Positions 1-64,000 of a DNA stretch of 64,000 nt are shown here, piece by piece. The notes under the pieces are model-generated. The model saw only the letters and a list, made by a program, of their open reading frames with translations. It did not search any database and was not told the origin of the DNA. Source of the stretch: Flavonifractor sp. An10 (GTDB taxonomy: Bacteria > Bacillota > Clostridia > Oscillospirales > Oscillospiraceae); assembly GCF_002161215.1 (NCBI RefSeq), contig NZ_NFMB01000003.1, positions 310,001 through 374,000 on the forward strand, read 5' to 3'. The position numbers were made by a program, and so were the translations under genes. The first letter of the stretch is position 1; the number at the start of each line of letters is the position of its first letter.

Positions 1-98
1 CCCTGTACCGGGAGCTGCATACCCGACACATCGACACCTCAGAGCTGACGCCGGAGCAGGCGGCCCGGCGGATTTTGGAAAGGAGCCAACGGACATGA
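1..98 (+). CDS. C-terminal end of an unidentified protein (partial)
   Basis: An open frame (codons in phase with position 3) runs in from the left edge and stops at TGA 96-98. The 31 visible residues end in a helix of the type IDTSELTPEQAARRIL. This resembles the C-terminus of small P-loop nucleotide or sugar kinases, but too little is present to name a family. The stop overlaps the ATG of the next gene (ATGA), so the two are probably cotranscribed. Confidence 0.6.
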   Translation, partial: LYRELHTRHIDTSELTPEQAARRILERSQRT

Positions 99-1048
99 AT
101 GAGCGGCTGAACGAGATCAACAGGGAGCTGAAGAAGCTGAACGAGGCCCTGGCCCGGCAGAGCCAGCTGGAGGCCCAGCTGAAGGATCTCCAGGAGCAGC
201 GGGCGGAGCGGGAGCAGCGGGTGATGGACACCAGCCGCGTGTTCTGGGAGGAACAGGAGGACGTGGACAAGCTGGAGAAGGGGGGCCTGCGCTCCCTGCT
301 GCTCTCCATCACCGGCGACAAGGAGGCCCGCCTGTCCCAGGAGCGGCGGGAGGCCCTGGCGGCCAAGCTCCAGTACGACCAGGCCCAGCGGGATCTGGAG
401 GACATCGACGGGCGCATCAGAGCGGTGCTGGGGGAAAAGGACAGCCTGCGCATCGACCGCATCCGGCGGGACGCCCTGCTGGAGGAGAAGGGGGAGCTGC
501 TCAAGCAGATGGGCGGGGAGGCCGGCGCCCGGCTCACCGAGCTGGATCAGCGGCTGGACGAGCTGGAGAGCCAGCGCCGTGAGGTGGGGGAGGCCATCTC
601 CGCGGGCCGCTCGGCGGAGACGGCCCTGTCCTCCGTGCTGAACAGCCTGGACAGCGCCGAGGACTGGGGCACCTGGGACATGTTCGGCGGCGGCCTGCTG
701 TCCACCATGGCCAAGCACGAGCACCTGGACGACGCCCAGGCGGGCATCGGCTACGCCCAGAACTGCCTGTCCCGGTTCCGTACCGAGCTGGCCGACGTGC
801 AGCACATGGAGATCCCCCAGGTGCATATTGGGGAGTTCGCCACCTTCGCCGACTACTTCTTCGACGGCCTGTTTGCCGACTGGTACGTCCAGTCCCGCAT
901 CAACGACGCCCAGCGTGGGGTGGAGGCGGTGGACTCCCGGGTGTGTGAGGCCCTGAACCGCCTGCAGTGGATGGATCAGAACCTGGCGGGGGAGCAGCGG
1001 GGCCTGGAGGAGGAGCGGCAGAGGCTGCTCCGGGACGCGGGAGGCTGA
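95..1048 (+). CDS. Coiled-coil hypothetical protein
   Basis: This 317-residue protein is rich in Glu, Arg, Leu and Gln. Heptad-like coiled-coil stretches cover roughly residues 1-60, 80-185 and 270-315, and a less charged segment (about 190-260) contains several aromatic residues. No signal peptide, membrane segment or enzyme motif is visible, so it is probably a soluble cytoplasmic structural or scaffold protein. An AAAGGAG ribosome binding site precedes the ATG, which overlaps the stop of the upstream frame. I do not recognise a characterised family. Confidence 0.75.
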   Translation: MNERLNEINRELKKLNEALARQSQLEAQLKDLQEQRAEREQRVMDTSRVFWEEQEDVDKLEKGGLRSLLLSITGDKEARLSQERREALAAKLQYDQAQRDLEDIDGRIRAVLGEKDSLRIDRIRRDALLEEKGELLKQMGGEAGARLTELDQRLDELESQRREVGEAISAGRSAETALSSVLNSLDSAEDWGTWDMFGGGLLSTMAKHEHLDDAQAGIGYAQNCLSRFRTELADVQHMEIPQVHIGEFATFADYFFDGLFADWYVQSRINDAQRGVEAVDSRVCEALNRLQWMDQNLAGEQRGLEEERQRLLRDAGG

Positions 1049-1068
1049 GACCGCCGCCCTCCCTCCCC

Positions 1069-1097
1069 TTGACGGGGCGGCCCCGCCGTGGGATAAT
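1069..1097 (+). promoter_or_regulatory. Promoter of the CDF transporter gene
   Basis: TTGACG (1069-1074) and GATAAT (1092-1097) are separated by 17 bp, upstream of the CDF gene. Just downstream, the 9-mer CCTGAATTT occurs twice (1107-1115 and 1121-1129), 14 bp apart. This could be a regulator site or part of the leader, and its role is unknown. Confidence 0.5.
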
Positions 1098-1141
1098 GTT
1101 AGGAAACCTGAATTTGATTTCCTGAATTTGGAGGATGCGGC

Positions 1142-2305
1142 ATGGGACTGGTGCGGCTGTTCATCAAGGACTGCGACAATGTGACGGATCCGGCGGTGCG
1201 GGAGAGGTACGGCATCCTGTCCGGGACGGTGGGGATTGCGCTCAACCTGCTGCTGTCGGCGGGAAAGCTGTTCGCCGGGCTGATGACCGGCTCCATCTCC
1301 ATCACGGCGGACGCCTTCAACAACCTGTCCGACGCGGGCTCGTCGGTGGTGACCCTGGTGGGCTTCAAACTGGCGGGGCAGAAGGCCGACGACGGCCACC
1401 CCTTCGGCCACGGCCGGATGGAGTATCTGGCCGGCCTGCTGGTGAGCCTGATGATCCTGCTGGTGGGGGTAGAGCTGGGCCGCTCCTCCATCGGCAAGAT
1501 CCTCCACCCGGAGGCGGTGGACTTCTCCCTGGTGTCCACCGGCATCCTGGCGGCCTCCATCCTGGTGAAGCTGTGGATGGGGCAGTTCAACCGGGGCCTG
1601 GGGAGGAAAATCGGCTCGGCGGCCATGGCGGCCACCGCCGCCGACTCCCTCTCCGACGCGGTGGCCACCGCCGCCGTGCTGGCGGGCACCCTGGTGAACC
1701 GCTTCGCCCACGTGAACATCGACGGCTGGGTGGGCCTGGCGGTGGCGGTGTTCATCCTCCGCTCCGGTTGGGGGGCCGCCAAGGACACCATCAACCCCCT
1801 GCTGGGAGAGAGCCCCGATCCGGAGCTGGTGAAGCAGCTGCGCGACCTAGTGCTCTCCCATCCCCAGGTGGTGGGCATGCACGACCTGATCATCCACGAC
1901 TACGGCCCCGGCCGGCGGCTGTGCTCCTTCCACGCAGAGGTGCCCCAGGACGCCGACATCCTGGACGCCCACGACGCCATCGACCACATCGAGCGGGAGA
2001 TCAAGGAGAAATTCGGCATTGAGACCACGGTGCACATGGATCCCATCGCCACCGCCGACGAGAAGGTCAACCAGCTGCGGCGGCAGGTGGCCGACCTGGC
2101 CCGGGTGGTGGAGCCGGAGATGACCATCCACGACTTCCGGGTGGTGCGGGGCCCCACCCACACCAACGTGATCTTCGACGCGGTGGTGCCCCACAAGTGC
2201 CGCCTCACGGACGAGGAGGTGCTCCAGCGCCTGCGCCGGGCGGTGAGCGCCCTGGATCCCACCTATCAGGCGGTGATCCAGATCGACCGCGCCTATGTGG
2301 AGTAG
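1142..2305 (+). CDS. Cation diffusion facilitator (CDF) family metal efflux transporter
   Basis: This 387-residue inner-membrane protein would export divalent metals (Zn, Fe, Mn or Co) by proton antiport. The N-terminal two thirds has about six membrane segments. It carries the family motifs DAFNNLSDAGSS (TM2) and DSLSDAVATA (TM5), whose aspartates form the transport site, and the conserved DGHPFGHGRMEYLAGL loop. The cytoplasmic C-terminal part (from about residue 210) holds two consecutive dimerisation-type domains, so the protein is longer than the usual ~300 residues. GGAGG at about 1130 supports the chosen ATG. The metal cannot be assigned from sequence. Confidence 0.92.
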   Translation: MGLVRLFIKDCDNVTDPAVRERYGILSGTVGIALNLLLSAGKLFAGLMTGSISITADAFNNLSDAGSSVVTLVGFKLAGQKADDGHPFGHGRMEYLAGLLVSLMILLVGVELGRSSIGKILHPEAVDFSLVSTGILAASILVKLWMGQFNRGLGRKIGSAAMAATAADSLSDAVATAAVLAGTLVNRFAHVNIDGWVGLAVAVFILRSGWGAAKDTINPLLGESPDPELVKQLRDLVLSHPQVVGMHDLIIHDYGPGRRLCSFHAEVPQDADILDAHDAIDHIEREIKEKFGIETTVHMDPIATADEKVNQLRRQVADLARVVEPEMTIHDFRVVRGPTHTNVIFDAVVPHKCRLTDEEVLQRLRRAVSALDPTYQAVIQIDRAYVE

Positions 2306-2354
2306 GCGGGCGCCGCTTTTACAAAATATTCATCCATGCCGGGCCGAAGGGCTG

Positions 2355-2360
2355 TATAAT
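2355..2360 (+). promoter_or_regulatory. -10 element of the two-component operon
   Basis: A perfect TATAAT lies 53 bp before the response regulator start, in the 107-bp gap after the CDF gene. No convincing -35 hexamer sits at the usual distance, so an activator may be needed. Confidence 0.45.
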
Positions 2361-2412
2361 AGGGACTCAGGAATGATTCCGCCGGGAATCGCATAGAAAA
2401 GGACGGTGCGCT

Positions 2413-3108
2413 ATGGCGAAAAAGGTTCTGATTGTGGAGGACGACACCAATATTGCGGAGCTGCTCCACCTCTATCTGGAGAAGGAGGGCTTTGAGACGG
2501 TGGTAGCCAACGACGGCGGCAAGGGCGTGGAGCTGTTCCGCTCCTTCCACCCCGACCTGGTGCTGCTGGACATCATGCTGCCGGTGATGGACGGCTGGTC
2601 GGTGCTCAAGAAGATCCGGGAGAGCGACAAGACCCCGGTGATCATGCTCACCGCCAAGGGGGAGACCCAGGACAAGGTGGCCGGCCTGGAGGGGGGCGCC
2701 GACGACTACATCGTCAAGCCCTTCGAGATGAAGGAGGTGCTGGCCCGCATCCACGCGGTGCTCCGCCGCTTCGGCGGGGACGAGAACGGCACCGGGGAGA
2801 AGAAGCTCTCCTTCGACAAGCTGGTAATCAACCTGGACTCCTACGAGCTGCTGGTGGACGGCAAACGGGTGGATACGCCCCCCAAGGAGCTGGAGCTGCT
2901 CTACCACCTGGCCGCCTCCCCCAACCGGGTGTTCACCCGCAACCAGCTGCTGGACGAGGTGTGGGGCTTTGACTACTTCGGCGACTCCCGGACGGTGGAC
3001 GTGCACATCAAGCGCCTGCGGGAGAAGCTGGAGGGCGTCAGCGACCAGTGGAGCCTCAAGACCGTCTGGGGCGTGGGCTATAAGTTCGAGGTCGTGAGTC
3101 CCCAATGA
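2413..3108 (+). CDS. OmpR/PhoB-type response regulator
   Basis: This 231-residue cytoplasmic transcription factor has a receiver domain at residues 1-120. The acidic pocket is D10/D11, the phosphoacceptor is Asp53 in LVLLDIMLPVMDG, and Lys102 lies in VKPF. A winged-helix DNA-binding domain occupies about 130-228, with the typical SRTVDVHIKRLREKLE recognition region. The next gene, its histidine kinase partner, starts inside its stop codon region (4-bp overlap), so they form one operon. The signal sensed is unknown. The downstream HtrA-like protease suggests, but does not prove, an envelope-stress role. Confidence 0.95.
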   Translation: MAKKVLIVEDDTNIAELLHLYLEKEGFETVVANDGGKGVELFRSFHPDLVLLDIMLPVMDGWSVLKKIRESDKTPVIMLTAKGETQDKVAGLEGGADDYIVKPFEMKEVLARIHAVLRRFGGDENGTGEKKLSFDKLVINLDSYELLVDGKRVDTPPKELELLYHLAASPNRVFTRNQLLDEVWGFDYFGDSRTVDVHIKRLREKLEGVSDQWSLKTVWGVGYKFEVVSPQ

Positions 3109-4562
3109 AAAGCCTGTACGGCCGGCAGTTCCTGCTGACGGCGGGGATGATTCTCATCTCCTTTGCCCTGCTGGGCACCTCCTTCATCGCCCTGACCTAC
3201 CGCTACACCATCCAGGACACCCGGGATTCCATGGAGCGCAACGTGGGACGGGTGGCGTCCTTCACGGCGGATGCCCAGCTCCGGGGCATCGGCCTGCAGA
3301 ACGCTGTGTACCAGAGCTATATTGCCAACATCGCCGAGATCTCCGGCGCGGTGGTGGTCATCACGGAGGCCGACGGTTCCCTGGTGCTCTATGCCGACGG
3401 CACCGGGGACGGCGGCAAGGCCGACCAGTCCGCGGGGCAGGTGCCCCAGTCGGTGACCGACACGGTGTTGAAGGCCGGCAGCTACAGCGGCATGAGCACG
3501 TTGGGCGGCATGTTCCCGGAACGGCGCTTTGTGGCGGGCACACCCATCACGGCCACCACCACCGGCGCCCTCACCGGCCAGAGCCAGCAGATTGTGATGG
3601 GGGTGGCCTATATGGTGGCCAAGACCTCCGACATCACCGAGCTGTGGCAGGCCTTTATCTCCATCTTCTTCTTCACCGCCGTGGTGGTGCTGTGCATCTC
3701 CTTCATCACCAGCTCCATCACCTCCCTGCGCCTGACCAACCCTCTGAAAGAGATCGCCGAGGCCACCCGGAAGTTCGGCCACGGGGAGTACGAGGCCCGG
3801 GTGCGGGGCTATGAGAGGCGCAGGGACGAGGTGGGAGAGCTGGCCGAGGCCTTCAACGCCATGGCCGACTCCATCGCCAAGAGCGAGGAGAAGCGTAGCG
3901 AGTTCGTGGCCAACATCTCCCACGAGCTCAAGACCCCCATGACCACCATCGCCGGCTTCTCCGACGGCATCCTGGACGGCACCATCCCGCCGGACAAGGA
4001 GCGGGCGGCCCTCCAGACCATCTCCTCCGAGACGAGGAGGCTGTCCCGCCTGGTGCGGCGGATGCTGGACCTGTCCCGGCTCCAGTCGGCGGAGAACATC
4101 ACCGCCCAGGAGCAGTTCGACGTGTCCGAGGTGATGCTGCGGGTGCTGGTGAGCCTGGAGAACAAGATCAACGCCCGCCATCTGGATGTGGACACCCAGC
4201 TGCCCGACGGGGCGGTGGAGGTGTGGGGGGATCCCGACGCCATCACACAGGTGTGCTACAACCTGCTGGACAACGCCATCAAGTTCTCCGACGAGGGGAG
4301 CACCATGGGCATCTCCATCACCACCAAGGGGGGCAAGGCCCACGTGGCGGTGCGCAACCAGGGGCAGACCATCCCCCCCGACGAGCTGGCCATGATCTTC
4401 GACCGCTTCCACAAGAGCGACAAGTCCCGCAGCGTGGATCGGGACGGGGTGGGCCTGGGCCTGTATATCGTCAAGACCATCCTCAACAACCACAAGGAAA
4501 ACATCAGCGTCACCAGCCAGGACGGCGTCACCGAGTTTGTGTTCACCCTGACCCTGGCATAA
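3105..4562 (+). CDS. Membrane sensor histidine kinase
   Basis: This 485-residue partner of the upstream response regulator has TM1 at about residues 9-31, an extracytoplasmic sensor loop at about 32-180, TM2 at about 182-204 and a HAMP linker at about 205-262. The HisKA motif ISHELKTPM carries phospho-acceptor His273. The HATPase domain has N-box NLLDNAIKFSDEG and G-box DGVGLGLYIVK. The architecture matches PhoR/ResE-type kinases. A strong intrinsic terminator directly follows its stop codon. Confidence 0.95.
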   Translation: MKSLYGRQFLLTAGMILISFALLGTSFIALTYRYTIQDTRDSMERNVGRVASFTADAQLRGIGLQNAVYQSYIANIAEISGAVVVITEADGSLVLYADGTGDGGKADQSAGQVPQSVTDTVLKAGSYSGMSTLGGMFPERRFVAGTPITATTTGALTGQSQQIVMGVAYMVAKTSDITELWQAFISIFFFTAVVVLCISFITSSITSLRLTNPLKEIAEATRKFGHGEYEARVRGYERRRDEVGELAEAFNAMADSIAKSEEKRSEFVANISHELKTPMTTIAGFSDGILDGTIPPDKERAALQTISSETRRLSRLVRRMLDLSRLQSAENITAQEQFDVSEVMLRVLVSLENKINARHLDVDTQLPDGAVEVWGDPDAITQVCYNLLDNAIKFSDEGSTMGISITTKGGKAHVAVRNQGQTIPPDELAMIFDRFHKSDKSRSVDRDGVGLGLYIVKTILNNHKENISVTSQDGVTEFVFTLTLA

Positions 4563-4564
4563 GT

Positions 4565-4591
4565 CGAAAAAGCGGCGATGCCGCTTTTTCG
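4565..4591 (+). terminator. Intrinsic terminator after the histidine kinase
   Basis: A perfect 12-bp stem (4565-4576 with 4580-4591) around a 3-nt loop includes a T5 run in its 3' arm. It begins three bases after the kinase stop codon. Confidence 0.75.
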
Positions 4592-4618
4592 AGGAGGGCT
4601 GCGGCCCCCTGCGCGCAA

Positions 4619-4733
4619 GGTCTGGCCGCCTGTGGCGGTCAGACCTCACACTGTGGGGCCGGGAGGTGTTTTTCCCGATGCGCATGTCACCGGGAAAAAC
4701 GATTTGGATTTGATTCCGCCGTCTCCGGACGGC
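4619..4733. repeat. Cluster of three intergenic hairpins
   Basis: Three further inverted repeats follow the terminator in the 271-bp gap before the protease gene: 4619-4630 with 4634-4645 (12 bp, one mismatch), 4668-4677 with 4691-4700 (perfect 10 bp), and 4718-4723 with 4728-4733 (perfect 6 bp). The gap starts and ends with similar strings (AAGTCGAAAAAGCGGCG near 4561, AAGTCGAAAAACGGCG near 4804). It may be a small dispersed repeat unit. No gene is visible in it. Confidence 0.5.
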
Positions 4734-4833
4734 AGAACTCTGCGAGGCCCCCCGGGAAGCAGCCTCTGGCACCATAGAAGAGCCGGATTCGTTACGCCGG
4801 CACAAGTCGAAAAACGGCGAAAAGGAGGCCCCT

Positions 4834-6072
4834 ATGCGCGGCTATTATTACGACCAGCAGGCGGGGGCCCCATCTCCCCCGCCCCGCACCCCGCCGCCGC
4901 CCCGGCGGCCCGGACGGCGGCGGGGCGGCCTGGCGGCCGTCCTGCTGATGCTCCTGTTCAGCGCCCTGCTGGTGGGGGCCGGAGCTCTGCTGGGCCTGTG
5001 GGAGGGCTCCGCGCCGGAGGCCCTCTTCCGGGATGAGCCCAGCTTCCGCGCCCCCTATTCCCAGGAGACGGAGGTGCCTCAGCCGGCGGAGACCACCGTG
5101 GAGCGGGCCCCCACCGGGGACGGCACCACCCTCACCATCTCCCCCCTGCCCGACGGGGAGGCCCACAGCCTCCAGGAGATCTATCAGGAGTGCATCGACT
5201 CCATCGTCAGCATCCGGGGCTATCTGGACAGCGGCATGAATCTGGGCACCGGCGTCATCCTGTCCGCGGACGGGTACATCATCACCAACTCCCACGTGAT
5301 TGAGGGCAGCAGCCGGCTGGAGGTGGTGCTCCAGGACGAGCGGGTGTTCGACGCCCTGCTGGTGGGGCGGGACGTTCCCAGCGATCTGGCGGTGCTGAAA
5401 ATCGACTGTGACGGGCTCTCCCCCGCCCAGTTTGGGGACTCCTCCCTGCTGGTGGTGGGGGATCCGGTGGTGGCCATCGGCAACCCCCTGGGGGAGGAGC
5501 TGCGGGGCACCATGACCGACGGCATCATCTCCGCCATCAACCGGGACGTGAATGTGGACGGGTACACCATGTCCCTGCTCCAGACCACGGCGGCCCTGAA
5601 CTCGGGCAACTCCGGCGGCGCGCTGATCAACGACCACGGCCAGGTGGTGGGCATCACCAACCTGAAAATGGAGGGCTATGACAGCACGGTGGAGGGCCTG
5701 GGCTTCGCCATCCCCACCACCACGGTGAAGGAGGTGGTGGACGCCCTCATCGCATATGGTCAGGTGGAGAACCGCCCCACCATCGGCATCACCGGCTACA
5801 CGGTGACGGCGGAGATGGCCGCCGGCTTCGACGGCCCCCAGGGCGTGGCGGTGCAGACCGTGCGGGAGGGCTCCGACGCCCAGATGCAGGGCATCCTCCC
5901 CGGCGACATCATCGTGGAGGCCAATGGGGAGACCATCACCACCATGGAGCAGCTCCAGGCCCTCAAGGACAGCATGTCCGTGGGGGATGTGCTCTCCCTG
6001 CGCATCTGGCGCTCCGGCCACTATCTGGAGCGGGATGTGACCCTGGTGGATCAGTACACCCTGGACGAATAG
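4834..6072 (+). CDS. HtrA/DegP-like membrane-anchored serine protease with PDZ domain
   Basis: This 412-residue protein has a proline/arginine-rich cytoplasmic N-terminus and one membrane anchor at about residues 31-56. A trypsin-like domain follows, with the catalytic triad His154 (TNSHVIEG), Asp184 (PSDLAVLKI) and Ser260 (LNSGNSGGAL), then a PDZ domain at about 325-400. Proteases of this family degrade or refold damaged exported proteins at the outer face of the membrane. AAGGAGG precedes the ATG. It lies downstream of the two-component system but behind that operon's terminator, so it is likely transcribed separately. Confidence 0.95.
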   Translation: MRGYYYDQQAGAPSPPPRTPPPPRRPGRRRGGLAAVLLMLLFSALLVGAGALLGLWEGSAPEALFRDEPSFRAPYSQETEVPQPAETTVERAPTGDGTTLTISPLPDGEAHSLQEIYQECIDSIVSIRGYLDSGMNLGTGVILSADGYIITNSHVIEGSSRLEVVLQDERVFDALLVGRDVPSDLAVLKIDCDGLSPAQFGDSSLLVVGDPVVAIGNPLGEELRGTMTDGIISAINRDVNVDGYTMSLLQTTAALNSGNSGGALINDHGQVVGITNLKMEGYDSTVEGLGFAIPTTTVKEVVDALIAYGQVENRPTIGITGYTVTAEMAAGFDGPQGVAVQTVREGSDAQMQGILPGDIIVEANGETITTMEQLQALKDSMSVGDVLSLRIWRSGHYLERDVTLVDQYTLDE

Positions 6073-6084
6073 CCCCCCGCGGGA

Positions 6085-6188
6085 AAAAGAAGGGGCGCCC
6101 CCTCGGGGGCGCCCAAGTCAGAGATGTGTGCGGGAGAATGGAATTTGCAGGGGTAATTGGACTCACACTCGCCTATTGGATAAGCTGT
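6085..6188 (-). ncRNA. Candidate small RNA with its own promoter and terminator
   Basis: On the minus strand, TTGACA (6218-6223) and TATAGT (6195-6200) are spaced exactly 17 bp apart, placing a start near 6188. The transcript would run about 100 nt and end at a GC-rich hairpin (6093-6114) followed on this strand by CTTCTTTTT. Its 5' part folds into a long hairpin: CTCACA pairs with TGTGAG across 6162-6191, with an inner 6-bp stem. No start codon or open frame of note is inside. I do not recognise a known RNA family. The promoter and terminator are seen directly; existence of the RNA is inferred. Confidence 0.55.
6093..6114 (-). terminator. GC-rich terminator hairpin between htrA-like gene and amidohydrolase
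   Basis: A perfect GGGCGCCCC/GGGGCGCCC stem with a 4-nt loop. The T-rich tract is on the minus-strand side (complement of 6085-6092), so it best terminates the minus-strand small RNA. It may also slow transcripts leaving the protease gene on the plus strand. Confidence 0.6.
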
Positions 6189-6256
6189 GAGGTAACTATA
6201 CCGCATTTTCCATAAATTGTCAAACAGAACTTTTGTCGAAAGAGAGGAAACGGCCC

Positions 6257-7414
6257 ATGCTCATTCAAAACGGGGTGGTACACCCCATGGACGCCCCGAT
6301 GATCCCCCGGGGCTTTGTGCTGCTGGAGGGGGACAAGATCGCCGCCGTGGGGCCCATGGAGGCCCTGCCCGCCGGATACAGCGGTGAGGTGCTGGACGCG
6401 GAGGGGGGGCACATCCTCCCCGGCTTCATCGACGCCCACTGCCACCTGGGCCTGTTCGGGGACGCCCTGGGCTTTGAGGCCGACGACGGCAACGAGTCCA
6501 CCGACCCCTGCACCCCCCAGCTGCGGGCCGTCGACGGGGTGAACCCCCTGGATCGGGGCTTCCGGGAGGCCCGGGAGGGGGGCGTGACCACGGTGCTCAC
6601 CGGCCCCGGCTCCGCCAACCCCATCGCCGGGCAGTTTGCCGCCCTCAAGACCGACGGCCGCTGGGTGGACGAGATGGTGGTCAAGGCCCCCATTGCCATG
6701 AAATTCGCCCTGGGGGAGAACCCCAAGTCGGTGTACAACGACCGGAAGGAGACCCCGGTGACCCGCATGGCCACAGCGGCCATCATCCGGGAGAACCTGG
6801 CCAAGGCCCAGGAGTACCAGGACAAGCAGTCCAAGGCGGAGGAGGATCCCGACGAGGACGTGCCCGACTACGACGCCAAGCTGGAGGCCCTGGCCCCCGT
6901 GGCCACCGGCGCCCTGCCCGCCCACTTCCACGCCCACCGGGCCGACGACATCGCCACCGCCGTGCGCATCAGCGGGGAGTTCGGCCTGAAGCTGGTGGTG
7001 GTTCACGGCACCGAGGGCTATCTGGTGCCCGAGCTGCTGGCTCAGGCCAATGTGCCGGTGATCACCGGCCCGTGCCTCACCGACCGCTCCAAGCCGGAGC
7101 TGGTGGGCCAGACCCTGTCCAACCCCGCCAGGCTCCGCGCCGCCGGGGTGAAGGTGGCCATCTGCACCGACCACCCGGAGACCCCCATCCAGTACCTCCC
7201 CCTCTGCGCCGCCATGGCGGTGCGGGGCGGCATGGAGCCGGAGGACGCCCTGGCCGCCATCACCCGGGACGCCGCCGAGATCGCCGGCATCTCCAAGCGG
7301 GTGGGCACCCTCACCCCCGGCAAGGACGCCGACGTGGTGGTCACCAGCGGCCACCCCTTCGACTGGAACGGGGAGATCCGGGCCGTGTTCCTCAGCGGGA
7401 AGCGGGTCAGATAG
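6257..7414 (+). CDS. Amidohydrolase-family metal-dependent hydrolase
   Basis: This 385-residue cytoplasmic enzyme belongs to the imidazolonepropionase/dihydroorotase-like amidohydrolase superfamily, which hydrolyses C-N bonds in cyclic or linear amides. The metal ligands are visible: His61 and His63 in DAHCHLG, histidines in PAHFHAHRADD and in VVVHGTEG, and the late aspartate in CTDHPETP. The C-terminal TPGKDADVVV strand returns to the small beta-sandwich. The substrate cannot be assigned. I chose the ATG at 6257, which follows AGAGAGG by about 9 bp, over an in-frame TTG at 6233. A terminator follows. Confidence 0.85.
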   Translation: MLIQNGVVHPMDAPMIPRGFVLLEGDKIAAVGPMEALPAGYSGEVLDAEGGHILPGFIDAHCHLGLFGDALGFEADDGNESTDPCTPQLRAVDGVNPLDRGFREAREGGVTTVLTGPGSANPIAGQFAALKTDGRWVDEMVVKAPIAMKFALGENPKSVYNDRKETPVTRMATAAIIRENLAKAQEYQDKQSKAEEDPDEDVPDYDAKLEALAPVATGALPAHFHAHRADDIATAVRISGEFGLKLVVVHGTEGYLVPELLAQANVPVITGPCLTDRSKPELVGQTLSNPARLRAAGVKVAICTDHPETPIQYLPLCAAMAVRGGMEPEDALAAITRDAAEIAGISKRVGTLTPGKDADVVVTSGHPFDWNGEIRAVFLSGKRVR

Positions 7415-7440
7415 GCTGACCGCTTCCGCCCGGCGGAATC

Positions 7441-7476
7441 AAAAACCGGCAGGCACTTTCGTGCCTGCCGGTTTTT
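7441..7476 (+). terminator. Bidirectional intrinsic terminator
   Basis: A perfect 16-bp stem (7441-7456 with 7461-7476) has a TTTC loop, an A5 run at the 5' foot and a T5 run at the 3' foot. It separates the plus-strand amidohydrolase from the convergent minus-strand phospholipase-like gene and could serve both. Confidence 0.85.
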
Positions 7477-7506
7477 CGGCGTTTCCGCCTGCGGCTCTGC
7501 TGTCCG

Positions 7507-8361
7507 TTAAGTAACCGTGAGATGCCTGGTTCGTCCGGAGGGCCAGGAGATGCGCTGCGTGGGGCGGGGCGGGTTGCCCTTGAAGTCCCGGTCAAACCAG
7601 TGGGGGACGGTGGTCTCCTCCTCGATGGCGCGGAAGAAGGCGGTGAGCTGCTCCGCCGTCTCCGGGACGGCGGCCTCCAGCAGCTGATCCAGATCCGCGT
7701 TGCTCTCCGCCGCGGAGGGGTGGGGCTCCTCCTTCAGGGCGATGCCCTTGGCGGAGGGGATGGGCAGCATATGGCTCACCGCGCCGATCACCTTGCCCCG
7801 CACCCGCCCGTTGGAGCGGGCCAGGAAGCTGGAGTAGAAATTCATGGAGCGGTAGGCCCGGCGCATCTGCTCCGGGGAGGCGTGGACAAAGGCCATGGAG
7901 GCCGCCTCCCAAACCGCCCTGTCCGCCGGGCTGTCCGGCAGGTGGGCCTTTTCCGAGGCGTCCAGGCCGTCCCGCTCCATGAGCATGCGGTCGTACTCCC
8001 CCTCGATGGCCATGTGGGAGATGGGGCCGTCGGCGGCCCGGCTGTCCACATAGCCGTGACAGGCGCTGTCCAGGGCCAGGTGGCAGAGGAAGCCCGCCCC
8101 ATAGCCGGCGGCCATGGGCACGCCGTCCTCAATGGCCTGGCGGAGCCGCTCCGCCGCGGGCAGGGCGGAGGCCCGGTGCATGCGCACCCCCTCCCGCCGC
8201 ACCCCGTTGGGCCGGATGGGGTGGTAGAAGAACAGGGGATCCGGGCCCAGGCAGCCCAGGTGGAAGGCCGCCTCCTCCCTTCCGATGCGTCCGGCCAGCT
8301 CCCGGGGCAGCTCCTCCAGGACTTTATCGCCGAATTTCAGGTGCGCGTAATAATTGGGCAT
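7507..8361 (-). CDS. Zinc-dependent phospholipase C-family protein
   Basis: This 284-residue protein has the N-terminal signature of the Zn_dep_PLPC fold (PF00882 type): MPNYYAHLKFGDKV, then FHLGCLGPDPLFFYHP, and the helix FLCHLALDSACHGYVD. The histidines and aspartates are in the spacing expected for zinc ligands. Unlike secreted clostridial phospholipase C it has no signal peptide, so a cytoplasmic metal-dependent hydrolase is more likely than a toxin. Clostridial genomes commonly carry such copies of unknown substrate. Its promoter is probably the extended -10 at 8413-8420. Confidence 0.8.
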   Translation of the reverse strand: MPNYYAHLKFGDKVLEELPRELAGRIGREEAAFHLGCLGPDPLFFYHPIRPNGVRREGVRMHRASALPAAERLRQAIEDGVPMAAGYGAGFLCHLALDSACHGYVDSRAADGPISHMAIEGEYDRMLMERDGLDASEKAHLPDSPADRAVWEAASMAFVHASPEQMRRAYRSMNFYSSFLARSNGRVRGKVIGAVSHMLPIPSAKGIALKEEPHPSAAESNADLDQLLEAAVPETAEQLTAFFRAIEEETTVPHWFDRDFKGNPPRPTQRISWPSGRTRHLTVT

Positions 8362-8412
8362 GGTTGCGTAGTTGCCTCCTTGTGCGTCCGCAGGGATTTA
8401 CTCACTACCCAC

Positions 8413-8420
8413 ATTATAGC
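8413..8420 (-). promoter_or_regulatory. Extended -10 promoter of the phospholipase-like gene
   Basis: On the minus strand the string TGCTATAAT is an extended -10 element about 52 bp upstream of the start at 8361. No good -35 is visible, which fits an extended -10 promoter. Confidence 0.4.
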
Positions 8421-8456
8421 ACACAGATCAAGGGGAGGAAGCGGAAATTTTACAAT

Positions 8457-10601
8457 TTACCGGCGGAAGCGGCCCAGCAGGCGGCCCAGCAGGCCGTTCC
8501 GGCTCTCCGGGACTGGGGCGGGCCGGGCGGCGGCGGAGGCGGCCTCCAGCTCCGCCTCCTCCATGAGGGCGGCCTGGGCGTCCACCGCAGGGGCCCCCTC
8601 GACCCGGGGCACCGGAGTATAGGTGCCCTCCACCCCCAGGTTGCGGGCCTTCACGTTGTCGGAGCAGTAGAGCTCCACATAGTGCTTGATCTGCCGGCGC
8701 ACGGCGGGGTCGGTGACGGGGCAGGCGATCTCCACCCGCCGCTCGGTGTTCCGGGTCATGAGGTCGGCCGAGCCGATGTACACGCTGGTCTCCGCCCCCG
8801 CGCCGAAGGCGTAGATGCGGGGATGCTCCAGGAAGCGGCCCACCACGGAGAACACCCGGATATGGTCGGTGAGCCCCGGCACCCCCGGCCGCAGGCAGCA
8901 GATGCCCCGCACGTTGAGGGTGATGGGCACGCCGGCCTGGCTGGCCTGGGCCAGCTTGTCGATGAGCTGCCGGTCGGTGACCGAGTTGACCTTGATGAAG
9001 ATGCGGGCCTTCTCCCCCCTTCTGGCCTTCTCAATCTCCCCGTCCATCAGCTCCAGCAGCCGGGGCTTGAGGGAGTGGGGGGCCACCAGCAGCTGCTGGT
9101 ACTCCCCGTCCAGGTTGGAGGTGGACATGTTCTGGAAGAAGGCCGCCGCGTCGGCCCCGATGGCGGGGCTGGCGGTCATGAGGCAGAAGTCGGTGTACAG
9201 CCTGGCGGTCTTTTCGTTGTAGTTGCCGGTGCCGATCTGGGTGATGTGCTGGATGCGGCCCTTCTCCCGGCGGGTGATCAGGCAGATCTTGGAGTGAACC
9301 TTGTAGTGCTCAAAGCCGTAGAGGATGGTGCACCCCGCCTCCTCCAGCCGCTGGGCCCAGGCGATGTTGGCCTGCTCGTCAAAGCGGGCCCGCAGCTCCA
9401 TGAGCACCGTCACGTCCTTGCCGTTCTCGGCGGCGGCGGCCAGGTACTCCACCAGCTTGGCGGTGGAGGCCAGGCGGTAGATGGTGATCTTGATGGACAG
9501 CACGCTGGGGTCGTTGGCCGCCTCCTTCACCAGGCGGAGGAAGGGTTCCATGGAGTGGTAGGGGTAGAACAGCAGGGCGTCCCGCCGGAGAATCTGGGGG
9601 ATCATCTTCTCCCCCTTGTGGAGCCAGGCCGGCCACTGGGGGGTGTACTTGGGGTAGCACAGGGCAGCGGCGCTCTCCGGGGGCAGCTTCCCCTCCAGGG
9701 CGTAGACGTAACCCATGGACAGGGGCGCCTTGGAGACGAACACGTAGTCCCGGGTCAGCTCCAGCCTGGGGCACAGGTAGTCCAGCAGCTCGTCGGAGGG
9801 GCTGCCCTGCACCTCCAGCCGCACCGGCGCCAGGCGGGAGCGCTTTTTCAGCACCTTGAGCATGTGGGCCCGGAAATCCTCCCCCACGTCGTAGTCCTCG
9901 TCCTCGGGGCTGATATCGGCGTTGCGGGTGACGGCGATGACGTGCTTCTCCTCCACCTGGTAGTTGTCAAAGAGGGTGTCGGCAAAGGCCATGATGATCT
10001 GCTCGGTGAGCAGGTAGCGCAGCCCCCGCTCCTCCAGCTGGTAAAAGGCGGGCAGGGCCCGGGGTATGGGCACCAGGCCGAAGCGCCGCTCGCCCCCCTG
10101 CCGCAGGGTGAGCACCACCGTCAGGCTCTTGGAGGGCAGGTGGGGAAAGGGGTGGTGGATATCCACCACCAGGGGGGAGAGGACGGGGGCGGCGTAGTCC
10201 TTGAACCACCGCTCCACCTGCTTGCGCTCCTTGCCGTCCAGTTCGTCCACCGTCAGGGAGCAGATGTTGCAGGCCCGCAGCCGCTTCTCCAGCTGGGAGA
10301 CGATCTTGTCCCGCTGCTTGTACAGGGCGGGCACCGCCTTGCAGATGGCCTGGAGCTGCTCTGCGGGGGTGAGGCCGCTCTTGCTGTCCACATGGTGCTC
10401 CTTGGACAGGGCCATGTCGGAGATGGAGCCCACCCGGATCATGAAGAACTCGTCCAGGTTGCTGGTAAAGATGGCGGCGAATTTCAGCCGCTCGAACAGG
10501 GGGACGGTCTCGTCCCTGGCCTCGGCGAGCACCCGCTCGTCAAACCGCAGCCAGGACAGCTCCCGCTCCTGGGTGTACCGGGTATCCACTTCATTCGTCA
10601 T
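8457..10601 (-). CDS. ppk1: Polyphosphate kinase 1
   Basis: This 714-residue enzyme makes inorganic polyphosphate reversibly from ATP. The length and domain order fit PPK1: an N-terminal helical domain (RELSWLRFDERVL), a head domain, and two phospholipase D-like catalytic domains. The phospho-accepting histidine lies in YKVHSKICL, and the second domain carries ETSVYIGSADLMTRNTERRVEI. The C-terminal tail is acidic then Pro/Arg-rich. Its start overlaps the end of the upstream exopolyphosphatase gene by 11 bp, so synthesis and breakdown enzymes are cotranscribed. Confidence 0.96.
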   Translation of the reverse strand: MTNEVDTRYTQERELSWLRFDERVLAEARDETVPLFERLKFAAIFTSNLDEFFMIRVGSISDMALSKEHHVDSKSGLTPAEQLQAICKAVPALYKQRDKIVSQLEKRLRACNICSLTVDELDGKERKQVERWFKDYAAPVLSPLVVDIHHPFPHLPSKSLTVVLTLRQGGERRFGLVPIPRALPAFYQLEERGLRYLLTEQIIMAFADTLFDNYQVEEKHVIAVTRNADISPEDEDYDVGEDFRAHMLKVLKKRSRLAPVRLEVQGSPSDELLDYLCPRLELTRDYVFVSKAPLSMGYVYALEGKLPPESAAALCYPKYTPQWPAWLHKGEKMIPQILRRDALLFYPYHSMEPFLRLVKEAANDPSVLSIKITIYRLASTAKLVEYLAAAAENGKDVTVLMELRARFDEQANIAWAQRLEEAGCTILYGFEHYKVHSKICLITRREKGRIQHITQIGTGNYNEKTARLYTDFCLMTASPAIGADAAAFFQNMSTSNLDGEYQQLLVAPHSLKPRLLELMDGEIEKARRGEKARIFIKVNSVTDRQLIDKLAQASQAGVPITLNVRGICCLRPGVPGLTDHIRVFSVVGRFLEHPRIYAFGAGAETSVYIGSADLMTRNTERRVEIACPVTDPAVRRQIKHYVELYCSDNVKARNLGVEGTYTPVPRVEGAPAVDAQAALMEEAELEAASAAARPAPVPESRNGLLGRLLGRFRR

Positions 10602-11505
10602 GATTTTCCACTCCCATCACACGCTGGAGCAGGTAGCCCTCCCGCACGCCGCAGGCGCTGACCGAGATGGTCTCCACCCCATAGCTCTTCACCACCGCAT
10701 TGAGGATCACCAGGCCGGGCAGGATGGTGTGCACCCGGTCGGGGGCGGTGCGGAGAATCTGCCGCAGGGTGCCCTGATCCCCCTTTTTCAGCTCCTTGTA
10801 GAGGCTCCGCAGCTCCTCCGCCGGAATCACCCGGTTGGCCGGATCCGCGCCGGAGCAGGCATTATACAGCTTGGCCGCCGCCCGGATGGTGCCGCCCACG
10901 CCCGTCAGATGGGCGCAGTGCACCCCGGCGGTGCGGGCCCGCTCCAGCTCGCTCTCCACCCGGTTCCGCAGGGCCCGCCGCTCCTCCCTGGTGGGGAACA
11001 GGCCGGAGACATAGTCGGTAAACAGGGACAGGGAGCCCATGGGCAGGCTGCACCCGGAGGTGATGGCGCAGTTCTCATAGGCCACCAACTCGGTGGAGCC
11101 GCCGCCGATATCAGCCAGCAGGCCGGCCGCCGGAGCGCCGCCCCCCACCGTGGCCCCCAGGAAGGACAGGGCCGCCTCGTCCGCGCCGGAGAGCACTTCC
11201 ACCCCCACGCCGGTGACCGCCCGGATGGTGTCCAGGGCCTCCTCGGTGTTGACGATGTTGCGCAGGGGCGCCGTACCGAATACGTGGAGCTCCTTGATGT
11301 CAAAGTTGTCCAGCAGGGCCTTGTACCCCGCCAGCACCCGGCAGGCCACCAGGATGCCGCTGTCGGAGAGCACGCCCTCCTTAATATATCCGGCCAGGCC
11401 GGCCATCTCCTTCTTGTTCATCAGCAGCTTGAAGCGCCGCCCCTCCCAGTGGTAGATGGACAGGCGCATGGTGTTGGAGCCCACGTCCACAATTCCGCAT
11501 TTCAT
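10591..11505 (-). CDS. ppx: Exopolyphosphatase, Ppx/GppA family
   Basis: This 304-residue member of the sugar kinase/Hsp70-fold phosphatases removes terminal phosphate from polyphosphate or hydrolyses pppGpp. It shows the family's phosphate-binding motifs VDVGSNTMRLSIY at the N-terminus and LADIGGGSTELV in the middle. It lacks the C-terminal HD domain of the ~500-residue enterobacterial forms, as is common in Firmicutes. I chose the ATG at 11505, preceded by GAGGTG; the in-frame GTG at 11520 lies within that ribosome binding site. It is cotranscribed with ppk1. Confidence 0.92.
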   Translation of the reverse strand: MKCGIVDVGSNTMRLSIYHWEGRRFKLLMNKKEMAGLAGYIKEGVLSDSGILVACRVLAGYKALLDNFDIKELHVFGTAPLRNIVNTEEALDTIRAVTGVGVEVLSGADEAALSFLGATVGGGAPAAGLLADIGGGSTELVAYENCAITSGCSLPMGSLSLFTDYVSGLFPTREERRALRNRVESELERARTAGVHCAHLTGVGGTIRAAAKLYNACSGADPANRVIPAEELRSLYKELKKGDQGTLRQILRTAPDRVHTILPGLVILNAVVKSYGVETISVSACGVREGYLLQRVMGVENHDE

Positions 11506-11647
11506 GGTTGCACACCTCACAGTTCAAGTCCTTATAGTTTATACGCTTTGCGCCGAAACCGCAACGGATTTTACCAAAGCTTTACGACAAAACCCGCCCT
11601 TTTCTCCTCCCCCGCCCGCCACGCCCCGGCGGGCTGAAATTTAGGGC

Positions 11648-11676
11648 TTGACAAATCCATTCCGTTGTCATATAAT
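11648..11676 (+). promoter_or_regulatory. Consensus promoter of the tRNA operon
   Basis: A perfect TTGACA (11648-11653), 17-bp spacer and TATAAT (11671-11676) lie 39 bp upstream of tRNA-Leu. This strength is typical for stable RNA genes. Confidence 0.9.
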
Positions 11677-11715
11677 AATCAAGCACTCAAAAAACGCGAG
11701 ACTGGAGCCCTCCAC

Positions 11716-11802
11716 GCCGGAGTGGCGGAATTGGCAGACGCCCGGGACTTAAAATCCCGTGGGAGTAATCCCGTGCCGGTTCGACCCCGGTCTCCGGCAC
11801 CA
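11716..11802 (+). tRNA. tRNA-Leu (anticodon UAA)
   Basis: This 87-nt tRNA including encoded CCA has a 7-bp acceptor stem GCCGGAG/CTCCGGC. The anticodon loop ACTTAAAAT has anticodon TAA, a long variable arm (GTGGGAGTAATCCCGT region) marks a class II tRNA, and the T-loop is GTTCGACCC. Confidence 0.95.
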
Positions 11803-11805
11803 TAT

Positions 11806-11884
<79 letters not shown>

Positions 11885-11885
11885 A

Positions 11886-11926
11886 GAAACCCTGTAGCCG
11901 CAACGGTTACAGGGTTTTCTTTTTAT
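11886..11926 (+). terminator. Terminator of the tRNA operon, supplied by the element
   Basis: AAACCCTGTAGCCG pairs with CGGTTACAGGGTTT around a CAA loop and is followed by a T-rich tract. Because it lies inside attL, integration replaced the host's tRNA terminator (now at 19401-19435) with this one. Confidence 0.8.
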
Positions 11927-11951
11927 TTCCAGATGGTAGCCCGAGCGGGCG

Positions 11952-11973
11952 TTTAGCGCACATTTGGCGCACA
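11952..11973 (+). repeat. Left 11-bp tandem repeat, candidate integrase arm site
   Basis: TTTAGCGCACA and TTTGGCGCACA stand directly in tandem, 68 bp inside attL. The same unit occurs perfectly twice near attR (19213-19234). The placement at both ends is what is expected of arm-type integrase sites. Confidence 0.55.
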
Positions 11974-11976
11974 GCG

Positions 11977-13377
11977 TTATCCGCTGGCCTTTTTCTGTGC
12001 GGGTCTGAGCATCACGTCGGCAAGGCACTCACTGGCCTGTTCATCCGCCTGCCGGATGATGTGGGAATAGATGTCAGTGGTGGTGCTTACCTTCGCGTGG
12101 CCCAGGCGCTTGGAGACGGCCACCACGTCCTTCCCCTCGCTGATCAGGATGGAAGCCATAGTATGCCGGAACGCATGGGGGTTGATGTGGGGAAGGTCGT
12201 GCCGCATGGAGAACTTGCGCAACCATGCCGTTATGCTGTCGGGAATCATCGGCTCCCCGTTGTCCTTCACAAACAGGAAATCGGTGTCGTGCCAGCGGTC
12301 GCCGTTTTTTAGGCGCTGCTCCAGATACCAGCCGCGATATTGCTTCAATAGGTTCATGGTCTCGGTGGGCAACTTGATAAAGCGGACGGTGCTGGTTTTG
12401 GTGGTGTCCTCGTATATGCCCCGCTTGGGAGAATATAGCAGATTGATGTCAATGCGGATCTGACTGTTTCCGAAGTCCACCCGGCTCCACCGCAGCCCCA
12501 TCACTTCACCCCGGCGGCATCCGGTTATCAGCAGGAGGTGGGTAATCACCTTCCACTTCAATGGCTCACACTCCAGGGCCTCCCGGATACGGATAACGTC
12601 CTCCACCTGGAAGTAATTCACCTCTTTGGCCGTCGCCTTTGGCGGTGTGGCCTTTGACGCCGCATTATATGGCACCAGCATTTCCCGTTCCGCCTGGGCC
12701 AGTATAGTTCGGATAAGCCGGTGGTGCTCCAGGATTGTTTTGCTGGACAGGCTGGAGTTTTCTTTTTCCACCTGGAACAGCTTGCCCACATCCTGCCCCA
12801 GCACTTGGGCGATTGCCTGGGCGGTGGGCAGTTCAACCCGCTTCCCCTGACAGGCCGCCGTGATTGTAGCAGGAGACACCCCCGCCGCCTCTGCGGCCTT
12901 TGCCCGGCTCACCCCCTGCTTTTTGAGCATGGCCGAGAGGTCGACAACCGTGTGGGCCTTGTCAGCTCTGCGGCTTACCCCGTCCTCTCCCAGGGCCTTG
13001 TAAAAGGCGTTGAGGTGCTGCGGGCGGAGGTCTACCAGCTTTATGTGGCCGATTGCTGGTATAATGCGCTCCATCAATTCCCCATACCGTTCCAGGGTGC
13101 GGTATTTATCCCCGGCCCGCTCCTTCAGCTCCAGCACATACTTTGCATACTCGGCGAAGGTCTGGCGGTTGTCAGCCTGGAAACCCAGTTCGATTTCCCG
13201 CTCAAACTCAAAGGCCACCCGCTGCACTTCCTTCTCCATCTGCCGCTCTGTCATGGGGCGCTCTGGTGCCCAGGTCTTATAATGCCGGATCTGCTTCCCG
13301 GTCATATCCCGGCCCTTTGTGACGGTGATCTTGAAGCTGGTGCCGGTCTTGCCGTCTATCCTCTTGATATTTGCCAT
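11977..13377 (-). CDS. int: Tyrosine site-specific integrase with inserted helix-turn-helix domain
   Basis: This 466-residue recombinase integrates and excises the element. An arm-binding N-terminal domain (about 1-70) and the SAM-like core-binding domain (from about 73) are followed by a catalytic domain (about 255-445). Catalytic residues are Arg288 (TGCRRGE), Lys327, His401 and Arg404 (HAFRH), His427 (LGHAKV) and Tyr437. The core-binding domain is split by an insertion at about 140-206 that reads as an XRE-like helix-turn-helix (SRAKAAEAAGVSPATITAA). Start chosen at 13377 because AGGAGG lies 5 bp upstream. It reads toward attL. Confidence 0.95.
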   Translation of the reverse strand: MANIKRIDGKTGTSFKITVTKGRDMTGKQIRHYKTWAPERPMTERQMEKEVQRVAFEFEREIELGFQADNRQTFAEYAKYVLELKERAGDKYRTLERYGELMERIIPAIGHIKLVDLRPQHLNAFYKALGEDGVSRRADKAHTVVDLSAMLKKQGVSRAKAAEAAGVSPATITAACQGKRVELPTAQAIAQVLGQDVGKLFQVEKENSSLSSKTILEHHRLIRTILAQAEREMLVPYNAASKATPPKATAKEVNYFQVEDVIRIREALECEPLKWKVITHLLLITGCRRGEVMGLRWSRVDFGNSQIRIDINLLYSPKRGIYEDTTKTSTVRFIKLPTETMNLLKQYRGWYLEQRLKNGDRWHDTDFLFVKDNGEPMIPDSITAWLRKFSMRHDLPHINPHAFRHTMASILISEGKDVVAVSKRLGHAKVSTTTDIYSHIIRQADEQASECLADVMLRPAQKKASG

Positions 13378-13496
13378 AGAATCCTCCTTGTCCATCCGCG
13401 CCCGGTATGGTACAATAAGGACGCGGTTTTGATTCTTTTGTCGGGTCTGAATCGCTCTTGCCGCCTTTGGTGTTCGCTGCACCAGGGGCGGCTTTT

Positions 13497-13712
13497 TCAT
13501 GTTCCGTCCTCTTTGGCCCCACCAGCGGCTTTATCCCGTTCCATAGTCTCGTCTATGGCCCGGTTGATAAAGCCCGTGGTGCTCTCTCCCTGGGCCTCTG
13601 CGTGGGCCTGGACGGCGCTGCGCCGCTCCGGGGTCATTCTAATTTCTACCCGTGCAAACTTTTCAATGTAGTTCTTCTGTGCCCGCTTTTGGGCCTCTGT
13701 CTTTTCTCCCAT
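13497..13712 (-). CDS. Small ribbon-helix-helix-type DNA-binding protein
   Basis: This 71-residue basic protein has the pattern ARVEIRMTPERRSAVQAHAE followed by GESTTGFINRAIDETMERD. That is a short beta strand and two helices, as in Arc/CopG-type regulators and in similar small proteins beside Firmicutes integrases. It is transcribed toward the integrase, 119 bp before it. Three CTACCGGTAG palindromes lie just upstream (13789-13862), suggesting autoregulation and control of the divergent operon. An antitoxin role is less likely because no toxin partner is adjacent. Confidence 0.75.
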   Translation of the reverse strand: MGEKTEAQKRAQKNYIEKFARVEIRMTPERRSAVQAHAEAQGESTTGFINRAIDETMERDKAAGGAKEDGT

Positions 13713-13768
13713 GTTGGCCTCCTTCCTGGGGGGCGGGAAATTTCCGGCACCTCTCCCATCATGTCTGT

Positions 13769-13774
13769 ATTATA
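13769..13774 (-). promoter_or_regulatory. -10 element for the ribbon-helix-helix/integrase operon
   Basis: On the minus strand TATAAT lies about 57 bp upstream of the regulator start. The first CTACCGGTAG palindrome begins 14 bp upstream of it, where it would overlap the -35 region. Confidence 0.45.
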
Positions 13775-13788
13775 TCACAAAAAGCAAC

Positions 13789-13862
13789 CTACCGGTAGAT
13801 ACAATCTCCACAAATCTACCGGTAGACATTCGTACATTCCGCCGATTGATATCTACCGGTAT
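13789..13862. promoter_or_regulatory. Three palindromic operator candidates (CTACCGGTAG)
   Basis: Copies at 13789-13798 and 13816-13825 are perfect palindromes. The third (13853-13862) is CTACCGGTAT. They fill the divergent region between the minus-strand regulator and the plus-strand operon. The third lies inside the 17-bp spacer of the plus-strand promoter, so bound protein would block RNA polymerase. Confidence 0.7.
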
Positions 13863-13874
13863 ATATGCTATAAT
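13846..13874 (+). promoter_or_regulatory. Promoter of the small-gene operon
   Basis: TTGATA (13846-13851), 17-bp spacer and TATAAT (13869-13874) with an operator palindrome in the spacer. It drives the genes from 14023 rightward. A 150-bp leader of no recognised structure follows. Confidence 0.75.
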
Positions 13875-14022
13875 TCATAATGTCAAGAGGGACAGGCGAA
13901 GGTGGACGATAGAATCAAGACCACCACGCAAGAGCGGAACGGGATACCGTCAGTCACCCCCGGGAGGGTGCAGGTAACGCCCACCGCCGCCAGGCCCACC
14001 AGAAAACAAGGAGGTAAACAGC

Positions 14023-14292
14023 ATGAGCACTGCCGAACTAGAAATGAAGATCCGGGAGCTGCGCCAGCTCCAGCAGTTGATTGAGGAGGCCCAGACAGAG
14101 GCCGAGGGCATCCGGGACGCTATCAAGGCCCACATGGGCGCACAGGAGGCCATTAAGGCCGGAGAGTACACGGTGACGTGGAAGCCCGTCAAAACCGCCA
14201 GAATCGACACCACGGCCCTGAGAGCGGCCCTGCCGGAGGTGGCGGCCCGCTTCACCCGTACCAGCACCACCCGCCGCTTCTGCGTGGCATAA
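14023..14292 (+). CDS. Small phage-type protein resembling the C-terminus of YqaJ-family proteins
   Basis: This 89-residue protein has an N-terminal helix with coiled-coil character (about 2-45). Its C-terminal segment ends in VTWKPVKTARIDTTALRAAL and FTRTSTTRRFCVA. In phage genomes that tail pattern is seen at the end of YqaJ-type recombination nucleases or in separate small proteins next to them. No YqaJ nuclease is present here, so the function is open. AAGGAGG precedes the ATG. It is the first gene of the four-gene plus-strand operon. Confidence 0.65.
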   Translation: MSTAELEMKIRELRQLQQLIEEAQTEAEGIRDAIKAHMGAQEAIKAGEYTVTWKPVKTARIDTTALRAALPEVAARFTRTSTTRRFCVA

Positions 14293-14415
14293 ATGAAAGA
14301 GCCCTTACACGGCCACCCTTCCACAAGCGCCGTATAAGAGCCCACAACCACCCCGGAGGGGGTCAAGGGCATTGTACCACGGCCCCCTCCAGATTTCAAG
14401 ATGGAGGAGATACCA

Positions 14416-14658
14416 ATGGATATGATAATCGACGGGCAGAACTACCCAATCACGGGCGCAATTGAGGATGAAGCACTGGGGCCCATTCCCATTATAGACT
14501 TGCATCTGATGAGTGATTATGACTGGCACGTTAGCTGTCTAAAAAGCCGCCTGGAAAACCCGGATATGTATCGGCGTGTGCTCGGTGAGGATGTAGATTC
14601 CGTGATTGCCAAGCTGCAAGCTGCCATAGCCAAATGCAGAGAGGCGGTGGCGGTATGA
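14416..14658 (+). CDS. Hypothetical small protein of the element
   Basis: This 80-residue acidic protein begins MDMIIDGQNYPITGAIEDEA and has a leucine-rich C-terminal helix (about 55-80). I do not recognise a family. The start at 14416 follows GGAGGA (14404-14409) by 6 bp; the upstream in-frame ATG at 14401 precedes that site. Its stop overlaps the next start (ATGA). Confidence 0.6.
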   Translation: MDMIIDGQNYPITGAIEDEALGPIPIIDLHLMSDYDWHVSCLKSRLENPDMYRRVLGEDVDSVIAKLQAAIAKCREAVAV

Positions 14659-14966
14659 TTACATTCCCCGTCACACCGGAGGCGTTCACAGCCTACCAGG
14701 AGCAGCTTGCCGAGCGAGAGCTGATGGAGCGAGAGCGGGAGGCCACGGCCGCATGGGTAGAGGGCTTCAACCTCAGTTACGAAGACGGCTTGGAGCAAGA
14801 CACCGACGCGCTGGAGGATTCACTTGCTAAAATGGACGAGCTGATCACACGGAGGGACAATAGCCCTGCGGTGCGGGATATTCTCCGAGTATGCCGCCGG
14901 TGGATCATAACCGCCTGGAAGCAGGGCTTCCATGACGCAGAGGAAAGGAGCCTAGCAGATGGATGA
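14655..14966 (+). CDS. Hypothetical helical protein of the element
   Basis: This 103-residue, mostly helical protein is rich in Glu, with ITFPVTPEAFTAYQEQLAER at the start and a basic/aromatic end (RRWIITAWKQGFHDAEER). No family is recognised. The ATG overlaps the previous stop, and its own end overlaps the next gene by 8 bp, so it is translationally coupled on both sides. Confidence 0.6.
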   Translation: MITFPVTPEAFTAYQEQLAERELMEREREATAAWVEGFNLSYEDGLEQDTDALEDSLAKMDELITRRDNSPAVRDILRVCRRWIITAWKQGFHDAEERSLADG

Positions 14967-15192
14967 TAACTTACTAACCGCGCTGTACCATGCCGCCAGC
15001 AGCGAGGAACCGGACACGATGGACGGCCCCAGCCTGTGCGACTACTACCAGCGCAGGAATGAGACAGAACACACCCGCCGCGCCCTGGTGGACGCTGTGG
15101 GCGACGATGTGGACGTGGATAGCTACGGGGTGGCTATGGAGTGCCAGGGCTTTATAAACGGCTTCCGGCTGGCTCTGGGGCTGTGCAGGTGA
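14959..15192 (+). CDS. Hypothetical small acidic protein of the element
   Basis: This 77-residue acidic protein has no recognised domain. An AGGAAAGG site precedes the ATG. It is the last gene of the small operon and a terminator follows it. Confidence 0.6.
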   Translation: MDDNLLTALYHAASSEEPDTMDGPSLCDYYQRRNETEHTRRALVDAVGDDVDVDSYGVAMECQGFINGFRLALGLCR

Positions 15193-15198
15193 AGGAAA

Positions 15199-15229
15199 GG
15201 GGCTGCCCACACGGGCGGCCCCTTTTTCT
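15199..15229 (+). terminator. Intrinsic terminator of the small-gene operon
   Basis: GGGGCTGCCC pairs with GGGCGGCCCC (one T-G wobble) around ACAC, followed by T5. Confidence 0.8.
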
Positions 15230-15307
15230 GTGGATCTGCTCAGAGTGGGAAAAGGCTGCCCCCGCCGTTCCCTCCGGTCATGTCCCCCGCTCCGGAAGAA
15301 GGGGGGG

Positions 15308-15450
15308 CCTTTTTAGGGTGTCTGAAATGACCGGATGCTCAGGGTTCGCTCTAGCTTCGCTCGTTGTTCGTTCCCTTTTTAGGGGCTCGGAAATCTCGGA
15401 GTTCCTCCGGAGTTCGTTCCCCCTTTTTTAGGGCCTGTAAAATGTGAGGA
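15308..15450. repeat. Three degenerate ~28-bp repeats between convergent operons
   Basis: Copies at 15308-15335, 15373-15400 and 15422-15450 share the frame CCTTTTTAGGG, six variable bases, AAAT, then GGA. The 280-bp gap between the plus-strand operon and the convergent sigma-like gene holds no gene. The repeats could act as redundant terminators or protein-binding sites. Confidence 0.45.
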
Positions 15451-15472
15451 TCTTCGCGGCCTCCTCACGGCT

Positions 15473-16084
15473 TTACCGATAGTCCCGCAACGTTTTGGAC
15501 ACCCTGGGGTGACGCAGCGCCCGCAGGGCTGCCGCCTCCAGCTTGCGCACCTCCTTCTCCGGTACGCCGGTAGCCGCCGAGATTTCCGCCGTGGTCTGGT
15601 TCATCCAATACCGCCGCTGGATTTCCTCTCTCTGGCCCTCTGGAAGCCCCTCCACGGCCCTGTGAAGGGTATCCCATACTCCGACACCCTCCAGGACTTC
15701 CGCCGCCTGTGTGTCTGGTATTACGTCGGCCAGGGTGAGGGTATCGTCCTCGTCTCCGACTGGTGCCTCCAGACTGAGGGCCCGGTCAAGCGGGTCTAGG
15801 CGGTCGCGCTGTGTGCGCTGCCCTGTGGACTCTGTAAACGCCGCTTTGAGCCGCAGCCCGTACCACGTGAGGAACTGCCCCGCCTCCGCTCTCCAGCCCT
15901 CCAGCGCGTCCAGGAGCGCCAGGAAGGCCGATTGCTCCAAGTCCTCCAGTGTCACACCACCCCGGCCCAGATACACCCACCGGCGGGCCTGCTGGAGCGC
16001 AAAGCGCCGCACCTGTCCCCACAGCTCCATGACCCTGTCCCGTTTTCCCGCTCGGATCACCGCCACCAGCTCCTCGTTGGTCAT
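15473..16084 (-). CDS. Sigma-70-like RNA polymerase sigma factor of the element
   Basis: This 203-residue protein has a region-2-like helix set (residues about 30-90, with GVTLEDLEQSAFLALLDAL, typical of the core-binding helix). A linker of charged residues follows, then a region-4-like helix-turn-helix at about 145-195 (EEIQRRYWMNQTTAEISAATGVPEKEVRKLE). Phage and mobile elements use such factors to switch on late or transfer genes. Start chosen at ATG 16084, preceded by a purine-rich site. It is the last gene of the minus-strand operon. Confidence 0.8.
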   Translation of the reverse strand: MTNEELVAVIRAGKRDRVMELWGQVRRFALQQARRWVYLGRGGVTLEDLEQSAFLALLDALEGWRAEAGQFLTWYGLRLKAAFTESTGQRTQRDRLDPLDRALSLEAPVGDEDDTLTLADVIPDTQAAEVLEGVGVWDTLHRAVEGLPEGQREEIQRRYWMNQTTAEISAATGVPEKEVRKLEAAALRALRHPRVSKTLRDYR

Positions 16085-16162
16085 TGTCCTGCCGCCCCTT
16101 TCGTGGTAGAATGTGGGTGACAGGTTCACACTCCCACACGGGGCCGCTTCGGCGGCTCTTTT

Positions 16163-16495
16163 TTATGTGTCTATTTTCTGCGCTTTTTGGTACATTTCCA
16201 TCCAATCACATATCTGCATGGTCACCAGCCAGCCGGAGCGGTTGCGGCGGTGGAACACAGCGGGCGCTCCATCCCGGAAGCGGTCAGCATCCCGGACGGC
16301 CTGGGCCATTGCCTCCGGCACGTTCAGCCGCTCATTGCGCTTGCACTCAATATGGACACCAGAGAGGCCCACAAGGTCAGGCGTGGCCCCATAGCTCACA
16401 GCCTGCCCCGGCTGCACATCGTACCCGTACCCCTGGAGGAGCTGGGCAAGCTCCAACTCACCCGCACGGCCCTTGCGCTGGCTTGCTCTACCCAT
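16163..16495 (-). CDS. Small PDDEXK-type nuclease (Holliday-junction resolvase-like)
   Basis: This 110-residue protein starts with the basic RKGRAGELELAQLL helix and has the catalytic pattern TPDLVGLSGVHIECKRNE. The Asp, Glu and Lys fit the PD-(D/E)XK core. Small enzymes of this type in phages and satellites process branched DNA during replication or recombination. Its ATG overlaps the end of the upstream 36-residue frame by 8 bp. Confidence 0.78.
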   Translation of the reverse strand: MGRASQRKGRAGELELAQLLQGYGYDVQPGQAVSYGATPDLVGLSGVHIECKRNERLNVPEAMAQAVRDADRFRDGAPAVFHRRNRSGWLVTMQICDWMEMYQKAQKIDT

Positions 16496-16598
16496 TGGGA
16501 TCTCCGTTCAGTTCGTTGCTGATTACCTCCAGATGCTCCGCAATTTCTTCCAATGCCTGCGCGATCTTCACCAATACGTTGTATATAGGGTCATTCAC
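16488..16598 (-). CDS. Hypothetical 36-residue helical protein
   Basis: A GTG start at 16598 follows AAGGAG by 11 bp and gives a 36-residue protein that is almost entirely one helix (NVLVKIAQALEEIAEHLEVI). The same frame is open to an ATG at 16691, giving 67 residues with a His/Met-rich leader. That form would overlap the upstream gene by 29 bp and lacks a clear ribosome binding site. Function unknown. Confidence 0.5.
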   Translation of the reverse strand: MNDPIYNVLVKIAQALEEIAEHLEVISNELNGDPNG

Positions 16599-16662
16599 TG
16601 TTTCGCCGTCTCCTTTGATTTTTATCCTGCGTATCCTGTGGAAAGCATGGAAATGATGGAAT

Positions 16663-18297
16663 TTATGCCGCATCATTTCCATTGTTTCCATCGTTTCCAG
16701 CTATAGCCGGGTTGATAAAATATGCTGTTTGCGTCCGATTGTTATACCCGACATCGGTTTCAATTTCCCGGAGGTATCTGCGCTCTACCAGAATATTCAA
16801 GGCTGCTTCCATGTCCTCCGCTTTACCAAATTTCCCACGGCATAGCCGGGTCAGCTCCGAGCGGGTTACCTTGCTCAACTGGGCAGAGGACAGCCGCTTT
16901 AGAATATACTTTGCATCCGCTTGGCTCTCGTCCGCCCCCATGAGCTGGTATGCGGCCTCTGCATGGCTGGAAAAAAACTCCCCCAGTCTGGTTGCTCCGG
17001 CCATCGTCTCTGCACTAATGGGGATTTCTGTGGGGTTTCCCATGCACTCGGCGGCGTGCATCAATGCCGCGATGCGGACAACGGCCCCGGTAAGCTTGCC
17101 CCCCCAGTCTCGCATGAACTCCCATTCGTTGCCCAGTTTCTTCTCTATGTACTCCTGATAGCTCTTGCGTATCTCGTCAGCCTCCTGGGAGAGCCGGATA
17201 ATACCACTCCCCTGATTACTCAGGATCCGGCGCACAAACGCCCGGTATTCCTCCCTCACGTTGTCAGGAATAGGCGGCGGGGAAATTGCCCGGTGTCCTA
17301 CTTTTGATTTACAGACAGCATACAGGAATCTCCCGCACAACCCGCGCCCCCGGAATGTGGAGTTACCGATTACGCCGTTCAAAACGTCCGGCTGGATGGT
17401 CAGCATCATGGTCAGGCGCGGGGCTTTTATGTGGTTTGCTTTCCGCCCGATCCGGTCAACGGTAATCGGATCACCAGAATGGCCCTTTAGGTATATATCA
17501 AAATTGGCCCCCTTTTCATATCGCCCCGACATGCTGTCAAATACCCCGCCCTCTGCGGAGCACACAGTAATACAGCCGCCTTGTGCGTCCATAATATCCA
17601 CCAGCTTCTCCGGCGTGGTGTCGTCTGCCAGGAGTCGGAAGGGGTGCTTGTCCTTAAACTCCGCAAGCTGCGCGGACAGCTCCAGGGCTTCCTCCCGCAT
17701 TTCTTCGAAGTTTGTTTTGTTTTTGGCGGCGCTGTTCTTGGCCGCCTCCAGGGCCTTTTCCAGCAAAGCTCGCTCGGTCTGGTTCTGCGCAATCTCGGCG
17801 GCCTCTGCCGTTCTGACCTCGGCCTCATATTCATAGATTGGTTTATTCAGCGCAGAGATTACCGCGCTCTTTCGCTCACCAGGGGGTGCAACCGCAGAGG
17901 TGTAGAGGCAAAGCGGTTCTTGCCAGTCTCGGGTAACTTCAACCTCATGTCTTCTCTGAAATGCCGTTGCCAGAACGCCGAGCGACAAAGTACCGCCCAT
18001 CTCCTCCGGGGTCTGTGTGCTCTCGGCCAGACACTCCACAAAGGCCCCCAGCGGGCCGGGAAGCGCATCCACCGGGAAATCCGGGGTCTGGATTTCCTCA
18101 AAGGGGATCGGCCTCTCCCAGCCCGTGGGGCGCGGGCCAAAAGCCTCCAAAGGATTACCGCCCCTGTCCACAATGGCCTTTGCAGCATCCGCCATCTCCT
18201 GGTAAGTGAAATCGTTTCGGCTTCTCAGCGACTCCACATCGTCCAGCGTAAAGCCGAGTTCAAGTAAATAGTTGAGGGGATCACCCAATGGTATCAC
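16663..18297 (-). CDS. DUF3987 (YfjI-like) replication/primase-associated ATPase
   Basis: This 544-residue protein has the DUF3987 pattern: DALPGPLGAFVECLAESTQT, then the P-loop-like APPGERKSAVIS where a canonical GKS/T is replaced by RKS. A long coiled segment (about 180-235) and an ATPase core with RLTMMLTIQPDVL follow, then a C-terminal winged-helix-like region. Family members in phages, plasmids and satellites are thought to act as helicase or primase-helicase proteins at the element's replication origin. Its start overlaps the upstream gene by 4 bp. Confidence 0.85.
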   Translation of the reverse strand: MIPLGDPLNYLLELGFTLDDVESLRSRNDFTYQEMADAAKAIVDRGGNPLEAFGPRPTGWERPIPFEEIQTPDFPVDALPGPLGAFVECLAESTQTPEEMGGTLSLGVLATAFQRRHEVEVTRDWQEPLCLYTSAVAPPGERKSAVISALNKPIYEYEAEVRTAEAAEIAQNQTERALLEKALEAAKNSAAKNKTNFEEMREEALELSAQLAEFKDKHPFRLLADDTTPEKLVDIMDAQGGCITVCSAEGGVFDSMSGRYEKGANFDIYLKGHSGDPITVDRIGRKANHIKAPRLTMMLTIQPDVLNGVIGNSTFRGRGLCGRFLYAVCKSKVGHRAISPPPIPDNVREEYRAFVRRILSNQGSGIIRLSQEADEIRKSYQEYIEKKLGNEWEFMRDWGGKLTGAVVRIAALMHAAECMGNPTEIPISAETMAGATRLGEFFSSHAEAAYQLMGADESQADAKYILKRLSSAQLSKVTRSELTRLCRGKFGKAEDMEAALNILVERRYLREIETDVGYNNRTQTAYFINPAIAGNDGNNGNDAA

Positions 18298-18683
18298 CCC
18301 TCTGCCCGTTCAATGGCCCGGGCGGACTTCATAATCTCACCGGCCCTGTGGCGCATGGAGCGGACGCAGGCGGCCCTTTCGTGCTCTGTGGCGGGTAGAT
18401 AGTAGCCTGTGACATTATCCGCCAGAATGGGCACCCCTTCGTGCCGCTCCCGCTCGATCATCAGGCGCACCGTGCGCCCATCTAACCCGGTCAGCTTCTC
18501 CAGGTGACGGCGTGGAATTGCGTTCTCCTGCCCATAGCTGAGAAGATCCGCAATTTTCCGTTGACCGCCGGGGCCCTGGGTGGTATGCTTTTGGTGGGAA
18601 ACGTCGCCTTTCCAGTGATTTTCCCGCCCGGCCTGCTCCGGTGTTGCAGCACTGGAGTGGGCCATCTTCTTTACTTCTGCCAT
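18294..18683 (-). CDS. Phage-type winged-helix-like DNA-binding protein
   Basis: This 129-residue protein has a polar N-terminal tail and a predicted helix-turn-helix RRHLEKLTGLDGRTVRLMIE at about 60-80. It continues with PILADNVTGYYLPAT, the typical wing of small regulatory or replication-accessory proteins in Firmicutes phages. It sits between the excisionase-like gene and the DUF3987 gene in the same operon, so a role in replication initiation or operon control is likely but unproven. Confidence 0.7.
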   Translation of the reverse strand: MAEVKKMAHSSAATPEQAGRENHWKGDVSHQKHTTQGPGGQRKIADLLSYGQENAIPRRHLEKLTGLDGRTVRLMIERERHEGVPILADNVTGYYLPATEHERAACVRSMRHRAGEIMKSARAIERAEG

Positions 18684-18687
18684 GTGC

Positions 18688-18894
18688 TCACCCCCTCAAA
18701 GCCGCAGCACCATCCGACGGGGAAAACAGGAACTCCTCCAGCCTGTCCAGATCCAGCAGATATTTCCGCCCTGCTCTTGAACTGGGGATTTCCCCTGCAA
18801 TCACCTTCCGTCTGATTGCCGTCTTGGTCAAAGCTGTGTCCGGGTCAATGGCCCTGACATACTCGGCGGCCTGGTCAATCGTTCTCATTCGCAT
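18688..18894 (-). CDS. xis: Excisionase-like MerR/Xis-type DNA-binding protein
   Basis: This 68-residue protein has an N-terminal helix-turn-helix (RTIDQAAEYVRAIDPDTALT) and the TAIRRKVIAGEIPSSRAGRK pattern of element excisionases. Those proteins bend DNA at the att ends and steer the integrase toward excision. It is the first gene of the right-hand operon, at the opposite end from the integrase. The ATG at 18894 is preceded by AAAGGGTG; an alternative ATG lies at 18912. Confidence 0.75.
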   Translation of the reverse strand: MRMRTIDQAAEYVRAIDPDTALTKTAIRRKVIAGEIPSSRAGRKYLLDLDRLEEFLFSPSDGAAALRG

Positions 18895-18917
18895 TTTAAC
18901 ACACCCTTTCATGAAGT

Positions 18918-18931
18918 CGAACGCGCGTTCG
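18918..18931. promoter_or_regulatory. 14-bp palindrome upstream of the excisionase operon
   Basis: CGAACGCGCGTTCG is perfectly self-complementary and lies between the promoter (-10 at 18946-18951) and the first gene. It is a likely operator for an element-encoded repressor. Confidence 0.5.
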
Positions 18932-18945
18932 CGTCCTCTAATATT

Positions 18946-18974
18946 ATTATATCTATTAGGGCAAATGTCCGCAA
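18946..18974 (-). promoter_or_regulatory. Promoter of the excisionase/replication operon
   Basis: On the minus strand TTGCGG (18969-18974) and TATAAT (18946-18951) are spaced 17 bp. The rest of 18975-19351 is AT-rich and holds no gene; apart from the tandem repeat at 19213-19234 I see nothing defined in it. Confidence 0.5.
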
Positions 18975-19212
18975 CCTATACTATATTAATAAAGAAATGC
19001 GCATAAATTTTTGCACAATATGCCGCTAGGAGCAGGTGCGAACCGCTACGACCGGAAATCTGTAAATAAATTTCACAAAAGGTCAGAATATACAATATTT
19101 TCACAATAAATATGAGTAGTCTGTAACTCAATAAATTGCTTTTCTCTGTTTTTACCAGAGGGCCTTGTGAGGAAACATGAAATGTCCCTGTTCAGCCGGC
19201 CCAATCATCTGT

Positions 19213-19234
19213 TTTGGCGCACATTTGGCGCACA
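19213..19234 (+). repeat. Right 11-bp tandem repeat, candidate integrase arm site
   Basis: TTTGGCGCACA occurs twice in perfect tandem 118 bp inside attR, in the same orientation as the left-end copies at 11952-11973. Confidence 0.55.
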
Positions 19235-19351
19235 AGGACATGAAAAAACGCCGCAGTCTATGAAAGGCTACGGCAAGAGTAAACCCGCAAAGCATTGAAA
19301 TATCAGGGATTATGAGAAGCTGTGATAAAAGGTAAAATGAGGAAATCTCAC

Positions 19352-19398
19352 CTCATAACCCGGAGGTCGGAGGTTCAAATCCTCCCCCCGCAACCATA
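19352..19398 (+). repeat. attR (displaced tRNA 3' half)
   Basis: The right copy of the 47-bp att repeat is the displaced 3' half of the original tRNA-fMet, including CCA. It is followed at once by the original tRNA terminator. It is not a complete tRNA. Confidence 0.9.
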
Positions 19399-19400
19399 AA

Positions 19401-19435
19401 AGTACCGTATTCCGTTGGAATGCGGTACTTTTTTT
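19401..19435 (+). terminator. Original tRNA operon terminator, displaced by integration
   Basis: A 13-bp stem (19401-19413 with 19417-19429, one wobble) around GTT is followed by T7. Confidence 0.85.
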
Positions 19436-19462
19436 CACTTTTTCGACCACTTGTTTTTTGCG

Positions 19463-19483
19463 TTTCTAACACTTTTCTAACAC
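19463..19483 (+). repeat. Second 11-bp-period tandem repeat outside the element
   Basis: TTTCTAACAC occurs twice with a one-base spacer, 65 bp beyond attR. It has the same period and relative position as the element's own arm-site candidates but a different sequence. The 365 bp from here to the riboswitch promoter contain no gene I can support; a minus-strand frame at 19645-19830 has no recognisable features. Confidence 0.4.
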
Positions 19484-19848
19484 AACGTCCTGTGAAATGG
19501 TCTGCGGCAGCGGCAATTTGCTGATGTCGAGCCTATATCCTCTGAAATTGATGTTGTCCTAAGGAGTGCTAGATTGCCGTATATCCTCTTATTGAAACTC
19601 CCCTCCCACGCGGCTCAACACTGCCCAAATGTACGCGTCATGCACTACGCTGAAAACAGCGCACGTGGCTGCGACAACTGGCACTCCTGGTCCATAATTT
19701 CTACGAGTGAATACACCTGACAACTTCTGGTCAAAAGCGGATTATGATGTCCGCCTGCAAAAGATATTTGATGGACGCCTGTGACAGGCCGAATATGCTG
19801 TTCGCCCATTCTCGAGCTGGCGAAATCCATCTAAAAAGAAATTAGCAA

Positions 19849-19877
19849 TTGACAATGAATGAAATGGAGAATACAAT
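19849..19877 (+). promoter_or_regulatory. Promoter of the cobalamin-riboswitch operon
   Basis: TTGACA (19849-19854), 17-bp spacer and TACAAT (19872-19877). Transcription would start near 19884, just ahead of the aptamer. Confidence 0.8.
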
Positions 19878-19904
19878 CAAGATATCAAAAGTAAAATAGC
19901 AAGC

Positions 19905-20072
19905 GCACAGGTGTGCCCTCTCCTTCGGGAGAGGACAGAAAAGGGAAGCCGGGTGAAACTCCCGCACAGGGCCGCTGCTGTAATTGCGGAGTCCCGCCAA
20001 GAATGCCACTGGTAGAGAATACCGGGAAGGCGGCGAGGATGAGGATGCATGAGTCAGAAAACCTGCCTGCTG
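19905..20072 (+). promoter_or_regulatory. Adenosylcobalamin (B12) riboswitch aptamer
   Basis: The conserved cobalamin aptamer elements appear in order: GGGAAGCCGGGTGAAACTCC at 19943-19962, GCCGCTGCTGTAA, the TGCCACTG box at 20004-20011, ACCGGGAAGGCGGCGA, the GGATGAGGATGCATGAGTCA string, and the closing ACCTGCC. P1 forms between ACAGGT near 19907 and ACCTGC near 20061. High cobalamin is expected to reduce expression of the genes downstream through the terminator at 20164-20200. The B12 ligand is inferred from the aptamer class. Confidence 0.93.
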
Positions 20073-20163
20073 CGTGCACAGAAATGCTCTTCGGATCTCA
20101 GGAGCCAGTGTGCGGCAGAGGAATCCCCTTCCCATAGGCGAGGTGGATTGTTTGCAGGCATAT

Positions 20164-20200
20164 GCCGGGATTGGAGCATGCTCCAATCCCGGCTTTTTAT
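20164..20200 (+). terminator. Riboswitch expression platform: intrinsic terminator
   Basis: A perfect 14-bp stem (20164-20177 with 20180-20193) is followed by a T5 run, between the aptamer and the first gene. GCAGGCA at 20154-20160 is complementary to TGCCTGC at the 3' side of the aptamer P1 (20063-20069), a plausible switching helix. The core ATTGGAGCATGCTCCAAT recurs at 34950-34967. Confidence 0.8.
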
Positions 20201-20246
20201 ATGTTATGGTACATGCAGTTTGATGGAGAAAGGCGGGTCATGCCCA

Positions 20247-21254
20247 ATGGAACGATATGAATATCCCTTTGCGGCAATCGTAGGACAGGAGAAACTGAAA
20301 ACCGCGCTGCTACTTAACTTGGTAGATCCCCGCCTCGGCGGTGTGCTTATCCAGGGAGAGAAAGGGACGGCCAAGTCTACAGCGGTACGCGGTTTGGCGG
20401 CGCTGATGGATGAGGTGGAAGTAACCGAGGGGTGCCCCTTCCACTGCAGAATAGACGGAGAAATGCTGTGTGATGAATGCCGCACCAAACCGGACAGACA
20501 TACGGCACGCTATCGAAGACGGGTGGTGGAGCTCCCGGTAAGCGCCACAGAGGATCGGGTAGTGGGTACTCTGGATCTGGAACGGGCGCTGAAAGAAGGG
20601 GTGAAGGCATTTGAGCCCGGGCTGCTGGCTCAGGCAAATGGGAACATCCTCTATGTAGACGAGATCAACCTGTTGGAGGACCACATCGTAGATGTGCTGC
20701 TGGATTCCGCCGCGATGGGGGTAAATACCGTGGAACGGGAGGGGGTCTCCTACAGCCACCCGGCCCGCTTTATTCTGGTAGGCACCATGAACCCGGAGGA
20801 GGGAGATCTCCGCCCCCAGCTGTTGGATCGTTTCGGCCTGATGGTGGAGGTGCACGGCGAGCCGGAAGCGGAGGCCCGCAAGGAGGTCGTCCGCCGGCGG
20901 CTGGCCTTTGAGACAGACCCAGCCGCATTCTGTGCGTTCTATGAGCCAGAGCAGGAGAAACTGCGGCGGCGCATCGCGGCGGCGCAGGACCGTCTGTCTC
21001 AAGTGGCTCTTCCCGAGGCGCTCTTTGACACGGTGGCGCGTGTCTGCACTGCGCTCCAGGTGGACGGCCACCGCGCGGACATCACCATGCTCAAGACGGC
21101 ACGGGCCTTGGCCGCCTTGGATGGACGACAGGAGGCAGCCGAGGGAGATCTGCGGCAGGCGGCAGAGCTGGCCCTGCCCCACCGGCTGCGCCGGGCTCCC
21201 TTTGAGCAGGGGGGCGGCGCCGAACTTAACTGGGGGGAACTGTTCCATGGATAG
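20247..21254 (+). CDS. AAA+ chelatase subunit, ChlI/BchI (CobS-like) type
   Basis: This 335-residue ATPase energises metal insertion into a tetrapyrrole. Walker A GEKGTAKST lies at about 38-46 and Walker B is ILYVDEINLLEDH. The sensor region FILVGTMNPEEGDLRPQLLDRFGL is typical of magnesium/cobalt chelatase I subunits. A Cys/His patch (GCPFHCRIDGEMLCDEC, about 72-88) is also typical of the family. I chose ATG 20247, where homology to the family starts; in-frame starts upstream lie in the riboswitch leader. It overlaps the next gene by 8 bp. Confidence 0.88.
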   Translation: MERYEYPFAAIVGQEKLKTALLLNLVDPRLGGVLIQGEKGTAKSTAVRGLAALMDEVEVTEGCPFHCRIDGEMLCDECRTKPDRHTARYRRRVVELPVSATEDRVVGTLDLERALKEGVKAFEPGLLAQANGNILYVDEINLLEDHIVDVLLDSAAMGVNTVEREGVSYSHPARFILVGTMNPEEGDLRPQLLDRFGLMVEVHGEPEAEARKEVVRRRLAFETDPAAFCAFYEPEQEKLRRRIAAAQDRLSQVALPEALFDTVARVCTALQVDGHRADITMLKTARALAALDGRQEAAEGDLRQAAELALPHRLRRAPFEQGGGAELNWGELFHG

Positions 21255-23115
21255 AGCCCGATATCCCTTCTCCGCCGTGGTGGGTCAGGAGCGGGCAAAG
21301 CAGGCGCTTCTCTGCCTGGCTGTGGAGCCCCGCATCGGGGGCGTACTGCTGTGCGGAGAAAAAGGGACGGCTAAGTCCACCCTGGTGAGGGCCATGGGTG
21401 GGTTGGAGGGCGTACACCTGGTGGAGCTACCTGTGAGCACCACGGAGGACATGCTTTTGGGCGGCGTGGAGCTGGAGACGGCGGTGCGCACTGGCCGGCG
21501 GCAATTCCAACCCGGTCTGCTGGCTCGGGCCGACGGGGCAGTGCTGTACGCCGATGAGATCAATCTGCTTCCCGCCGCTCTGAGCGGTGCCCTGCTGGAC
21601 ACCCTGGAGAGCGGGGTGTGCCGGGTGGAGCGGGACGGCATTTCCCATACCTGTCCCGCCCGATTTTCTCTGGTAGGAACCATGAATCCGGAGGAGGGGA
21701 TCCTTCGGCCTCAACTGCTGGACCGCTTTGGCATCTATGTTGCGGTAATCGGAGAGACAGAGCCGGAGTCCCGGAAAGAGGTGGTCCGCCGCGCTCTGGC
21801 TTTTGAGACAGATCCCGTCGGATTTCGCGCCCAATGGGCCAGGCAGGAGGCGCGGCTGTCCGAGACAGTGGCCTCCGCCCGTGCGCTCCTGCCGCAGGTA
21901 TCTGTGGGAGAGGCGGAGGAGCAGGCGGCCTGTCTGTTGGCGCGGCAGGCCAATGCCGCCGGGCACCGGGCGGAGCTATCCATTCTGCACACAGCCCGTG
22001 CTCTGGCCGCACTTGCGGGACGGACATATCTAAACATGGACGATCTCCATACGGCGGCGGAGCTGGCCCTGCCCCACCGTCGGCGGGAGGGGTGCGAAAC
22101 GCCGCCATCCCGGAAGGCGGAGGCGCCAGCCCCCCAGGAGCCGCAACCGGACAGCAGCTCCCGGGACAGAGGAGGTTCAGTGGAGGACGTCCAGCCTCCG
22201 GCGGAAGATTTACCGCCGGACAGGGCACAGCCTCCTGCACCGCATTCTCAGCAGGGCCAGTCCCGGGAAAGGCTGGAGCAGGGGGAAGAGGTCTATGAGG
22301 TGCGCGCCCTGCTCACGGGCCGGGCTGACCGCTTGGCTCGGAGAGGCAGCGGACGGCGCAGCAAGACCCGCTCCGCCACCCGGCGGGGGCGGGCCGTGGG
22401 CGACCGCATTCCACAGGGAAAGGCAGAGGATCTGGCGATAGGCGCTACGCTGAGGGCCGCCGCACCCTACCAGCAGGTCCGCGGAGGAGGAGCGGCTGGG
22501 CTGGTTCTTCTGCCCTCTGATTTTCGGGTGAAGGTGCGGGAAAGCCGTGTCGGCGCGGATATCGTGTTTGCCGTGGACGCCAGCGGCTCCATGGGGGCGG
22601 CCCGGCGGATGAAAGAGGTCAAGGAGGCGGTGCTCTCCATGCTGATGGATTCCTACCAAAGGCGCGACCGGGTAGGGCTGGTGGCCTTCCGGGGCGGAGA
22701 GGCGTCCACACTGCTGGCGCTTACGCGCAGTGTGGAGCTGGCCCAGCGGGAGCTGCAATTTCTCCCCACCGGCGGCCGTACCCCGTTGGCGGCCGGACTG
22801 GAGGAGGCGCGCCGCCTCCTGGAGCTCCAGCGCCGCCGGATGAAGGAGTCCCTGCCGCTGCTGGTCCTAATCACAGACGGGCGGGCCAATTTCAGTCGGG
22901 GCGGAGACCCGGTGGAGGAGGCCATTCAGGCGGCCAGGAGGGTAGCTGAGTCCCACATTCCTGCCGTGGTTATCGATACAGAGCGTCAGTTTGTCTCCCT
23001 AGGGCTGGCGGCCCGGCTGGCTCAGGAGATGGGTGCGCCCTGCTACCGGGTGGAGGAGCTGCGGGCCAGGCCCCTGGCGCAGCTGGTACGCGGACACAGT
23101 CCGGCGGCGGGTTGA
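21247..23115 (+). CDS. Chelatase subunit ChlD/BchD type: AAA+ domain plus VWA domain
   Basis: This 622-residue protein pairs with the upstream I-type subunit. Residues 1-280 are an AAA+ module closely similar to the preceding protein and retaining Walker A GEKGTAKST and AVLYADEINLLP. A proline- and acid-rich linker occupies about 285-400. The C-terminal integrin-I/VWA domain has the MIDAS motif at Asp444-Ser446-Ser448 (FAVDASGSMG). In magnesium chelatases the D subunit usually has a degenerate ATPase, so an intact P-loop here is noteworthy. The arrangement supports a three-subunit chelatase with the large subunit downstream. Confidence 0.9.
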   Translation: MDRARYPFSAVVGQERAKQALLCLAVEPRIGGVLLCGEKGTAKSTLVRAMGGLEGVHLVELPVSTTEDMLLGGVELETAVRTGRRQFQPGLLARADGAVLYADEINLLPAALSGALLDTLESGVCRVERDGISHTCPARFSLVGTMNPEEGILRPQLLDRFGIYVAVIGETEPESRKEVVRRALAFETDPVGFRAQWARQEARLSETVASARALLPQVSVGEAEEQAACLLARQANAAGHRAELSILHTARALAALAGRTYLNMDDLHTAAELALPHRRREGCETPPSRKAEAPAPQEPQPDSSSRDRGGSVEDVQPPAEDLPPDRAQPPAPHSQQGQSRERLEQGEEVYEVRALLTGRADRLARRGSGRRSKTRSATRRGRAVGDRIPQGKAEDLAIGATLRAAAPYQQVRGGGAAGLVLLPSDFRVKVRESRVGADIVFAVDASGSMGAARRMKEVKEAVLSMLMDSYQRRDRVGLVAFRGGEASTLLALTRSVELAQRELQFLPTGGRTPLAAGLEEARRLLELQRRRMKESLPLLVLITDGRANFSRGGDPVEEAIQAARRVAESHIPAVVIDTERQFVSLGLAARLAQEMGAPCYRVEELRARPLAQLVRGHSPAAG

Positions 23116-23125
23116 GGAGGCTTTT

Positions 23126-26100
23126 ATGGTAAAGCTGCTTTTTGTGCTCATGAATGAATATCGGCTCTGGGCCCTGCCCCAGGCCCTGACCGCGCTGGAG
23201 CGCCGGTATCCCGGTTTAGTGGAGGGATGGGTTTACTCTGTGCGGGAGGTCAACGCTGATGCCGCACTGGAGCGGGCGCTTTTGGATGACGCTGCGCGGG
23301 CGGATATGGCCTTTCTGGCTTCCCACGGCTCTATCCAGAACCTCTGCTGTTTTTCGCGGCTTTGGAAAACGCTGGAGGGGCGACCGGTCTATTTTACCTC
23401 CACCATGGGGGATGAACTGGCCGAGCTGCTCCCCGAACTGGGCCTGGAGCCGTCGCTCTACGCCGCGCTGGACGCTTATTACCAGGCCGGAAGCCCGGAG
23501 GATCTGGAGGAGCTGATGCTCTGCGCTGTCAACGGGCGATTTGGAGGCGGCTATCCGCTCCGCCCCCCGACCCCTCCCCGAGGGCAGGGTGTGTATACCC
23601 TGGAGGGCTTTCTGCCGCCGGAGTCCGAAGAGCGTTACCGAGCGCAGATGGCCGCAGAGACCCGGCCGGTGATCGGTGTGCTGATCCATGACCATTATGC
23701 CAAGACCGGAAATCTGGAGCACGTGGACGCCCTGCTGCGCGCGATCCAGGCCCGGGGGTACGTCCCTTTCGCCTTGGCGGATTCTTTTGCGGCCGACCAT
23801 GGGGCGGAACGGGGCATGCTCTACCGGATGGAGCGTGCTTACCGAAGGGAAGACGGCACACCCATCCCGGCAGCGCTGGTGGTGTCCTACGGCTTCAGCC
23901 TGACCACCCTGTCCGGACGCGAGGCGCGAGCGGGTCAGGTTCCCTCCAGCGTATTTGAGGACTGGGGCCTTCCGGTGATTCAGGGCCTTACCACTTATTT
24001 CAGCGCGGATGAATACCGCCGGGACATCCGGGGGCTGGATCTGGTCTCCCTGCCCGTGTGCGTCTACCAGCCGGAGTTTGACGGGCAGCTCATTTCCGTG
24101 CCCTATGCGGTGACAGAGCGGGTGGCAGACGGGAGAAAGGTATGCCGTCCTCTGCCTGACCGGGTGGAGCGGGTGGCAGAGCTGGCCTGCCGATGGGCGG
24201 GACTGGCCAGGAAGCCCATGGCGGAGAAGAAGCTGGCCATTATCCTCCACAACATGCCGCCCCGAAACGACACCATCGGCAGCGCCCATGGCCTGGACAC
24301 GCCGGAGACGGTATTCCGGGTGATCCGCGCTTTGGAGGCGCGGGGTCTGCAGACGGAGCACCCCTTCACGGATGGGGCCGAGATCATCGACCGCATCCGG
24401 GCTGCGGTGACCAACGACAGCCGGTGGCTCTCCCCGGAGGCCGCGCTGGAACGGGCGGCGGCAACGGTGCCGGCGGCGCAGTATCAAGCGTGGTTTGACC
24501 GCCTCAACCCCGAGACCCGGTCGCAGATGAAGGAGAGCTGGGGGCCCGCCCCTGGTACCGTCATGGTATCCGGCGGACAGATCATTATCCCAGGCATCCG
24601 CAACGGCAACCTTTTCGTGGGGCTGCAGCCTCTGCGCTCCGCCCCGGAACAGGCGGAGGAGCTCTACCACAGCACCGACAGCACACCGCCCCATTCCTAT
24701 CTGGCCTTTTATCGCTGGGTGGACGAGGTGTTTGGGGCAGATGCGGTGCTCCATGTGGGCACCCACGGCACCCTGGAGTGGCTTCCGGGCAAGGAGATCG
24801 GGCTGTCCTCCGGCTGCTTTGGAGACATCTGTATCGGCGGCATACCCCATCTGTACATCTACAATATCAGCATACTGGGTGAGGGCATGCAGGCAAAGCG
24901 GCGCTCCTACGCCTGCATCCACGACCACCTGATCCCCTCCATGGATGACTCGGACACCTATGGCGGGCTCACAGATCTGGATGAGGCTATTGACGGCTAT
25001 TATCACGCCAGGCAGGCCAGACCCGCCCAGGTGCCGGCGCTTCTGGAGCGAATTTTTACGCTGGCGGAGGAACTGAAGGTGGCCACAGATCTAAAGCTGA
25101 GCCGGGCGGATCTGGAGGCAGACCCGGAGACGGGCGTGGGGTGTCTCCACCGCTGGGTGAGCCGCATCAAGACCTCTCTGGTGCGGGATGGGCTGCATAT
25201 TTATGGGCAGGCCCCCGAGGGGACGCAATTGGACAATCTGGCGCGGGCCCTGGTTCGGGTGCCCAACGGCGGAGTGCCCGCTCTGGAGGATAGCATCCTG
25301 CTGGCTCAGGGCTGGGAGCCGGGGGAGCTGCGGGCCGCGCCAGAGCGTATCTTCCCCGACGGGCGCACCGCCCTGCGCATCCGCGACGGAGCGGTGGAGA
25401 CGGCGCGCCGGCTCTTTTCCAGCCTGGCGGGACAGGGGTACCGGCCCGATTCGGTGGCAGGGATTCTGGCGTCGGAGGATTTTCCGGGAGACACAGCTCC
25501 ATTGGCAGGGACGTTGGATTTTGTATGCCGTCAAGTGGTGCCCCGGCTGTGCCAGACCACGGACGAGATGGAGCTGCTGCTGGCGGGCGTCGAGGGGCGG
25601 TTCATTCCGCCGCTGCCCGGAGGCAGCCCATCCCGAGGAAATGTCCACATCCTGCCCACCGGCCGGAATTTCTATGCCATCGATCCGGCGGCCGTCCCCA
25701 GCCGGGCCGCCTGGGCGGTGGGGCAGACACTGGCGGAGCAGGCCATTGCGGCCTACCGCACTCAGAAGGGGGAGCCCTGGCCGGAGAGCGTGGCCATTGT
25801 GGTCTACTCCGACGAGTGCATGAAAACCCATGGCGAGGACATCGCAGAGGTGTTCGCCCTGATGGGTGTGCGTCCCCTCTATCTGGGGCAGACCGACAAG
25901 GTGGTGGGGGTAGAGCCCATCCCTCTGGAGGAATTGGGCCGTCCTCGCATCGATACTGTGCTACGCATCAGCGGCCTGTTCCGTGATACCTTCCCCAATG
26001 TGGTGGAGTTGGTGGAGCGGGCGGTGTTGGCTGTGGCCAGCCTGGACGAGAGCCCGGAGCAGAACTTTATCAAAAAACATACCGACCAGGAGCGGGAGCG

Positions 26101-26872
26101 GCTGGTCGCCCAGGGCCTGAGCAAAAACGAGGCGGCGGAGCAGGCAACTTTGCGGGTGTTCGGCTGCCCGCCCGGCACCTATGGGGCGGGAGTGAGCAAG
26201 GCAATTCACAGCCAGAACTGGGAGAGCTGGACAGACCTGAGCCAGATCTATACCCTCTGGAGCGCCCACGGATACAGCAGCCGCTTTCACGGACAGGCCA
26301 TGCCGGAGCTGTTCCGCAGCCGGCTCTCCTCTGTGGGGGTGACCATCAAAAACGAGTCCTCGGTGGAGATCGATATGCTGGACAGCGATGACTTTTACAG
26401 CTACCATGGCGGCCTGATTGCCTGCGTCCGGGACTGCAGCGGTCAGAAGCCTGTCTCCGTGGCGGGACTCACCGCCGACCCCGCCAGGCCGGAGACCTCC
26501 GACGTGGAGACTGAACTGGCCCGGGTCATGCGCAGCCGTATTCTCAACCCCAAATGGCTGGAGGGGCTCAAGCGCCACGGCTACAAGGGCGCCCAGGAAC
26601 TCTCCACCACCTTTGACACCTTCTTCGGTTGGGACGCGTCCGCAGAGGTGGCGTCTGACTGGATGTATGACGCCATGGCCCGGCAGTTCCTCCTGGATAA
26701 GGAAACCCGGCAGTGGATGGAGCAGGTCAACGACGCAGCGGTGCTCCAGATGAGCGAGCGATTCCTGGAAGCTTACCAGCGGGGCATGTGGCAGGCGGGC
26801 GAGGAGGAGCTGCGGGCCATCCAGCGCATCTATATGGACATGGAGGGCGTCATGGAGGATGGATACCAATGA
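23126..26872 (+). CDS. CobN/ChlH-type large subunit of a metal chelatase
   Basis: This 1248-residue protein has the size and motifs of the cobaltochelatase CobN/Mg-chelatase H family, which binds the tetrapyrrole and the metal. Visible landmarks are AIILHNMPPRNDTIGSAHGL (about 370), HVGTHGTLEWLPGKE (about 545), and the late VVYSDECMKTHGEDIAEVF and FGCPPGTYGAGVSKAI. GAGGAGG precedes the ATG. The B12 riboswitch argues for cobalt or corrinoid chemistry, but Mg, Ni or another metal and a non-corrin ring are possible. No corrin-synthesis genes are in the window. Confidence 0.9.
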   Translation: MVKLLFVLMNEYRLWALPQALTALERRYPGLVEGWVYSVREVNADAALERALLDDAARADMAFLASHGSIQNLCCFSRLWKTLEGRPVYFTSTMGDELAELLPELGLEPSLYAALDAYYQAGSPEDLEELMLCAVNGRFGGGYPLRPPTPPRGQGVYTLEGFLPPESEERYRAQMAAETRPVIGVLIHDHYAKTGNLEHVDALLRAIQARGYVPFALADSFAADHGAERGMLYRMERAYRREDGTPIPAALVVSYGFSLTTLSGREARAGQVPSSVFEDWGLPVIQGLTTYFSADEYRRDIRGLDLVSLPVCVYQPEFDGQLISVPYAVTERVADGRKVCRPLPDRVERVAELACRWAGLARKPMAEKKLAIILHNMPPRNDTIGSAHGLDTPETVFRVIRALEARGLQTEHPFTDGAEIIDRIRAAVTNDSRWLSPEAALERAAATVPAAQYQAWFDRLNPETRSQMKESWGPAPGTVMVSGGQIIIPGIRNGNLFVGLQPLRSAPEQAEELYHSTDSTPPHSYLAFYRWVDEVFGADAVLHVGTHGTLEWLPGKEIGLSSGCFGDICIGGIPHLYIYNISILGEGMQAKRRSYACIHDHLIPSMDDSDTYGGLTDLDEAIDGYYHARQARPAQVPALLERIFTLAEELKVATDLKLSRADLEADPETGVGCLHRWVSRIKTSLVRDGLHIYGQAPEGTQLDNLARALVRVPNGGVPALEDSILLAQGWEPGELRAAPERIFPDGRTALRIRDGAVETARRLFSSLAGQGYRPDSVAGILASEDFPGDTAPLAGTLDFVCRQVVPRLCQTTDEMELLLAGVEGRFIPPLPGGSPSRGNVHILPTGRNFYAIDPAAVPSRAAWAVGQTLAEQAIAAYRTQKGEPWPESVAIVVYSDECMKTHGEDIAEVFALMGVRPLYLGQTDKVVGVEPIPLEELGRPRIDTVLRISGLFRDTFPNVVELVERAVLAVASLDESPEQNFIKKHTDQERERLVAQGLSKNEAAEQATLRVFGCPPGTYGAGVSKAIHSQNWESWTDLSQIYTLWSAHGYSSRFHGQAMPELFRSRLSSVGVTIKNESSVEIDMLDSDDFYSYHGGLIACVRDCSGQKPVSVAGLTADPARPETSDVETELARVMRSRILNPKWLEGLKRHGYKGAQELSTTFDTFFGWDASAEVASDWMYDAMARQFLLDKETRQWMEQVNDAAVLQMSERFLEAYQRGMWQAGEEELRAIQRIYMDMEGVMEDGYQ

Positions 26873-27963
26873 AGGCGGGGCTGGACACCCTGGTTCTGCG
26901 CCTTACCAACCGCTGTAATCTGAGCTGCGCCTACTGCTACGCTGAGGGAGAACCGGCGGGGGCGGATCTGCCGCCGGAGCTGGCAGTAAAAGCGGTCTCC
27001 CTGGCCTGCCCGCCGGGTGGGAGCCTGCATATTCAGTTTACCGGCGGGGAGCCCCTGCTTTGTTGGGATACGGCGGCGCAGGTGCTGGACTTCGGGCGGG
27101 CCACCGGGCGGCAGATCCAAGCCTCCCTTCAGACCAACGGCACCCTGCTTACCCCGGAGCTCTGCCAGGAGCTGAAGGCAAGACAGGTAGCGGTAGGTGT
27201 GAGTCTGGACGGTGTAGCCGCGGACAACGCCGCGCGTTTCTTCCCCGGGGGCTCCCCCTCCTTCCCGGCCGCAGTTCAGGGGCTTCAGGCTCTGGCAGAG
27301 GCCGGTATGGTGGTCAATCTGACCGCAGTGGTAACGGCAGTCAATGTGCAGAACCTGGATCGGCTGCTGGAGTTTGCGCTCTGGTGCGGCAATATCCACG
27401 GAGTAGGATTGGACCTGGTGCGGCCCCAGGGCCGGGGCGCGGGGGCGGAGCTATTTCCTTCTCCACAGGCGCTGGAGGAGGGCATGAGCCGCCTACTGGC
27501 ACGATACGACCAGCTGGCCGGTCTTGGTCGGCCGGTGCGGCTCAAGGAACTGGAGCGGCTGCGCCTGCTTCTGCGCACAGGGCGGCGGAGAGACTGCTAT
27601 TGCAATGCCCAGACGGGCCGCTCTCTGGCGGTGACTCCGGACGGCTGCCTGTGGCCCTGCTCCGCTCTGGCCGGCGTGGATGGATGCCTTCTGGGGCAGT
27701 CAGATGCGGGGGCATGGCCGCCGCAGCGGCCTTGCCCCGGGTTGGAGCCGCCGGAGGTATGTACCCGCTGCCCTGCCTTTGGGCTCTGCGGCGGGGGATG
27801 TCCTGCCGCCCGGCTGGCCGGCTTTTCTCAGCTGGACTGCCAGATGCACCGGAAGATGCTGGAGCACGCCTGCCGACTGGAGGGGAAGCTGGAGTTGTGG
27901 AATACGTGGCAGAACACGTTTCCAGATAGAGAAAACCCATATCATGAGGAGGAATTGGAATGA
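26869..27963 (+). CDS. Radical SAM protein with C-terminal SPASM-like cysteine cluster
   Basis: This 364-residue enzyme binds the radical SAM [4Fe-4S] cluster through Cys16, Cys20 and Cys23 (CNLSCAYC), with SAM-binding FTGGEP at about 57-62. A cysteine-rich C-terminal region (from about 243: CYCN, GCLWPC, VCTRCPAFGLCGGGC, LDCQ) fits one or two auxiliary Fe-S clusters of the SPASM/Twitch class. Such proteins modify peptides, or in the AhbC/AhbD and NirJ cases haem-type tetrapyrroles. With a chelatase just upstream (ATGA overlap) and no precursor peptide visible, tetrapyrrole modification is the more attractive guess. Confidence 0.88.
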   Translation: MKAGLDTLVLRLTNRCNLSCAYCYAEGEPAGADLPPELAVKAVSLACPPGGSLHIQFTGGEPLLCWDTAAQVLDFGRATGRQIQASLQTNGTLLTPELCQELKARQVAVGVSLDGVAADNAARFFPGGSPSFPAAVQGLQALAEAGMVVNLTAVVTAVNVQNLDRLLEFALWCGNIHGVGLDLVRPQGRGAGAELFPSPQALEEGMSRLLARYDQLAGLGRPVRLKELERLRLLLRTGRRRDCYCNAQTGRSLAVTPDGCLWPCSALAGVDGCLLGQSDAGAWPPQRPCPGLEPPEVCTRCPAFGLCGGGCPAARLAGFSQLDCQMHRKMLEHACRLEGKLELWNTWQNTFPDRENPYHEEELE

Positions 27964-29144
27964 AACAACATCTGCACCGGATGGCGGGGCTCTGCCTGGC
28001 CGTCACCCTATTGCTGACCGCAGCGGGCTGCGGTCAGCAGGCCGTTCAGGAGAGCACCACCCCCTCTCCCGTGGTGGAGACAACTGCAATGGATAAAAAC
28101 GACTTGACCGTCGTGCGAAGCATGGAGCTCCAGTACGCCAACAATTTTTCGGTGGACTACTGTGCCAACGGCTGCAAAATCATCACTGACGGTGCGGGCC
28201 AGAAGTTCCTGTGGCTGCCAGAGGGGGGCGAAGTCCCGGATGATACGGGGGACATGACGGTGCTTCAGGCTCCGCTGACCAAGCTGGGCTGCTTTTCCAC
28301 CACCCATGCCACCCTGTTCCATGCCATCGGGGCGCTGGATAAGGTCAGTCTGGTGACCACCGATAAGGACAAGTGGTACATCGAGCAGGTGGCTCAGCAG
28401 ATGGAGGACGGCACCACCACTTACGTGGGCAAGAACTCCGCCCCCGACTATGAGCTCATCAGCGCCGCCGCCCCTCAGATCATCCTGATTTCTGCAAACA
28501 CCATGCACGGCAGTGACGAGGTGCTGGCCAAGCTGGATGAGCTGGGCATCCCCTACATCGCGGACAGCCAGCATCTGGAGAACCATCCGCTTGGCCGGGT
28601 GGAGTGGGTCAAGCTGGTGGGCGCCCTGCTGGACATGGAGGCGGAGGCAGATGCCTACTTTGACGAGGAGGTGCAGCGGGTGAACGCCGTGGCCGAGAGC
28701 GTGGCCGGGGAGAGTGAGCACCCCTCCATCCTCCAGACCTATATCTTCAAAGGAACCGTCTATGTGCGCAACGGCGGCGACTACGTCAACAAGATGCTGG
28801 AGCTGGCCGGCGGCACCTATCCCTTCGCCGAGCTGGAACCCGACCAGGGCGGTAATACCAAGATGACGGTGGAGGAGTTCTATCAGGGAGCGGTGGATGC
28901 CGATATTCTGATCTATGACAATACCAGTGACGTCAGCGTCTCTACCGTGGCCGATATTCTGGCCAATGGCGACTATCTGGGCGACATGAAGGCCATCCAA
29001 GAGGGCAACGTCTGGGGGATCCAGAAAAACTACTGGCAGTCGGCCGATGACGTGGCCACCATGATTGAAGATCTTGCAACCATCATCTATCATCCGGAAA
29101 ACGCGGATCAGCTCCACTATTTCTACAAGCTGCCCGCAGAATAA
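27960..29144 (+). CDS. ABC transporter substrate-binding lipoprotein (BtuF/FepB-like)
   Basis: This 394-residue lipoprotein has a signal peptide with the lipobox TAAGC, so Cys24 would be lipidated. The mature part is a cluster A-II periplasmic-binding fold of the type used for cobalamin, haem or siderophores. It shows LGCFSTTHATLFHAIGALDK, then DYELISAAAPQIILI and a long interdomain helix. It overlaps the radical SAM gene by 4 bp and is followed by permease and ATPase genes. The ligand is likely a tetrapyrrole or corrinoid from the context. Confidence 0.88.
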   Translation: MKQHLHRMAGLCLAVTLLLTAAGCGQQAVQESTTPSPVVETTAMDKNDLTVVRSMELQYANNFSVDYCANGCKIITDGAGQKFLWLPEGGEVPDDTGDMTVLQAPLTKLGCFSTTHATLFHAIGALDKVSLVTTDKDKWYIEQVAQQMEDGTTTYVGKNSAPDYELISAAAPQIILISANTMHGSDEVLAKLDELGIPYIADSQHLENHPLGRVEWVKLVGALLDMEAEADAYFDEEVQRVNAVAESVAGESEHPSILQTYIFKGTVYVRNGGDYVNKMLELAGGTYPFAELEPDQGGNTKMTVEEFYQGAVDADILIYDNTSDVSVSTVADILANGDYLGDMKAIQEGNVWGIQKNYWQSADDVATMIEDLATIIYHPENADQLHYFYKLPAE

Positions 29145-29152
29145 GCGGCGGA

Positions 29153-29212
29153 GCCCGACCGTTTGGTCGGGCCCTGCCGGGAGCCGTCTGCCGCAGTGGG
29201 GGACGGCTCCCG
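29153..29212 (+). other. Two intercistronic hairpins before the permease
   Basis: A perfect 8-bp stem (29153-29160 with 29165-29172) and a perfect 11-bp stem (29178-29188 with 29202-29212) fill the 99-bp gap. Neither has a T-run, so they more likely stabilise the upstream message, raising binding-protein level, than terminate. Confidence 0.6.
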
Positions 29213-29243
29213 ACAGGGAAACGCACGGGAGGGAGAGAGGAAC

Positions 29244-30257
29244 ATGAAACAAAGCACCCGAAATGTCGTAGGCTTCGCTGTTCTGGCGGTTCTGCTGGCC
29301 GTCTTGTTCTACTGGAACATCAACACTGGTTCGGTTCATCTGAGCCTGGAGCGTATTTTTACCCTTCTCCGCTGGGGCAACGACGGCTCTATGGAGGGCA
29401 ACATCCTGTGGAAGATCCGCCTGTCCCGCCTGCTGGGTGCGGCGCTTCTGGGTGGGGCACTGTCCATCGCAGGCTTCTTGCTCCAAACCTTCTTCAAAAA
29501 CCCGATTGCAGGCCCCTTTGTGCTGGGGATCTCGTCCGGCTCCCGCCTGTTTGTGGGTTTTTTTCTTCTGGCTGCTACCCCCATTGTAACGGGGAATTTT
29601 TCTCCCTATGTGATCTTCCTGGCGGCCTTCGCGGGGGCACTGGCCGCCATGGCCCTGGTGCTGGCCGTGTCCAGCCGGGTGCAGAATCTGGCCATGCTGC
29701 TGGTTATCGGTATGATGATCGGGTACATCTGCGATGCGGGCACGGACTTTATGATCACATTCGCTGAGAGTAATCAGCTCCAGAATTTCACGGTCTGGAC
29801 GATGGGCAGTTTTTCCGGCCTGACCTGGGCCACATTGGGGGCATCCGCCCTCATCACCTTCCCCACGGTGCTTCTGGTGTTCCTCCTGTCCAAGCCCCTG
29901 GGGGCTTACCTGCTGGGGGAGAGCTATGCCAAGAGCATGGGGGTCAACATCAAGGGGTTCCGCGTGGCACTGATCCTCCTGTCCAGCATCCTGTCGGCCT
30001 GCGTAACCGCCTTTGCCGGTCCCATCTCCTTTGTGGGCATCGCCGTGCCCCATATCACCCGCATGCTCTTTCGCACATCTCGGCCCATGGTGCTCATACC
30101 GGCCACCTTTCTCACAGGAAGCGTATTCTGCCTGGCCTGTGACCTCATTGCCCGCACGGCGTTTGCCCCAACGGAGCTCACCATCAGCACCGTCACCTCG
30201 GTGTTGGGCGCCCCTGTAGTCATCTGGCTTATGATCAAGCGCAGGAGGAACAGCTGA
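29244..30257 (+). CDS. FecCD/BtuC-family ABC transporter permease
   Basis: This 337-residue protein has about ten membrane segments. It carries the family features SRLLGAALLGGALSIAGFLLQ near residue 60, NPIAGPFVLGISSG at about 88-101, and the cytoplasmic coupling region GESYAKSMGVNIKGFRV followed by VTAFAGPISFVGIAVPHITR. It forms the channel for cobalamin, haem or siderophore uptake together with the flanking binding protein and ATPase. GGAGAGAGG precedes the ATG. Confidence 0.93.
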   Translation: MKQSTRNVVGFAVLAVLLAVLFYWNINTGSVHLSLERIFTLLRWGNDGSMEGNILWKIRLSRLLGAALLGGALSIAGFLLQTFFKNPIAGPFVLGISSGSRLFVGFFLLAATPIVTGNFSPYVIFLAAFAGALAAMALVLAVSSRVQNLAMLLVIGMMIGYICDAGTDFMITFAESNQLQNFTVWTMGSFSGLTWATLGASALITFPTVLLVFLLSKPLGAYLLGESYAKSMGVNIKGFRVALILLSSILSACVTAFAGPISFVGIAVPHITRMLFRTSRPMVLIPATFLTGSVFCLACDLIARTAFAPTELTISTVTSVLGAPVVIWLMIKRRRNS

Positions 30258-31504
30258 TGTATTTTGAAACACAGAAGCTGTCGGTGGGCTACCACCGGCA
30301 GCCCCTCATCAAAGACATTGACATTGGTATCTGGCAGGGGGGTATCCTCTGCCTGATCGGTCCCAACGGCTCGGGGAAATCCACCATCCTGCGCAGCATC
30401 ACGCGGCATCTGGCCAAGCTGGGAGGGGTGGTCACCATCGGCGGCGGCGATCTGGACAAGATGAGCGACAAGGAGCTGGCCCGCCATGTGTCGGTGGTGC
30501 TCACCGACCGGGTGGAGCCGGATCTCATGACCTGCTGGGAGGTGGTGGCGGCCGGGCGCTACCCCTACACCAACCATTTTGGAAAGCTCTCGCAGGAGGA
30601 TCAGCGCATTGTGGAGGAGTCTATGAAGCGGGTGAATGCACTGGATCTGCGGGAGCAGCGGTTTACCGAACTCAGCGATGGACAGAAGCAGCGGGTGCTG
30701 CTGGCCAGAGCTCTATGCCAGCAGCCGGAGGTTATTGTCCTGGATGAGCCCACCAGCTATCTGGACATCCGCCATAAAATTGAACTGCTGAACATCCTCC
30801 GGGAAATGACCGCCGGCCGGGGACTGTCCGTGGTGCTCTCCCTCCACGAGGTGGACCTGGCCACCAAGCTGGCCGATGTGGTGGTGCTGGTGAAGGACAA
30901 TGCCATCTTCCGCTGCGGCGCGCCGGAGGATGTACTGAATGACAGCATCATCCGGCAGCTCTACGGCATTCACGACGGCACCTTCAATCTGCTCCTGGGG
31001 AGTGTAGAGCTCTGCGGCGCGGCGGGGAACCCCCGCGTGTTCGTGGTGCCCGGAGAGGGCAGGGGAGCCCCCTGCTTCCGGGCCCTTCAAAAGCGGGGGA
31101 TCCCCTTTGCCACAGGAATTCTCCAGCGGTGCGACGTGGACTGTGCAGTGTCAGAAACCCTTGCGGCCCGCCGATATACGGCGGATAGTTTCTCTCCGCC
31201 GGCCTCGGACACTCTGCGTGCCGCTATCGCGGCGGCCTGCGGCTCCGCCTGTGTGGTGGACAGCGGTGCTGCGATAGGCGCCTATAACCAGGAAAATATG
31301 GAACTGCTGCGGGCGGCGGCAAAGGCCGGTGTGCCGATTCTCACCCTGCGCCGGGAGGCGCTGAAGGTCCTGGGGGCCGCGCGCCGCTTCGACACCGTCA
31401 GAGCTTTGGCCGATGAAGCGGCCCGGCTTGTGTCTACGGGAAAGGGGGGAGCATCTTGTCCCTCATCTGGTGCTATCTCAGACGCTATCGCTGGTACTGC
31501 CTGA
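30257..31504 (+). CDS. ABC importer ATPase (BtuD/FecE-like) with an extra C-terminal domain
   Basis: This 415-residue protein has an ATPase domain at residues 1-255: Walker A GPNGSGKST at 35-43, signature LSDGQKQRVLLARAL and Walker B VIVLDEPTSYLD. A C-terminal extension of about 160 residues follows (from VFVVPGEGRGAP to the end). It reads like a small Rossmann-type fold and is absent from classical BtuD/FecE. The start overlaps the permease stop (TGATG). The frame runs 49 bp into the next gene, so either the tail is genuinely long or the next gene starts later. Confidence 0.88.
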   Translation: MYFETQKLSVGYHRQPLIKDIDIGIWQGGILCLIGPNGSGKSTILRSITRHLAKLGGVVTIGGGDLDKMSDKELARHVSVVLTDRVEPDLMTCWEVVAAGRYPYTNHFGKLSQEDQRIVEESMKRVNALDLREQRFTELSDGQKQRVLLARALCQQPEVIVLDEPTSYLDIRHKIELLNILREMTAGRGLSVVLSLHEVDLATKLADVVVLVKDNAIFRCGAPEDVLNDSIIRQLYGIHDGTFNLLLGSVELCGAAGNPRVFVVPGEGRGAPCFRALQKRGIPFATGILQRCDVDCAVSETLAARRYTADSFSPPASDTLRAAIAAACGSACVVDSGAAIGAYNQENMELLRAAAKAGVPILTLRREALKVLGAARRFDTVRALADEAARLVSTGKGGASCPSSGAISDAIAGTA

Positions 31505-33171
31505 CGGCCCTCCTGTTTGTCCTGATTGAGGCAAACTGTGAACTGCTGCTGCCGACGCTGATGGCGCGAATGATCGACGAGGGCGTGCGATCAGGGCAGA
31601 TAGACCGCATCCTAGAGCTGGGCGGCTGGATGGCCGGGGCTGCCATAGGCGGCATTGTGTGCGTGCTCGTGCGCAATCTCTGCTCCGGGACGGCTTCCCA
31701 GCGGTTTGGGGCGGATCTCCGACGGGGACTGTTTGCCAAGTGCCTTCATCTCACGGAGGGCGGCGTGGATCAGGTGGGGAGCGGTTCTCTGGTGACCAGG
31801 ATGTCCAGCGACTGTGACCAGCTCGCCAAATCGGTAAACTCCGCCCTGCGCATTGGCATCAAGGCGCCTGTCCTGTGCGTCGGCAGCGTAGCCTACGCCA
31901 TGGGACTGGACGCGGGCTTGAGCTGGATTGTCCTTGCGGTGGTTCTGGCGGTGACGGCGCTCATTGCGGGCTATGTGGTGCAGAGCAGCCGGCGCTTCCG
32001 CCGCGTGCGGGATGCCATGGATCAGGTCAATGCGACTGTGCAGGACTTCCTGCGGGGTATCCGTTTGATCCGCGCCTTGGGACGGGAGGAGTCGGAGACC
32101 CGCCGTTTTCAGGTGTGTAGCGCGGAACTGGAGGAAGCGGGCATTCACCTTCAGCTGCTATCCGCCTGGTTTGCCCCGCTGGTCACCCTCACCGTAAATC
32201 TCGGCACGGTTGCAGTGCTGTGGGCGGCGGGGACTTGGGAGGTGGAGGTGGGTACCGTATCCGCTTTTGTCACCTACATGACCCAGATGCTCACCTCCCT
32301 GATGACCCTGGTGGATGTATTCAAACTTCTCATACGGGCGCAGACCTCGGCGCAGCGGGTGGAGGAGGTGCTTCAGCTTCCGGAGGAAGAAGATCCGGCA
32401 CAGCCAGAGCACATGGGGGCAGAGGAGCCGGTGCTGGAACTGCGGCATGTGACCTTCGCGTATCCCGGCGGCAGCGGAGTCCCCGCCCTGCGCGATGTTT
32501 CCTTCTCACTGCGGCGGGGTGAGCGGCTGGCTGTGGTGGGCCCCACTGGCGCGGGGAAATCCACTCTGGCCTGGCTCTGTGCCAGGCTCTATGAGCCGCA
32601 GTTGGGAGAGATACGGCTGGGCGGGCGGCTGCTAAGCTGTCTTCCACTGGAACAGATTCGACGGCAGGTGGCGGTGGCCGCCCAGAAAAGCGCCCTGTTT
32701 TCCGGCACGGTTCGGGACAATCTATCCATGGGAGACCGGAGCGCGGGGGAAGATCAGCTCTATGCCGCTCTGGAGGCCGCCCAAGCGGCTGATTTCGTAA
32801 AAGATGCCGGCGGACTGAGCGCCCGGCTGGACCAGGGGGGCGCCAACCTCTCAGGCGGGCAGCGGCAGCGCCTCTCTCTGGCCAGAGCCCTGCTCAGGGA
32901 GAGCGCAGTGTTGATCCTGGATGACTGCACCAGTGCGCTGGACCCTGGAACGGAACATAAGGTTCTCGCCGGCATCGGGAGAAACCCCAACCAGGCGGTG
33001 CTCCTCATTACACAGAAAATACGCGCCGCCAGCGGGATGGATCGGATTCTGGTACTGGAGGAAGGTTGGCAGGCAGGGCTGGGAACCCATGAATTTCTGA
33101 TGGACAGCTGCCCTGCCTACCGCGAACTCTGGACCTCCCAGGCTTTGGAGGTGAACACAGATGGCACATAG
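31456..33171 (+). CDS. Exporter-fold ABC transporter half, degenerate ATPase site
   Basis: This 571-residue protein has an N-terminal six-helix membrane domain (about 10-310) and a C-terminal ATPase (about 325-565). The ATPase has GPTGAGKST and LSGGQRQRLSLARAL. Its Walker B VLILDDCTSALD carries Asp where the catalytic Glu should be. This is the degenerate half of an asymmetric heterodimer, as in TM287/288. The start is TTG at 31456 behind AAGGGGGGA; the next in-frame starts would cut the first helix. It overlaps both neighbours. Confidence 0.88.
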   Translation: MSLIWCYLRRYRWYCLTALLFVLIEANCELLLPTLMARMIDEGVRSGQIDRILELGGWMAGAAIGGIVCVLVRNLCSGTASQRFGADLRRGLFAKCLHLTEGGVDQVGSGSLVTRMSSDCDQLAKSVNSALRIGIKAPVLCVGSVAYAMGLDAGLSWIVLAVVLAVTALIAGYVVQSSRRFRRVRDAMDQVNATVQDFLRGIRLIRALGREESETRRFQVCSAELEEAGIHLQLLSAWFAPLVTLTVNLGTVAVLWAAGTWEVEVGTVSAFVTYMTQMLTSLMTLVDVFKLLIRAQTSAQRVEEVLQLPEEEDPAQPEHMGAEEPVLELRHVTFAYPGGSGVPALRDVSFSLRRGERLAVVGPTGAGKSTLAWLCARLYEPQLGEIRLGGRLLSCLPLEQIRRQVAVAAQKSALFSGTVRDNLSMGDRSAGEDQLYAALEAAQAADFVKDAGGLSARLDQGGANLSGGQRQRLSLARALLRESAVLILDDCTSALDPGTEHKVLAGIGRNPNQAVLLITQKIRAASGMDRILVLEEGWQAGLGTHEFLMDSCPAYRELWTSQALEVNTDGT

Positions 33172-34969
33172 CGGGCGGGCGGCCGGGGGGCCGCCCCTGC
33201 CACCACAGCGGCGAAGTCTTCAGCAGCGATTCGGGCCCCACGCAAAGGCCAGGAACGGACGGGGCACCGTGCGCCGACTGCTGGCGCTCTATGCCCGGTG
33301 GAAAAGGGAACTTATTCTGGTGGTAGGCCTCACCGTGCTCTCCACCGTTGCATCCCTTGCAGTGCCCTATCTGCTGGGGCTGGCGGTGGACTGCTTCCGG
33401 GTGGGCGGAGTGGACAGAACTGCACTGGCGGCGCTACTGGTTCTCCTGGTGGGAGTGATAGCGGCACAGTGGCTTGGCAACTGGGGACGCCGCCGCTGGA
33501 TGGAGATTATCTCCCAGAGAATGGTGACCCAAATCCGCCGGGATTGCTTTGCCAAATTGGGGAAGCTTCCCCTGTCCTACTTTGACCGACACCCCCACGG
33601 GGATACGATGAGCCGACTGGTCAGCGACGCCGACAATGTCAGCACCGTGGCCGCAGAGTCTGTGACGCAGCTGTTTTCCAGCTTGCTGACAGTGGCGGGC
33701 GCATTGACCATTATGGTCTTCCTCAGTCCTCTGCTCACATTGGTGGCGTTGGCAACGGTACCAGTGATCGCCCTGTGTACACGCCTCATCTCGCAGCGAA
33801 GCCGGACGCTCTACCGCAGGCAGGCCGATGAGCTGGGGCGCCTGAGCGGTCTGGTACAGGAGACGCTGTCCAACGGACGTACAGTCAAGCTCTACCACCG
33901 GCAGGCAGAGGTGCTGGAGCAATTTGACCATATAAACGAAGTGCTGTGCACCACCTCAGTAAAAGCACAGGTATGCGCCGGACTGCTCAGCCCCTTGGTA
34001 AATATGGTCAACCATTTGGGGTTTGCCCTGATTGCCTGTACCGGCGGTGTGCTGGCCCTTCACGGGGTGGTGCGGATTGGCCTGGTAGTAAGCTTTTTGG
34101 GCTATTCCCGGCAGTTAGGGCGGCCGCTTAACAGCATCGCAGCCCTTTTTTCCAGTATCCAGCAGGCCGTGGCTGGGGCGGAACGCCTCTTCGATATCCT
34201 GGATGAACCTGAGATGCCAGCAGATGCCCCTGAGGCCGTCTCTCCCCAAACGGTACGGGGAGAGGTGGCTTTTGAGGACGTCTCTTTTTCCTATGAGCCG
34301 GAGAAGTCCGTGCTGGAGCATGTGAGCCTCCGGGTTGAGGCCGGGGAAGTGGCTGCATTTGTGGGAGAGACCGGCGCGGGTAAGAGTACGCTGATCAATC
34401 TGTTGACCCGGGCCTATGAACCATCGGCAGGGGTAATCCGGCTGGACGGCATTCCTCTGGAGCAATACAGCCGCGCGAGCCTAGGCCGGTGCTTCTCTGT
34501 GGTGCTCCAGGATACGGCCTTTTTCCGGGGCACAGTATTGGAAAACCTGCGATATGCCCGGCCGGAGGCCACAAAGGACGAGGTTATGCAAGCGGCGAAG
34601 CTGGCCAACGCACACGGTTTTATTCAGCGCCTCCCGCAGGGATACGATACCATCATCTCAGGTGCAGCAGAGGAGCTTAGCCAAGGGCAGCGTCAGCTAC
34701 TTGCAATCGCCCGGGCTCTGGTAAGCCAGGCGCCTATCCTGATTCTGGATGAGGCCACCAGCAACGTGGATACCACTACCGAGCGTCGTATCCAACAGGC
34801 AACCATGCGTCTGCTGAAGGGCCGAACCTGTTTCCTGATTGCGCACCGCCCCTCCACGATCCGCCGTGCCGACCGCATTTTTGTGGTGGGGAAGCAGGGA
34901 ATCATGGAGTCCGGTACGTATGATGAGCTGATGAAAAAGCGTGGAGTTTATTGGAGCATGCTCCAATAA
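33161..34969 (+). CDS. Exporter-fold ABC transporter half, catalytically competent
   Basis: This 602-residue partner of the preceding protein starts with a basic N-terminal tail, then six membrane helices (about 50-330). The ATPase has GETGAGKST, the variant signature LSQGQRQLLAIARAL and a normal Walker B ILILDEATSNVD with the catalytic Glu. The pair could export a product of the cluster. Alternatively, like YbtPQ and IrtAB, which have exporter folds but import metallophores, it could act in uptake. Its last codons lie in a palindrome shared with the riboswitch terminator. Confidence 0.88.
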   Translation: MAHSGRAAGGPPLPPQRRSLQQRFGPHAKARNGRGTVRRLLALYARWKRELILVVGLTVLSTVASLAVPYLLGLAVDCFRVGGVDRTALAALLVLLVGVIAAQWLGNWGRRRWMEIISQRMVTQIRRDCFAKLGKLPLSYFDRHPHGDTMSRLVSDADNVSTVAAESVTQLFSSLLTVAGALTIMVFLSPLLTLVALATVPVIALCTRLISQRSRTLYRRQADELGRLSGLVQETLSNGRTVKLYHRQAEVLEQFDHINEVLCTTSVKAQVCAGLLSPLVNMVNHLGFALIACTGGVLALHGVVRIGLVVSFLGYSRQLGRPLNSIAALFSSIQQAVAGAERLFDILDEPEMPADAPEAVSPQTVRGEVAFEDVSFSYEPEKSVLEHVSLRVEAGEVAAFVGETGAGKSTLINLLTRAYEPSAGVIRLDGIPLEQYSRASLGRCFSVVLQDTAFFRGTVLENLRYARPEATKDEVMQAAKLANAHGFIQRLPQGYDTIISGAAEELSQGQRQLLAIARALVSQAPILILDEATSNVDTTTERRIQQATMRLLKGRTCFLIAHRPSTIRRADRIFVVGKQGIMESGTYDELMKKRGVYWSMLQ

Positions 34970-34971
34970 AC
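34946..34971 (+). terminator. Palindromic hairpin closing the chelatase/ABC operon
   Basis: A perfect 12-bp stem (34946-34957 with 34960-34971) overlaps the last codons and stop. Its 18-bp core equals that of the riboswitch terminator at 20170-20187. No T-run follows, so termination may be weak. Bases 34972-35135 contain no gene I can support. Confidence 0.5.
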
Positions 34972-35135
34972 CAATTGTTTTGAATATGGTTTATGACTGA
35001 CACGCTGTGAGCTCTTTTGAACGTAGAGCCCATTTAATAGCACTTTTTGTCCTTTACGACGCAGATTTTGAAGTGGGGCTGACGTCTTAACACAGAGCAG
35101 AAAAAATCCAGGCGGAGCGGAGACCACATGACCTC

Positions 35136-35880
35136 TAGTCAAAACCTCCGGCTAAGCCGGAGGCTTGAGTAGGCCCTATAAGGGCCTGATACGGACGAAG
35201 CCCCTTAAGGGGCCCCGAAAGGTTTGCCGACTGCATTTCTTTCTCGGGCTACCCCTTAAGGGGTTCCTTTTATGCCTTCCTGTTCTCGCGACCCGTAAAC
35301 GGGTCAACAAACTCTTTCAGGCCTATCTGGTCTGCTATTTGATCCGATGCCAGTTGGTTTCGGATATACTCTGCTATTTGCTTTTTATTCCGTCCCACTG
35401 TATCCACATAATATCCTCTGGCCCAAAAGTGCCGATTTCCATACTTATACTTCAAATTTGCATGCCGATCAAATATCATCAGACTACTTTTCCCTTTCAA
35501 ATACCCCATAATCTGTGATACGCTGTACTTGGGTGGGATACTTATCAACATATGTATATGGTCTGGGCACGCTCTGGCTTCTATAATCTCTATGCCCTTT
35601 TGCTGACACAGTTTTCTTAATATTACTCCTATATCTTGTTTTATCTGACTATATATCTCCATCCTTCGATATTTGGGTGCAAATACGATGTGATATTGAC
35701 ACCTCCAACTTGTATGCTCTAAACTACTTATGTCTTTGTCTTTCACGATGAAGACCTCCCTGTTATCGTAGTTGTGTGGTCGGCAAACCACTTCTACCTT
35801 ATCAGGGAGTTTTTTCTTTTTCTACTTTTCTCCTCGCTATAAGCTATTTTTTACCCCCGGCATAGCCGGGGGTTGCCTTT
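35136..35880 (-). mobile_element. IS200/IS605-family insertion sequence (tnpA only)
   Basis: One transposase gene is flanked by the imperfect terminal hairpins typical of this family: CCTCCGGC-TAA-GCCGGAGG at about 35145-35163 and CCCCCGGC-ATA-GCCGGGGG at about 35851-35870. There are no terminal inverted repeats or target duplication, as expected. No tnpB is present. The outer limits are estimates to within about 15 bp. Confidence 0.8.
35270..35746 (-). CDS. tnpA: IS200/IS605-family Y1 transposase TnpA
   Basis: This 158-residue single-strand DNA transposase is complete. The metal-binding HUH motif is His63/His65 in ACPDHIHMLISIPP and the nucleophile is Tyr127 in QIAEYIRNQ. The N-terminal WRCQYHIVFAPKYRR is diagnostic. 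I chose GTG at 35746 because GGGAGG lies 8 bp upstream; the frame is open further to 35791. All catalytic residues are present, so it may be active. Confidence 0.93.
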   Translation of the reverse strand: MKDKDISSLEHTSWRCQYHIVFAPKYRRMEIYSQIKQDIGVILRKLCQQKGIEIIEARACPDHIHMLISIPPKYSVSQIMGYLKGKSSLMIFDRHANLKYKYGNRHFWARGYYVDTVGRNKKQIAEYIRNQLASDQIADQIGLKEFVDPFTGRENRKA

Positions 35881-35897
35881 GGTGCCAGCAAAACTAG

Positions 35898-35921
35898 TGG
35901 GGCTCGGATCAGTCCGAGCCC
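35898..35921 (-). terminator. Terminator hairpin after the YhcG-like gene
   Basis: GGGGCTCGGA pairs with TCCGAGCCCC around TCAG, nine bases beyond the stop of the minus-strand nuclease gene. Confidence 0.6.
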
Positions 35922-35929
35922 CACTTCAA

Positions 35930-36952
35930 CTATTCGTCCAATTTGTGAAAGGAGTCGAGTCGGAGCTCCCGCTTCAACTCATCTTCAGAGGGGAGATAGG
36001 TCTTGTACTTAGAGGTGAAGATTTGGGTGTTGTTTTCCGGCAGCGTATAGCGCACCACCGCGTCGTTCTTCTCTGCGCACAGCACAATGCCAATGGGCGG
36101 ATTGTCCCCTTCATTCATCATCTCACGGGTGTAGTAGTTCACATACATCTGCATCTGGCCGATGTCCTGGTGGGTCAGGGTATCTGTTTTCAGGTCAATC
36201 AGTACAAAGCACTTGAGGATGTAGTTGTAAAACACCAGATCAATAAAGAAACTCTGCCCGTCCAGAGTAAACCGCTTCTGGCGGGAGACGAAGGAAAAAC
36301 CGCGGCCCAGTTCCAGAAGAAACTGCTGGAGGTGATCGATAAGGGCCTGCTCCAGATCACTCTCATAGACATGGGTATCCGGCTGGATCTGAAGGAATTC
36401 CATGACATAGGGATCCTTGACGATCTTCTCATACTCAGGTTTGGGTTCTCTGCGCTGAATTTCCGCAGCGACGGATGCCTTGTCCTGGCTGGCCAGGATC
36501 CGCTGGTAATACATGGTGTTGATCTGGCGCTCCAGCTGACGCACACTCCAGGCCGATTTGGCACACTCCTCCGCATAGAACGCGCGTGCCTTCTCATCTG
36601 ATACACGCATCAGCAGTCGGTAGTGTGACCAGCTCAATTCGCTCCACAGCGTGGAGCGAATCGGAAACGTGCAATAGAACTGGCGCATATTTCGGAGCCC
36701 CTGCACACTGAAGCCTTTTCCGAATTCAGCAGTCAGTTTTGCGGAGAGGTATTCTAAGAGCCTGCTTCCATACTCCGCCCGGTCATTTTCTCCACACGCT
36801 TTGTAGATCTGCTCTCCGATCTCCCAATAGGCGGTCACCATGGCGGAGTTGACCGCTTTGGCTACGGAGTGCTGGGCAGTCACAATGGAGCTGCGGATGG
36901 CGTGATAGGTCTGCTCTGGGCTGACGGCTAAAACTTCATTCTGATTGTTCAT
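35930..36952 (-). CDS. YhcG/DUF1016-family PDDEXK nuclease-like protein
   Basis: This 340-residue protein has an N-terminal DUF1016 domain (NSAMVTAYWEIGEQI, then GKGFSVQGLRNMRQFY) and a C-terminal PDDEXK-like domain. The latter has FFIDLVFYN and VLIDLKTDTLTHQDIGQMQMYVNYY, where the Asp-x-Lys pair is the probable active site. Family members sit in genomic islands, sometimes next to restriction systems, and are linked to recombination or defence. The ATG at 36952 has AGGAGG upstream. Here it lies beside conjugative-element debris. Confidence 0.88.
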   Translation of the reverse strand: MNNQNEVLAVSPEQTYHAIRSSIVTAQHSVAKAVNSAMVTAYWEIGEQIYKACGENDRAEYGSRLLEYLSAKLTAEFGKGFSVQGLRNMRQFYCTFPIRSTLWSELSWSHYRLLMRVSDEKARAFYAEECAKSAWSVRQLERQINTMYYQRILASQDKASVAAEIQRREPKPEYEKIVKDPYVMEFLQIQPDTHVYESDLEQALIDHLQQFLLELGRGFSFVSRQKRFTLDGQSFFIDLVFYNYILKCFVLIDLKTDTLTHQDIGQMQMYVNYYTREMMNEGDNPPIGIVLCAEKNDAVVRYTLPENNTQIFTSKYKTYLPSEDELKRELRLDSFHKLDE

Positions 36953-37039
36953 GGGCAGCCTCCTGGCACAGTCAAATTCTGTTTCTTTTATTTTACACAA
37001 TCCAGGGAAAGACAGCAACCAAAACCGAGGTGATTTCTC

Positions 37040-37957
37040 ACGGGAACCTATATTCACTATACCGACGAGCAGAAGGAGCGGGCCAACTCCGTTGACCTGG
37101 AGGAGTTCCTGCGGCGGCGGGGGGAGAAACTGCTCCGCTCCGGGCGGGAGTACCGGCTGGAGCGGCGGCACCGCATCACCGTTCGGGGCAGCGAGTGGTA
37201 CGACCACGCCGCACGTCAGGGCGGCCATGCGGTCAGCTTCGTCCAGCACTACTACGGGACAACCTATCAGGAGGCCATGGAGCTCCTGTTGGGGAATGAA
37301 TTGGGGGAGGCATATCCCGCCGCGCAGCCAAAGCGGGAGGAGCCGCCTAAGCCCTTTGCCCTTCCTCCGTCCCACACCGATATGCGTCGGGTGTACGCCT
37401 ACCTGATGAAGCAGCGCCACATCAGCCGGGAGGTGATCACCCACTTCGCCCGGGCCGGCCTGCTATACGAAGATGCCCAATACCACAACTGTGTCTTTGT
37501 GGGCACGGATGAGCAGGGCGTCCCCCGCCACGCCCACAAGCGGAGCACCAACAGCCAGGGCAAGTCCTTCAAGGTCAACGCGGAGGGCAGCAGGCCCCAG
37601 TACAGCTTCCACCACGTGGGACAGGACGGCCTGCTCTATGTGTTCGAGGCGCCCGTCGACCTGTTATCCTTTCTGACGCTGTATCCGGGCCGTTGGCAGG
37701 AGCACAGCTATGTGGCCCTGTGCGGTACCAGCGGCCAGGCCATGCGCTGGATGTTGGAGCAGAACACCCACCTCCATGATGTGGTGCTCTGCTTGGATCA
37801 CGACGAACCGGGACAGGCCGCCGCCAGGCGCCTTCAGGAAGAACTGCAGGGAGCAGGATACCACAGCGGTATCCTGCTCCCTGTGCATAAGGACTGGAAC
37901 GACGACCTGGTGCAGGGTCAGACCATGGCCGGCCCCGCTATGGCCCAGAGTATGTAA
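37040..37957 (+). CDS. DUF3991/Toprim-domain conjugative-element protein with a non-ATG start
   Basis: The frame encodes about 305 residues: TYIHYTDEQKERANSVDLEE (residues 3-22), the DUF3991 region SEWYDHAARQGGHAVSFVQ, and a Toprim-like end with VFEAPVDLLSFL and VVLCLDHDEPGQAAA. Such proteins are standard in Firmicutes ICEs, possibly as primase-like factors. No ATG exists at the expected start; ACG at 37040 sits 8 bp after GAGGTG where an ATG would be expected. It is either a rare ACG start or a decayed gene. TGA at 37031 blocks any further upstream start. Confidence 0.7.
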   Translation, partial: TGTYIHYTDEQKERANSVDLEEFLRRRGEKLLRSGREYRLERRHRITVRGSEWYDHAARQGGHAVSFVQHYYGTTYQEAMELLLGNELGEAYPAAQPKREEPPKPFALPPSHTDMRRVYAYLMKQRHISREVITHFARAGLLYEDAQYHNCVFVGTDEQGVPRHAHKRSTNSQGKSFKVNAEGSRPQYSFHHVGQDGLLYVFEAPVDLLSFLTLYPGRWQEHSYVALCGTSGQAMRWMLEQNTHLHDVVLCLDHDEPGQAAARRLQEELQGAGYHSGILLPVHKDWNDDLVQGQTMAGPAMAQSM

Positions 37958-37977
37958 GCCTATCCGGCGGTGGCTGG

Positions 37978-38010
37978 GAGCGCACCGCCCGCCAAGGGGG
38001 CGGTGCGCTC
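37978..38010 (+). terminator. Strong intercistronic hairpin
   Basis: A perfect 13-bp GC-rich stem (37978-37990 with 37998-38010) lies between the DUF3991 gene and the coupling-protein gene. No T-run follows, so it may not terminate. The 151-bp gap holds no gene. Confidence 0.5.
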
Positions 38011-38108
38011 TGCCGCTGGACCGGGCCCCGGTTCATCCTGGACCACCAAGAAGGTCACACTGGAAGGTAGATCAAACACAGAGAATGACCAGAAAGAGGG
38101 AGATACAC

Positions 38109-39474
38109 GTGAGTAACGATACCTGGATACTGATTCTCCTGCTGGCAGCAGTGTTCGGTGCCCTGGTAGCTATCACCGCCTTCTCCAACCGGGGCAGCCT
38201 GGACAGCATCAAGAGCAAGGACGTGGGCGACGGCCAGCACGGCACCGCCCGCTGGGCCACACCGGTGGAGGTGCGGAAGATCTTCCGCTCTGTACCCTTC
38301 CAGCCTGCGCTGTGGCGGAAGGGGGAGCAGCTCCCGGACGCGCAGGGGCTGGTGCTGGGCTGTATGGGAAAGATCCCGGCCCCGCCAGAGTTCTGTTTGC
38401 TCGGGAAAACCGTCCATCCGCCCATTCCGGAGAGACTGTGGAAGCACGGTGGGATCCGGGCCCTGGTGGACTGTGACGACATCCACTGCCTCATGATCGG
38501 TGCCTCTGGCGTGGGCAAGACCGCCTACTTCCTATACCCAAATCTGGAATATGCCTGCGCCAGCGGCATGAGCTTCCTAGCCCTGGACACGAAGGGGGAT
38601 CTGTCGCGAAATTATGGCGGTATTGCCCGGGACTGCTATGGCTATCAGGTGTCCGTGGTGGATCTCCGCAATCCCACCCGCTCGGATGGCTACAACCTGC
38701 TCACCCTGATCAACCACTACATGGACGTGTGCCGGAAAGACCCGTCCAACCTGGCGGCCCGGGCCAAGGCAGAGAAGTACGCCAAAATCCTGTCCAAGAC
38801 CATCATCAACCCGGAGGGGGAGAACTTCGCACAAAATCAATATTTTTACGACGCAGCAGAGGGTGTGCTCACTGCCGTGACCCTCCTGCTGGCGGAATAT
38901 TTGCCGCCCAAACGGATTCACGGGGAGCTGCGGGAGCGGAGGCACATCGTGTCCGTGTTCAAGCTGGTGCAGGAGCTCCTGGCCCCCAGCATCCTGCCGG
39001 GCAAAAACGAGTTCCAGCTCCTCATGGACCGCCTGCCGGAGGAACACAAGGCCAAGTGGTTCTCCGGCTCCGCCCTCACCGCCGCCGAGCAATCCATGGC
39101 CTCCGTCATGTCCACCGTGCTCTCCCGGCTGAACACCTTCCTGGACTCGGAGCTGGAGCAGGTGCTCTGCTTCGACAGCGCCATGGACGCTGAGAGCTTT
39201 GCCTCACGGAAATCCGCTATCTTTCTGATACTTCCGGAGGAAGACAGCACCAAGAACTTCATGGCCGGGCTGATGATCCAGACCCTGAGCCGGGAACTGT
39301 TCTCCGTGGCGGATGAGCACGATGGGAAGCTGCCCAACCGGGTGGTGTTTTTCTGTGACGAGCTAGGAACCATGCCCGCCTTCGACATTCTGCCCCTGTT
39401 CTCTGCCGGCCGCTCCCGGCGGCTGACCCTGGTGCCCATCATCCAGTCCCTGGCCCAGTTGGAGAAGAACTACG
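38109..39474 (+). CDS. VirD4/TraG-type conjugative coupling protein, 5' exon
   Basis: This exon starts at GTG 38109 (AGAGGGAG upstream) and encodes 455 residues plus one base. It has one N-terminal membrane segment (about 6-24), Walker A GASGVGKTAYF at about 133-143, and Walker B VVFFCDELGTMPAFD at about 413-427. The protein couples DNA substrates to a type IV secretion channel. The frame is broken by a group II intron after ...LEKNYG. Joined to the exon at 40472-40917 it gives an in-frame 603-residue protein of normal family length. No other transfer genes are present. Confidence 0.88.
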
Positions 39475-40471
39475 GCGCGACTTGTTAGCCAACAACCACT
39501 ATCCTATAGGACTAAATCCTATAGGCGACAGACCGTATAGTGTGAAAATGGCTGGGCAAAGTAATTTGCCTAACTGTAACCTTGATAGATGGAATGAGGG
39601 GGTAACGCCCTGAAACGTCTTCCCTGATACTCCGATTGGCGCTGCAAGACAGCACTTGTAGGGTCAAGAGCTCGGTGAAGTCGGCTGAATACACTCGCTG
39701 TATCGACAACAATCATATTGTATCGTTACGGCAAAAGCAAGCCAGAGGTGGCTGTGAGTGTTAGGCCGGGGGTCTACAAAATGCCTATGGTGAGAATGAA
39801 TGAAAATTCTGACGAATATCCGAATGTACGGGTCTACATTTTTAGGAAGTCGAAAAGGCTTTTGAGCAATTTGCTCGTGTGTGGGGTAAAGTAAAAATCG
39901 TAGTTATGAAATACCCTATTCCGTTACAGGCGGAAGTAAGCACACAGGCTCACAGGATACACCTAAGGGCATATATGCAAAGATAGAGGTTATGGAACAA
40001 GGGAAGGTTAGAACACAGAAAATGAGTGCTGTCTCAGTGTTAGCAGGGAAACTCTATGACATAACCTGCTTTTATCTAACTGAAAGCGGTGGCACGACTG
40101 ATGAAGTTGCTGTAATGGCAATGGAGGAACAGCCACCAGTCAAATCTGAAGAAAGGCAAATAAAACTACATTATAGCAATTTGGTACTGGTAACAACTGA
40201 TGTTCATCGGCTGCTTCACGCAGCAAAGCCAGAAACGATAAGGGCTTATATGGACATGCTTAAGCCAGATAAAAAGCAGATGGCTAAGATCAATCGTCTC
40301 AGAAAAATGCTCGACCTACCCTGTATTTAACAGAAAATTGTGTTTAGTTTCAGGTGTAGTTTAAGTTGCAAAATTCAGTTTTGATGGAACGCCGTGTGCG
40401 GGGAAACCTGCTTGCACGGTGTGGAGTGGGGGAAAAGTTGGAGATGACATCAAAGACTTACCTATCACTAT
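39475..40471 (+). mobile_element. Group II intron (997 nt) interrupting the coupling-protein gene
   Basis: The insertion begins GCGCGACTTG, one base from the GUGYG consensus, and ends ...CTATCACTAT, fitting the AY 3' end. Near the 3' end, 40389-40424 folds like domain V (CGCCGTGTGCGGG, GAAA, CCTGCTTGCACGGTG), followed by a domain VI-like region. Removing exactly these bases restores the codon GGT and an uninterrupted VirD4 frame (NYGKEGAEII). The intron is short because most of its encoded protein is gone. Splicing would need help in trans or self-splicing competence. Confidence 0.9.
39992..40330 (+). pseudogene. Remnant of the intron-encoded protein (C-terminal HNH-like end)
   Basis: A 112-codon frame ends in YSNLVLVTTDVHRLLHA and KQMAKINRLRKMLDLP, the characteristic C-terminal end of group II intron-encoded reverse transcriptase/maturase proteins with an HNH-type endonuclease. 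The reverse transcriptase and maturase domains are absent and the Cys/His pairs of the endonuclease are not seen. The first 50 residues show no clear match. This looks like an internal deletion. Confidence 0.75.
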
Positions 40472-40917
40472 GTAAAGAAGGGGCGGAAATCATCATGGAC
40501 AATGTGCAGGACACTATCTTCGGCGGCTTTGCCCCTAACAGCCAGACCGCCGAGGTGCTCTCCAAGGCCCTGGGCAGCCGCACCGTCATGAGCGGCTCCA
40601 TCTCCAGGGGGAAGGGTGAGACCAGCCAGAGCCTGCAGATGATTGAGAGGCCTCTCATGACCCCGGATGAGCTCAAGTCCATCCCCAAGGGCCACTTCAT
40701 CGTCATGAAAACAGGCACCCACCCCATGCAGACCCGCCTGCGGCTGTTCCTGGAGTGGGGGATCACCTTTGGGGAGCCCTACCAGGTGCCCCAGCGGGCC
40801 GCCCGGAAGGTCTACTACGCCAGCAAGGCGGAGCTGACCAGAGCCATCTGCCGGGCGTTTCCCCTCCGGACAGGGGGTGCTGATTACCGTACAGGGAAGG
40901 AGAAGGGCAATAAATGA
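40472..40917 (+). CDS. VirD4/TraG-type coupling protein, 3' exon
   Basis: This exon supplies the last 148 residues of the coupling protein: IFGGFAPNSQTAEVLSKALG, SLQMIERPLMTPDELKS and FIVMKTGTHPMQTRLRL. These are the conserved end of VirD4/TraG proteins in Firmicutes ICEs. The first two bases complete the codon begun by G39474. Its TGA overlaps the ATG of the next gene. Confidence 0.88.
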
Positions 40918-41177
40918 GCTATTTTAACGAGATCTACAATGACCCGGAACTGAGCGCCAGGGCCAAGCAGGTGCTGGTCTACCTTCACGACCGGGCAAAC
41001 AAGGACGGCGAGAGCTGGTACGCCATTGGCACCATGGCAAAAGATCTAAGTCTCTCTCGCTCCACGATAAAGAGGGCCCTGGAGTTGATCCGCCAGGGCC
41101 GGGTGGAGAAAAGGGCAAGATACCGAGGGAATGGAGGATGCACTTCCAATCTGTGCATACTCCTGGAGGTGAAGTAG
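40914..41177 (+). CDS. Helix-turn-helix protein of the conjugative element
   Basis: This 87-residue protein has a GntR/winged-helix-like fold (SARAKQVLVYLHDRANKDGE, then AKDLSLSRSTIKRALELIR). Such small proteins follow the coupling gene in many clostridial conjugative elements and resemble the N-terminal part of replication initiators. It overlaps the preceding stop (ATGA). It is the last piece of the element; the chromosome-type gene bioY starts right after on the other strand. Confidence 0.8.
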   Translation: MSYFNEIYNDPELSARAKQVLVYLHDRANKDGESWYAIGTMAKDLSLSRSTIKRALELIRQGRVEKRARYRGNGGCTSNLCILLEVK

Positions 41178-41190
41178 AATAAGTAATGTT

Positions 41191-41721
41191 TTAGCGGCTT
41201 TTGGCCAGAACGGGGGCCAGCCTCTTACGCAAGGACCAGGCCAGGATCAGCTTTGCGGTATCGGGTAGAAGGAAAGGAATCACACATGTACTCAGTACAG
41301 CTGGCAATCCCGCAGCACCACCAGCATACCCCAGAGCATACCACACTGAACCGAACAGATAACACAGACCCTGTCCCACAAGGGCAGAGGCCAGAAATAC
41401 CGGCTGAGAAGTGCCAAGGGCAATCTCTGCCAGCCATACCACCAGAGTAGTGAGCAAGAAGCCTAGCAGATAACCGCCAGTGGCACCTAGCAGGACACCG
41501 ATTCCCCCGGAAAAGCCGGCAAATACCGGTAGACCCACCGCGCCAAGCAGCAGATATGTTCCCACCGCAATTGTGCCCATCTTGCCACCGAGCAGAGCGG
41601 GGGCAAGAAAGACAGCGAAGGTCTGGAGGGTGAAGGGCACCGGCGCAGGGATGGATATCCAGGAACAAATTGCCATGAGGGCGGCGAAAAGAGCCACCCG
41701 AGACAGATTACGGGCAGGCAT
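41191..41721 (-). CDS. bioY: Biotin transporter BioY (ECF S-component)
   Basis: This 176-residue membrane protein with about six helices binds biotin and works with the shared ECF energising module. Family motifs are PVPFTLQTFAVFLAPALLGGKMG near the N-terminus and GATGGYLLGFLL in the middle. The upstream region has a BirA-type operator overlapping the promoter (41739-41778), so biotin should repress it. It stands alone here without biotin synthesis genes, consistent with biotin uptake feeding biotin-dependent enzymes such as the malonate decarboxylase at the window end. Confidence 0.94.
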   Translation of the reverse strand: MPARNLSRVALFAALMAICSWISIPAPVPFTLQTFAVFLAPALLGGKMGTIAVGTYLLLGAVGLPVFAGFSGGIGVLLGATGGYLLGFLLTTLVVWLAEIALGTSQPVFLASALVGQGLCYLFGSVWYALGYAGGAAGLPAVLSTCVIPFLLPDTAKLILAWSLRKRLAPVLAKSR

Positions 41722-41738
41722 TGCAAATCTTCTTCAAT

Positions 41739-41767
41739 TGTAAACTTTAGATATATTTTAGTTTACA
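41739..41767 (-). promoter_or_regulatory. BirA-type biotin operator of bioY
   Basis: TGTAAAC (41739-41745) and GTTTACA (41761-41767) form a perfect inverted repeat with a 15-bp spacer, matching the Gram-positive BirA operator layout. It overlaps the promoter TTGTGT (41773-41778) and TATATC (41750-41755), spaced 17 bp on the minus strand. Confidence 0.75.
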
Positions 41768-41864
41768 GCAAAACACAAATAGCAAGATACGGTATTATGA
41801 GAGGAAAGATACTCATCATTCAGAAATCTGTGGCAGCATCAGATCGCCACACCCGATGTACACG

Positions 41865-41901
41865 CAGCCGGGCCTGTGTGGCTAACACACAGGCCCGGGC
41901 T
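41865..41901 (-). terminator. Terminator of the heterocycle catabolic operon
   Basis: A long GC-rich inverted repeat (CAGCC-GGGCCTGTGTG with CACACAGGCCCGGGCTG, one bulged base, loop GCTAA) lies 70 bp beyond the last gene of the minus-strand operon. Confidence 0.6.
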
Positions 41902-41970
41902 GGTACGATATCTGTTTGGTGCAGACCTCCGCAAGCTTCCCGCAGTTTTCAATAAAACTGCATTGCCTTT

Positions 41971-43359
41971 TTAGCTTGCTTTCTCTTCTTTCTTATCCTT
42001 CAGGATGATGTTCAGAATAATGTTCAGACCGACACCAAAAATCACCGCCAGAAACACGTTGGAAGTGCACACCATGTTCAGGAAGGGCGGCAGAGAGCTG
42101 GCCCACTCCGCATAGGTAGAGCTGCAGTGATATGGGAGCATAACCGCCAGAGAAAGCGTGGTTCCGGCAATGATCGTGTTCCTCAGTGTTCTGGGGGAGG
42201 ACACGATTGTGTCAATCCCGGAGAACATGATGGAAGCCGCTGTAATCAGGAAAACCGCGCCGATGATCGGCTTGGGGATTCCCGCCAGTACATACGCCAT
42301 CTTGGGGCACAGACCGTACAGCAAAAACAGGATTCCCGCAACCTGTGTCACACGTCGGGAGGCCACGCCGGTGGCAGCCACAATGCCGATATTCTGGGTA
42401 TAGGAGGTGCAGGGCAGGGCGCCGAAGAAGGCGGTGATCACACAGCCCAGGCCCTCGGCCATAATACCCCGGTCGATATGTTTGACCCGATAGACCTCTT
42501 TACAGGCGGAGCAGGTGGCGCCATAGTCGCCGACTGACTCAAAAATCGAGCCGATGTACCCGGAGAAGCCGCCGAGGATTGCGGCTCCGACAAACGCGAC
42601 CAGCTGGCCGGACTCCCCGGACGGATTTGGCATATCCCGGAAGGGAAACAGCTGAGGCAGGGCAAACCAGGGTGCCTCCTGAACCGCTTTCCAGTCGAAG
42701 AGCCCCAAAGCAGACGCGCCGACAACCCCAACGAGAACCACACTGATGAGGATAAAGCCCTGAGAGACGATGCCTCTCCCCAAGAATTTCAGCAGCAGCG
42801 CCAGAATAAAGGCGATGACGGCCAGGATCATATAGACCGGCTCTGTGTTGGAAAAGGTCCACTGCACGGCAATCCTGGCAGCCACAAACCCGATAGAGGT
42901 GACCACCGAACCCAATACCACCGGAGGCAGAAACTTCCGGATTTTGCTGATCACACGGGTCGCGCCCAGCAGGAATTCCAGGAAGCCGCCCACCAGGATG
43001 GAGCCCCAGGTGGCCGGAAGCCCGTACACACCGGCAATGCTCCCCATGGAGGACATCAGCGAGGACGACGTGCCCTGTACAATGGGGAGCCGGTTTCCAA
43101 TGGTGGTCTGCAGGAAGGTGCAGATACCCATGCAGAAAAAGCAGGCACTCAGCATTGTGGCCGTAAAGCTGGCGGACTGGATACCGGCAAGGGATGCAAA
43201 ACCGCTGACCCACATAAACGGTGTGAAATCCACCAGTGTGATCTGCAGGGCAAAATACCAGCTCTTCCACCAGGGTTTTGGAACATCCTCAATCCCGATG
43301 GTCACTTCAATGTTGGATTCCGGCTGTTCATCAAAGATGGGCTGTTCTGGTTGATACAT
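41971..43359 (-). CDS. NCS2-family nucleobase permease (xanthine/urate type)
   Basis: This 462-residue transporter has about 12-14 membrane segments. It shows the NCS2 landmarks LPIVQGTSSSLMSSMGSIAG (TM3 region), FSGYIGSIFESVGDYGATC (TM8 signature with Glu) and LPCTSYTQNIGIVAATGVASRR (TM10). Proteins of this type take up xanthine, uric acid, uracil or related rings by proton or sodium symport. The acidic N-terminus is unusual. I chose ATG 43359, with AGGAGG 8 bp upstream. It is the last gene of the twelve-gene operon. Confidence 0.92.
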   Translation of the reverse strand: MYQPEQPIFDEQPESNIEVTIGIEDVPKPWWKSWYFALQITLVDFTPFMWVSGFASLAGIQSASFTATMLSACFFCMGICTFLQTTIGNRLPIVQGTSSSLMSSMGSIAGVYGLPATWGSILVGGFLEFLLGATRVISKIRKFLPPVVLGSVVTSIGFVAARIAVQWTFSNTEPVYMILAVIAFILALLLKFLGRGIVSQGFILISVVLVGVVGASALGLFDWKAVQEAPWFALPQLFPFRDMPNPSGESGQLVAFVGAAILGGFSGYIGSIFESVGDYGATCSACKEVYRVKHIDRGIMAEGLGCVITAFFGALPCTSYTQNIGIVAATGVASRRVTQVAGILFLLYGLCPKMAYVLAGIPKPIIGAVFLITAASIMFSGIDTIVSSPRTLRNTIIAGTTLSLAVMLPYHCSSTYAEWASSLPPFLNMVCTSNVFLAVIFGVGLNIILNIILKDKKEEKAS

Positions 43360-43422
43360 GTTCTTTCCTCCTATCTGCATACCGCAGGCAGGGAGCGGCG
43401 GAGGCTCACCAAAGGCGGGAAA

Positions 43423-44901
43423 TCAGGGAAGCTCCGGTGCCGACTGCGGCGGACGGCGGAGCCGAGATACCTGTTCGAAGGAATAGGCGATGGCAATCAG
43501 GACGGGCTCGCTGAAGGGCCGGCCGATAATCTCCATGCCCACCGGTACGCCGATGGGGGCAGTTCCGCTGGGGGCAAACCCGGCGGGCACCACAACAGAG
43601 GGGAACCCAGTCACCGAGCAGAGCACGCCGTTGCGCTGCTGCTGGGATTCGCCTATTTTGCACACCAGTTGCTGCTGGTGAGGATACACGATGGCGTCCA
43701 GCCGCAACTCTGCCATGAGGCCCATCACCTGATCCCGCACTCTGTCCTGGAGCAGTCGCTTCCGGTTGTATTCCGGTGTGTCGACCTCCTTCTCCTCTGC
43801 CTCCAGCAAGTGCTGCCGGAGGGCCGGGTGATACTTGCCGCTGGCCACCACCTCCTCCAGAGAGTGGACGGGGGCGGAATCCCCCTGCTGGGCCAGGTAG
43901 TGGTTTAGATCGTGCTTGAAGTCGTCCAGGTGGACGCTGACATGCCCGGTCAGCCAGGCGGAGTCGATGGACTCCCGGATGGAGATCAGCTCTGCTCCTC
44001 CCTCTTCAAAATAGCGGAGGGCGGGCCGGACCACCCGGTTGACCGCCTCATTGGCGGGCTGGGTGCCGAAGAAGCTCTCCAGCACGCCGATGCGCTTCCC
44101 CCGCATCCCATCCGGGTCCAGGAAGGGGAGGTAGCTCTCCGGCTTACGGCCCACACACCAGGCGGTCCTGGGATCCGCATGGTCATAGCCCGCGATCACG
44201 TCCAGCGTCCGCACGGCGTCCTCCACCGTGCGGCAGATGGGGCCAGCGGTGTCCTGGGTCATGCTGTAGGGTACGATGCCATCCCGGCTGACCAGCCCCA
44301 GGGTGGGCCGGATGCCTACCAGGCTGTTGGCGGAGGAGGGGCTGCGGATGGAGTTGATGGTGTCGGTGCCGATGCCAATGAGGCCCATATTGGCGGCAAT
44401 GGCTGCCCCGGTGCCTCCAGAGGAACCGCCTGGCGTCCGGGTCAGGTCGTAGGGATTTCGGGTCTGCCCCAGGATGGAGCTGATTGTCTCCCCCCAGATG
44501 GCGAACTCATGCAGATTGGTCTTGGCCAGGATCAGGGCTCCGGCCTGGCGCAGGCGTTTGGTGAGGAAAGCATCCTCCCGGGGGACAAAGCCCTCTAGGG
44601 CGCGGGAGCCAGCTGTGGTAGGCATATCGCAGGTGCCCACGTTGTCCTTCAGCAGGACGGGGACGCCGTGCAGGGGGCCGGAGAGGGCCCCCGTCTCCCG
44701 GAGCACCCGATCCAGCCGATCCGCCTCCTCCAGCGCCCGTGGGTTGACGGCAATGATGGCGTTGAGGGCGGGCCCCTGTTGATCATAGGCCTCCATGCGC
44801 GCCAGATAGGCCTCTGTCAGTTCTCGGCAGGTCAGCTTTCCCTCCAGCATGGCCTGCTGAACCTGGCGGATGGTACATTCCATGATGGGAAATGTGGTCA
44901 T
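43423..44901 (-). CDS. Amidase-signature family hydrolase
   Basis: This 492-residue serine amidase has the Ser-cisSer-Lys triad: Lys in VPVLLKDNVG, cis-Ser in TPGGSSGGTGAAIA, and the nucleophile Ser in TINSIRSPSSAN. The strand before the nucleophile reads GTDTINSIR rather than the common GTDTGGSIR. The family cleaves linear amides, ureides or allophanate. In this operon it could release ammonia from a carbamoylated intermediate. The ATG at 44901 follows GGGAG by 9 bp; a TTG at 44910 is the alternative. It starts 5 bp after the carbamate kinase stop. Confidence 0.9.
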   Translation of the reverse strand: MTTFPIMECTIRQVQQAMLEGKLTCRELTEAYLARMEAYDQQGPALNAIIAVNPRALEEADRLDRVLRETGALSGPLHGVPVLLKDNVGTCDMPTTAGSRALEGFVPREDAFLTKRLRQAGALILAKTNLHEFAIWGETISSILGQTRNPYDLTRTPGGSSGGTGAAIAANMGLIGIGTDTINSIRSPSSANSLVGIRPTLGLVSRDGIVPYSMTQDTAGPICRTVEDAVRTLDVIAGYDHADPRTAWCVGRKPESYLPFLDPDGMRGKRIGVLESFFGTQPANEAVNRVVRPALRYFEEGGAELISIRESIDSAWLTGHVSVHLDDFKHDLNHYLAQQGDSAPVHSLEEVVASGKYHPALRQHLLEAEEKEVDTPEYNRKRLLQDRVRDQVMGLMAELRLDAIVYPHQQQLVCKIGESQQQRNGVLCSVTGFPSVVVPAGFAPSGTAPIGVPVGMEIIGRPFSEPVLIAIAYSFEQVSRLRRPPQSAPELP

Positions 44902-44906
44902 ATCAC

Positions 44907-45848
44907 TCAACTCCCAATTCTGGTTCCGGTCTTGCCCTGGATTCCGTCCTTGGCCTTTTCCAACAGAGTGATCAGGGCACTGCGTCCCTGGCCGGACTCG
45001 GCGAACTGGAGGGCGGCCTCCACCTTGGGCAGCATGGAGCCTGGGGCGAAGTGCCCCTCGGCGATATAGGTTCTGGCCTCATCCGGAGTCATGGAATCCA
45101 GCCACTTCTCCTGGGGGGTGCCGAAGTGGATGGCCACCTTCTCCACTGCCGTAAGGATGACCAGGAAGTCGGCCTCCAGCTCCTGGGCCAGGCGGCAGGA
45201 GGCGAAGTCCTTGTCAATGATAGCCTCCACACCCTCCAGGTTGCCCTCCTCTGTCCGAACCACCGGGATCCCACCGCCGCCGCAGGCGATCACAATCTGC
45301 CCCGCCTGCACCAGGTCACGGATGGCGGGCAGCTCCACAATGGAGGCGGGCTGGGGGGAGGGCACCACCCGGCGCAGGCCCCGGCCGGCGTCCTCCGCGT
45401 AGGTAAAGCCCCGCTCCGCGATGAGGCGGTCGGCCTCCTCCCGGCTCACATAGGTGCCGATGGGCTTGGTGGGGTTTTGGAACGCCGGGTCAGCCCGATC
45501 CACCACCACATGGGTGAGTACAGTGCTGACCTCCTTGGCAATCTCCCGCCGGGCCAGCTCGTCCCGGATGGCGATCTGCAGATCGTGGCCGATGTAGCCC
45601 TGGCTCATGGCGCAACAGATGGACAGGGGGCAGAGGGTGTACTTGTCCGGCTCCTGCTTATGAAGTGCGGTCATTGCCTTCTGGATCATGCCCACCTGGG
45701 GGCCGTTGCCGTGGGCGACGATGACCTCGTGGCCCTCGGCCGCTAGATCCACGATAGCCTTGGCGGTATTGCGCACCGCCTCCCGCTGTTCCTGATAGTT
45801 ATTCCCCAGGGCGTTGCCGCCCAGGGCGATGACAATTCGTTTTCCCAT
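44907..45848 (-). CDS. arcC: Carbamate kinase
   Basis: This 313-residue enzyme converts carbamoyl phosphate and ADP to ATP, CO2 and ammonia. It has the family motifs VIALGGNALG, EVIVAHGNGPQVG, VIACGGGGIPVV and VEAIIDKDFASCRLA, and normal length. There are no arginine deiminase or ornithine carbamoyltransferase genes nearby; its carbamoyl phosphate most likely comes from the AllFGH-type transferase in the same operon, as with AllK in allantoin-fermenting enterobacteria. Confidence 0.95.
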   Translation of the reverse strand: MGKRIVIALGGNALGNNYQEQREAVRNTAKAIVDLAAEGHEVIVAHGNGPQVGMIQKAMTALHKQEPDKYTLCPLSICCAMSQGYIGHDLQIAIRDELARREIAKEVSTVLTHVVVDRADPAFQNPTKPIGTYVSREEADRLIAERGFTYAEDAGRGLRRVVPSPQPASIVELPAIRDLVQAGQIVIACGGGGIPVVRTEEGNLEGVEAIIDKDFASCRLAQELEADFLVILTAVEKVAIHFGTPQEKWLDSMTPDEARTYIAEGHFAPGSMLPKVEAALQFAESGQGRSALITLLEKAKDGIQGKTGTRIGS

Positions 45849-45886
45849 TTTTGGCTCCTCCTGTCAAAATATCGGGCGATGAACGG

Positions 45887-45931
45887 CGGCGGCCCGCCGG
45901 CGGGGACGGGCTGTTCCCGGGCGGGCCGCCG
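45887..45931 (-). other. Intercistronic GC-rich hairpin
   Basis: A perfect 11-bp stem (45887-45897 with 45921-45931) with a 23-nt inner part lies between the deaminase-like gene and carbamate kinase. No T-run is present on the transcribed strand. It probably stabilises or separates messages rather than terminating. Confidence 0.5.
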
Positions 45932-45951
45932 ATGCACGCGGTTAGATGGAA

Positions 45952-47160
45952 TCAATCTCTCAGGGTGACGTCCACGCCGTCCTTGATGACGCAGACCGGA
46001 GGACGGTGGTGCCAGATGGCGTGGTAGACGTCCTCCTCGTCCAGGATCACCAGGTCGGCGTTGCCGCCCACCTCCAGCTTGTGGCCCTGCATGCCCAGCA
46101 CCCTGGCGGCGCTGGTGGTCACCATGTCGTAGAGCAACTCCATGTCGGCAAAGGTGGTCATCCAGAGCAGGTGGCTGGCCAGGAAGGCGATCTGCAGCAT
46201 GTTGCACTCACCGAAGGGGTAGTAGGCGTCGGCCACGTCGTCCTGGCCCAGGGCCACGGGGACGCCGGCGGCCAGCAGATCCCGGACGCGGGCGTGGAGG
46301 GGGCCGGTGTGGGGGTCGGACACCAGGCCGACGCCCGCCTGCTTCATGAGGGCCACCAGCTTGCGGAAATAGTTCTCGTTGTAGAGCTCCATGGCACGGC
46401 AGTGCTGGGCGGTCACCCGGCCCTGCCAGCCCATCTCAATGGACTTTTTACACAGCATCTCCAGGGTGCGCTCACCGGGGTCGCCCACGTCGTCCAGCAG
46501 CATGGAGATGTTCTTGTCGAACTCCTTGGCGATGGCGCACATCTTGTCCACATGGGACTGCTCCAGCTCCTCGGTGTACTCCATCCAGGGGATGCCGCCG
46601 ATCACGTCCACCCCCATCTCCGCCGCCTGGCGCACCAGCTCCTCGGTGCCGGGCTCACGGATCACGCCGTCCTGGGGGAAGGCAACCACCTGCAGCTCCA
46701 CCTTGCCCTTGAACTCCTCCCGGGCCTTCAGCAGGGCCTTCACACCCTCCAGCCGGGCCTTGGAGTCCACGTCGGCAAAGGCGCGGATGTGGGTGTTGCC
46801 ATGCTTCAGCGCCATCCGGCACACCTTGCGGACGTTCTCGATAATCCACTTCTCGTCGTAGCAGGCCTTGAAGTCGGCGGCCCGCTCGATGGCGGTCATG
46901 GCGCCGCCCATGCCGCCGGTGTGGTACTCGCCCAGGGCCTCCTGCCCGGCCATCTCCAGGGTGAACACCTTGTCCAGGTGCAGGTGGCCGTTGACAAAGG
47001 ACTCGGTCACCAGGCAGCCCTTGGCGTCGATGGTCTGGGCCGCGTCGGTGGAGAGGTTCTTTCCGATGTCGGCGATCTTACCCGCCCGGATGCCGATGTC
47101 CACGGTCTCCTTGCCGGAGGCGCGGGTCTTGGCATTGGTAATCAGAATGTCATAGGTCAT
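45952..47160 (-). CDS. Cytosine deaminase-like amidohydrolase (first copy)
   Basis: This 402-residue metal-dependent hydrolase belongs to the CodA/N-isopropylammelide hydrolase group. It has the metal site NGHLHLDK at about residue 58, conserved histidines in RVTAQHC and SDPHTG, and the catalytic Asp in ALGQDDVADAYYPFGECNM. It probably deaminates or opens a heterocycle. It is a clear paralogue of the next upstream gene, though the middle motifs differ (LDDVGDPGERTLE here, HVDETDDPFYRTLE there), which suggests different substrates. Start ATG 47160 follows AAGGA. Confidence 0.88.
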   Translation of the reverse strand: MTYDILITNAKTRASGKETVDIGIRAGKIADIGKNLSTDAAQTIDAKGCLVTESFVNGHLHLDKVFTLEMAGQEALGEYHTGGMGGAMTAIERAADFKACYDEKWIIENVRKVCRMALKHGNTHIRAFADVDSKARLEGVKALLKAREEFKGKVELQVVAFPQDGVIREPGTEELVRQAAEMGVDVIGGIPWMEYTEELEQSHVDKMCAIAKEFDKNISMLLDDVGDPGERTLEMLCKKSIEMGWQGRVTAQHCRAMELYNENYFRKLVALMKQAGVGLVSDPHTGPLHARVRDLLAAGVPVALGQDDVADAYYPFGECNMLQIAFLASHLLWMTTFADMELLYDMVTTSAARVLGMQGHKLEVGGNADLVILDEEDVYHAIWHHRPPVCVIKDGVDVTLRD

Positions 47161-47270
47161 ATGTGTTTTCCTTCTTTCTATTGTCATAAATAATTCATGT
47201 GAAATATGGAGATGGCAACAGTTTTTATGCCCAGGTTGGTAGTAGGTGTGCCGTTACAAGTCGCTTAGAT

Positions 47271-48509
47271 TTAGATAAAGAGCTTCGTTTCCCTCTCTGT
47301 CTGCGCAACCACCTTGCCCTTGCGTATCACATACAGCCGGTCGGAGTCCAGCCGAATCGCTTCTCGCACATCCGTGGCATCCAAGATTACGAGGTTAGCA
47401 TTTTTCCCGATTTCCAGGCCGTAATCTTCCAGTCCCAGGATCTTTGCAGCATCCACTGTGATCATATCGTAAAGTTTTTCGATCTCGTCTGGTGCGGTCA
47501 TCTGCGCGGCATGGCCGGTCAGGTTGGCAAGCTGGAGCGAATTGGCTGCTCCAAAGGGATAAAATGTATCGTTCAGATTGTCCTGTCCAAAGCAGACAGT
47601 CACTCCGGCTGCCAGAAGTTCCTTCACTCTGGTAATGCCGCGGCGGATGGGCTGTTTGTCGTTGCGGCCTTCCAGAACCAGGTTGGTAGGCGGATTCGTT
47701 ATAATCCTCATACCAGCCTTGGCAACCTTTTCAATCACATAGGAGGCATAGTGGTCATCATACGCCGCCAAGGCGCAGGTATGTCCGGCGGTGACCCGAC
47801 CGATGTAGCCGCGCTTCAGCGCTTCGTCTGCCACCATCTCCAGGGTGCGGTAAAAGGGATCATCCGTTTCATCGACATGCATATCCACGTCCGCATCATA
47901 TTTTTCCGCCAGGTCAAAGCAGAATTTGACGTGTTCCCTGGAATCATCCGGCGAATTTTCGTTAGCAGGCATTCCTCCGACAACGTCGGCGCCCCGTTTC
48001 ATGGCCTCTTCCATAAGTTCCTTAGCCATCGGGCATTTGATCAGACCAACCTGGGGGAAGGCTACGATTTGGATGTCACAGACGCCCTTATACTTTTCTT
48101 TTAACGCGGCAACGCCGTCATAGGTAACAATACCCGCCACATCATCCAAATCAATATGAGATCGGATGTTCAGGGTACCATTTACAATTGCACGATTGAC
48201 CACATCGCTGCCCCGCTTCACGATACGCTCAACGGAGTAGTTTTTCTTTGCAATTGCCTGGATGTCAATAGCATCCTGTAAAGTGACCACCTTTGCATCC
48301 GGCATCTCATCCAGCACGTTGTTTTTGTCCAGGTGAATATGAGGCTCAATGAAGCTCGAGGTGACCAAACGGCCTTCGGCATCAACCACGGTGTCCGCTT
48401 CACAGAGAACCCGCTTTCCGATTTCCTTGATTTTCCCATCATCCACCGCTACATCCATCAAATCACTCTGATTGCGTAGCTTGGCATTTTTGATCAGCAT
48501 TTGCATCAT
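47271..48509 (-). CDS. Cytosine deaminase-like amidohydrolase (second copy)
   Basis: This 412-residue paralogue of the downstream enzyme has the metal site EPHIHLDKNN, the DMHVDETDDPFYRTLEM motif close to true cytosine deaminases, RVTAGHTCALAAYDD, and CFGQDNLNDTFYPFGAANS. Retention of the HVDE-D motif makes a cytosine, isoguanine or creatinine-type deamination more plausible than for the other copy. AAGGGGGA precedes two adjacent ATGs (48509 and 48506). It lies 11 bp after a permease gene and may share its substrate. Confidence 0.9.
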   Translation of the reverse strand: MMQMLIKNAKLRNQSDLMDVAVDDGKIKEIGKRVLCEADTVVDAEGRLVTSSFIEPHIHLDKNNVLDEMPDAKVVTLQDAIDIQAIAKKNYSVERIVKRGSDVVNRAIVNGTLNIRSHIDLDDVAGIVTYDGVAALKEKYKGVCDIQIVAFPQVGLIKCPMAKELMEEAMKRGADVVGGMPANENSPDDSREHVKFCFDLAEKYDADVDMHVDETDDPFYRTLEMVADEALKRGYIGRVTAGHTCALAAYDDHYASYVIEKVAKAGMRIITNPPTNLVLEGRNDKQPIRRGITRVKELLAAGVTVCFGQDNLNDTFYPFGAANSLQLANLTGHAAQMTAPDEIEKLYDMITVDAAKILGLEDYGLEIGKNANLVILDATDVREAIRLDSDRLYVIRKGKVVAQTERETKLFI

Positions 48510-48520
48510 TGATTCCCCCT

Positions 48521-49867
48521 TCAGTCTTTTTCGCCCTGGCCCTGGTAGATGTAGTCGTTACCAGGGAGGATCAGATTCAGGACAATACCGACAAAAGCAG
48601 ATACAGCCAGTCCGCCAAATTCAAAGCTGCCGATAATCAGCGGATGGGCCTCGAAGCCCAAACCGAAAATCAAGATAATTGCCATCAGCAGCATATTCCG
48701 GGGATTCGACAGATTCACCTTTTCCTCCATGAGCGTGGAAACACCGGAAACGACAATAGTACCATAAAGGATGGTGGAAATACCTCCCAAAATCGAGGCG
48801 GGGATCGTGTTGATAAACGCATCAAACACGCCGAAGAAGGACAGCAGGATGGAAAAGATGCCGGCGATGAGTGTAGTTCTAGCATCATAGACTTTCGTCA
48901 TGGAGACAACGCCGGTATTCTCGGAATAGGTCGTGTTTGCAAAGCCGCCCAGCAGACCGGCAACAGAAGTTCCGACGCCGTCGCCGATCAGACTGCGGTG
49001 CAGACCGGGATCAACGATGAAGTTGCGCTTACAGGCTGCGCCCACAGCGGCGGTCACGCCTACGGTGTTGACCACACCGGCGAGGGAAACAATCATAAAT
49101 GTGATCACCGCATTTGCTGCCACGTTGAAGTCAAATTCCGCGCCGCCGGTCAGGAAGGAGAGCGGTGAAGATGACATGAACGGGGGAACTCGGAAAATTT
49201 CGACCTGTCCAAACGCAGAAAAGTCAATCCAGGTGAGCCCGAGAAAATCAGGATCGATCAGGGTGACAATGGCACCCACAGCGTAAGATACCGCAACTGC
49301 CAGCAGAACAGGAAGCAGCTTGATCATGCCCTTGCCGAAAAGATTTACCACAAACATTGTGATAATTGCAATTCCGGCGAGGACCCAGTTGGTGGAGCAA
49401 TCCGCCACGCCTGTATCTGCCAGCACCAGCGCCAGCAGCATGACACAGGGAGCGGTGACAACCGGCGGGAAAATGCGCATGATTCTTGCGGTGCCAAGCT
49501 GTTTGACAAAAAAGGCCACAACCAGGTAAATTAAACCTGCAAAGAAGGTACCCAGAGCAACATAGGGAAGAAGAGCACCTTCCCCATTCGCGATAGAAAG
49601 CGCGGCGCTGATAAACGCAAAGGATGACCCAAGGAATACCGGCATCTTTTTCTTCGTAATGAAGAAATACAGGACGGTACCCAATCCGCAGCTGAACAAT
49701 GTCACAGAAACACTGAAGCCAGTTAGCAGAGGAACCAAAACAGTTGCGCCGAACATGGCGAATACGTGCTGGCAGCCCAGGAGCAGCATTTTTGCCATTC
49801 CAAGCTGTTTGAATCCGTCGCGGATACCATCTTCCGGAATTTCAACATGCGTTGTTGACTTAACCAT
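48521..49867 (-). CDS. NCS2-family permease, uracil (UraA) type
   Basis: This 448-residue transporter has the UraA-like N-terminus MLLLGCQHVFAMFGATVLVPLLTG, the VFLGSSFAFISA segment, a TM10 region with FANTTYSENTGVVSMTKVYD and the late LGGISTILYG. It is less similar to the other two NCS2 proteins of the operon than they are to each other, suggesting a pyrimidine rather than a purine substrate. AGGAGG lies upstream of the ATG. The deaminase-like gene follows within 11 bp. Confidence 0.93.
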   Translation of the reverse strand: MVKSTTHVEIPEDGIRDGFKQLGMAKMLLLGCQHVFAMFGATVLVPLLTGFSVSVTLFSCGLGTVLYFFITKKKMPVFLGSSFAFISAALSIANGEGALLPYVALGTFFAGLIYLVVAFFVKQLGTARIMRIFPPVVTAPCVMLLALVLADTGVADCSTNWVLAGIAIITMFVVNLFGKGMIKLLPVLLAVAVSYAVGAIVTLIDPDFLGLTWIDFSAFGQVEIFRVPPFMSSSPLSFLTGGAEFDFNVAANAVITFMIVSLAGVVNTVGVTAAVGAACKRNFIVDPGLHRSLIGDGVGTSVAGLLGGFANTTYSENTGVVSMTKVYDARTTLIAGIFSILLSFFGVFDAFINTIPASILGGISTILYGTIVVSGVSTLMEEKVNLSNPRNMLLMAIILIFGLGFEAHPLIIGSFEFGGLAVSAFVGIVLNLILPGNDYIYQGQGEKD

Positions 49868-49923
49868 TTGGCCGACCTCCTAATATAAATTGGGGGAGTG
49901 CTTTGGTCTTTTGTCAAATTATT

Positions 49924-51330
49924 TCAGCACAGATCCGCCTTCAGCCCCTCAATGCGCGCGGAGGCCCGGGTCAGCAGCTCACGGCCCACCTGGGTGACGT
50001 ACTGGCGCTTCTCTTCCTCATTGACCTTGGTCAAATGGCCCTTATGCACCACCAGCTCACCGTTGACCACGACCTCCTCCACCATGCGGGCGTCACCACT
50101 TAGGACAATGCAGTCCACCGGGTCGTTGCAGCCGCCGGCATACTGGAGCTGGCTCCAGTTCATGAGGGTAAAGTCGGCGGCCATGCCGGGGGCCAGGTAG
50201 CCGATGTCGTCACGATTGAGCACCTTGGCCCCGCCGGCGGTAGCCAGATAGAGCACGTCCTCAGCGTTGGCGGAGTTGTCACCCCAACTCAGACGGTTGA
50301 GCAGGTAAGATACCCGGATCTCCTCCATCATGTTGGCCGAGTTGCTGCTGGCCGCACCGTCCACGCCGATGCCGAAGCGGGTGACGCCGGCCCGCAGGAA
50401 ATCGGGCACCCGGCAGGAGCCGGAGCTGAGATACATGTTGGAGATGGGGCAGGTGGAAATTCCGGTGTTGGTCTTGGCCATCAGCTCCACCTCCTCGTCG
50501 TTCAGGTGGATGCAGTGGGCATAGTAGAACCGGTCGCCCAGCATGTCGTGGCGGCGGAACCACTCCACCGGCCGGCATCCAAAGTGCTCGATGGTGTACT
50601 CTACCTCGTGCTGGCTCTCGGCCAGGTGGCCGTGAACCATGATGTCCAGCTTCTCCGCCAGATCCACCGTGGCCCGGACGATCTCCTCGGTCTCATACTG
50701 GGCGATGCTGGGGCCGATGCCCACCTGGCACATGGAGAATCGGGAGGGGTCGTGGTATTTCTTGACCAGACGCTCGGCGTCGGCCATGACGCCCTCGGTG
50801 GTGTCCACCACCTCGGGGGGAACAATGTCGCTGGTCACTGAGTGGTAGGCCCGCACCGGGTGGAAGCGGATACCCAGTTCCCGGGCGGCCTCAATCTCCG
50901 CGTCTACCAGGCCGGTGACCCCCACAGGGTGGGGATACCACAGGTCGTTGGAGGTAGTCACGCCGGTTTTCAGGCCGTCACCAAGACTGGCATAGATACC
51001 GGCCCGCGCCACATCGGTGTTGAGATCCTTGTAGATCTCGTACATGGTGGTAAGCCACGGCTCCAGCCGCAGGCCCTGGGTAGCCTTGATGTTGCGGATC
51101 AGTGTCTGCCAGGTGTGGTGGTGGGTATTGACAAAGCCGGGGAGGATCACGCGCCCGCTGGCATCCACCACCTCGTCAATCTCCACCGTGCCGGCCAAGC
51201 TCTTTTCCAGATCCGTGCCGACGGCCTTGATCTGATTCCCCTCGATGAGCAGGTCACCGTGGCGGTAACGGGTACGCGCCTCGTCCATGGTGATGATCCA
51301 ATCTGCGTTCTTATACAAAGTACGTTTCAT
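49924..51330 (-). CDS. 8-oxoguanine deaminase/TrzN-like amidohydrolase
   Basis: This 468-residue aminohydrolase has the zinc site PGFVNTHHHTWQTL (about 70-83), HGHLAESQHE, AHCIHLNDEE, the CPISNMYLSSGSCRVPDF motif of the 8-oxoguanine deaminase/hydroxyatrazine hydrolase group, and the catalytic Asp in GIGVDGAASSNSA. Likely chemistry is removal of an amino group from an oxidised purine or related heteroaromatic ring. In anaerobic purine degraders such enzymes feed the urate/xanthine pathway. It sits between two permease genes. Confidence 0.9.
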   Translation of the reverse strand: MKRTLYKNADWIITMDEARTRYRHGDLLIEGNQIKAVGTDLEKSLAGTVEIDEVVDASGRVILPGFVNTHHHTWQTLIRNIKATQGLRLEPWLTTMYEIYKDLNTDVARAGIYASLGDGLKTGVTTSNDLWYPHPVGVTGLVDAEIEAARELGIRFHPVRAYHSVTSDIVPPEVVDTTEGVMADAERLVKKYHDPSRFSMCQVGIGPSIAQYETEEIVRATVDLAEKLDIMVHGHLAESQHEVEYTIEHFGCRPVEWFRRHDMLGDRFYYAHCIHLNDEEVELMAKTNTGISTCPISNMYLSSGSCRVPDFLRAGVTRFGIGVDGAASSNSANMMEEIRVSYLLNRLSWGDNSANAEDVLYLATAGGAKVLNRDDIGYLAPGMAADFTLMNWSQLQYAGGCNDPVDCIVLSGDARMVEEVVVNGELVVHKGHLTKVNEEEKRQYVTQVGRELLTRASARIEGLKADLC

Positions 51331-51368
51331 ATCTGTGTTTTCCCTCCTATCCGCTGGCTGCGGCTGGC

Positions 51369-52706
51369 TTACTGATTGGCGGCCTCCGCCTTCTCCTCCT
51401 TGTCCTCCCGGAGGATCAGGCTGAGCACGACCGCGGTGATGGCCGTTCCGGGCACGCCGCTGAGGATGGTGGACACCCAGAAGGGGAAGGCGGCCAGGGC
51501 GTTGGCGGTCATGCTAAAGCCGATGCCCACGGCCAGGGAGGCGCCCACGATGGTGGTGGTGCGGGGGGTGAGCTTGCTGCTCATGATCACGGTCATGCCG
51601 GACACCAGGATGGTGCCGAAAGCAGTCAGGGCCACGCCGCCCAGCACGGGCTCAGGAATGGCGGAGAACACGGCGCACAGCTTGGGGCACAGGCCGCACA
51701 GGGCAACCACGACGCCGGCGATGGCGGTAATATAGCGGCTGGTGACGCCGGAGACGCCGCACAGGCCGATGTTGGCACTGCCGGAGATCACGGGCACATT
51801 GTTGAACAGGGTGGAGAGAATGCTGCCGATACCCTGAGCCAGGATGCCGCCACGGGTCTCCTTGCTGTTGGCCAGGCGGTTCTGGGCCAGCATGGCCGCC
51901 GTGGCCTGGTCGCCCATGAGCTCTACCAGCGCGAAGAAGCAGAGCACTGTGATGGTAACCGTGGGGCCAAGCTCAAATTCCAGGCCGAAGTGCAGGGGCT
52001 GGGGGGCGCGGAGCCAGGGCTCACTGGCGATGCCGGAGAGATCCAGTTTCCCAAAAGCGGCGGCCACACAGGACATGATCACAATGGCGATGAGGGGAGA
52101 CGCCTTGGAGAGGAAATTCTTCCGGCCGTAGTGGTTCAGCACCAGCATGATGATAATCGTGCCTGCGGCCAGGAGGAGATTGATGGGATCGCCGTAGTCG
52201 GCGGAGCCGTCCCCGCCGGCGCAGTAGCCGATGCCCACGCCGCAGAGGCTCAGGCCCAGGGCGGTGACCACGGAGCCGGTGATATAGGGCTTGAACAGGT
52301 TGGACAGCTGCTTATGGAACGCGGTCCACAGCACCACCGTCACGATGCTGCCCACCAGGCAGGCGCCTGTATAGACCCCCAAGCCGTATTGAGCGCCCAG
52401 GGCGATGCCGGGGGCCACGAACACGAAGCTGCACTCCAGGGGGATGGGCAGCCGGGCGCCCACCGGGCCGAAGCCGATGGTCTGGATAATGGTGGCAATA
52501 CCGGTGACCAGCAGACAGCCGGCCACCAGGATGGTGATCTCTGACGCGCTCAGGCCCACGCCGCTGCCGATGAGCAGGGGCACAGGCAGTACGTTGAATA
52601 CCAGAACGACAATCTGCTGGAGGCTGAGGGGGATGGACTCGCCGACGGGCGGGCACTCGTTCAGCGTGTATCCGGTTGGGATCTTTTTCACAGGGTTTTC
52701 CTCCAT
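51369..52706 (-). CDS. NCS2-family permease, xanthine/urate type
   Basis: This 445-residue transporter has about 13 membrane segments, with IPLSLQQIVVLVFNVLPVPL at the start and FGPVGARLPIPLECSFVFVAPG in TM3. FFALVELMGDQATAAM takes the place of the canonical NCS2 TM8 Glu signature, and NVPVISGSANIGLCGVSGVTSR is TM10. The TM3 and TM8 departures suggest an unusual substrate rather than plain xanthine. A weak AGAGAGA site precedes the ATG. It follows the cyclase gene after a 139-bp gap containing a hairpin. Confidence 0.9.
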   Translation of the reverse strand: MEENPVKKIPTGYTLNECPPVGESIPLSLQQIVVLVFNVLPVPLLIGSGVGLSASEITILVAGCLLVTGIATIIQTIGFGPVGARLPIPLECSFVFVAPGIALGAQYGLGVYTGACLVGSIVTVVLWTAFHKQLSNLFKPYITGSVVTALGLSLCGVGIGYCAGGDGSADYGDPINLLLAAGTIIIMLVLNHYGRKNFLSKASPLIAIVIMSCVAAAFGKLDLSGIASEPWLRAPQPLHFGLEFELGPTVTITVLCFFALVELMGDQATAAMLAQNRLANSKETRGGILAQGIGSILSTLFNNVPVISGSANIGLCGVSGVTSRYITAIAGVVVALCGLCPKLCAVFSAIPEPVLGGVALTAFGTILVSGMTVIMSSKLTPRTTTIVGASLAVGIGFSMTANALAAFPFWVSTILSGVPGTAITAVVLSLILREDKEEKAEAANQ

Positions 52707-52736
52707 TTCTCTCTAATTTCTGGCGTTTGCAATGCA

Positions 52737-52781
52737 GAAAGCCCAGGGAACAGCGTTATGAAACTGTCGCCCTGGGCTTTC
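52737..52781 (-). other. Intercistronic hairpin between cyclase and permease genes
   Basis: A perfect 12-bp stem (52737-52748 with 52770-52781) encloses 21 nt and has no T-run. It could stabilise the message of the upstream AllFGH/cyclase block and so separate two expression levels. Confidence 0.55.
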
Positions 52782-52845
52782 CTCATGCGGGGTTTGGGTA
52801 TGGTATTCTGGAGGTTCGGGTATTACAGTCTATCCGGATTCCGGC

Positions 52846-53646
52846 TTACACGTCGTCGAACCCGTCAAAGGCCACAATGCGGCTGATGCAGCTCTCACCC
52901 TCCACCAGGCGCCAGGGGAAGCAGCCGATGACCACGCGCTTGTTGGACAGCTGGTCGATATCGCCGCCCATGCACTCGGCGTGGATGGCCTCGTAGGGCT
53001 TGCAGAACAGCTCGATGTGCATGGCCTGGTAGTGCTCCGGCCAGGGATAGACCTCGTTGAGGGTCTTGCCGTAGCGCTCCTGGAAGATCTTGTCGCACTT
53101 GGCGGCCTCCATGGGCTCCCAGTCGCGGATCTTGGTGTTCATGGGGTGGTCGGCGGAGCCGCAGTCCACACCGATCCACTTGATCTTCTTGTCGCGCACC
53201 CACTGGATAAAGTCCAGGGAGGGGCCGGGGTGGCGGAGCATGTAGCGGCGCTCGTCGGCGGTGGGGGAGTCCCAGCCGTAGATGTGGTAGCCGGTGTTGA
53301 TGATCAGGATGTCGCCCTCCTTGACCTCCACCCGCTTCTCGATGTCCTCGGCGGTGTAGATGCCGAAGTCCTCCATCTGATCCCGCAGATCCACCACCAC
53401 GCCGGGGGCACAGAGCTTGGTCAGCTCCAGGGAGGCGATGTCGCGGCCGGCGGTGTCGAAGTGCAGGGGGCCGTCCAGGTGAGTGCCCACGTGGTTGGAG
53501 TGAGTGATCAGCTGGCCGTTGGCGCCGTTGGGGGCCAGGCGCTTGAAGAACTTCATCTGCAGGGGCTCATAGGTGGGCCAGGGGGGCGTGTTGATGCCCA
53601 GGGGGATGGTGAGATCGTACATTTTGATGTCAGACCACTTGCTCAT
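52846..53646 (-). CDS. Cyclase-family (kynurenine formamidase/isatin hydrolase-like) metal hydrolase
   Basis: This 266-residue protein has the signature HSNHVGTHLDGPLHFD (about 45-60), whose His and Asp residues bind the metal. The late region ADHPMNTKI and the C-terminal FPWRLVEGESC also fit the family. Family members hydrolyse cyclic or formyl amides, such as isatin, N-formylkynurenine and some hydantoin-type rings. In this operon it is a good candidate for opening a cyclic imide to give an oxalurate- or ureido-acid. GGAGG lies upstream of the ATG. Confidence 0.88.
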   Translation of the reverse strand: MSKWSDIKMYDLTIPLGINTPPWPTYEPLQMKFFKRLAPNGANGQLITHSNHVGTHLDGPLHFDTAGRDIASLELTKLCAPGVVVDLRDQMEDFGIYTAEDIEKRVEVKEGDILIINTGYHIYGWDSPTADERRYMLRHPGPSLDFIQWVRDKKIKWIGVDCGSADHPMNTKIRDWEPMEAAKCDKIFQERYGKTLNEVYPWPEHYQAMHIELFCKPYEAIHAECMGGDIDQLSNKRVVIGCFPWRLVEGESCISRIVAFDGFDDV

Positions 53647-53700
53647 AAGAATACCTCCATTTGTTTTAAGCGGTTTGGTTTGTGAATGAGTGGAATATGC

Positions 53701-55125
53701 TCAACCCCAGGCCTCGGCGCAGGCGGCGATGGCCTTGGTGAAGCAGCCCTCGGGGGGATTGACCAGACCGGCGCCGATCTGTCCCACGCCGTAGTCCTTG
53801 TGGGCGATGCCGGTGTTGATGATGGGACGGATGCCGGTCTCGATAACCTTCATAATGTCGATGCCGGTGGCGCTGCCCCGGAAGTCCAGGACGGGGATCT
53901 TGTAGGCATTGCCCTCGCCCACGGTGATCTCATACATCTGGGAGGAGTAGTTGATGGCGTCCTGCACCTGCCCGCCCACGAACTGAACGATGGCGGGGGA
54001 GGCGGCCATACAGAAGCCGCCGATGCCGGTAGTCTCGGTGATGCAGCTATCGCCCACGTCCCGGTTGGCATCCTTCTCGGTGAAGCCGGGGAAGTAGAGG
54101 CCGCGGATGAACTCCGAGGGGGCGGTGAACCACTGATCCTTGCCCAGGCCGGCGATGCGGATGCCGAACTCCGTGCCGTTGCGGCACATGGTGGCCACCA
54201 CGGTGCTGTAGGGAATGTCGAAGATGGCGTCCATGGTGCTCTTGCAGGCGGGCATGGTCAGGTTGAGGAACACGTGATCGTTGTCGTTGAGGAACTTGAA
54301 GGCGGCCATCTGCTGTTCCTTGGGGAAGTGGGTGTTGTAGATGTCCTGGGCGATCTCCCGCAGGAGCAGGGACGTGCCGGCCTTGTTCCGATTGTGGCCC
54401 TCGTCGCCCATCTGGAGAGCCTGCGCGATCATGACCTTCAGGTCGATCTCGCCGTGGAGCTCCAGGGCCTCCTTCAGCACGGGGTAATACACCTCCCGCA
54501 TCCGGTGCAGGCGGTCAAACACCTCTTGGTCACAGGCGCCGAAGCGGAGCACCTTGCCCAGGCCCTCGTTCATGGTGCAGTAGGCGTCAATGCCGAAGGT
54601 CTTGTTCACCACGTGCCACACGGGCATGGAGTAGGTGACGATGCCGGCCATGGGGCCCACCGCGTTGTGGTGGTGGCAGGGGGAGAAGGTGATCTTCCCG
54701 CTGGCGGCCAGCTCCTCCGCCTCCTTCAGATCCTTGGCCAGTCCCTCGTAGATCAGGCCGCCCATTACAGCGCCCCGGACGGGGCCGCACATGTTCTCCC
54801 AGGTCACCGGCGGGCCGGCGTGGAGAATGGTGGTGGGGGTCATGCCGGGGATGGCCTCGCCGGCGGTGGACATGCCCACCAGCACGGGCTGGGCGGACAG
54901 GATGCGGGACAGGGCCTCCTGGTTGGCCGCCTGGATCTTCTCATACAGCTCCGGCTGCTTCAGCTTGCGCAGGTAGCCGGCAATCTTCTTGTCGCCGCCG
55001 GCGATGGGCTTCCAGTCCACGTGGACGGCGGGCTTGTCCTGCTTGACCAGATCCTGATAGAAGGACTCGATGCCGAAGTTGACTACGTTCAATTTTTGTT
55101 CAAACAGCTCGTTAACCTTGCTCAT
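53701..55125 (-). CDS. DUF1116 protein, AllG-like subunit of oxamate carbamoyltransferase
   Basis: This 474-residue protein belongs to the YlbE/DUF1116 family. In E. coli the three proteins FdrA, YlbE and YlbF (renamed AllF, AllG, AllH) together form oxamate carbamoyltransferase, which splits oxalurate and phosphate into oxamate and carbamoyl phosphate. Visible conserved stretches are TPTTILHAGPPVTWENMCGP, KITFSPCHHHNAVGPMAGI and GDSCITETTGIGGFCMAASP. It is followed upstream by the other two subunits in order H-F-G. Start ATG 55125 has AGGAGG 8 bp before it. Confidence 0.88.
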   Translation of the reverse strand: MSKVNELFEQKLNVVNFGIESFYQDLVKQDKPAVHVDWKPIAGGDKKIAGYLRKLKQPELYEKIQAANQEALSRILSAQPVLVGMSTAGEAIPGMTPTTILHAGPPVTWENMCGPVRGAVMGGLIYEGLAKDLKEAEELAASGKITFSPCHHHNAVGPMAGIVTYSMPVWHVVNKTFGIDAYCTMNEGLGKVLRFGACDQEVFDRLHRMREVYYPVLKEALELHGEIDLKVMIAQALQMGDEGHNRNKAGTSLLLREIAQDIYNTHFPKEQQMAAFKFLNDNDHVFLNLTMPACKSTMDAIFDIPYSTVVATMCRNGTEFGIRIAGLGKDQWFTAPSEFIRGLYFPGFTEKDANRDVGDSCITETTGIGGFCMAASPAIVQFVGGQVQDAINYSSQMYEITVGEGNAYKIPVLDFRGSATGIDIMKVIETGIRPIINTGIAHKDYGVGQIGAGLVNPPEGCFTKAIAACAEAWG

Positions 55126-55144
55126 TTCCAAACCTCCTGACGGA

Positions 55145-56701
55145 TTACAGTCTGCGCAGGATCAGCTGCGCGAAGCGGGTGGCCTGGGCGTTGGTGGGCA
55201 GGACGATGGCCCCGGCGTCCGCCAGCTTCATCTGGGTGGCGGAACGGCTCTGGGGGTCGCCCTCGGTGCCGCAGACGGAGGCTACCACAGCCAGATGGCG
55301 GCCGTTCTTGGAGGCCTCGGCCTTGGCCGCCCGGATGGCGTCAGCCAGGTCGGCGGCGGGATCCTCGTGGGAGCCGTAGCCGATCACGCAGTCCACCAGG
55401 ATTACGGCCGCCTCGGGGTCGGACGCCTCCTGCACCACCCGCTCGGCGCGGAGGGAGGGGTCGATCATGGGGTGGGGGCGGCCCACGGTGAAGGCGTCGT
55501 CGCCGAAATCCAGGAAGGTGTGGCGGACGGACGGAGCGGTGCGGGCGTTCTCCAGGTTGTCCTCCGGGTTCAGGGGGATGTTGGACTGGATGTGGCCCAG
55601 CTCGCCGATGAGCAGCTTCATGGCCTCGTCGCAGAGCGTGCCGCCGGTATAGAGGCCGCGGATGTACTTCTGGGTGGGGGCCATCTTGGCCGCCTCGGCG
55701 GCCGCCATCTGCTCGGCCTGCTGGACGCCCATGGAGAAGGTGTCGAAGGTCTCCGGCGTCTCGCCCTTGGAGAGGGCCACCGCCTTGTGGGCACAGTCCT
55801 CCAGGGAGCAGGCCGCCACAAGGCCCCGCTTCTCAATCTCGGTGGGGTCGCCGCCGATGAAGCAGACCACCACAGGCTTGCCTCCGGCGGCCGCCTGATC
55901 CAGGATCTGGGCCGCAATTTCAGGTGCGGGGGGCTTGGAGACCATGGCGATGACCTTGGTCTTGGGGTCGTTGATGAGCGCGTCCAGGCAGAGCTTCATC
56001 ATGATGCCGCCGATTTCACGGCGCAGATCCCGGCCGCCGGTACCCAGCAGCTGGGAGATGCCGCCGCCAAGCTGGTCGATGATGCAGGACACCTCCTGGG
56101 CGCCGGTGCCGGAGGCGCACACCATGCCGATGTCGCCGCTCTTGACCACGTTGGCGAAGGCCAGGGGGACATGGTTGATGATGGCGGTGCCACAGTCGGG
56201 GCCCATCATCAGCAGCTCCTTGGCCGCGGCGTTCTCCTTGAGCTCCTTCTCCTCCTCGATGGTCACGTTGTCGCTGAACAGCATCACATTGATGTTGTGG
56301 TCCAGGCAGTTCTGCGCCACACCGGCGGCGTGACGGCCGGGCACGGAGATGATGGCCATGTTCAGATCGGGGTTGACCTTCAGCGCGCCCTCCAGCGTAG
56401 GCGGGAAGTAGTCGCTCTTGCCCTTGGACGCCTTCTTGCTGAGCAGCTCATCCACCTTGGCCACAGCGGCTGCAAAGGCCTCGTCGCTGTCGCAGTCGGC
56501 GGCCACAAAGAAGTCGTTGGCGGTGACCTCTTCAAAGCCGGGGGCCGCCAGGTGCAGATTCTTTACCAGCTCCTGGTTCAGGTCGGTACCCATGCCCACC
56601 AGCGCCTCGTTGACCCCGTCCACAGTCTTGACCTCCTTGGAGATGATCATCAGGGTCACCGAGTCGTAGTACGTGTTCTTGCGAACCTCAAGTTTCTTCA
56701 A
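55145..56701 (-). CDS. FdrA/AllF-like subunit of oxamate carbamoyltransferase
   Basis: This 518-residue protein resembles the alpha subunit of succinyl-CoA synthetase (CoA-binding Rossmann fold). It has RKNTYYDSVTLMIISKEVK at the start, MLFSDNVTIEEEKELK, LLMMGPDCGTAIINHVPLAF, and GMVCASGTGAQEVSCIID. This is the AllF component of the FdrA type. I chose a TTG start at 56701, 7 bp after GGAGGG. The frame is open to another TTG at 56740 without a ribosome binding site. With either start it overlaps the upstream AllH-like gene. Confidence 0.88.
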   Translation of the reverse strand: MKKLEVRKNTYYDSVTLMIISKEVKTVDGVNEALVGMGTDLNQELVKNLHLAAPGFEEVTANDFFVAADCDSDEAFAAAVAKVDELLSKKASKGKSDYFPPTLEGALKVNPDLNMAIISVPGRHAAGVAQNCLDHNINVMLFSDNVTIEEEKELKENAAAKELLMMGPDCGTAIINHVPLAFANVVKSGDIGMVCASGTGAQEVSCIIDQLGGGISQLLGTGGRDLRREIGGIMMKLCLDALINDPKTKVIAMVSKPPAPEIAAQILDQAAAGGKPVVVCFIGGDPTEIEKRGLVAACSLEDCAHKAVALSKGETPETFDTFSMGVQQAEQMAAAEAAKMAPTQKYIRGLYTGGTLCDEAMKLLIGELGHIQSNIPLNPEDNLENARTAPSVRHTFLDFGDDAFTVGRPHPMIDPSLRAERVVQEASDPEAAVILVDCVIGYGSHEDPAADLADAIRAAKAEASKNGRHLAVVASVCGTEGDPQSRSATQMKLADAGAIVLPTNAQATRFAQLILRRL

Positions 56702-57545
56702 GTCGTTTCCCTCCAGTTGAATTGGTGTCCAGAAGTCCAAAATAGAAGCCTGTCAGAAAATCACATCCAGAGCTGCTCCCGAAGCTGGCCACCCGCTCCA
56801 TCGCGGTTAACCGTTCCGCCTCCCCGCCGCCGCGGCAGAGGCAGCGCTTCAACGCCAGGATGTCCTCGGAAAAATATCCCTTCCCCGCCCAGCGGAGCAG
56901 GTTCGCGCTGATGTCGTTGGTGGCCGCCGCCGCCGTCTCCGCCAGGAGCGCGGCCGTCCCGTCCCTCCGGAAAGCCGGCGGGAGGGCGGCCAGATAGCCG
57001 CACAGCCAGTCGTCCGAGGAGGGGGTCAATCCGGGGCCGCAGCCGGCGATGCGCCGAACCGCGTAGCAGGCGGAACCGGCCTCGCCAGACCAAACCGCCC
57101 TCCGGAAGGCCAGAAGCCGGTGGGACAGGAACTCGGCCCAGGGGTTGTCCGCCTCCTGAAAAGCCAGACAGACAAGCCCGGTGCCCCGGCGCCCGGAGAG
57201 AAAATTCAGAATGAACGACTCACTCCCCGGCGGAGGAAGGGCCTCGCCGGGCCGCAGTTCCATCCTCTGCGCCTGCTGAAACGAGATCAGCTTGGCGCCG
57301 TCCGCGAAAATGCCGTCCCGCCCGATGGTCAGAGAATACGCACCCAGCCTGGAGAAATCCATCGCCCGCTCCAGCACCGCCGAGCCCGGCTGCAGCCCCT
57401 TTCCGGGGGAAAGCAGCGTGAGCATCCCGGCGCCGGCAGACAGGTTGGCGGCGTGCTGAAAGGCGGAGTGGAGTGATGCAGGGCCCGGCTCCTGATCCAG
57501 GGAGCTCCACAGCGACGCGCAGATTTTTATCGCTCTGACCGGCAT
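56688..57545 (-). CDS. DUF2877 protein, AllH-like subunit of oxamate carbamoyltransferase
   Basis: This 285-residue protein carries the DUF2877 signature AGCGPGLTPSSDDWLCGYLAA (about 170-190) and a late FGSSSGCDFLTGFYFGL. It corresponds to YlbF/AllH, the third subunit of the oxamate carbamoyltransferase. It is the first gene of the minus-strand operon, divergent from the PucR regulator across a 225-bp region. GGAGGAGAGG precedes the ATG. Its end overlaps the FdrA-like gene by 14 bp. Confidence 0.85.
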   Translation of the reverse strand: MPVRAIKICASLWSSLDQEPGPASLHSAFQHAANLSAGAGMLTLLSPGKGLQPGSAVLERAMDFSRLGAYSLTIGRDGIFADGAKLISFQQAQRMELRPGEALPPPGSESFILNFLSGRRGTGLVCLAFQEADNPWAEFLSHRLLAFRRAVWSGEAGSACYAVRRIAGCGPGLTPSSDDWLCGYLAALPPAFRRDGTAALLAETAAAATNDISANLLRWAGKGYFSEDILALKRCLCRGGGEAERLTAMERVASFGSSSGCDFLTGFYFGLLDTNSTGGKRLEET

Positions 57546-57674
57546 TCCCTCTCCTCCTTTCCCATCGCTCCGGTGTGGTTCCGACAGTCAAAAATCCGGC
57601 GGCAGTCCCGCCGCGCATCACCTCCGGTTGTGGTTATTTCCAGTTTCGTTTTCCTTTGCTTTGTTACAATCCAC

Positions 57675-57680
57675 ATTATA
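57675..57680 (-). promoter_or_regulatory. -10 candidate for the heterocycle catabolic operon
   Basis: On the minus strand TATAAT lies 130 bp upstream of the first gene. No matching -35 is seen at the right distance, consistent with dependence on an activator such as PucR. Confidence 0.4.
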
Positions 57681-57705
57681 AAAGTCGCCATACGGCGCTT
57701 CTATA

Positions 57706-57734
57706 TTGACATTTTACAAATGCGATTTTATAAT
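57706..57734 (+). promoter_or_regulatory. Consensus promoter of the pucR-like gene
   Basis: A perfect TTGACA (57706-57711), 17-bp spacer and TATAAT (57729-57734) lie 37 bp upstream of the PucR start codon. This would make the regulator strongly and constitutively transcribed unless repressed. Confidence 0.88.
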
Positions 57735-57770
57735 TTTGTCAGAATTTTTCCGGCACAGGAGATGGGTATC

Positions 57771-59400
57771 ATGACAGAGATTGAGGAAATTTCATACTTT
57801 CCGGAGGTGTCCGAGGTCATCAGCCTTCCAGTGTTCCACGGCGCCAGGCTGCTGGGCGGAGGCGCGGGCCTGAACCGGACTGTGGAGGGCATCAACCTGA
57901 GCGATACCCCGGAGTATTACAAATGGCTCAGCAAGGGGGAGCTGATGGCCACCACCTGCTATGCCATCCACGACGATCCGGAGGCGGTGCGGGCCTTTCT
58001 CCCCAATCTGGCGAAAAAGGGGATCTCCGCCGTCTGTATCAAGCCGGCCCAGTACCTCAAGGAAATCCCGTCCTTCATGGTGGAGCAAGCCGACGCCTAT
58101 GGCCTGCCTTTGCTGGAGCTGCCCGCCTCGGTACAGCTCTCCGAGCTGACCAAGGGCGTCTCCGACGAGTTGCTGCGCCGGCAGACCGCTCTGCTGCGCA
58201 GCACCCTCCAGGTCAATGAGATGCTCACCCGCACCATCATCGAGGGGGCGGGTCTTTCGGACATCGCCCGGATGATCTCCGAGCTGGCCGGAACCTCTGT
58301 TTTGATCCTGGACAACATCAACCATCGCAAAGCACTTTGTGTCGCCAAGGGCGACCAAAGTACACTACACAGGGGGGGTAAACACACAAGATAATATCAT
58401 TAAAGCTATCATTGCTAACTCTCGAGTGCATGAGCTTGAGGTGGGTGGTTATTCATTTGGCTACTTATATCTTTATGGCTTTGACCACAGCACCTACCTC
58501 CAGAACGACATTTTGCACCAGATCCTCCAGACCATCCCCCTGGAGATCTCCCGGGAGCGTTCCGTGCAGGAGCGCAGTGACGACGGCTTTATCGCCTATC
58601 TGCGGCACATCTTCTCCGACCCGATCACCGACGAGGGCTCCGAGCGCCTGCGGGCCGCGGAATACGGCCTGAACCTGGAGTACAGCCACATGCTGCTCCA
58701 GCTGGAGGTGGTGGAGCAGGACGCCTCCGGCGGCCACTATGCGGTGGAGTTCCAGCGCACCCTGCTGACCAGCAACCTGCTCTCCATGCTCACCAACCTG
58801 GCCCTCTCTCCCCGGCTGCTCCCCCTGGTGGACGGCTTCCTGGTGATGATGAGCGCCCCGGCCAACAGTGTGGATCTCAACCACCTCTCCGCCCGCTTCC
58901 CGGAGTATCTCCGCTCCCTGACACGGGAATATCCGGCCCTGCGCCTCACCGGCGGCTGCGGCAGGCCCCACACCGGCCTGGATGGCCTGATCCTCAGCCG
59001 TCGGGAGGCGGAGATCGCCCTGCGGGCCGCCGCCGGCCGGGACGGCGTCCTGCTGCGCTTTGAGGATCTGGGCGTGCTGCGCCTGATCTACGCCAAGGAT
59101 ACCGAGACGGAGATCGACCACTTTGTCCGGGAGAAGCTGGGGGAGCTGGTGGACGCCTCCCACCCCCGCAACGCCGAACTGATGAGGACTCTGTCCTCCT
59201 ATTTCGACAACTTCGGCAACGTCAAGCGGATGAGCGAGGAGCTGTTTACCCACTACAACACCGTGGCCTACCGGCTGAAGAACGTGCAGGAGCTCACCGG
59301 GGCCGATTTCCGCAAGGCCACGGACCGCTTCGAGGTGGAGCTGGCCCTCTACCTGTATGACTTCCAGAAGCGGCAGCGGGAGGAATTGGACGGCAAATAA
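57771..59400 (+). pseudogene. pucR: PucR-family transcriptional regulator, frameshifted
   Basis: Two frames together encode a 542-residue PucR-type regulator. The N-terminal half (57771 to about 58372) has the purine-catabolism domain (HGARLLGGGAGLNRTVEGIN, GELMATTCYAIHDD). The C-terminal half (to 59400) ends in the PucR helix-turn-helix (VKRMSEELFTHYNTVAYRLKNVQELTG). They are out of phase by +1 at a run of seven G (58372-58378); six G would restore one frame. As written the protein stops at 58394. It is a recent mutation, a phase-variable tract or a sequencing error. The divergent position makes it the natural regulator of the adjacent operon. Confidence 0.85.
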
Positions 59401-59407
59401 GTATAAA

Positions 59408-59446
59408 CAGGGCGGGGCCCTTCCATTTTGGAAGGGCCCCACCCTG
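59408..59446 (+). terminator. Intrinsic terminator after pucR
   Basis: An 18-bp near-perfect stem (CAGGGCGGGGCCC... paired with GGGCCCCACCCTG around TTT) is followed by TTTG. It lies between pucR and the convergent nitroreductase gene and may serve both. Confidence 0.75.
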
Positions 59447-59457
59447 TTTGCGCTATT

Positions 59458-59976
59458 TTACAGCTTGACGATATAGTTCTGCTTCCTGGGGGCCGCCTCA
59501 ACTGGCTCCTGGGCGGCATAGCCCAGCGCCACGGCGCCCACGCCCCGCAGCGTCTCCGGGAGTCCCCACTCCCGTAGCAGTGCTTTCCCCTTCTCATTGT
59601 CAAACATCTCCCGCTCCCGGTGGACCCACACGGTGGCCAGCCCCATGGCGTGGGCGGCCAGCATCAGGTTTTCCAGAACGCAGGTGCCGTCCTCCACGAA
59701 GGTGTTCCCCTCGGCCAGAACCAGCACCACCACCGGCGCGCCGTAGTAGGGGTCGGAATCCCCTCCCATGATCTCCGCATTCATGGCGGAGAGCGCGCTC
59801 CGCAGCTTAGAATCCCGCACCGCGATGATTACCGGCGACTGCCGTCCGCCGCCGGTGGGGGCATAGGTGCCCGCCTCCAGCACCTTGTCCAGTACGTCCT
59901 CCGGCACGGCGTCGGGCCGGTAGGAGCGGCAACTGCGGCGAGTTTTGATCAGGGTCAGCATTTCCTCGTGGTTCAT
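59458..59976 (-). CDS. Nitroreductase-family flavoprotein
   Basis: This 172-residue FMN-dependent oxidoreductase has IKTRRSCRSYRPDAVPEDVL at the start (FMN phosphate contacts), GTYAPTGGGRQSPVIIAV, and the C-terminal LGLA-type dimer helix (NLMLAAHAMGLATVWVHR) followed by GVGAVALGYAAQEP. The short length is typical of clostridial single-domain members. The substrate is unknown. ATG 59976 is preceded by AGGAGG. It is 25 bp from the upstream HAD gene and probably cotranscribed. Confidence 0.92.
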   Translation of the reverse strand: MNHEEMLTLIKTRRSCRSYRPDAVPEDVLDKVLEAGTYAPTGGGRQSPVIIAVRDSKLRSALSAMNAEIMGGDSDPYYGAPVVVLVLAEGNTFVEDGTCVLENLMLAAHAMGLATVWVHREREMFDNEKGKALLREWGLPETLRGVGAVALGYAAQEPVEAAPRKQNYIVKL

Positions 59977-60001
59977 AGTTAAATTCCTCCTGTTTCGTAT
60001 T

Positions 60002-60658
60002 TCAATATATAGATAAAAGTATCTGCTCCAGCTCCGCCACGGAGTGGGCGATGGCCGGGGCTCCGGCGGAGAGAAGCTCCTCCTCGCTTCCATAGCCAAA
60101 GGTGACACCGACAGCGTCGATGCCGGCCTGCCGCGCCCCCTCTACGTCGTGCCGGCGGTCTCCCACCAGGACGGCCCTTCCGTCGGCGGGCAGCGGGCAC
60201 TGAGAGAGGGCGTAGGCGGCTACCTCGTGCTTTTTGCTGCGGCTGCCGTCCAGCTCGCTGCCGGCGATCACCTGGAAATTGCCGTCCAGCCCATAATGGT
60301 GCAAGATCTGGCGGGCAAACACCTCCGGTTTGGAGGTAGCCACAGCCAGAACCTTCCCCGCCCCCCTCAGGTGGGCCAACAGCTCCGGAATTCCGTCGTA
60401 GACCCGGTTTTCCAGCATGCCCTTCTCCCGATAATATTCTCGGTAGTGCTCCACCGCTTCGGCGGCCTGGCCGGCGGAAAACCCGCAGAACTCCCGGAAG
60501 CCCTCCGCCAGAGGCGGGCCGATAAAGCGGTTCAGCTCCGCCGTGCTCATCTGGATCCCATAATAGCGCAGGGCGTGGGCCACGGAATTCCGGATTCCCT
60601 CCCCAGGGTCCGTCAGGGTGCCGTCCAAGTCAAACAGAATCGGATTGTATGATTTCAC
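60002..60658 (-). CDS. HAD-superfamily hydrolase (phosphoglycolate phosphatase-like)
   Basis: This 218-residue phosphatase has motif I LFDLDGTLTDPGEG with the nucleophilic Asp, an alpha-helical cap (about 20-90), motif II LAVATSKPEVFA, and motif III/IV VLVGDRRHDVEGA. The type matches Gph/PpaX-like phosphatases acting on small phosphorylated metabolites or pyrophosphate. It is the first gene of a two-gene unit with the nitroreductase. Confidence 0.93.
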   Translation of the reverse strand: MKSYNPILFDLDGTLTDPGEGIRNSVAHALRYYGIQMSTAELNRFIGPPLAEGFREFCGFSAGQAAEAVEHYREYYREKGMLENRVYDGIPELLAHLRGAGKVLAVATSKPEVFARQILHHYGLDGNFQVIAGSELDGSRSKKHEVAAYALSQCPLPADGRAVLVGDRRHDVEGARQAGIDAVGVTFGYGSEEELLSAGAPAIAHSVAELEQILLSIY

Positions 60659-60863
60659 AGATTACCTCCCAAGCAGAGATCTCCGGCGGCCCTTCCTTGG
60701 ATGCCCGCACCAGATCTACTTTTACATACAGGATTGTAGCACCAGCGGGGCGGAAAGTGTCCCTAAAAAGCCGGATTGGATTTTGTGGAGATTTGTGATT
60801 GTTTTGCCCTCACCATTCGACTATCGTAATAAGCGTCCAAGACAGCAGCGGGAGGTGAGGCAC

Positions 60864-61313
60864 ATGCCGGAGGACATCTTTACGGACGAGGCGTTGCCCC
60901 TCAGCCAGAACGGGGTGGGCTTCAATGCTCTGCGCCTGGCTATGACACGGACGCTGGCGGAGGAGGAGGAGTTAAAGCGGCGCTATGCGCAGGCAGGGCT
61001 CCGATTTGTGGTGACTGAGGTGGGCGGCAATACTAAGCGGGACTTTCAGGAGAAGGTCAGCCGGGCGGTATTCGGCGCCGCGCTGAACGCAGGGGTCATT
61101 GAAAAGGAGCCCCACGAGGTCCACGCCCTGATCCACGCCGCGGAGGAGGCCAAGCACGGCACCATTGTGAACACCTCCTCCGAGTCCAATCTGGCGGTGA
61201 AGATCGCCATCGTCCGGGAGCCCCACTGGCTCGCCGTGGCCATGTTCGGTGAGTCGGCAATCCACCCCATCACCAGCCACCAGAGGTGTGGCCTGGGCGT
61301 GATGAATGTTTAA
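60864..61313 (+). CDS. HutP-family RNA-binding antiterminator
   Basis: This 149-residue protein matches HutP along its length: VVTEVGGNTKRDFQEKV (about 50), GVIEKEPHEVHALIHAAEEA, VKIAIVREPHWLAVAMFGES and SHQRCGLGVMNV, including the metal-binding histidines. In Bacillus, HutP with L-histidine and Mg binds repeated NAG triplets in RNA and opens a terminator before hut genes. No histidine genes are visible here. A malonate decarboxylase operon follows, after a terminator and an AG-rich leader. GGGAGGTGAGG precedes the ATG. Confidence 0.88.
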   Translation: MPEDIFTDEALPLSQNGVGFNALRLAMTRTLAEEEELKRRYAQAGLRFVVTEVGGNTKRDFQEKVSRAVFGAALNAGVIEKEPHEVHALIHAAEEAKHGTIVNTSSESNLAVKIAIVREPHWLAVAMFGESAIHPITSHQRCGLGVMNV

Positions 61314-61336
61314 AAAGGGCATATGTCCTTTTTAAT
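61314..61336 (+). terminator. Intrinsic terminator after the HutP-like gene
   Basis: AAAAAGGGCAT pairs with ATGTCCTTTTT (one wobble), with T5 at the 3' foot. The downstream leader (61339-61490) is rich in AG triplets such as TAGAGAGAAAGAGAG, a possible HutP target. No gene is supported in this leader. Confidence 0.7.
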
Positions 61337-61502
61337 AGAGAGAAAGAGAGTGATTCTGGAATCAACACGCAGGAGACGCGGCGCTTCATGAGCAGACATT
61401 TTAGGATGAGAGAGACAGACGGAGTTTTCCGAATAGAGGCCGCGTGCTCTTTTCCGGCGGAGACAGCTTCCGCCAAAGCAGAATGGAGGTAAGAGATCAA
61501 TC

Positions 61503-61637
61503 ATGAGTCCCATCACCTATTCCCTGTTTGCATACGGGCTGACCGCAGTGATCTCGTATGTAGTCATCGCCATCATTGTGGCCATCAACGCGTTTATGAG
61601 CCGATCCCATAAGGGCTCCGGCAGAAAGGAGGCGTGA
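61503..61637 (+). CDS. 44-residue single-span membrane protein of the malonate decarboxylase operon
   Basis: ATG 61503 follows GGAGGTAAGAGATCA. The 44-residue product has one hydrophobic helix (about 8-33: LFAYGLTAVISYVVIAIIV) and a basic C-terminal tail (RSHKGSGRKEA). Size, topology and position before the beta subunit suggest a reduced OadG/gamma-type small subunit of a sodium-pumping decarboxylase, although the sequence is too short to prove it. The next gene starts 2 bp after its stop. Confidence 0.7.
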   Translation: MSPITYSLFAYGLTAVISYVVIAIIVAINAFMSRSHKGSGRKEA

Positions 61638-61639
61638 GC

Positions 61640-62848
61640 ATGGAACTGCTGACGACCCTCTTCCCTGGTATCGGAAGTATGCTGGCCCAGGAGCCGGCCA
61701 TCGCCGCCGCGCGGCTGGTTTTGATTGTCATAGGCTTTATCCTGGCCTATATGGGCTTCACCCGTAAGCTGGAACCCCTGATCATGGTTCCCATGGGGCT
61801 GGGTATGATCTGTGTCAATGCAGGCGTACTCTTCCTCAGTGACGGCTCGATCGGCACCCTGCTGCTGGATCCCCTGGTCAGCGATCCCACGGAGCTGATG
61901 AACATCCTGCAGGTCAACTGCTTCCAGCCCATCTATAACTTCATGTTCTCCAACGGCCTGATCGCCTGCCTGGTGTTTATGGGCATCGGTGCGCAGAGTG
62001 AGATCAGCTTCCTGCTGGCCAAGCCTTGGACCAGCATCACCATCGCCCTGTTTGCCGAGCTGGGCACCTTTGTCACCCTGGCGGTAGGCATCCTAGGCTT
62101 CGGGCTGGAGCCGGGCCAGGCCGCCGCCGTGGCTACTATCGGAGGGGCCGACGGCCCCATGGTGCTGTTCACCTCCCTGATCCAGGCACCGGAGCTGTTT
62201 GTCCCCATCTCCATCATCGCATACCTGTACCTGAGCCTTACTTACGGCGGCTATCCCTATCTGATCCGTCTAATGGTGCCGAAAAAGTACCGCGGCATTG
62301 ACGTGGAGGTCTATCCCCCCGAGGTGCCCCAAAAGACCAAGTTCATCTTCTGCGTGGTGGTCTGCGGCGTGCTCTGCCTGCTGCTGCCCATGGCCGCTCC
62401 CCTGATCCTCTCCTTCTTCATCGGCGTAGCCGTAAAGGAGGCGGAGATCCTCCCCTTCCAGGAGCTTCTGGAAAAGGGCATCCTGTACTTCTCCACCTTC
62501 TTCCTGGGTCTCACCCTGGGCATCCTCTGCGAGGCGTCCACCCTTTTGAACACCGCCGTCATCAAGATCCTGATCCTGGGCATCCTGGCCCTGGCCATCT
62601 CCGGCGTGGGCGGCCTGCTGGGCGGCTGGGTGATGTACCTGGTCAAAAAGAAGCAGTTCAACCCGGTCATCGGCATTGCCGGCGTATCCTGCGTGCCCAC
62701 CACCGCCAAGCTGGCCCAGCACGCGGCGGCGGATGAGAACCCCTTCGCCGTGATCCTGCCTGTGGCGATGGGTGCCAACATCTGCGGCGTCATCACCAGC
62801 GCTATTGCGGCAGGCGTGTTCGTCACCACCATCTCCATGATCGGCTGA
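61640..62848 (+). CDS. madB: Sodium-translocating decarboxylase beta subunit (MadB-like)
   Basis: This 402-residue membrane protein has about 11 helices and belongs to the OadB/GcdB/MmdB/MadB family. These proteins decarboxylate carboxybiotin and export sodium. It has MGIGAQSEISFLLAKPW and ATIGGADGPMVLFTSLI (the Asp essential for sodium transport), and VSCVPTTAKLAQHAA near the end. The following malonate decarboxylase alpha gene identifies the substrate as malonate. AGGAGG precedes ATG 61640. Confidence 0.92.
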   Translation: MELLTTLFPGIGSMLAQEPAIAAARLVLIVIGFILAYMGFTRKLEPLIMVPMGLGMICVNAGVLFLSDGSIGTLLLDPLVSDPTELMNILQVNCFQPIYNFMFSNGLIACLVFMGIGAQSEISFLLAKPWTSITIALFAELGTFVTLAVGILGFGLEPGQAAAVATIGGADGPMVLFTSLIQAPELFVPISIIAYLYLSLTYGGYPYLIRLMVPKKYRGIDVEVYPPEVPQKTKFIFCVVVCGVLCLLLPMAAPLILSFFIGVAVKEAEILPFQELLEKGILYFSTFFLGLTLGILCEASTLLNTAVIKILILGILALAISGVGGLLGGWVMYLVKKKQFNPVIGIAGVSCVPTTAKLAQHAAADENPFAVILPVAMGANICGVITSAIAAGVFVTTISMIG

Positions 62849-62880
62849 CCGGCCGAAGCGCAAAGAGAGGAGTCATTGCC

Positions 62881-64000
62881 ATGCAAGAGACACAGCAGCG
62901 TCAATGGGATACTCTGCGGCAGGATACCGCCCGGAGGCTGGCAGCCGCCGAGGAGGCAGTGGGGGCCGGCAAGCTGGTGAAGGCCAAGGACACCGTCAAG
63001 CTGTTGGAGGCCGTCATCCACCCCGGTGATAAGATCAATCTGGAGGGCAACAATCAGAAGCAGGCCGACTTTTTGGCCGAGCGGCTGTGCCGTGTGAATC
63101 CCGAGAAGATCCACGGCCTGCACTTGGTACAGTCCGCCATCGCCCTGGACAGCCACACCAAGCTGTTTGAAAAGGGTATCGCGGAGAAGATCGACTTCTC
63201 CTACTCTGGCGCCCAGGCCGGCAAGCTGGCCCAGGCTGTGCAGGAGGGCAAGGTGAAGCTGGGAGACATCCACACCTATCTGGAGCTCTTCGGCCGGTAT
63301 TTCATCGATCTGATCCCCCGGGTTGCCCTGGTGGCCGCCTACCAGGCGGACAAGGACGGCAATCTTTACACCGGCTCCAACACCGAGGATACCCCCGTAG
63401 TGGTGGAGGCCACCAAGTTCAAACAGGGCATTGTGATTGCCCAGGTCAACGAGGTGGTGGACCGTCTCCCCCGGGTTGACATCCCCGGCGACTGGGTGGA
63501 CTTTGTCATTCAGTCCCCCCGCCCCTTCTACCTGGAGCCCCTGTTTACCCGCGACCCCGCCCTGATCACCGATGCCCAGGTGCTCCGTGCCATGATGGCC
63601 ATTAAGGGCATCTATGCCGAGTACGGTGTCCAGACGGTAAACCACGGGATCGGCTTCGATACGGCAGCCATCGAGCTTCTGTTGCCTACCTACGGCGAGC
63701 AGCTGGGCCTGAAGGGGAAAATCTGCACCTCCTTCGCTCTTAACCCCCACCCCACCCTGATCCCCGCCATCGAGAGCGGCTGGGTAAAGAACATCCACTG
63801 CTTTGGCGGAGAGTTGGGCATGGAGGAGTATGTCAAGGCACGGCCCGATGTGTTTTTTGTGGGGCCGGACGGCACGCCCCGCTCCAACCGCACCTATGCC
63901 CAGATCGCCGGCCACTACGCCGTGGATCTGTTCATCGGAGGCACCCTGCAGATTGATGAGGACGGCAACAGCTCTACCGCCACGGCTACTCGTATTGCTG
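62881..64000 (+). CDS. madA: Malonate decarboxylase alpha subunit (partial)
   Basis: The frame is open from ATG 62881 (GAGAGGAG upstream) to the right edge, giving 373 residues. It is acetyl-ACP:malonate ACP transferase, the first step of malonate decarboxylation. Recognisable stretches are LEAVIHPGDKINLEGNNQKQ, LHLVQSAIALDSHTKLFEKG, VAAYQADKDGNLYTGSNTED and CFGGELGMEEYVKARPD. With the MadB-like subunit upstream this is the sodium-dependent Malonomonas-type enzyme rather than the soluble Klebsiella type. Confidence 0.92.
   Translation, partial: MQETQQRQWDTLRQDTARRLAAAEEAVGAGKLVKAKDTVKLLEAVIHPGDKINLEGNNQKQADFLAERLCRVNPEKIHGLHLVQSAIALDSHTKLFEKGIAEKIDFSYSGAQAGKLAQAVQEGKVKLGDIHTYLELFGRYFIDLIPRVALVAAYQADKDGNLYTGSNTEDTPVVVEATKFKQGIVIAQVNEVVDRLPRVDIPGDWVDFVIQSPRPFYLEPLFTRDPALITDAQVLRAMMAIKGIYAEYGVQTVNHGIGFDTAAIELLLPTYGEQLGLKGKICTSFALNPHPTLIPAIESGWVKNIHCFGGELGMEEYVKARPDVFFVGPDGTPRSNRTYAQIAGHYAVDLFIGGTLQIDEDGNSSTATATRIA

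Follow-up and report, generated by a model that had tools for sequence, protein, structure and literature searches.

Organisms that build the corrin ring by the cobalt-early (anaerobic) route should need no late cobaltochelatase, yet many have one, a puzzle that has been stated in print for haloarchaea (PMC8305020). The question is raised again by an operon of Flavonifractor sp. An10, located in a stretch of 64,000 nucleotides that was analysed as a whole (the window), in which a CobN-type chelatase is encoded together with a radical SAM enzyme and two transport systems. The same pattern could be counted in a sample of 398 genomes of the phylum, where CbiD was present in 44 of the 47 genomes bearing CobN and absent from 3. 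According to PMC12583661, the majority of the remaining superfamily sequences of these chelatases cannot be given a reliable annotation; here a small conserved accessory set can be named, open to expression and assay. The operon probably imports B12-like molecules and acts on their cobalt by means of the chelatase and the radical enzyme, and, if this action is cobalt removal, environmental corrinoids would be a metal store besides a vitamin.

The leader, on the forward strand, comprises a sigma-70-type promoter (TTGACA-17-TACAAT, 19849-19877, 11 of 12 consensus matches), a full-length adenosylcobalamin riboswitch aptamer (RF00174, 19895-20084, 100.5 bits, E 5.8e-24) and an intrinsic terminator (20164-20200), a 13-pair hairpin at 20164-20193 followed by TTTTT, which is likely the expression platform of the riboswitch. 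All three elements had been proposed in a preliminary description of this DNA. The promoter scan covered 701 bases and gave four promoter-like sites (0.7 ± 0.9 in shuffles); the terminator scan gave two terminator-like sites (0.8 ± 0.9 in shuffles).

Nine genes follow in one direction on the same strand (20247-34969), and not eight as first counted. They encode ChlI, ChlD, CobN, a radical SAM/SPASM enzyme, BtuF, BtuC, BtuD and the exporter-fold pair. Junctions were taken from ORF coordinates with start codons of our choice; six of the eight overlap, as the description of most genes as overlapping implied, and in the remaining two 10 nt separate ChlD from CobN and 99 nt separate BtuF from BtuC. 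The riboswitch and the co-directional, tightly packed genes bear out a single functional unit under corrinoid control. CbiZ, amidase and cbiK genes are absent from the nine.

The chelatase consists of a ChlI-type AAA+ subunit of 335 aa (20247-21254; TIGR02442 501 bits, TIGR02030 428 bits, neither reaching its cut-off), a ChlD-type subunit of 622 aa with AAA and VWA domains (21247-23115) and a CobN-type large subunit of 1248 aa (23126-26872; PF02514, 1141.7 bits). The last belongs to the CobN cobaltochelatase subunits, although the cut-off of TIGR02257 (822.05) was only just reached (822.8 bits), and shares this subunit with the aerobic CobNST complex, from which the operon differs by its ChlI/ChlD-type ATPases and by a host with a cobalt-early pathway and CbiK. 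A search for sequences that could anchor a CobN tree gave matches in 5 of 12 genomes and in none of the Bacteroidales genomes tried. CobN contains the motifs GTHG and LDSDDFYSYHGG. GTHG versus GKHG was considered as a marker of reaction direction and rejected, both being present among the loci described below.

CobN matched PDB 9d26 and is of the same superfamily as HmuS, a de-chelatase which removes iron from haem, is NADH-dependent and membrane-bound, and is encoded in the hmu operon (PMC12583661). This enzyme shows that metal removal is possible for a large subunit of this kind, and it makes conceivable, if very improbable, that the operon serves to import haem or some other porphyrin and to strip it of its iron. 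The HmuS motif LSLDHxxEFMGG contains His-1209 and Glu-1212, and its haem ligands are Met-79 and His-254 (PMC12583661); in a motif comparison with the register set by GG, An10 CobN has LDSDDFYSYHGG at this place, as in CobN, and no equivalents of either residue. HmuS has, to our knowledge, no ATPase partners. Cobalamin aptamers (21 of 24 loci) and CbiZ genes (10 of 24 neighbourhoods) also speak against haem.

The importer is formed by a BtuF-type substrate-binding protein (27960-29144; PF01497), a BtuC-type permease (29244-30257; PF01032; best model BtuC NF003001, 204.7 bits, below the cut-off of 334) and a BtuD-type ATPase (30257-31504). The C-terminal extension of this ATPase aligns to NF007082, the model for corrinoid ABC transporter ATPases (199.3 bits, short of its cut-off), but FecE scored higher (220.6 bits). 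Comparison of BtuF with solved structures gave weak matches only and nothing that points directly to a corrinoid ligand. The preliminary description had spoken broadly of a tetrapyrrole, haem and chlorophyll products included. Import and metal chemistry on a ring are supported, but the ring must be drawn more narrowly: neighbours in relatives are the corrinoid genes CbiZ, BtuFCD-like genes and, at two of the loci, cbiK, and each of the 20 cluster genomes tested encodes CbiD and CbiL as well as a cobalt chelatase of the early type. The substrates are thus likely corrinoids and not haem, which we hold strongly.

The radical SAM enzyme (26869-27963, 364 aa; PF04055) belongs to a CobN-associated clade. 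It has a CX3CX2C motif and seven C-terminal cysteines (C245, C264, C298, C301, C307, C311 and C324), in agreement with its labelling as SPASM-like. The seven are invariant in 24 orthologues; one row of this alignment has a masked X in place of the middle cysteine of CX3CX2C. Membership of a named radical SAM family in NCBIfam was not supported: of 71 families that matched, none of the 25 with the best scores reached its cut-off, PapB coming highest (103 bits, cut-off 340). The structure predicted from an alignment of six rows (mean pLDDT 77.2) is nearest to the sulfatase maturase anSME and to RiPP maturases; the fold does not tell the substrate, and nothing in it directly indicates a corrinoid as ligand. 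These predicted likenesses, and PapB as the top model among those 25, would suit a maturase of a ribosomal peptide in an operon making a peptide metallophore, a reading that we consider hardly credible. Both neighbours of the radical SAM gene overlap it or lie within 3 nt in seven loci (the window, L034, L039, L040, L041, L191 and L192), so that a precursor would not fit next to it, and the larger gaps of 356-519 nt in L042, L182, L187, L188 and L189 contain cobalamin aptamers; a precursor at this place was therefore rejected for these loci. In L043, L181, L185 and L186 one side of the gene is without a close labelled neighbour.

The clade is discrete and was found in 17 of the 398 phylum genomes. 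CobN is present in all 17 (47 of 398 overall); a chance association was rejected on this ground, and conservation of the radical SAM gene together with the cluster is supported. CbiD also occurs in 17/17, against 178/398 overall (Fisher p 7e-7, uncorrected for kinship; 8 families). A full-length radical SAM gene of the clade is absent from 30 of the 47 CobN-positive genomes. A literature search of open-licence papers found none on the pairing of CobN with this enzyme.

The neighbourhoods of 24 loci, the An10 window and 23 others, all with the clade radical SAM gene, were compared. CobN lies near this gene in all 24, BtuF/C/D-like importer genes are present in 20, ChlI/D in 17 (none in the examined DNA of the other 7), CbiZ in 10 (Pfam on all ten) and CN_hydrolase (nitrilase/amidase) genes in 7; several loci have a second CobN-type subunit. 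DUF4430 surface proteins, which we take to resemble transcobalamin, are encoded in four loci; when the sequences of two of them were compared with the PDB, no transcobalamin chain was matched. The aptamer was found in the examined DNA of 21 loci, but in L042, L043 and L188 not ahead of the radical SAM gene. Exporters were counted in 12 loci, 10 of them of ABC-2 type, L042 having the ABC-2 ATPase only, at a contig end; none was counted in the examined DNA of the other 12. Importer and exporter types differ from locus to locus.

In An10 the last two genes encode half-transporters (31456-33171, TTG start, and 33161-34969), each with ABC_membrane (PF00664) and ABC_tran (PF00005), as in heterodimeric ABC exporters; in the first, D after Walker B suggests a degenerate site. 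The pair had been said to move product or to act in uptake. Export is the more likely, because an ABC-2 exporter unrelated to the pair is encoded in 10 of the other loci.

The absence of corrin biosynthesis genes, as first described, holds for the operon only: elsewhere in the genome lie the cobalt-early genes CbiD, CbiG and CbiL, with a separate CbiK. CobN-ChlI-ChlD is therefore not the missing step of ordinary B12 synthesis, the outcome that would have reduced the operon to that pathway, nor, judging by these genes, needed as the chelatase of a cobalt-late one. An early chelatase likewise occurs in every one of the 20 cluster genomes tested: 15 have CbiX and 5 have CbiK. The late cobaltochelatase of haloarchaea also joins CobN to a ChlI/D-type subunit in cobalt-early organisms; it is archaeal, no radical SAM partner is mentioned in the sections of PMC8305020 that treat it, and a salvage role is offered there as speculation.

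The closest published relative is operon-2 of Dehalobacter restrictus, with its Acetobacterium woodii counterpart (PMC4285132). The cobalamin riboswitch, the BtuFCD/FepBCD-type importer, CobN and Mg-chelatase-type subunits (in An10, ChlI/D) are common to both, whereas operon-2 has two CbiZ genes and the An10 operon none, and the words 'radical SAM' are absent from the main text of PMC4285132. Its host is described as auxotrophic for corrinoids because its cbiH is truncated, unlike An10 with its cobalt-early pathway, and under corrinoid starvation the mRNA of the first gene was induced 346-fold and the proteins 46-fold on average (PMC4285132).

Such an auxotroph would benefit from salvage, in which metal-free or wrongly metallated corrins are imported, loaded with cobalt by CobN-ChlI-ChlD through insertion or exchange, and used as cofactor. 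Insertion is the known direction of CobNST, and we know of no ATP-driven CobN/ChlH complex that does otherwise; the ten loci with CbiZ also agree with salvage. This reading leaves the radical SAM enzyme, the exporter and the amidases without a reason, and CbiD occurs in all 17 clade genomes although salvage should also pay without a ring pathway; we regard it as unlikely, if worth keeping in view. Still less probable is that the radical SAM enzyme makes an altered corrin or tetrapyrrole, a cofactor or metallophore whose metal is set by CobN and which is secreted by the exporter and recaptured, metal-loaded, by BtuFCD. Importer and exporter sharing one operon, the discrete clade with all seven SPASM cysteines and the second CobN-type subunits accord with it, but the operon has no ring-synthesis gene, the transporter types vary among loci and the product is not known.

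We tentatively prefer, with the doubt outweighing by a little, an operon that scavenges and disassembles corrinoids in a host with its own corrin pathway, with cobalt removal and ring export. When adenosylcobalamin is low the riboswitch would open and the operon be expressed; BtuFCD would bring corrinoids into the cell, and CobN-ChlI-ChlD would act on the imported corrin, most likely by ATP-driven demetallation aided by the radical SAM enzyme. The exporter pair would expel the spent ring, and the released cobalt would pass through CbiK to the cell's own cobalt-early pathway. Removal rather than insertion is held with moderate confidence, by analogy with HmuS, and the radical SAM and export steps with weak to moderate confidence; a search of open-licence papers found none on cobalt removal from a corrinoid. 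In favour of disassembly, the amidases and CbiZ of the related loci would suit dismantling better than whole reuse, and cbiK adjoins the cluster in L040 and G029, which suits the passing on of released cobalt. Against it, the ATP-driven CobN/ChlH complexes that we know of all insert metal, and HmuS is NADH-dependent; the An10 operon lacks CbiZ, amidase and cbiK; the radical SAM gene is missing from 30 of 47 CobN genomes and CbiD from 3; no exporter was counted in 12 of the 24 loci and no ChlI/D in the examined DNA of 7; in three loci the aptamer is not ahead of the radical SAM gene; and neither BtuF nor the radical SAM fold points directly to a corrinoid ligand. Cobalt alone would be no help to D. 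restrictus, which strongly induces a similar operon when starved of corrinoid. More doubtful is the wider proposal of a reverse cobalt chelatase, by which anaerobes would dismantle foreign or unusable corrinoids stepwise, the nucleotide loop by CbiZ, the amides by nitrilase-type amidases and the cobalt by CobN-ChlI-ChlD with its dedicated radical SAM enzyme, refill the cobalt-early pathway and export the empty ring.

The operon is headed by a leader with promoter, full-length cobalamin aptamer and terminator (19849-20200, + strand; RNA-model and promoter/terminator scans), 3' of which lie nine co-directional genes (20247-34969, + strand; open reading frames and protein-family models). By ORF coordinates, the radical SAM gene overlaps cobN and btuF by 4 nt each. 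BtuD (30257-31504) has ~175 extra C-terminal residues, partly aligning to the corrinoid ABC transporter ATPase model NF007082. Elsewhere in the window's genome (G000; assembly size 3.88 Mb, the window being contig region G000:C9:310001-374000), two cobalamin riboswitches were detected, upstream of cbiD (C10:41457) and cbiM (C10:57669), the latter directly after cbiC and cbiK. CbiD, CbiF, CbiG, CbiH, CbiJ, CbiE, CbiT, CbiA, CbiB, CbiP and CbiC were identified near them with NCBIfam models; CbiK was located at C10:56904 and CbiL at C10:60537. Since this genome has the cbi pathway, including its own CbiK, and a single copy of CobN, the cobalt step in de novo corrin synthesis is not the task of this operon. 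The preliminary description had held that an anaerobic pathway elsewhere, missing only this chelatase, would reduce the operon to ordinary B12 synthesis; the pathway is indeed present, but its own CbiK leaves no such gap.

Cysteines and fold of the radical SAM protein were those of the SPASM enzyme group, and none of its 25 best NCBIfam models reached the cut-off. Orthologues were detected in 4 of 200 genomes of the family sample, including the window's (E 2.4e-56 or better; next match 1.1e-22), and in none of five sampled congeners (G022, G118 and G182 from the family sample, G791 and G864 from the order sample). The best order-sample match besides the window's own was 1.4e-38 (394 genomes), among matches that did not include the other three orthologue-bearing family members. 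The phylum sample contained the clade in 17 of 398 genomes, including the window's (E 1.6e-70 or better; next match 2.1e-42), with a threshold chosen after this gap was visible; genome G450 was scored negative, its match being a fragment of just 142 residues in the vicinity of a partial CobN. CobN was present in all 17 clade genomes vs 47/398 overall (Fisher p 9e-18) and CbiD in all 17 vs 178/398 (p 7e-7), values that overstate the evidence because the genomes are related, the 17 representing 8 families. CbiD also occurred in 44 of the 47 CobN-positive genomes (all except G316, G360 and G413).

Operons of this type are already known from Dehalobacter restrictus (PMC4285132), and the late-chelatase puzzle has been posed for haloarchaea (PMC8305020). 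In Chlorobium, a CobN/BchHID gene cluster is reported from variable genome regions, as is, separately, the colocalisation of CbiZ with genes for cobalamin transporters (PMC8620254). In a gut-microbiome reconstruction, the aerobic variant comprises CobG and CobF besides ChlID and CobN, and CbiK/X is set against CobN as the pathway-specific chelatases (PMC6593275). The present counts of CobN-positive genomes with CbiD argue that CobN by itself is no marker of the aerobic pathway in this phylum. New within the literature searched are the conserved radical SAM partner, the recurring genes for exporters and amidases, and the tally set against CbiD.

Neighbourhoods were compared at 24 loci, the window and 23 others (L034, L035, L039-L043, L178-L193); L205-L208 are four extensions of loci in this set. 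L036 and L041 denote one location, which entered the counts a single time. From one search with more than 574 relatives, the 80 best-scoring were retained; among these, only L039-L043 had a CobN or ChlD match in the surrounding sequence, and the other 75 were dropped. Neighbour counts are bounded by the length of sequence around each locus, several named loci coming from metagenome bins, and labels without Pfam confirmation rest on BLAST to the window's proteins. CobN was found in 24/24 loci (in L190 via its extension). With CobN present in 17/17 clade genomes, conservation of the radical SAM gene with the cluster is supported. By ORF coordinates, the radical SAM gene lay within 43 nt of CobN, or overlapped it, in 16/24 loci. 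ChlI and/or ChlD accompanied 17/24, at least one BtuF/C/D-like gene 20/24, Pfam-confirmed CbiZ 10/24 (plus a fragment in L189), and a cobalamin aptamer 21/24, although not upstream of the radical SAM gene in L042, L043 and L188; the aptamer was missed in L041 and also in L039 and L185, where a contig end truncates each locus. In L041, a TIM-barrel gene matched only AP_endonuc_2 in Pfam and no NCBIfam model; it may encode CbiR. In L192, a short ChlD open frame is adjoined by a group II intron match (L192:17299-17469), and the intron may interrupt chlD. The L043 record is Accumulibacter by title, the cluster being otherwise found here in Bacillota-type genomes, and this contig may be wrongly binned.

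A corrinoid is the likely substrate of the operon's machinery, based on the cobalamin riboswitch and on CbiZ and BtuFCD as neighbours. Large SLH-anchored DUF4430 proteins adjoin the cluster in L178, L187, L188 and L189, and are possibly surface corrinoid binders; DUF4430 surface proteins were Pfam-confirmed in 4/24 loci. From sequence, CobN/ChlI/ChlD could insert metal, as argued by the known direction of CobNST and by the Dehalobacter case, or could remove cobalt from the corrinoid. Removal would be consistent with the presence of CbiK or CbiX, together with CbiL and CbiD, in 20/20 cluster genomes, with the demetallation demonstrated by HmuS within the chelatase superfamily, and with cbiK adjoining the cluster in L040 and in genome G029. 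Exporters recurring in unrelated forms also favour cobalt removal: 12/24 loci carried one, heterodimeric in two (window, L034) and of ABC-2 type in ten, one of which, L042 at a contig end, shows the ATPase only. L181, L187 and L192, whose ABC-2-like matches were weaker, are left out of this count. Recurring amidase genes likewise favour removal; CN_hydrolase was found in 7/24 loci, Pfam-confirmed in five and by BLAST only in the edge-cut L188 and L189. G029 has three CbiK matches, and the one adjoining the cluster has its own cobalamin aptamer upstream.

The 3' half of a tRNA-Met (11806-11882) is nearly copied at ~19352-19396 (18 nt exact, the remainder nearly identical by eye), which suggests that the ~7.5 kb in between is an integrated element with its end shortly before the operon. 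Just downstream lies an IS200-like transposase (35270-35791, - strand; PF01797, 134.7 bits). A conjugative DNA-transfer coupling protein (PF02534, within 37710-40471), followed by group II intron matches (39569-39780 and 40387-40471), suggests a conjugative element downstream of the operon.
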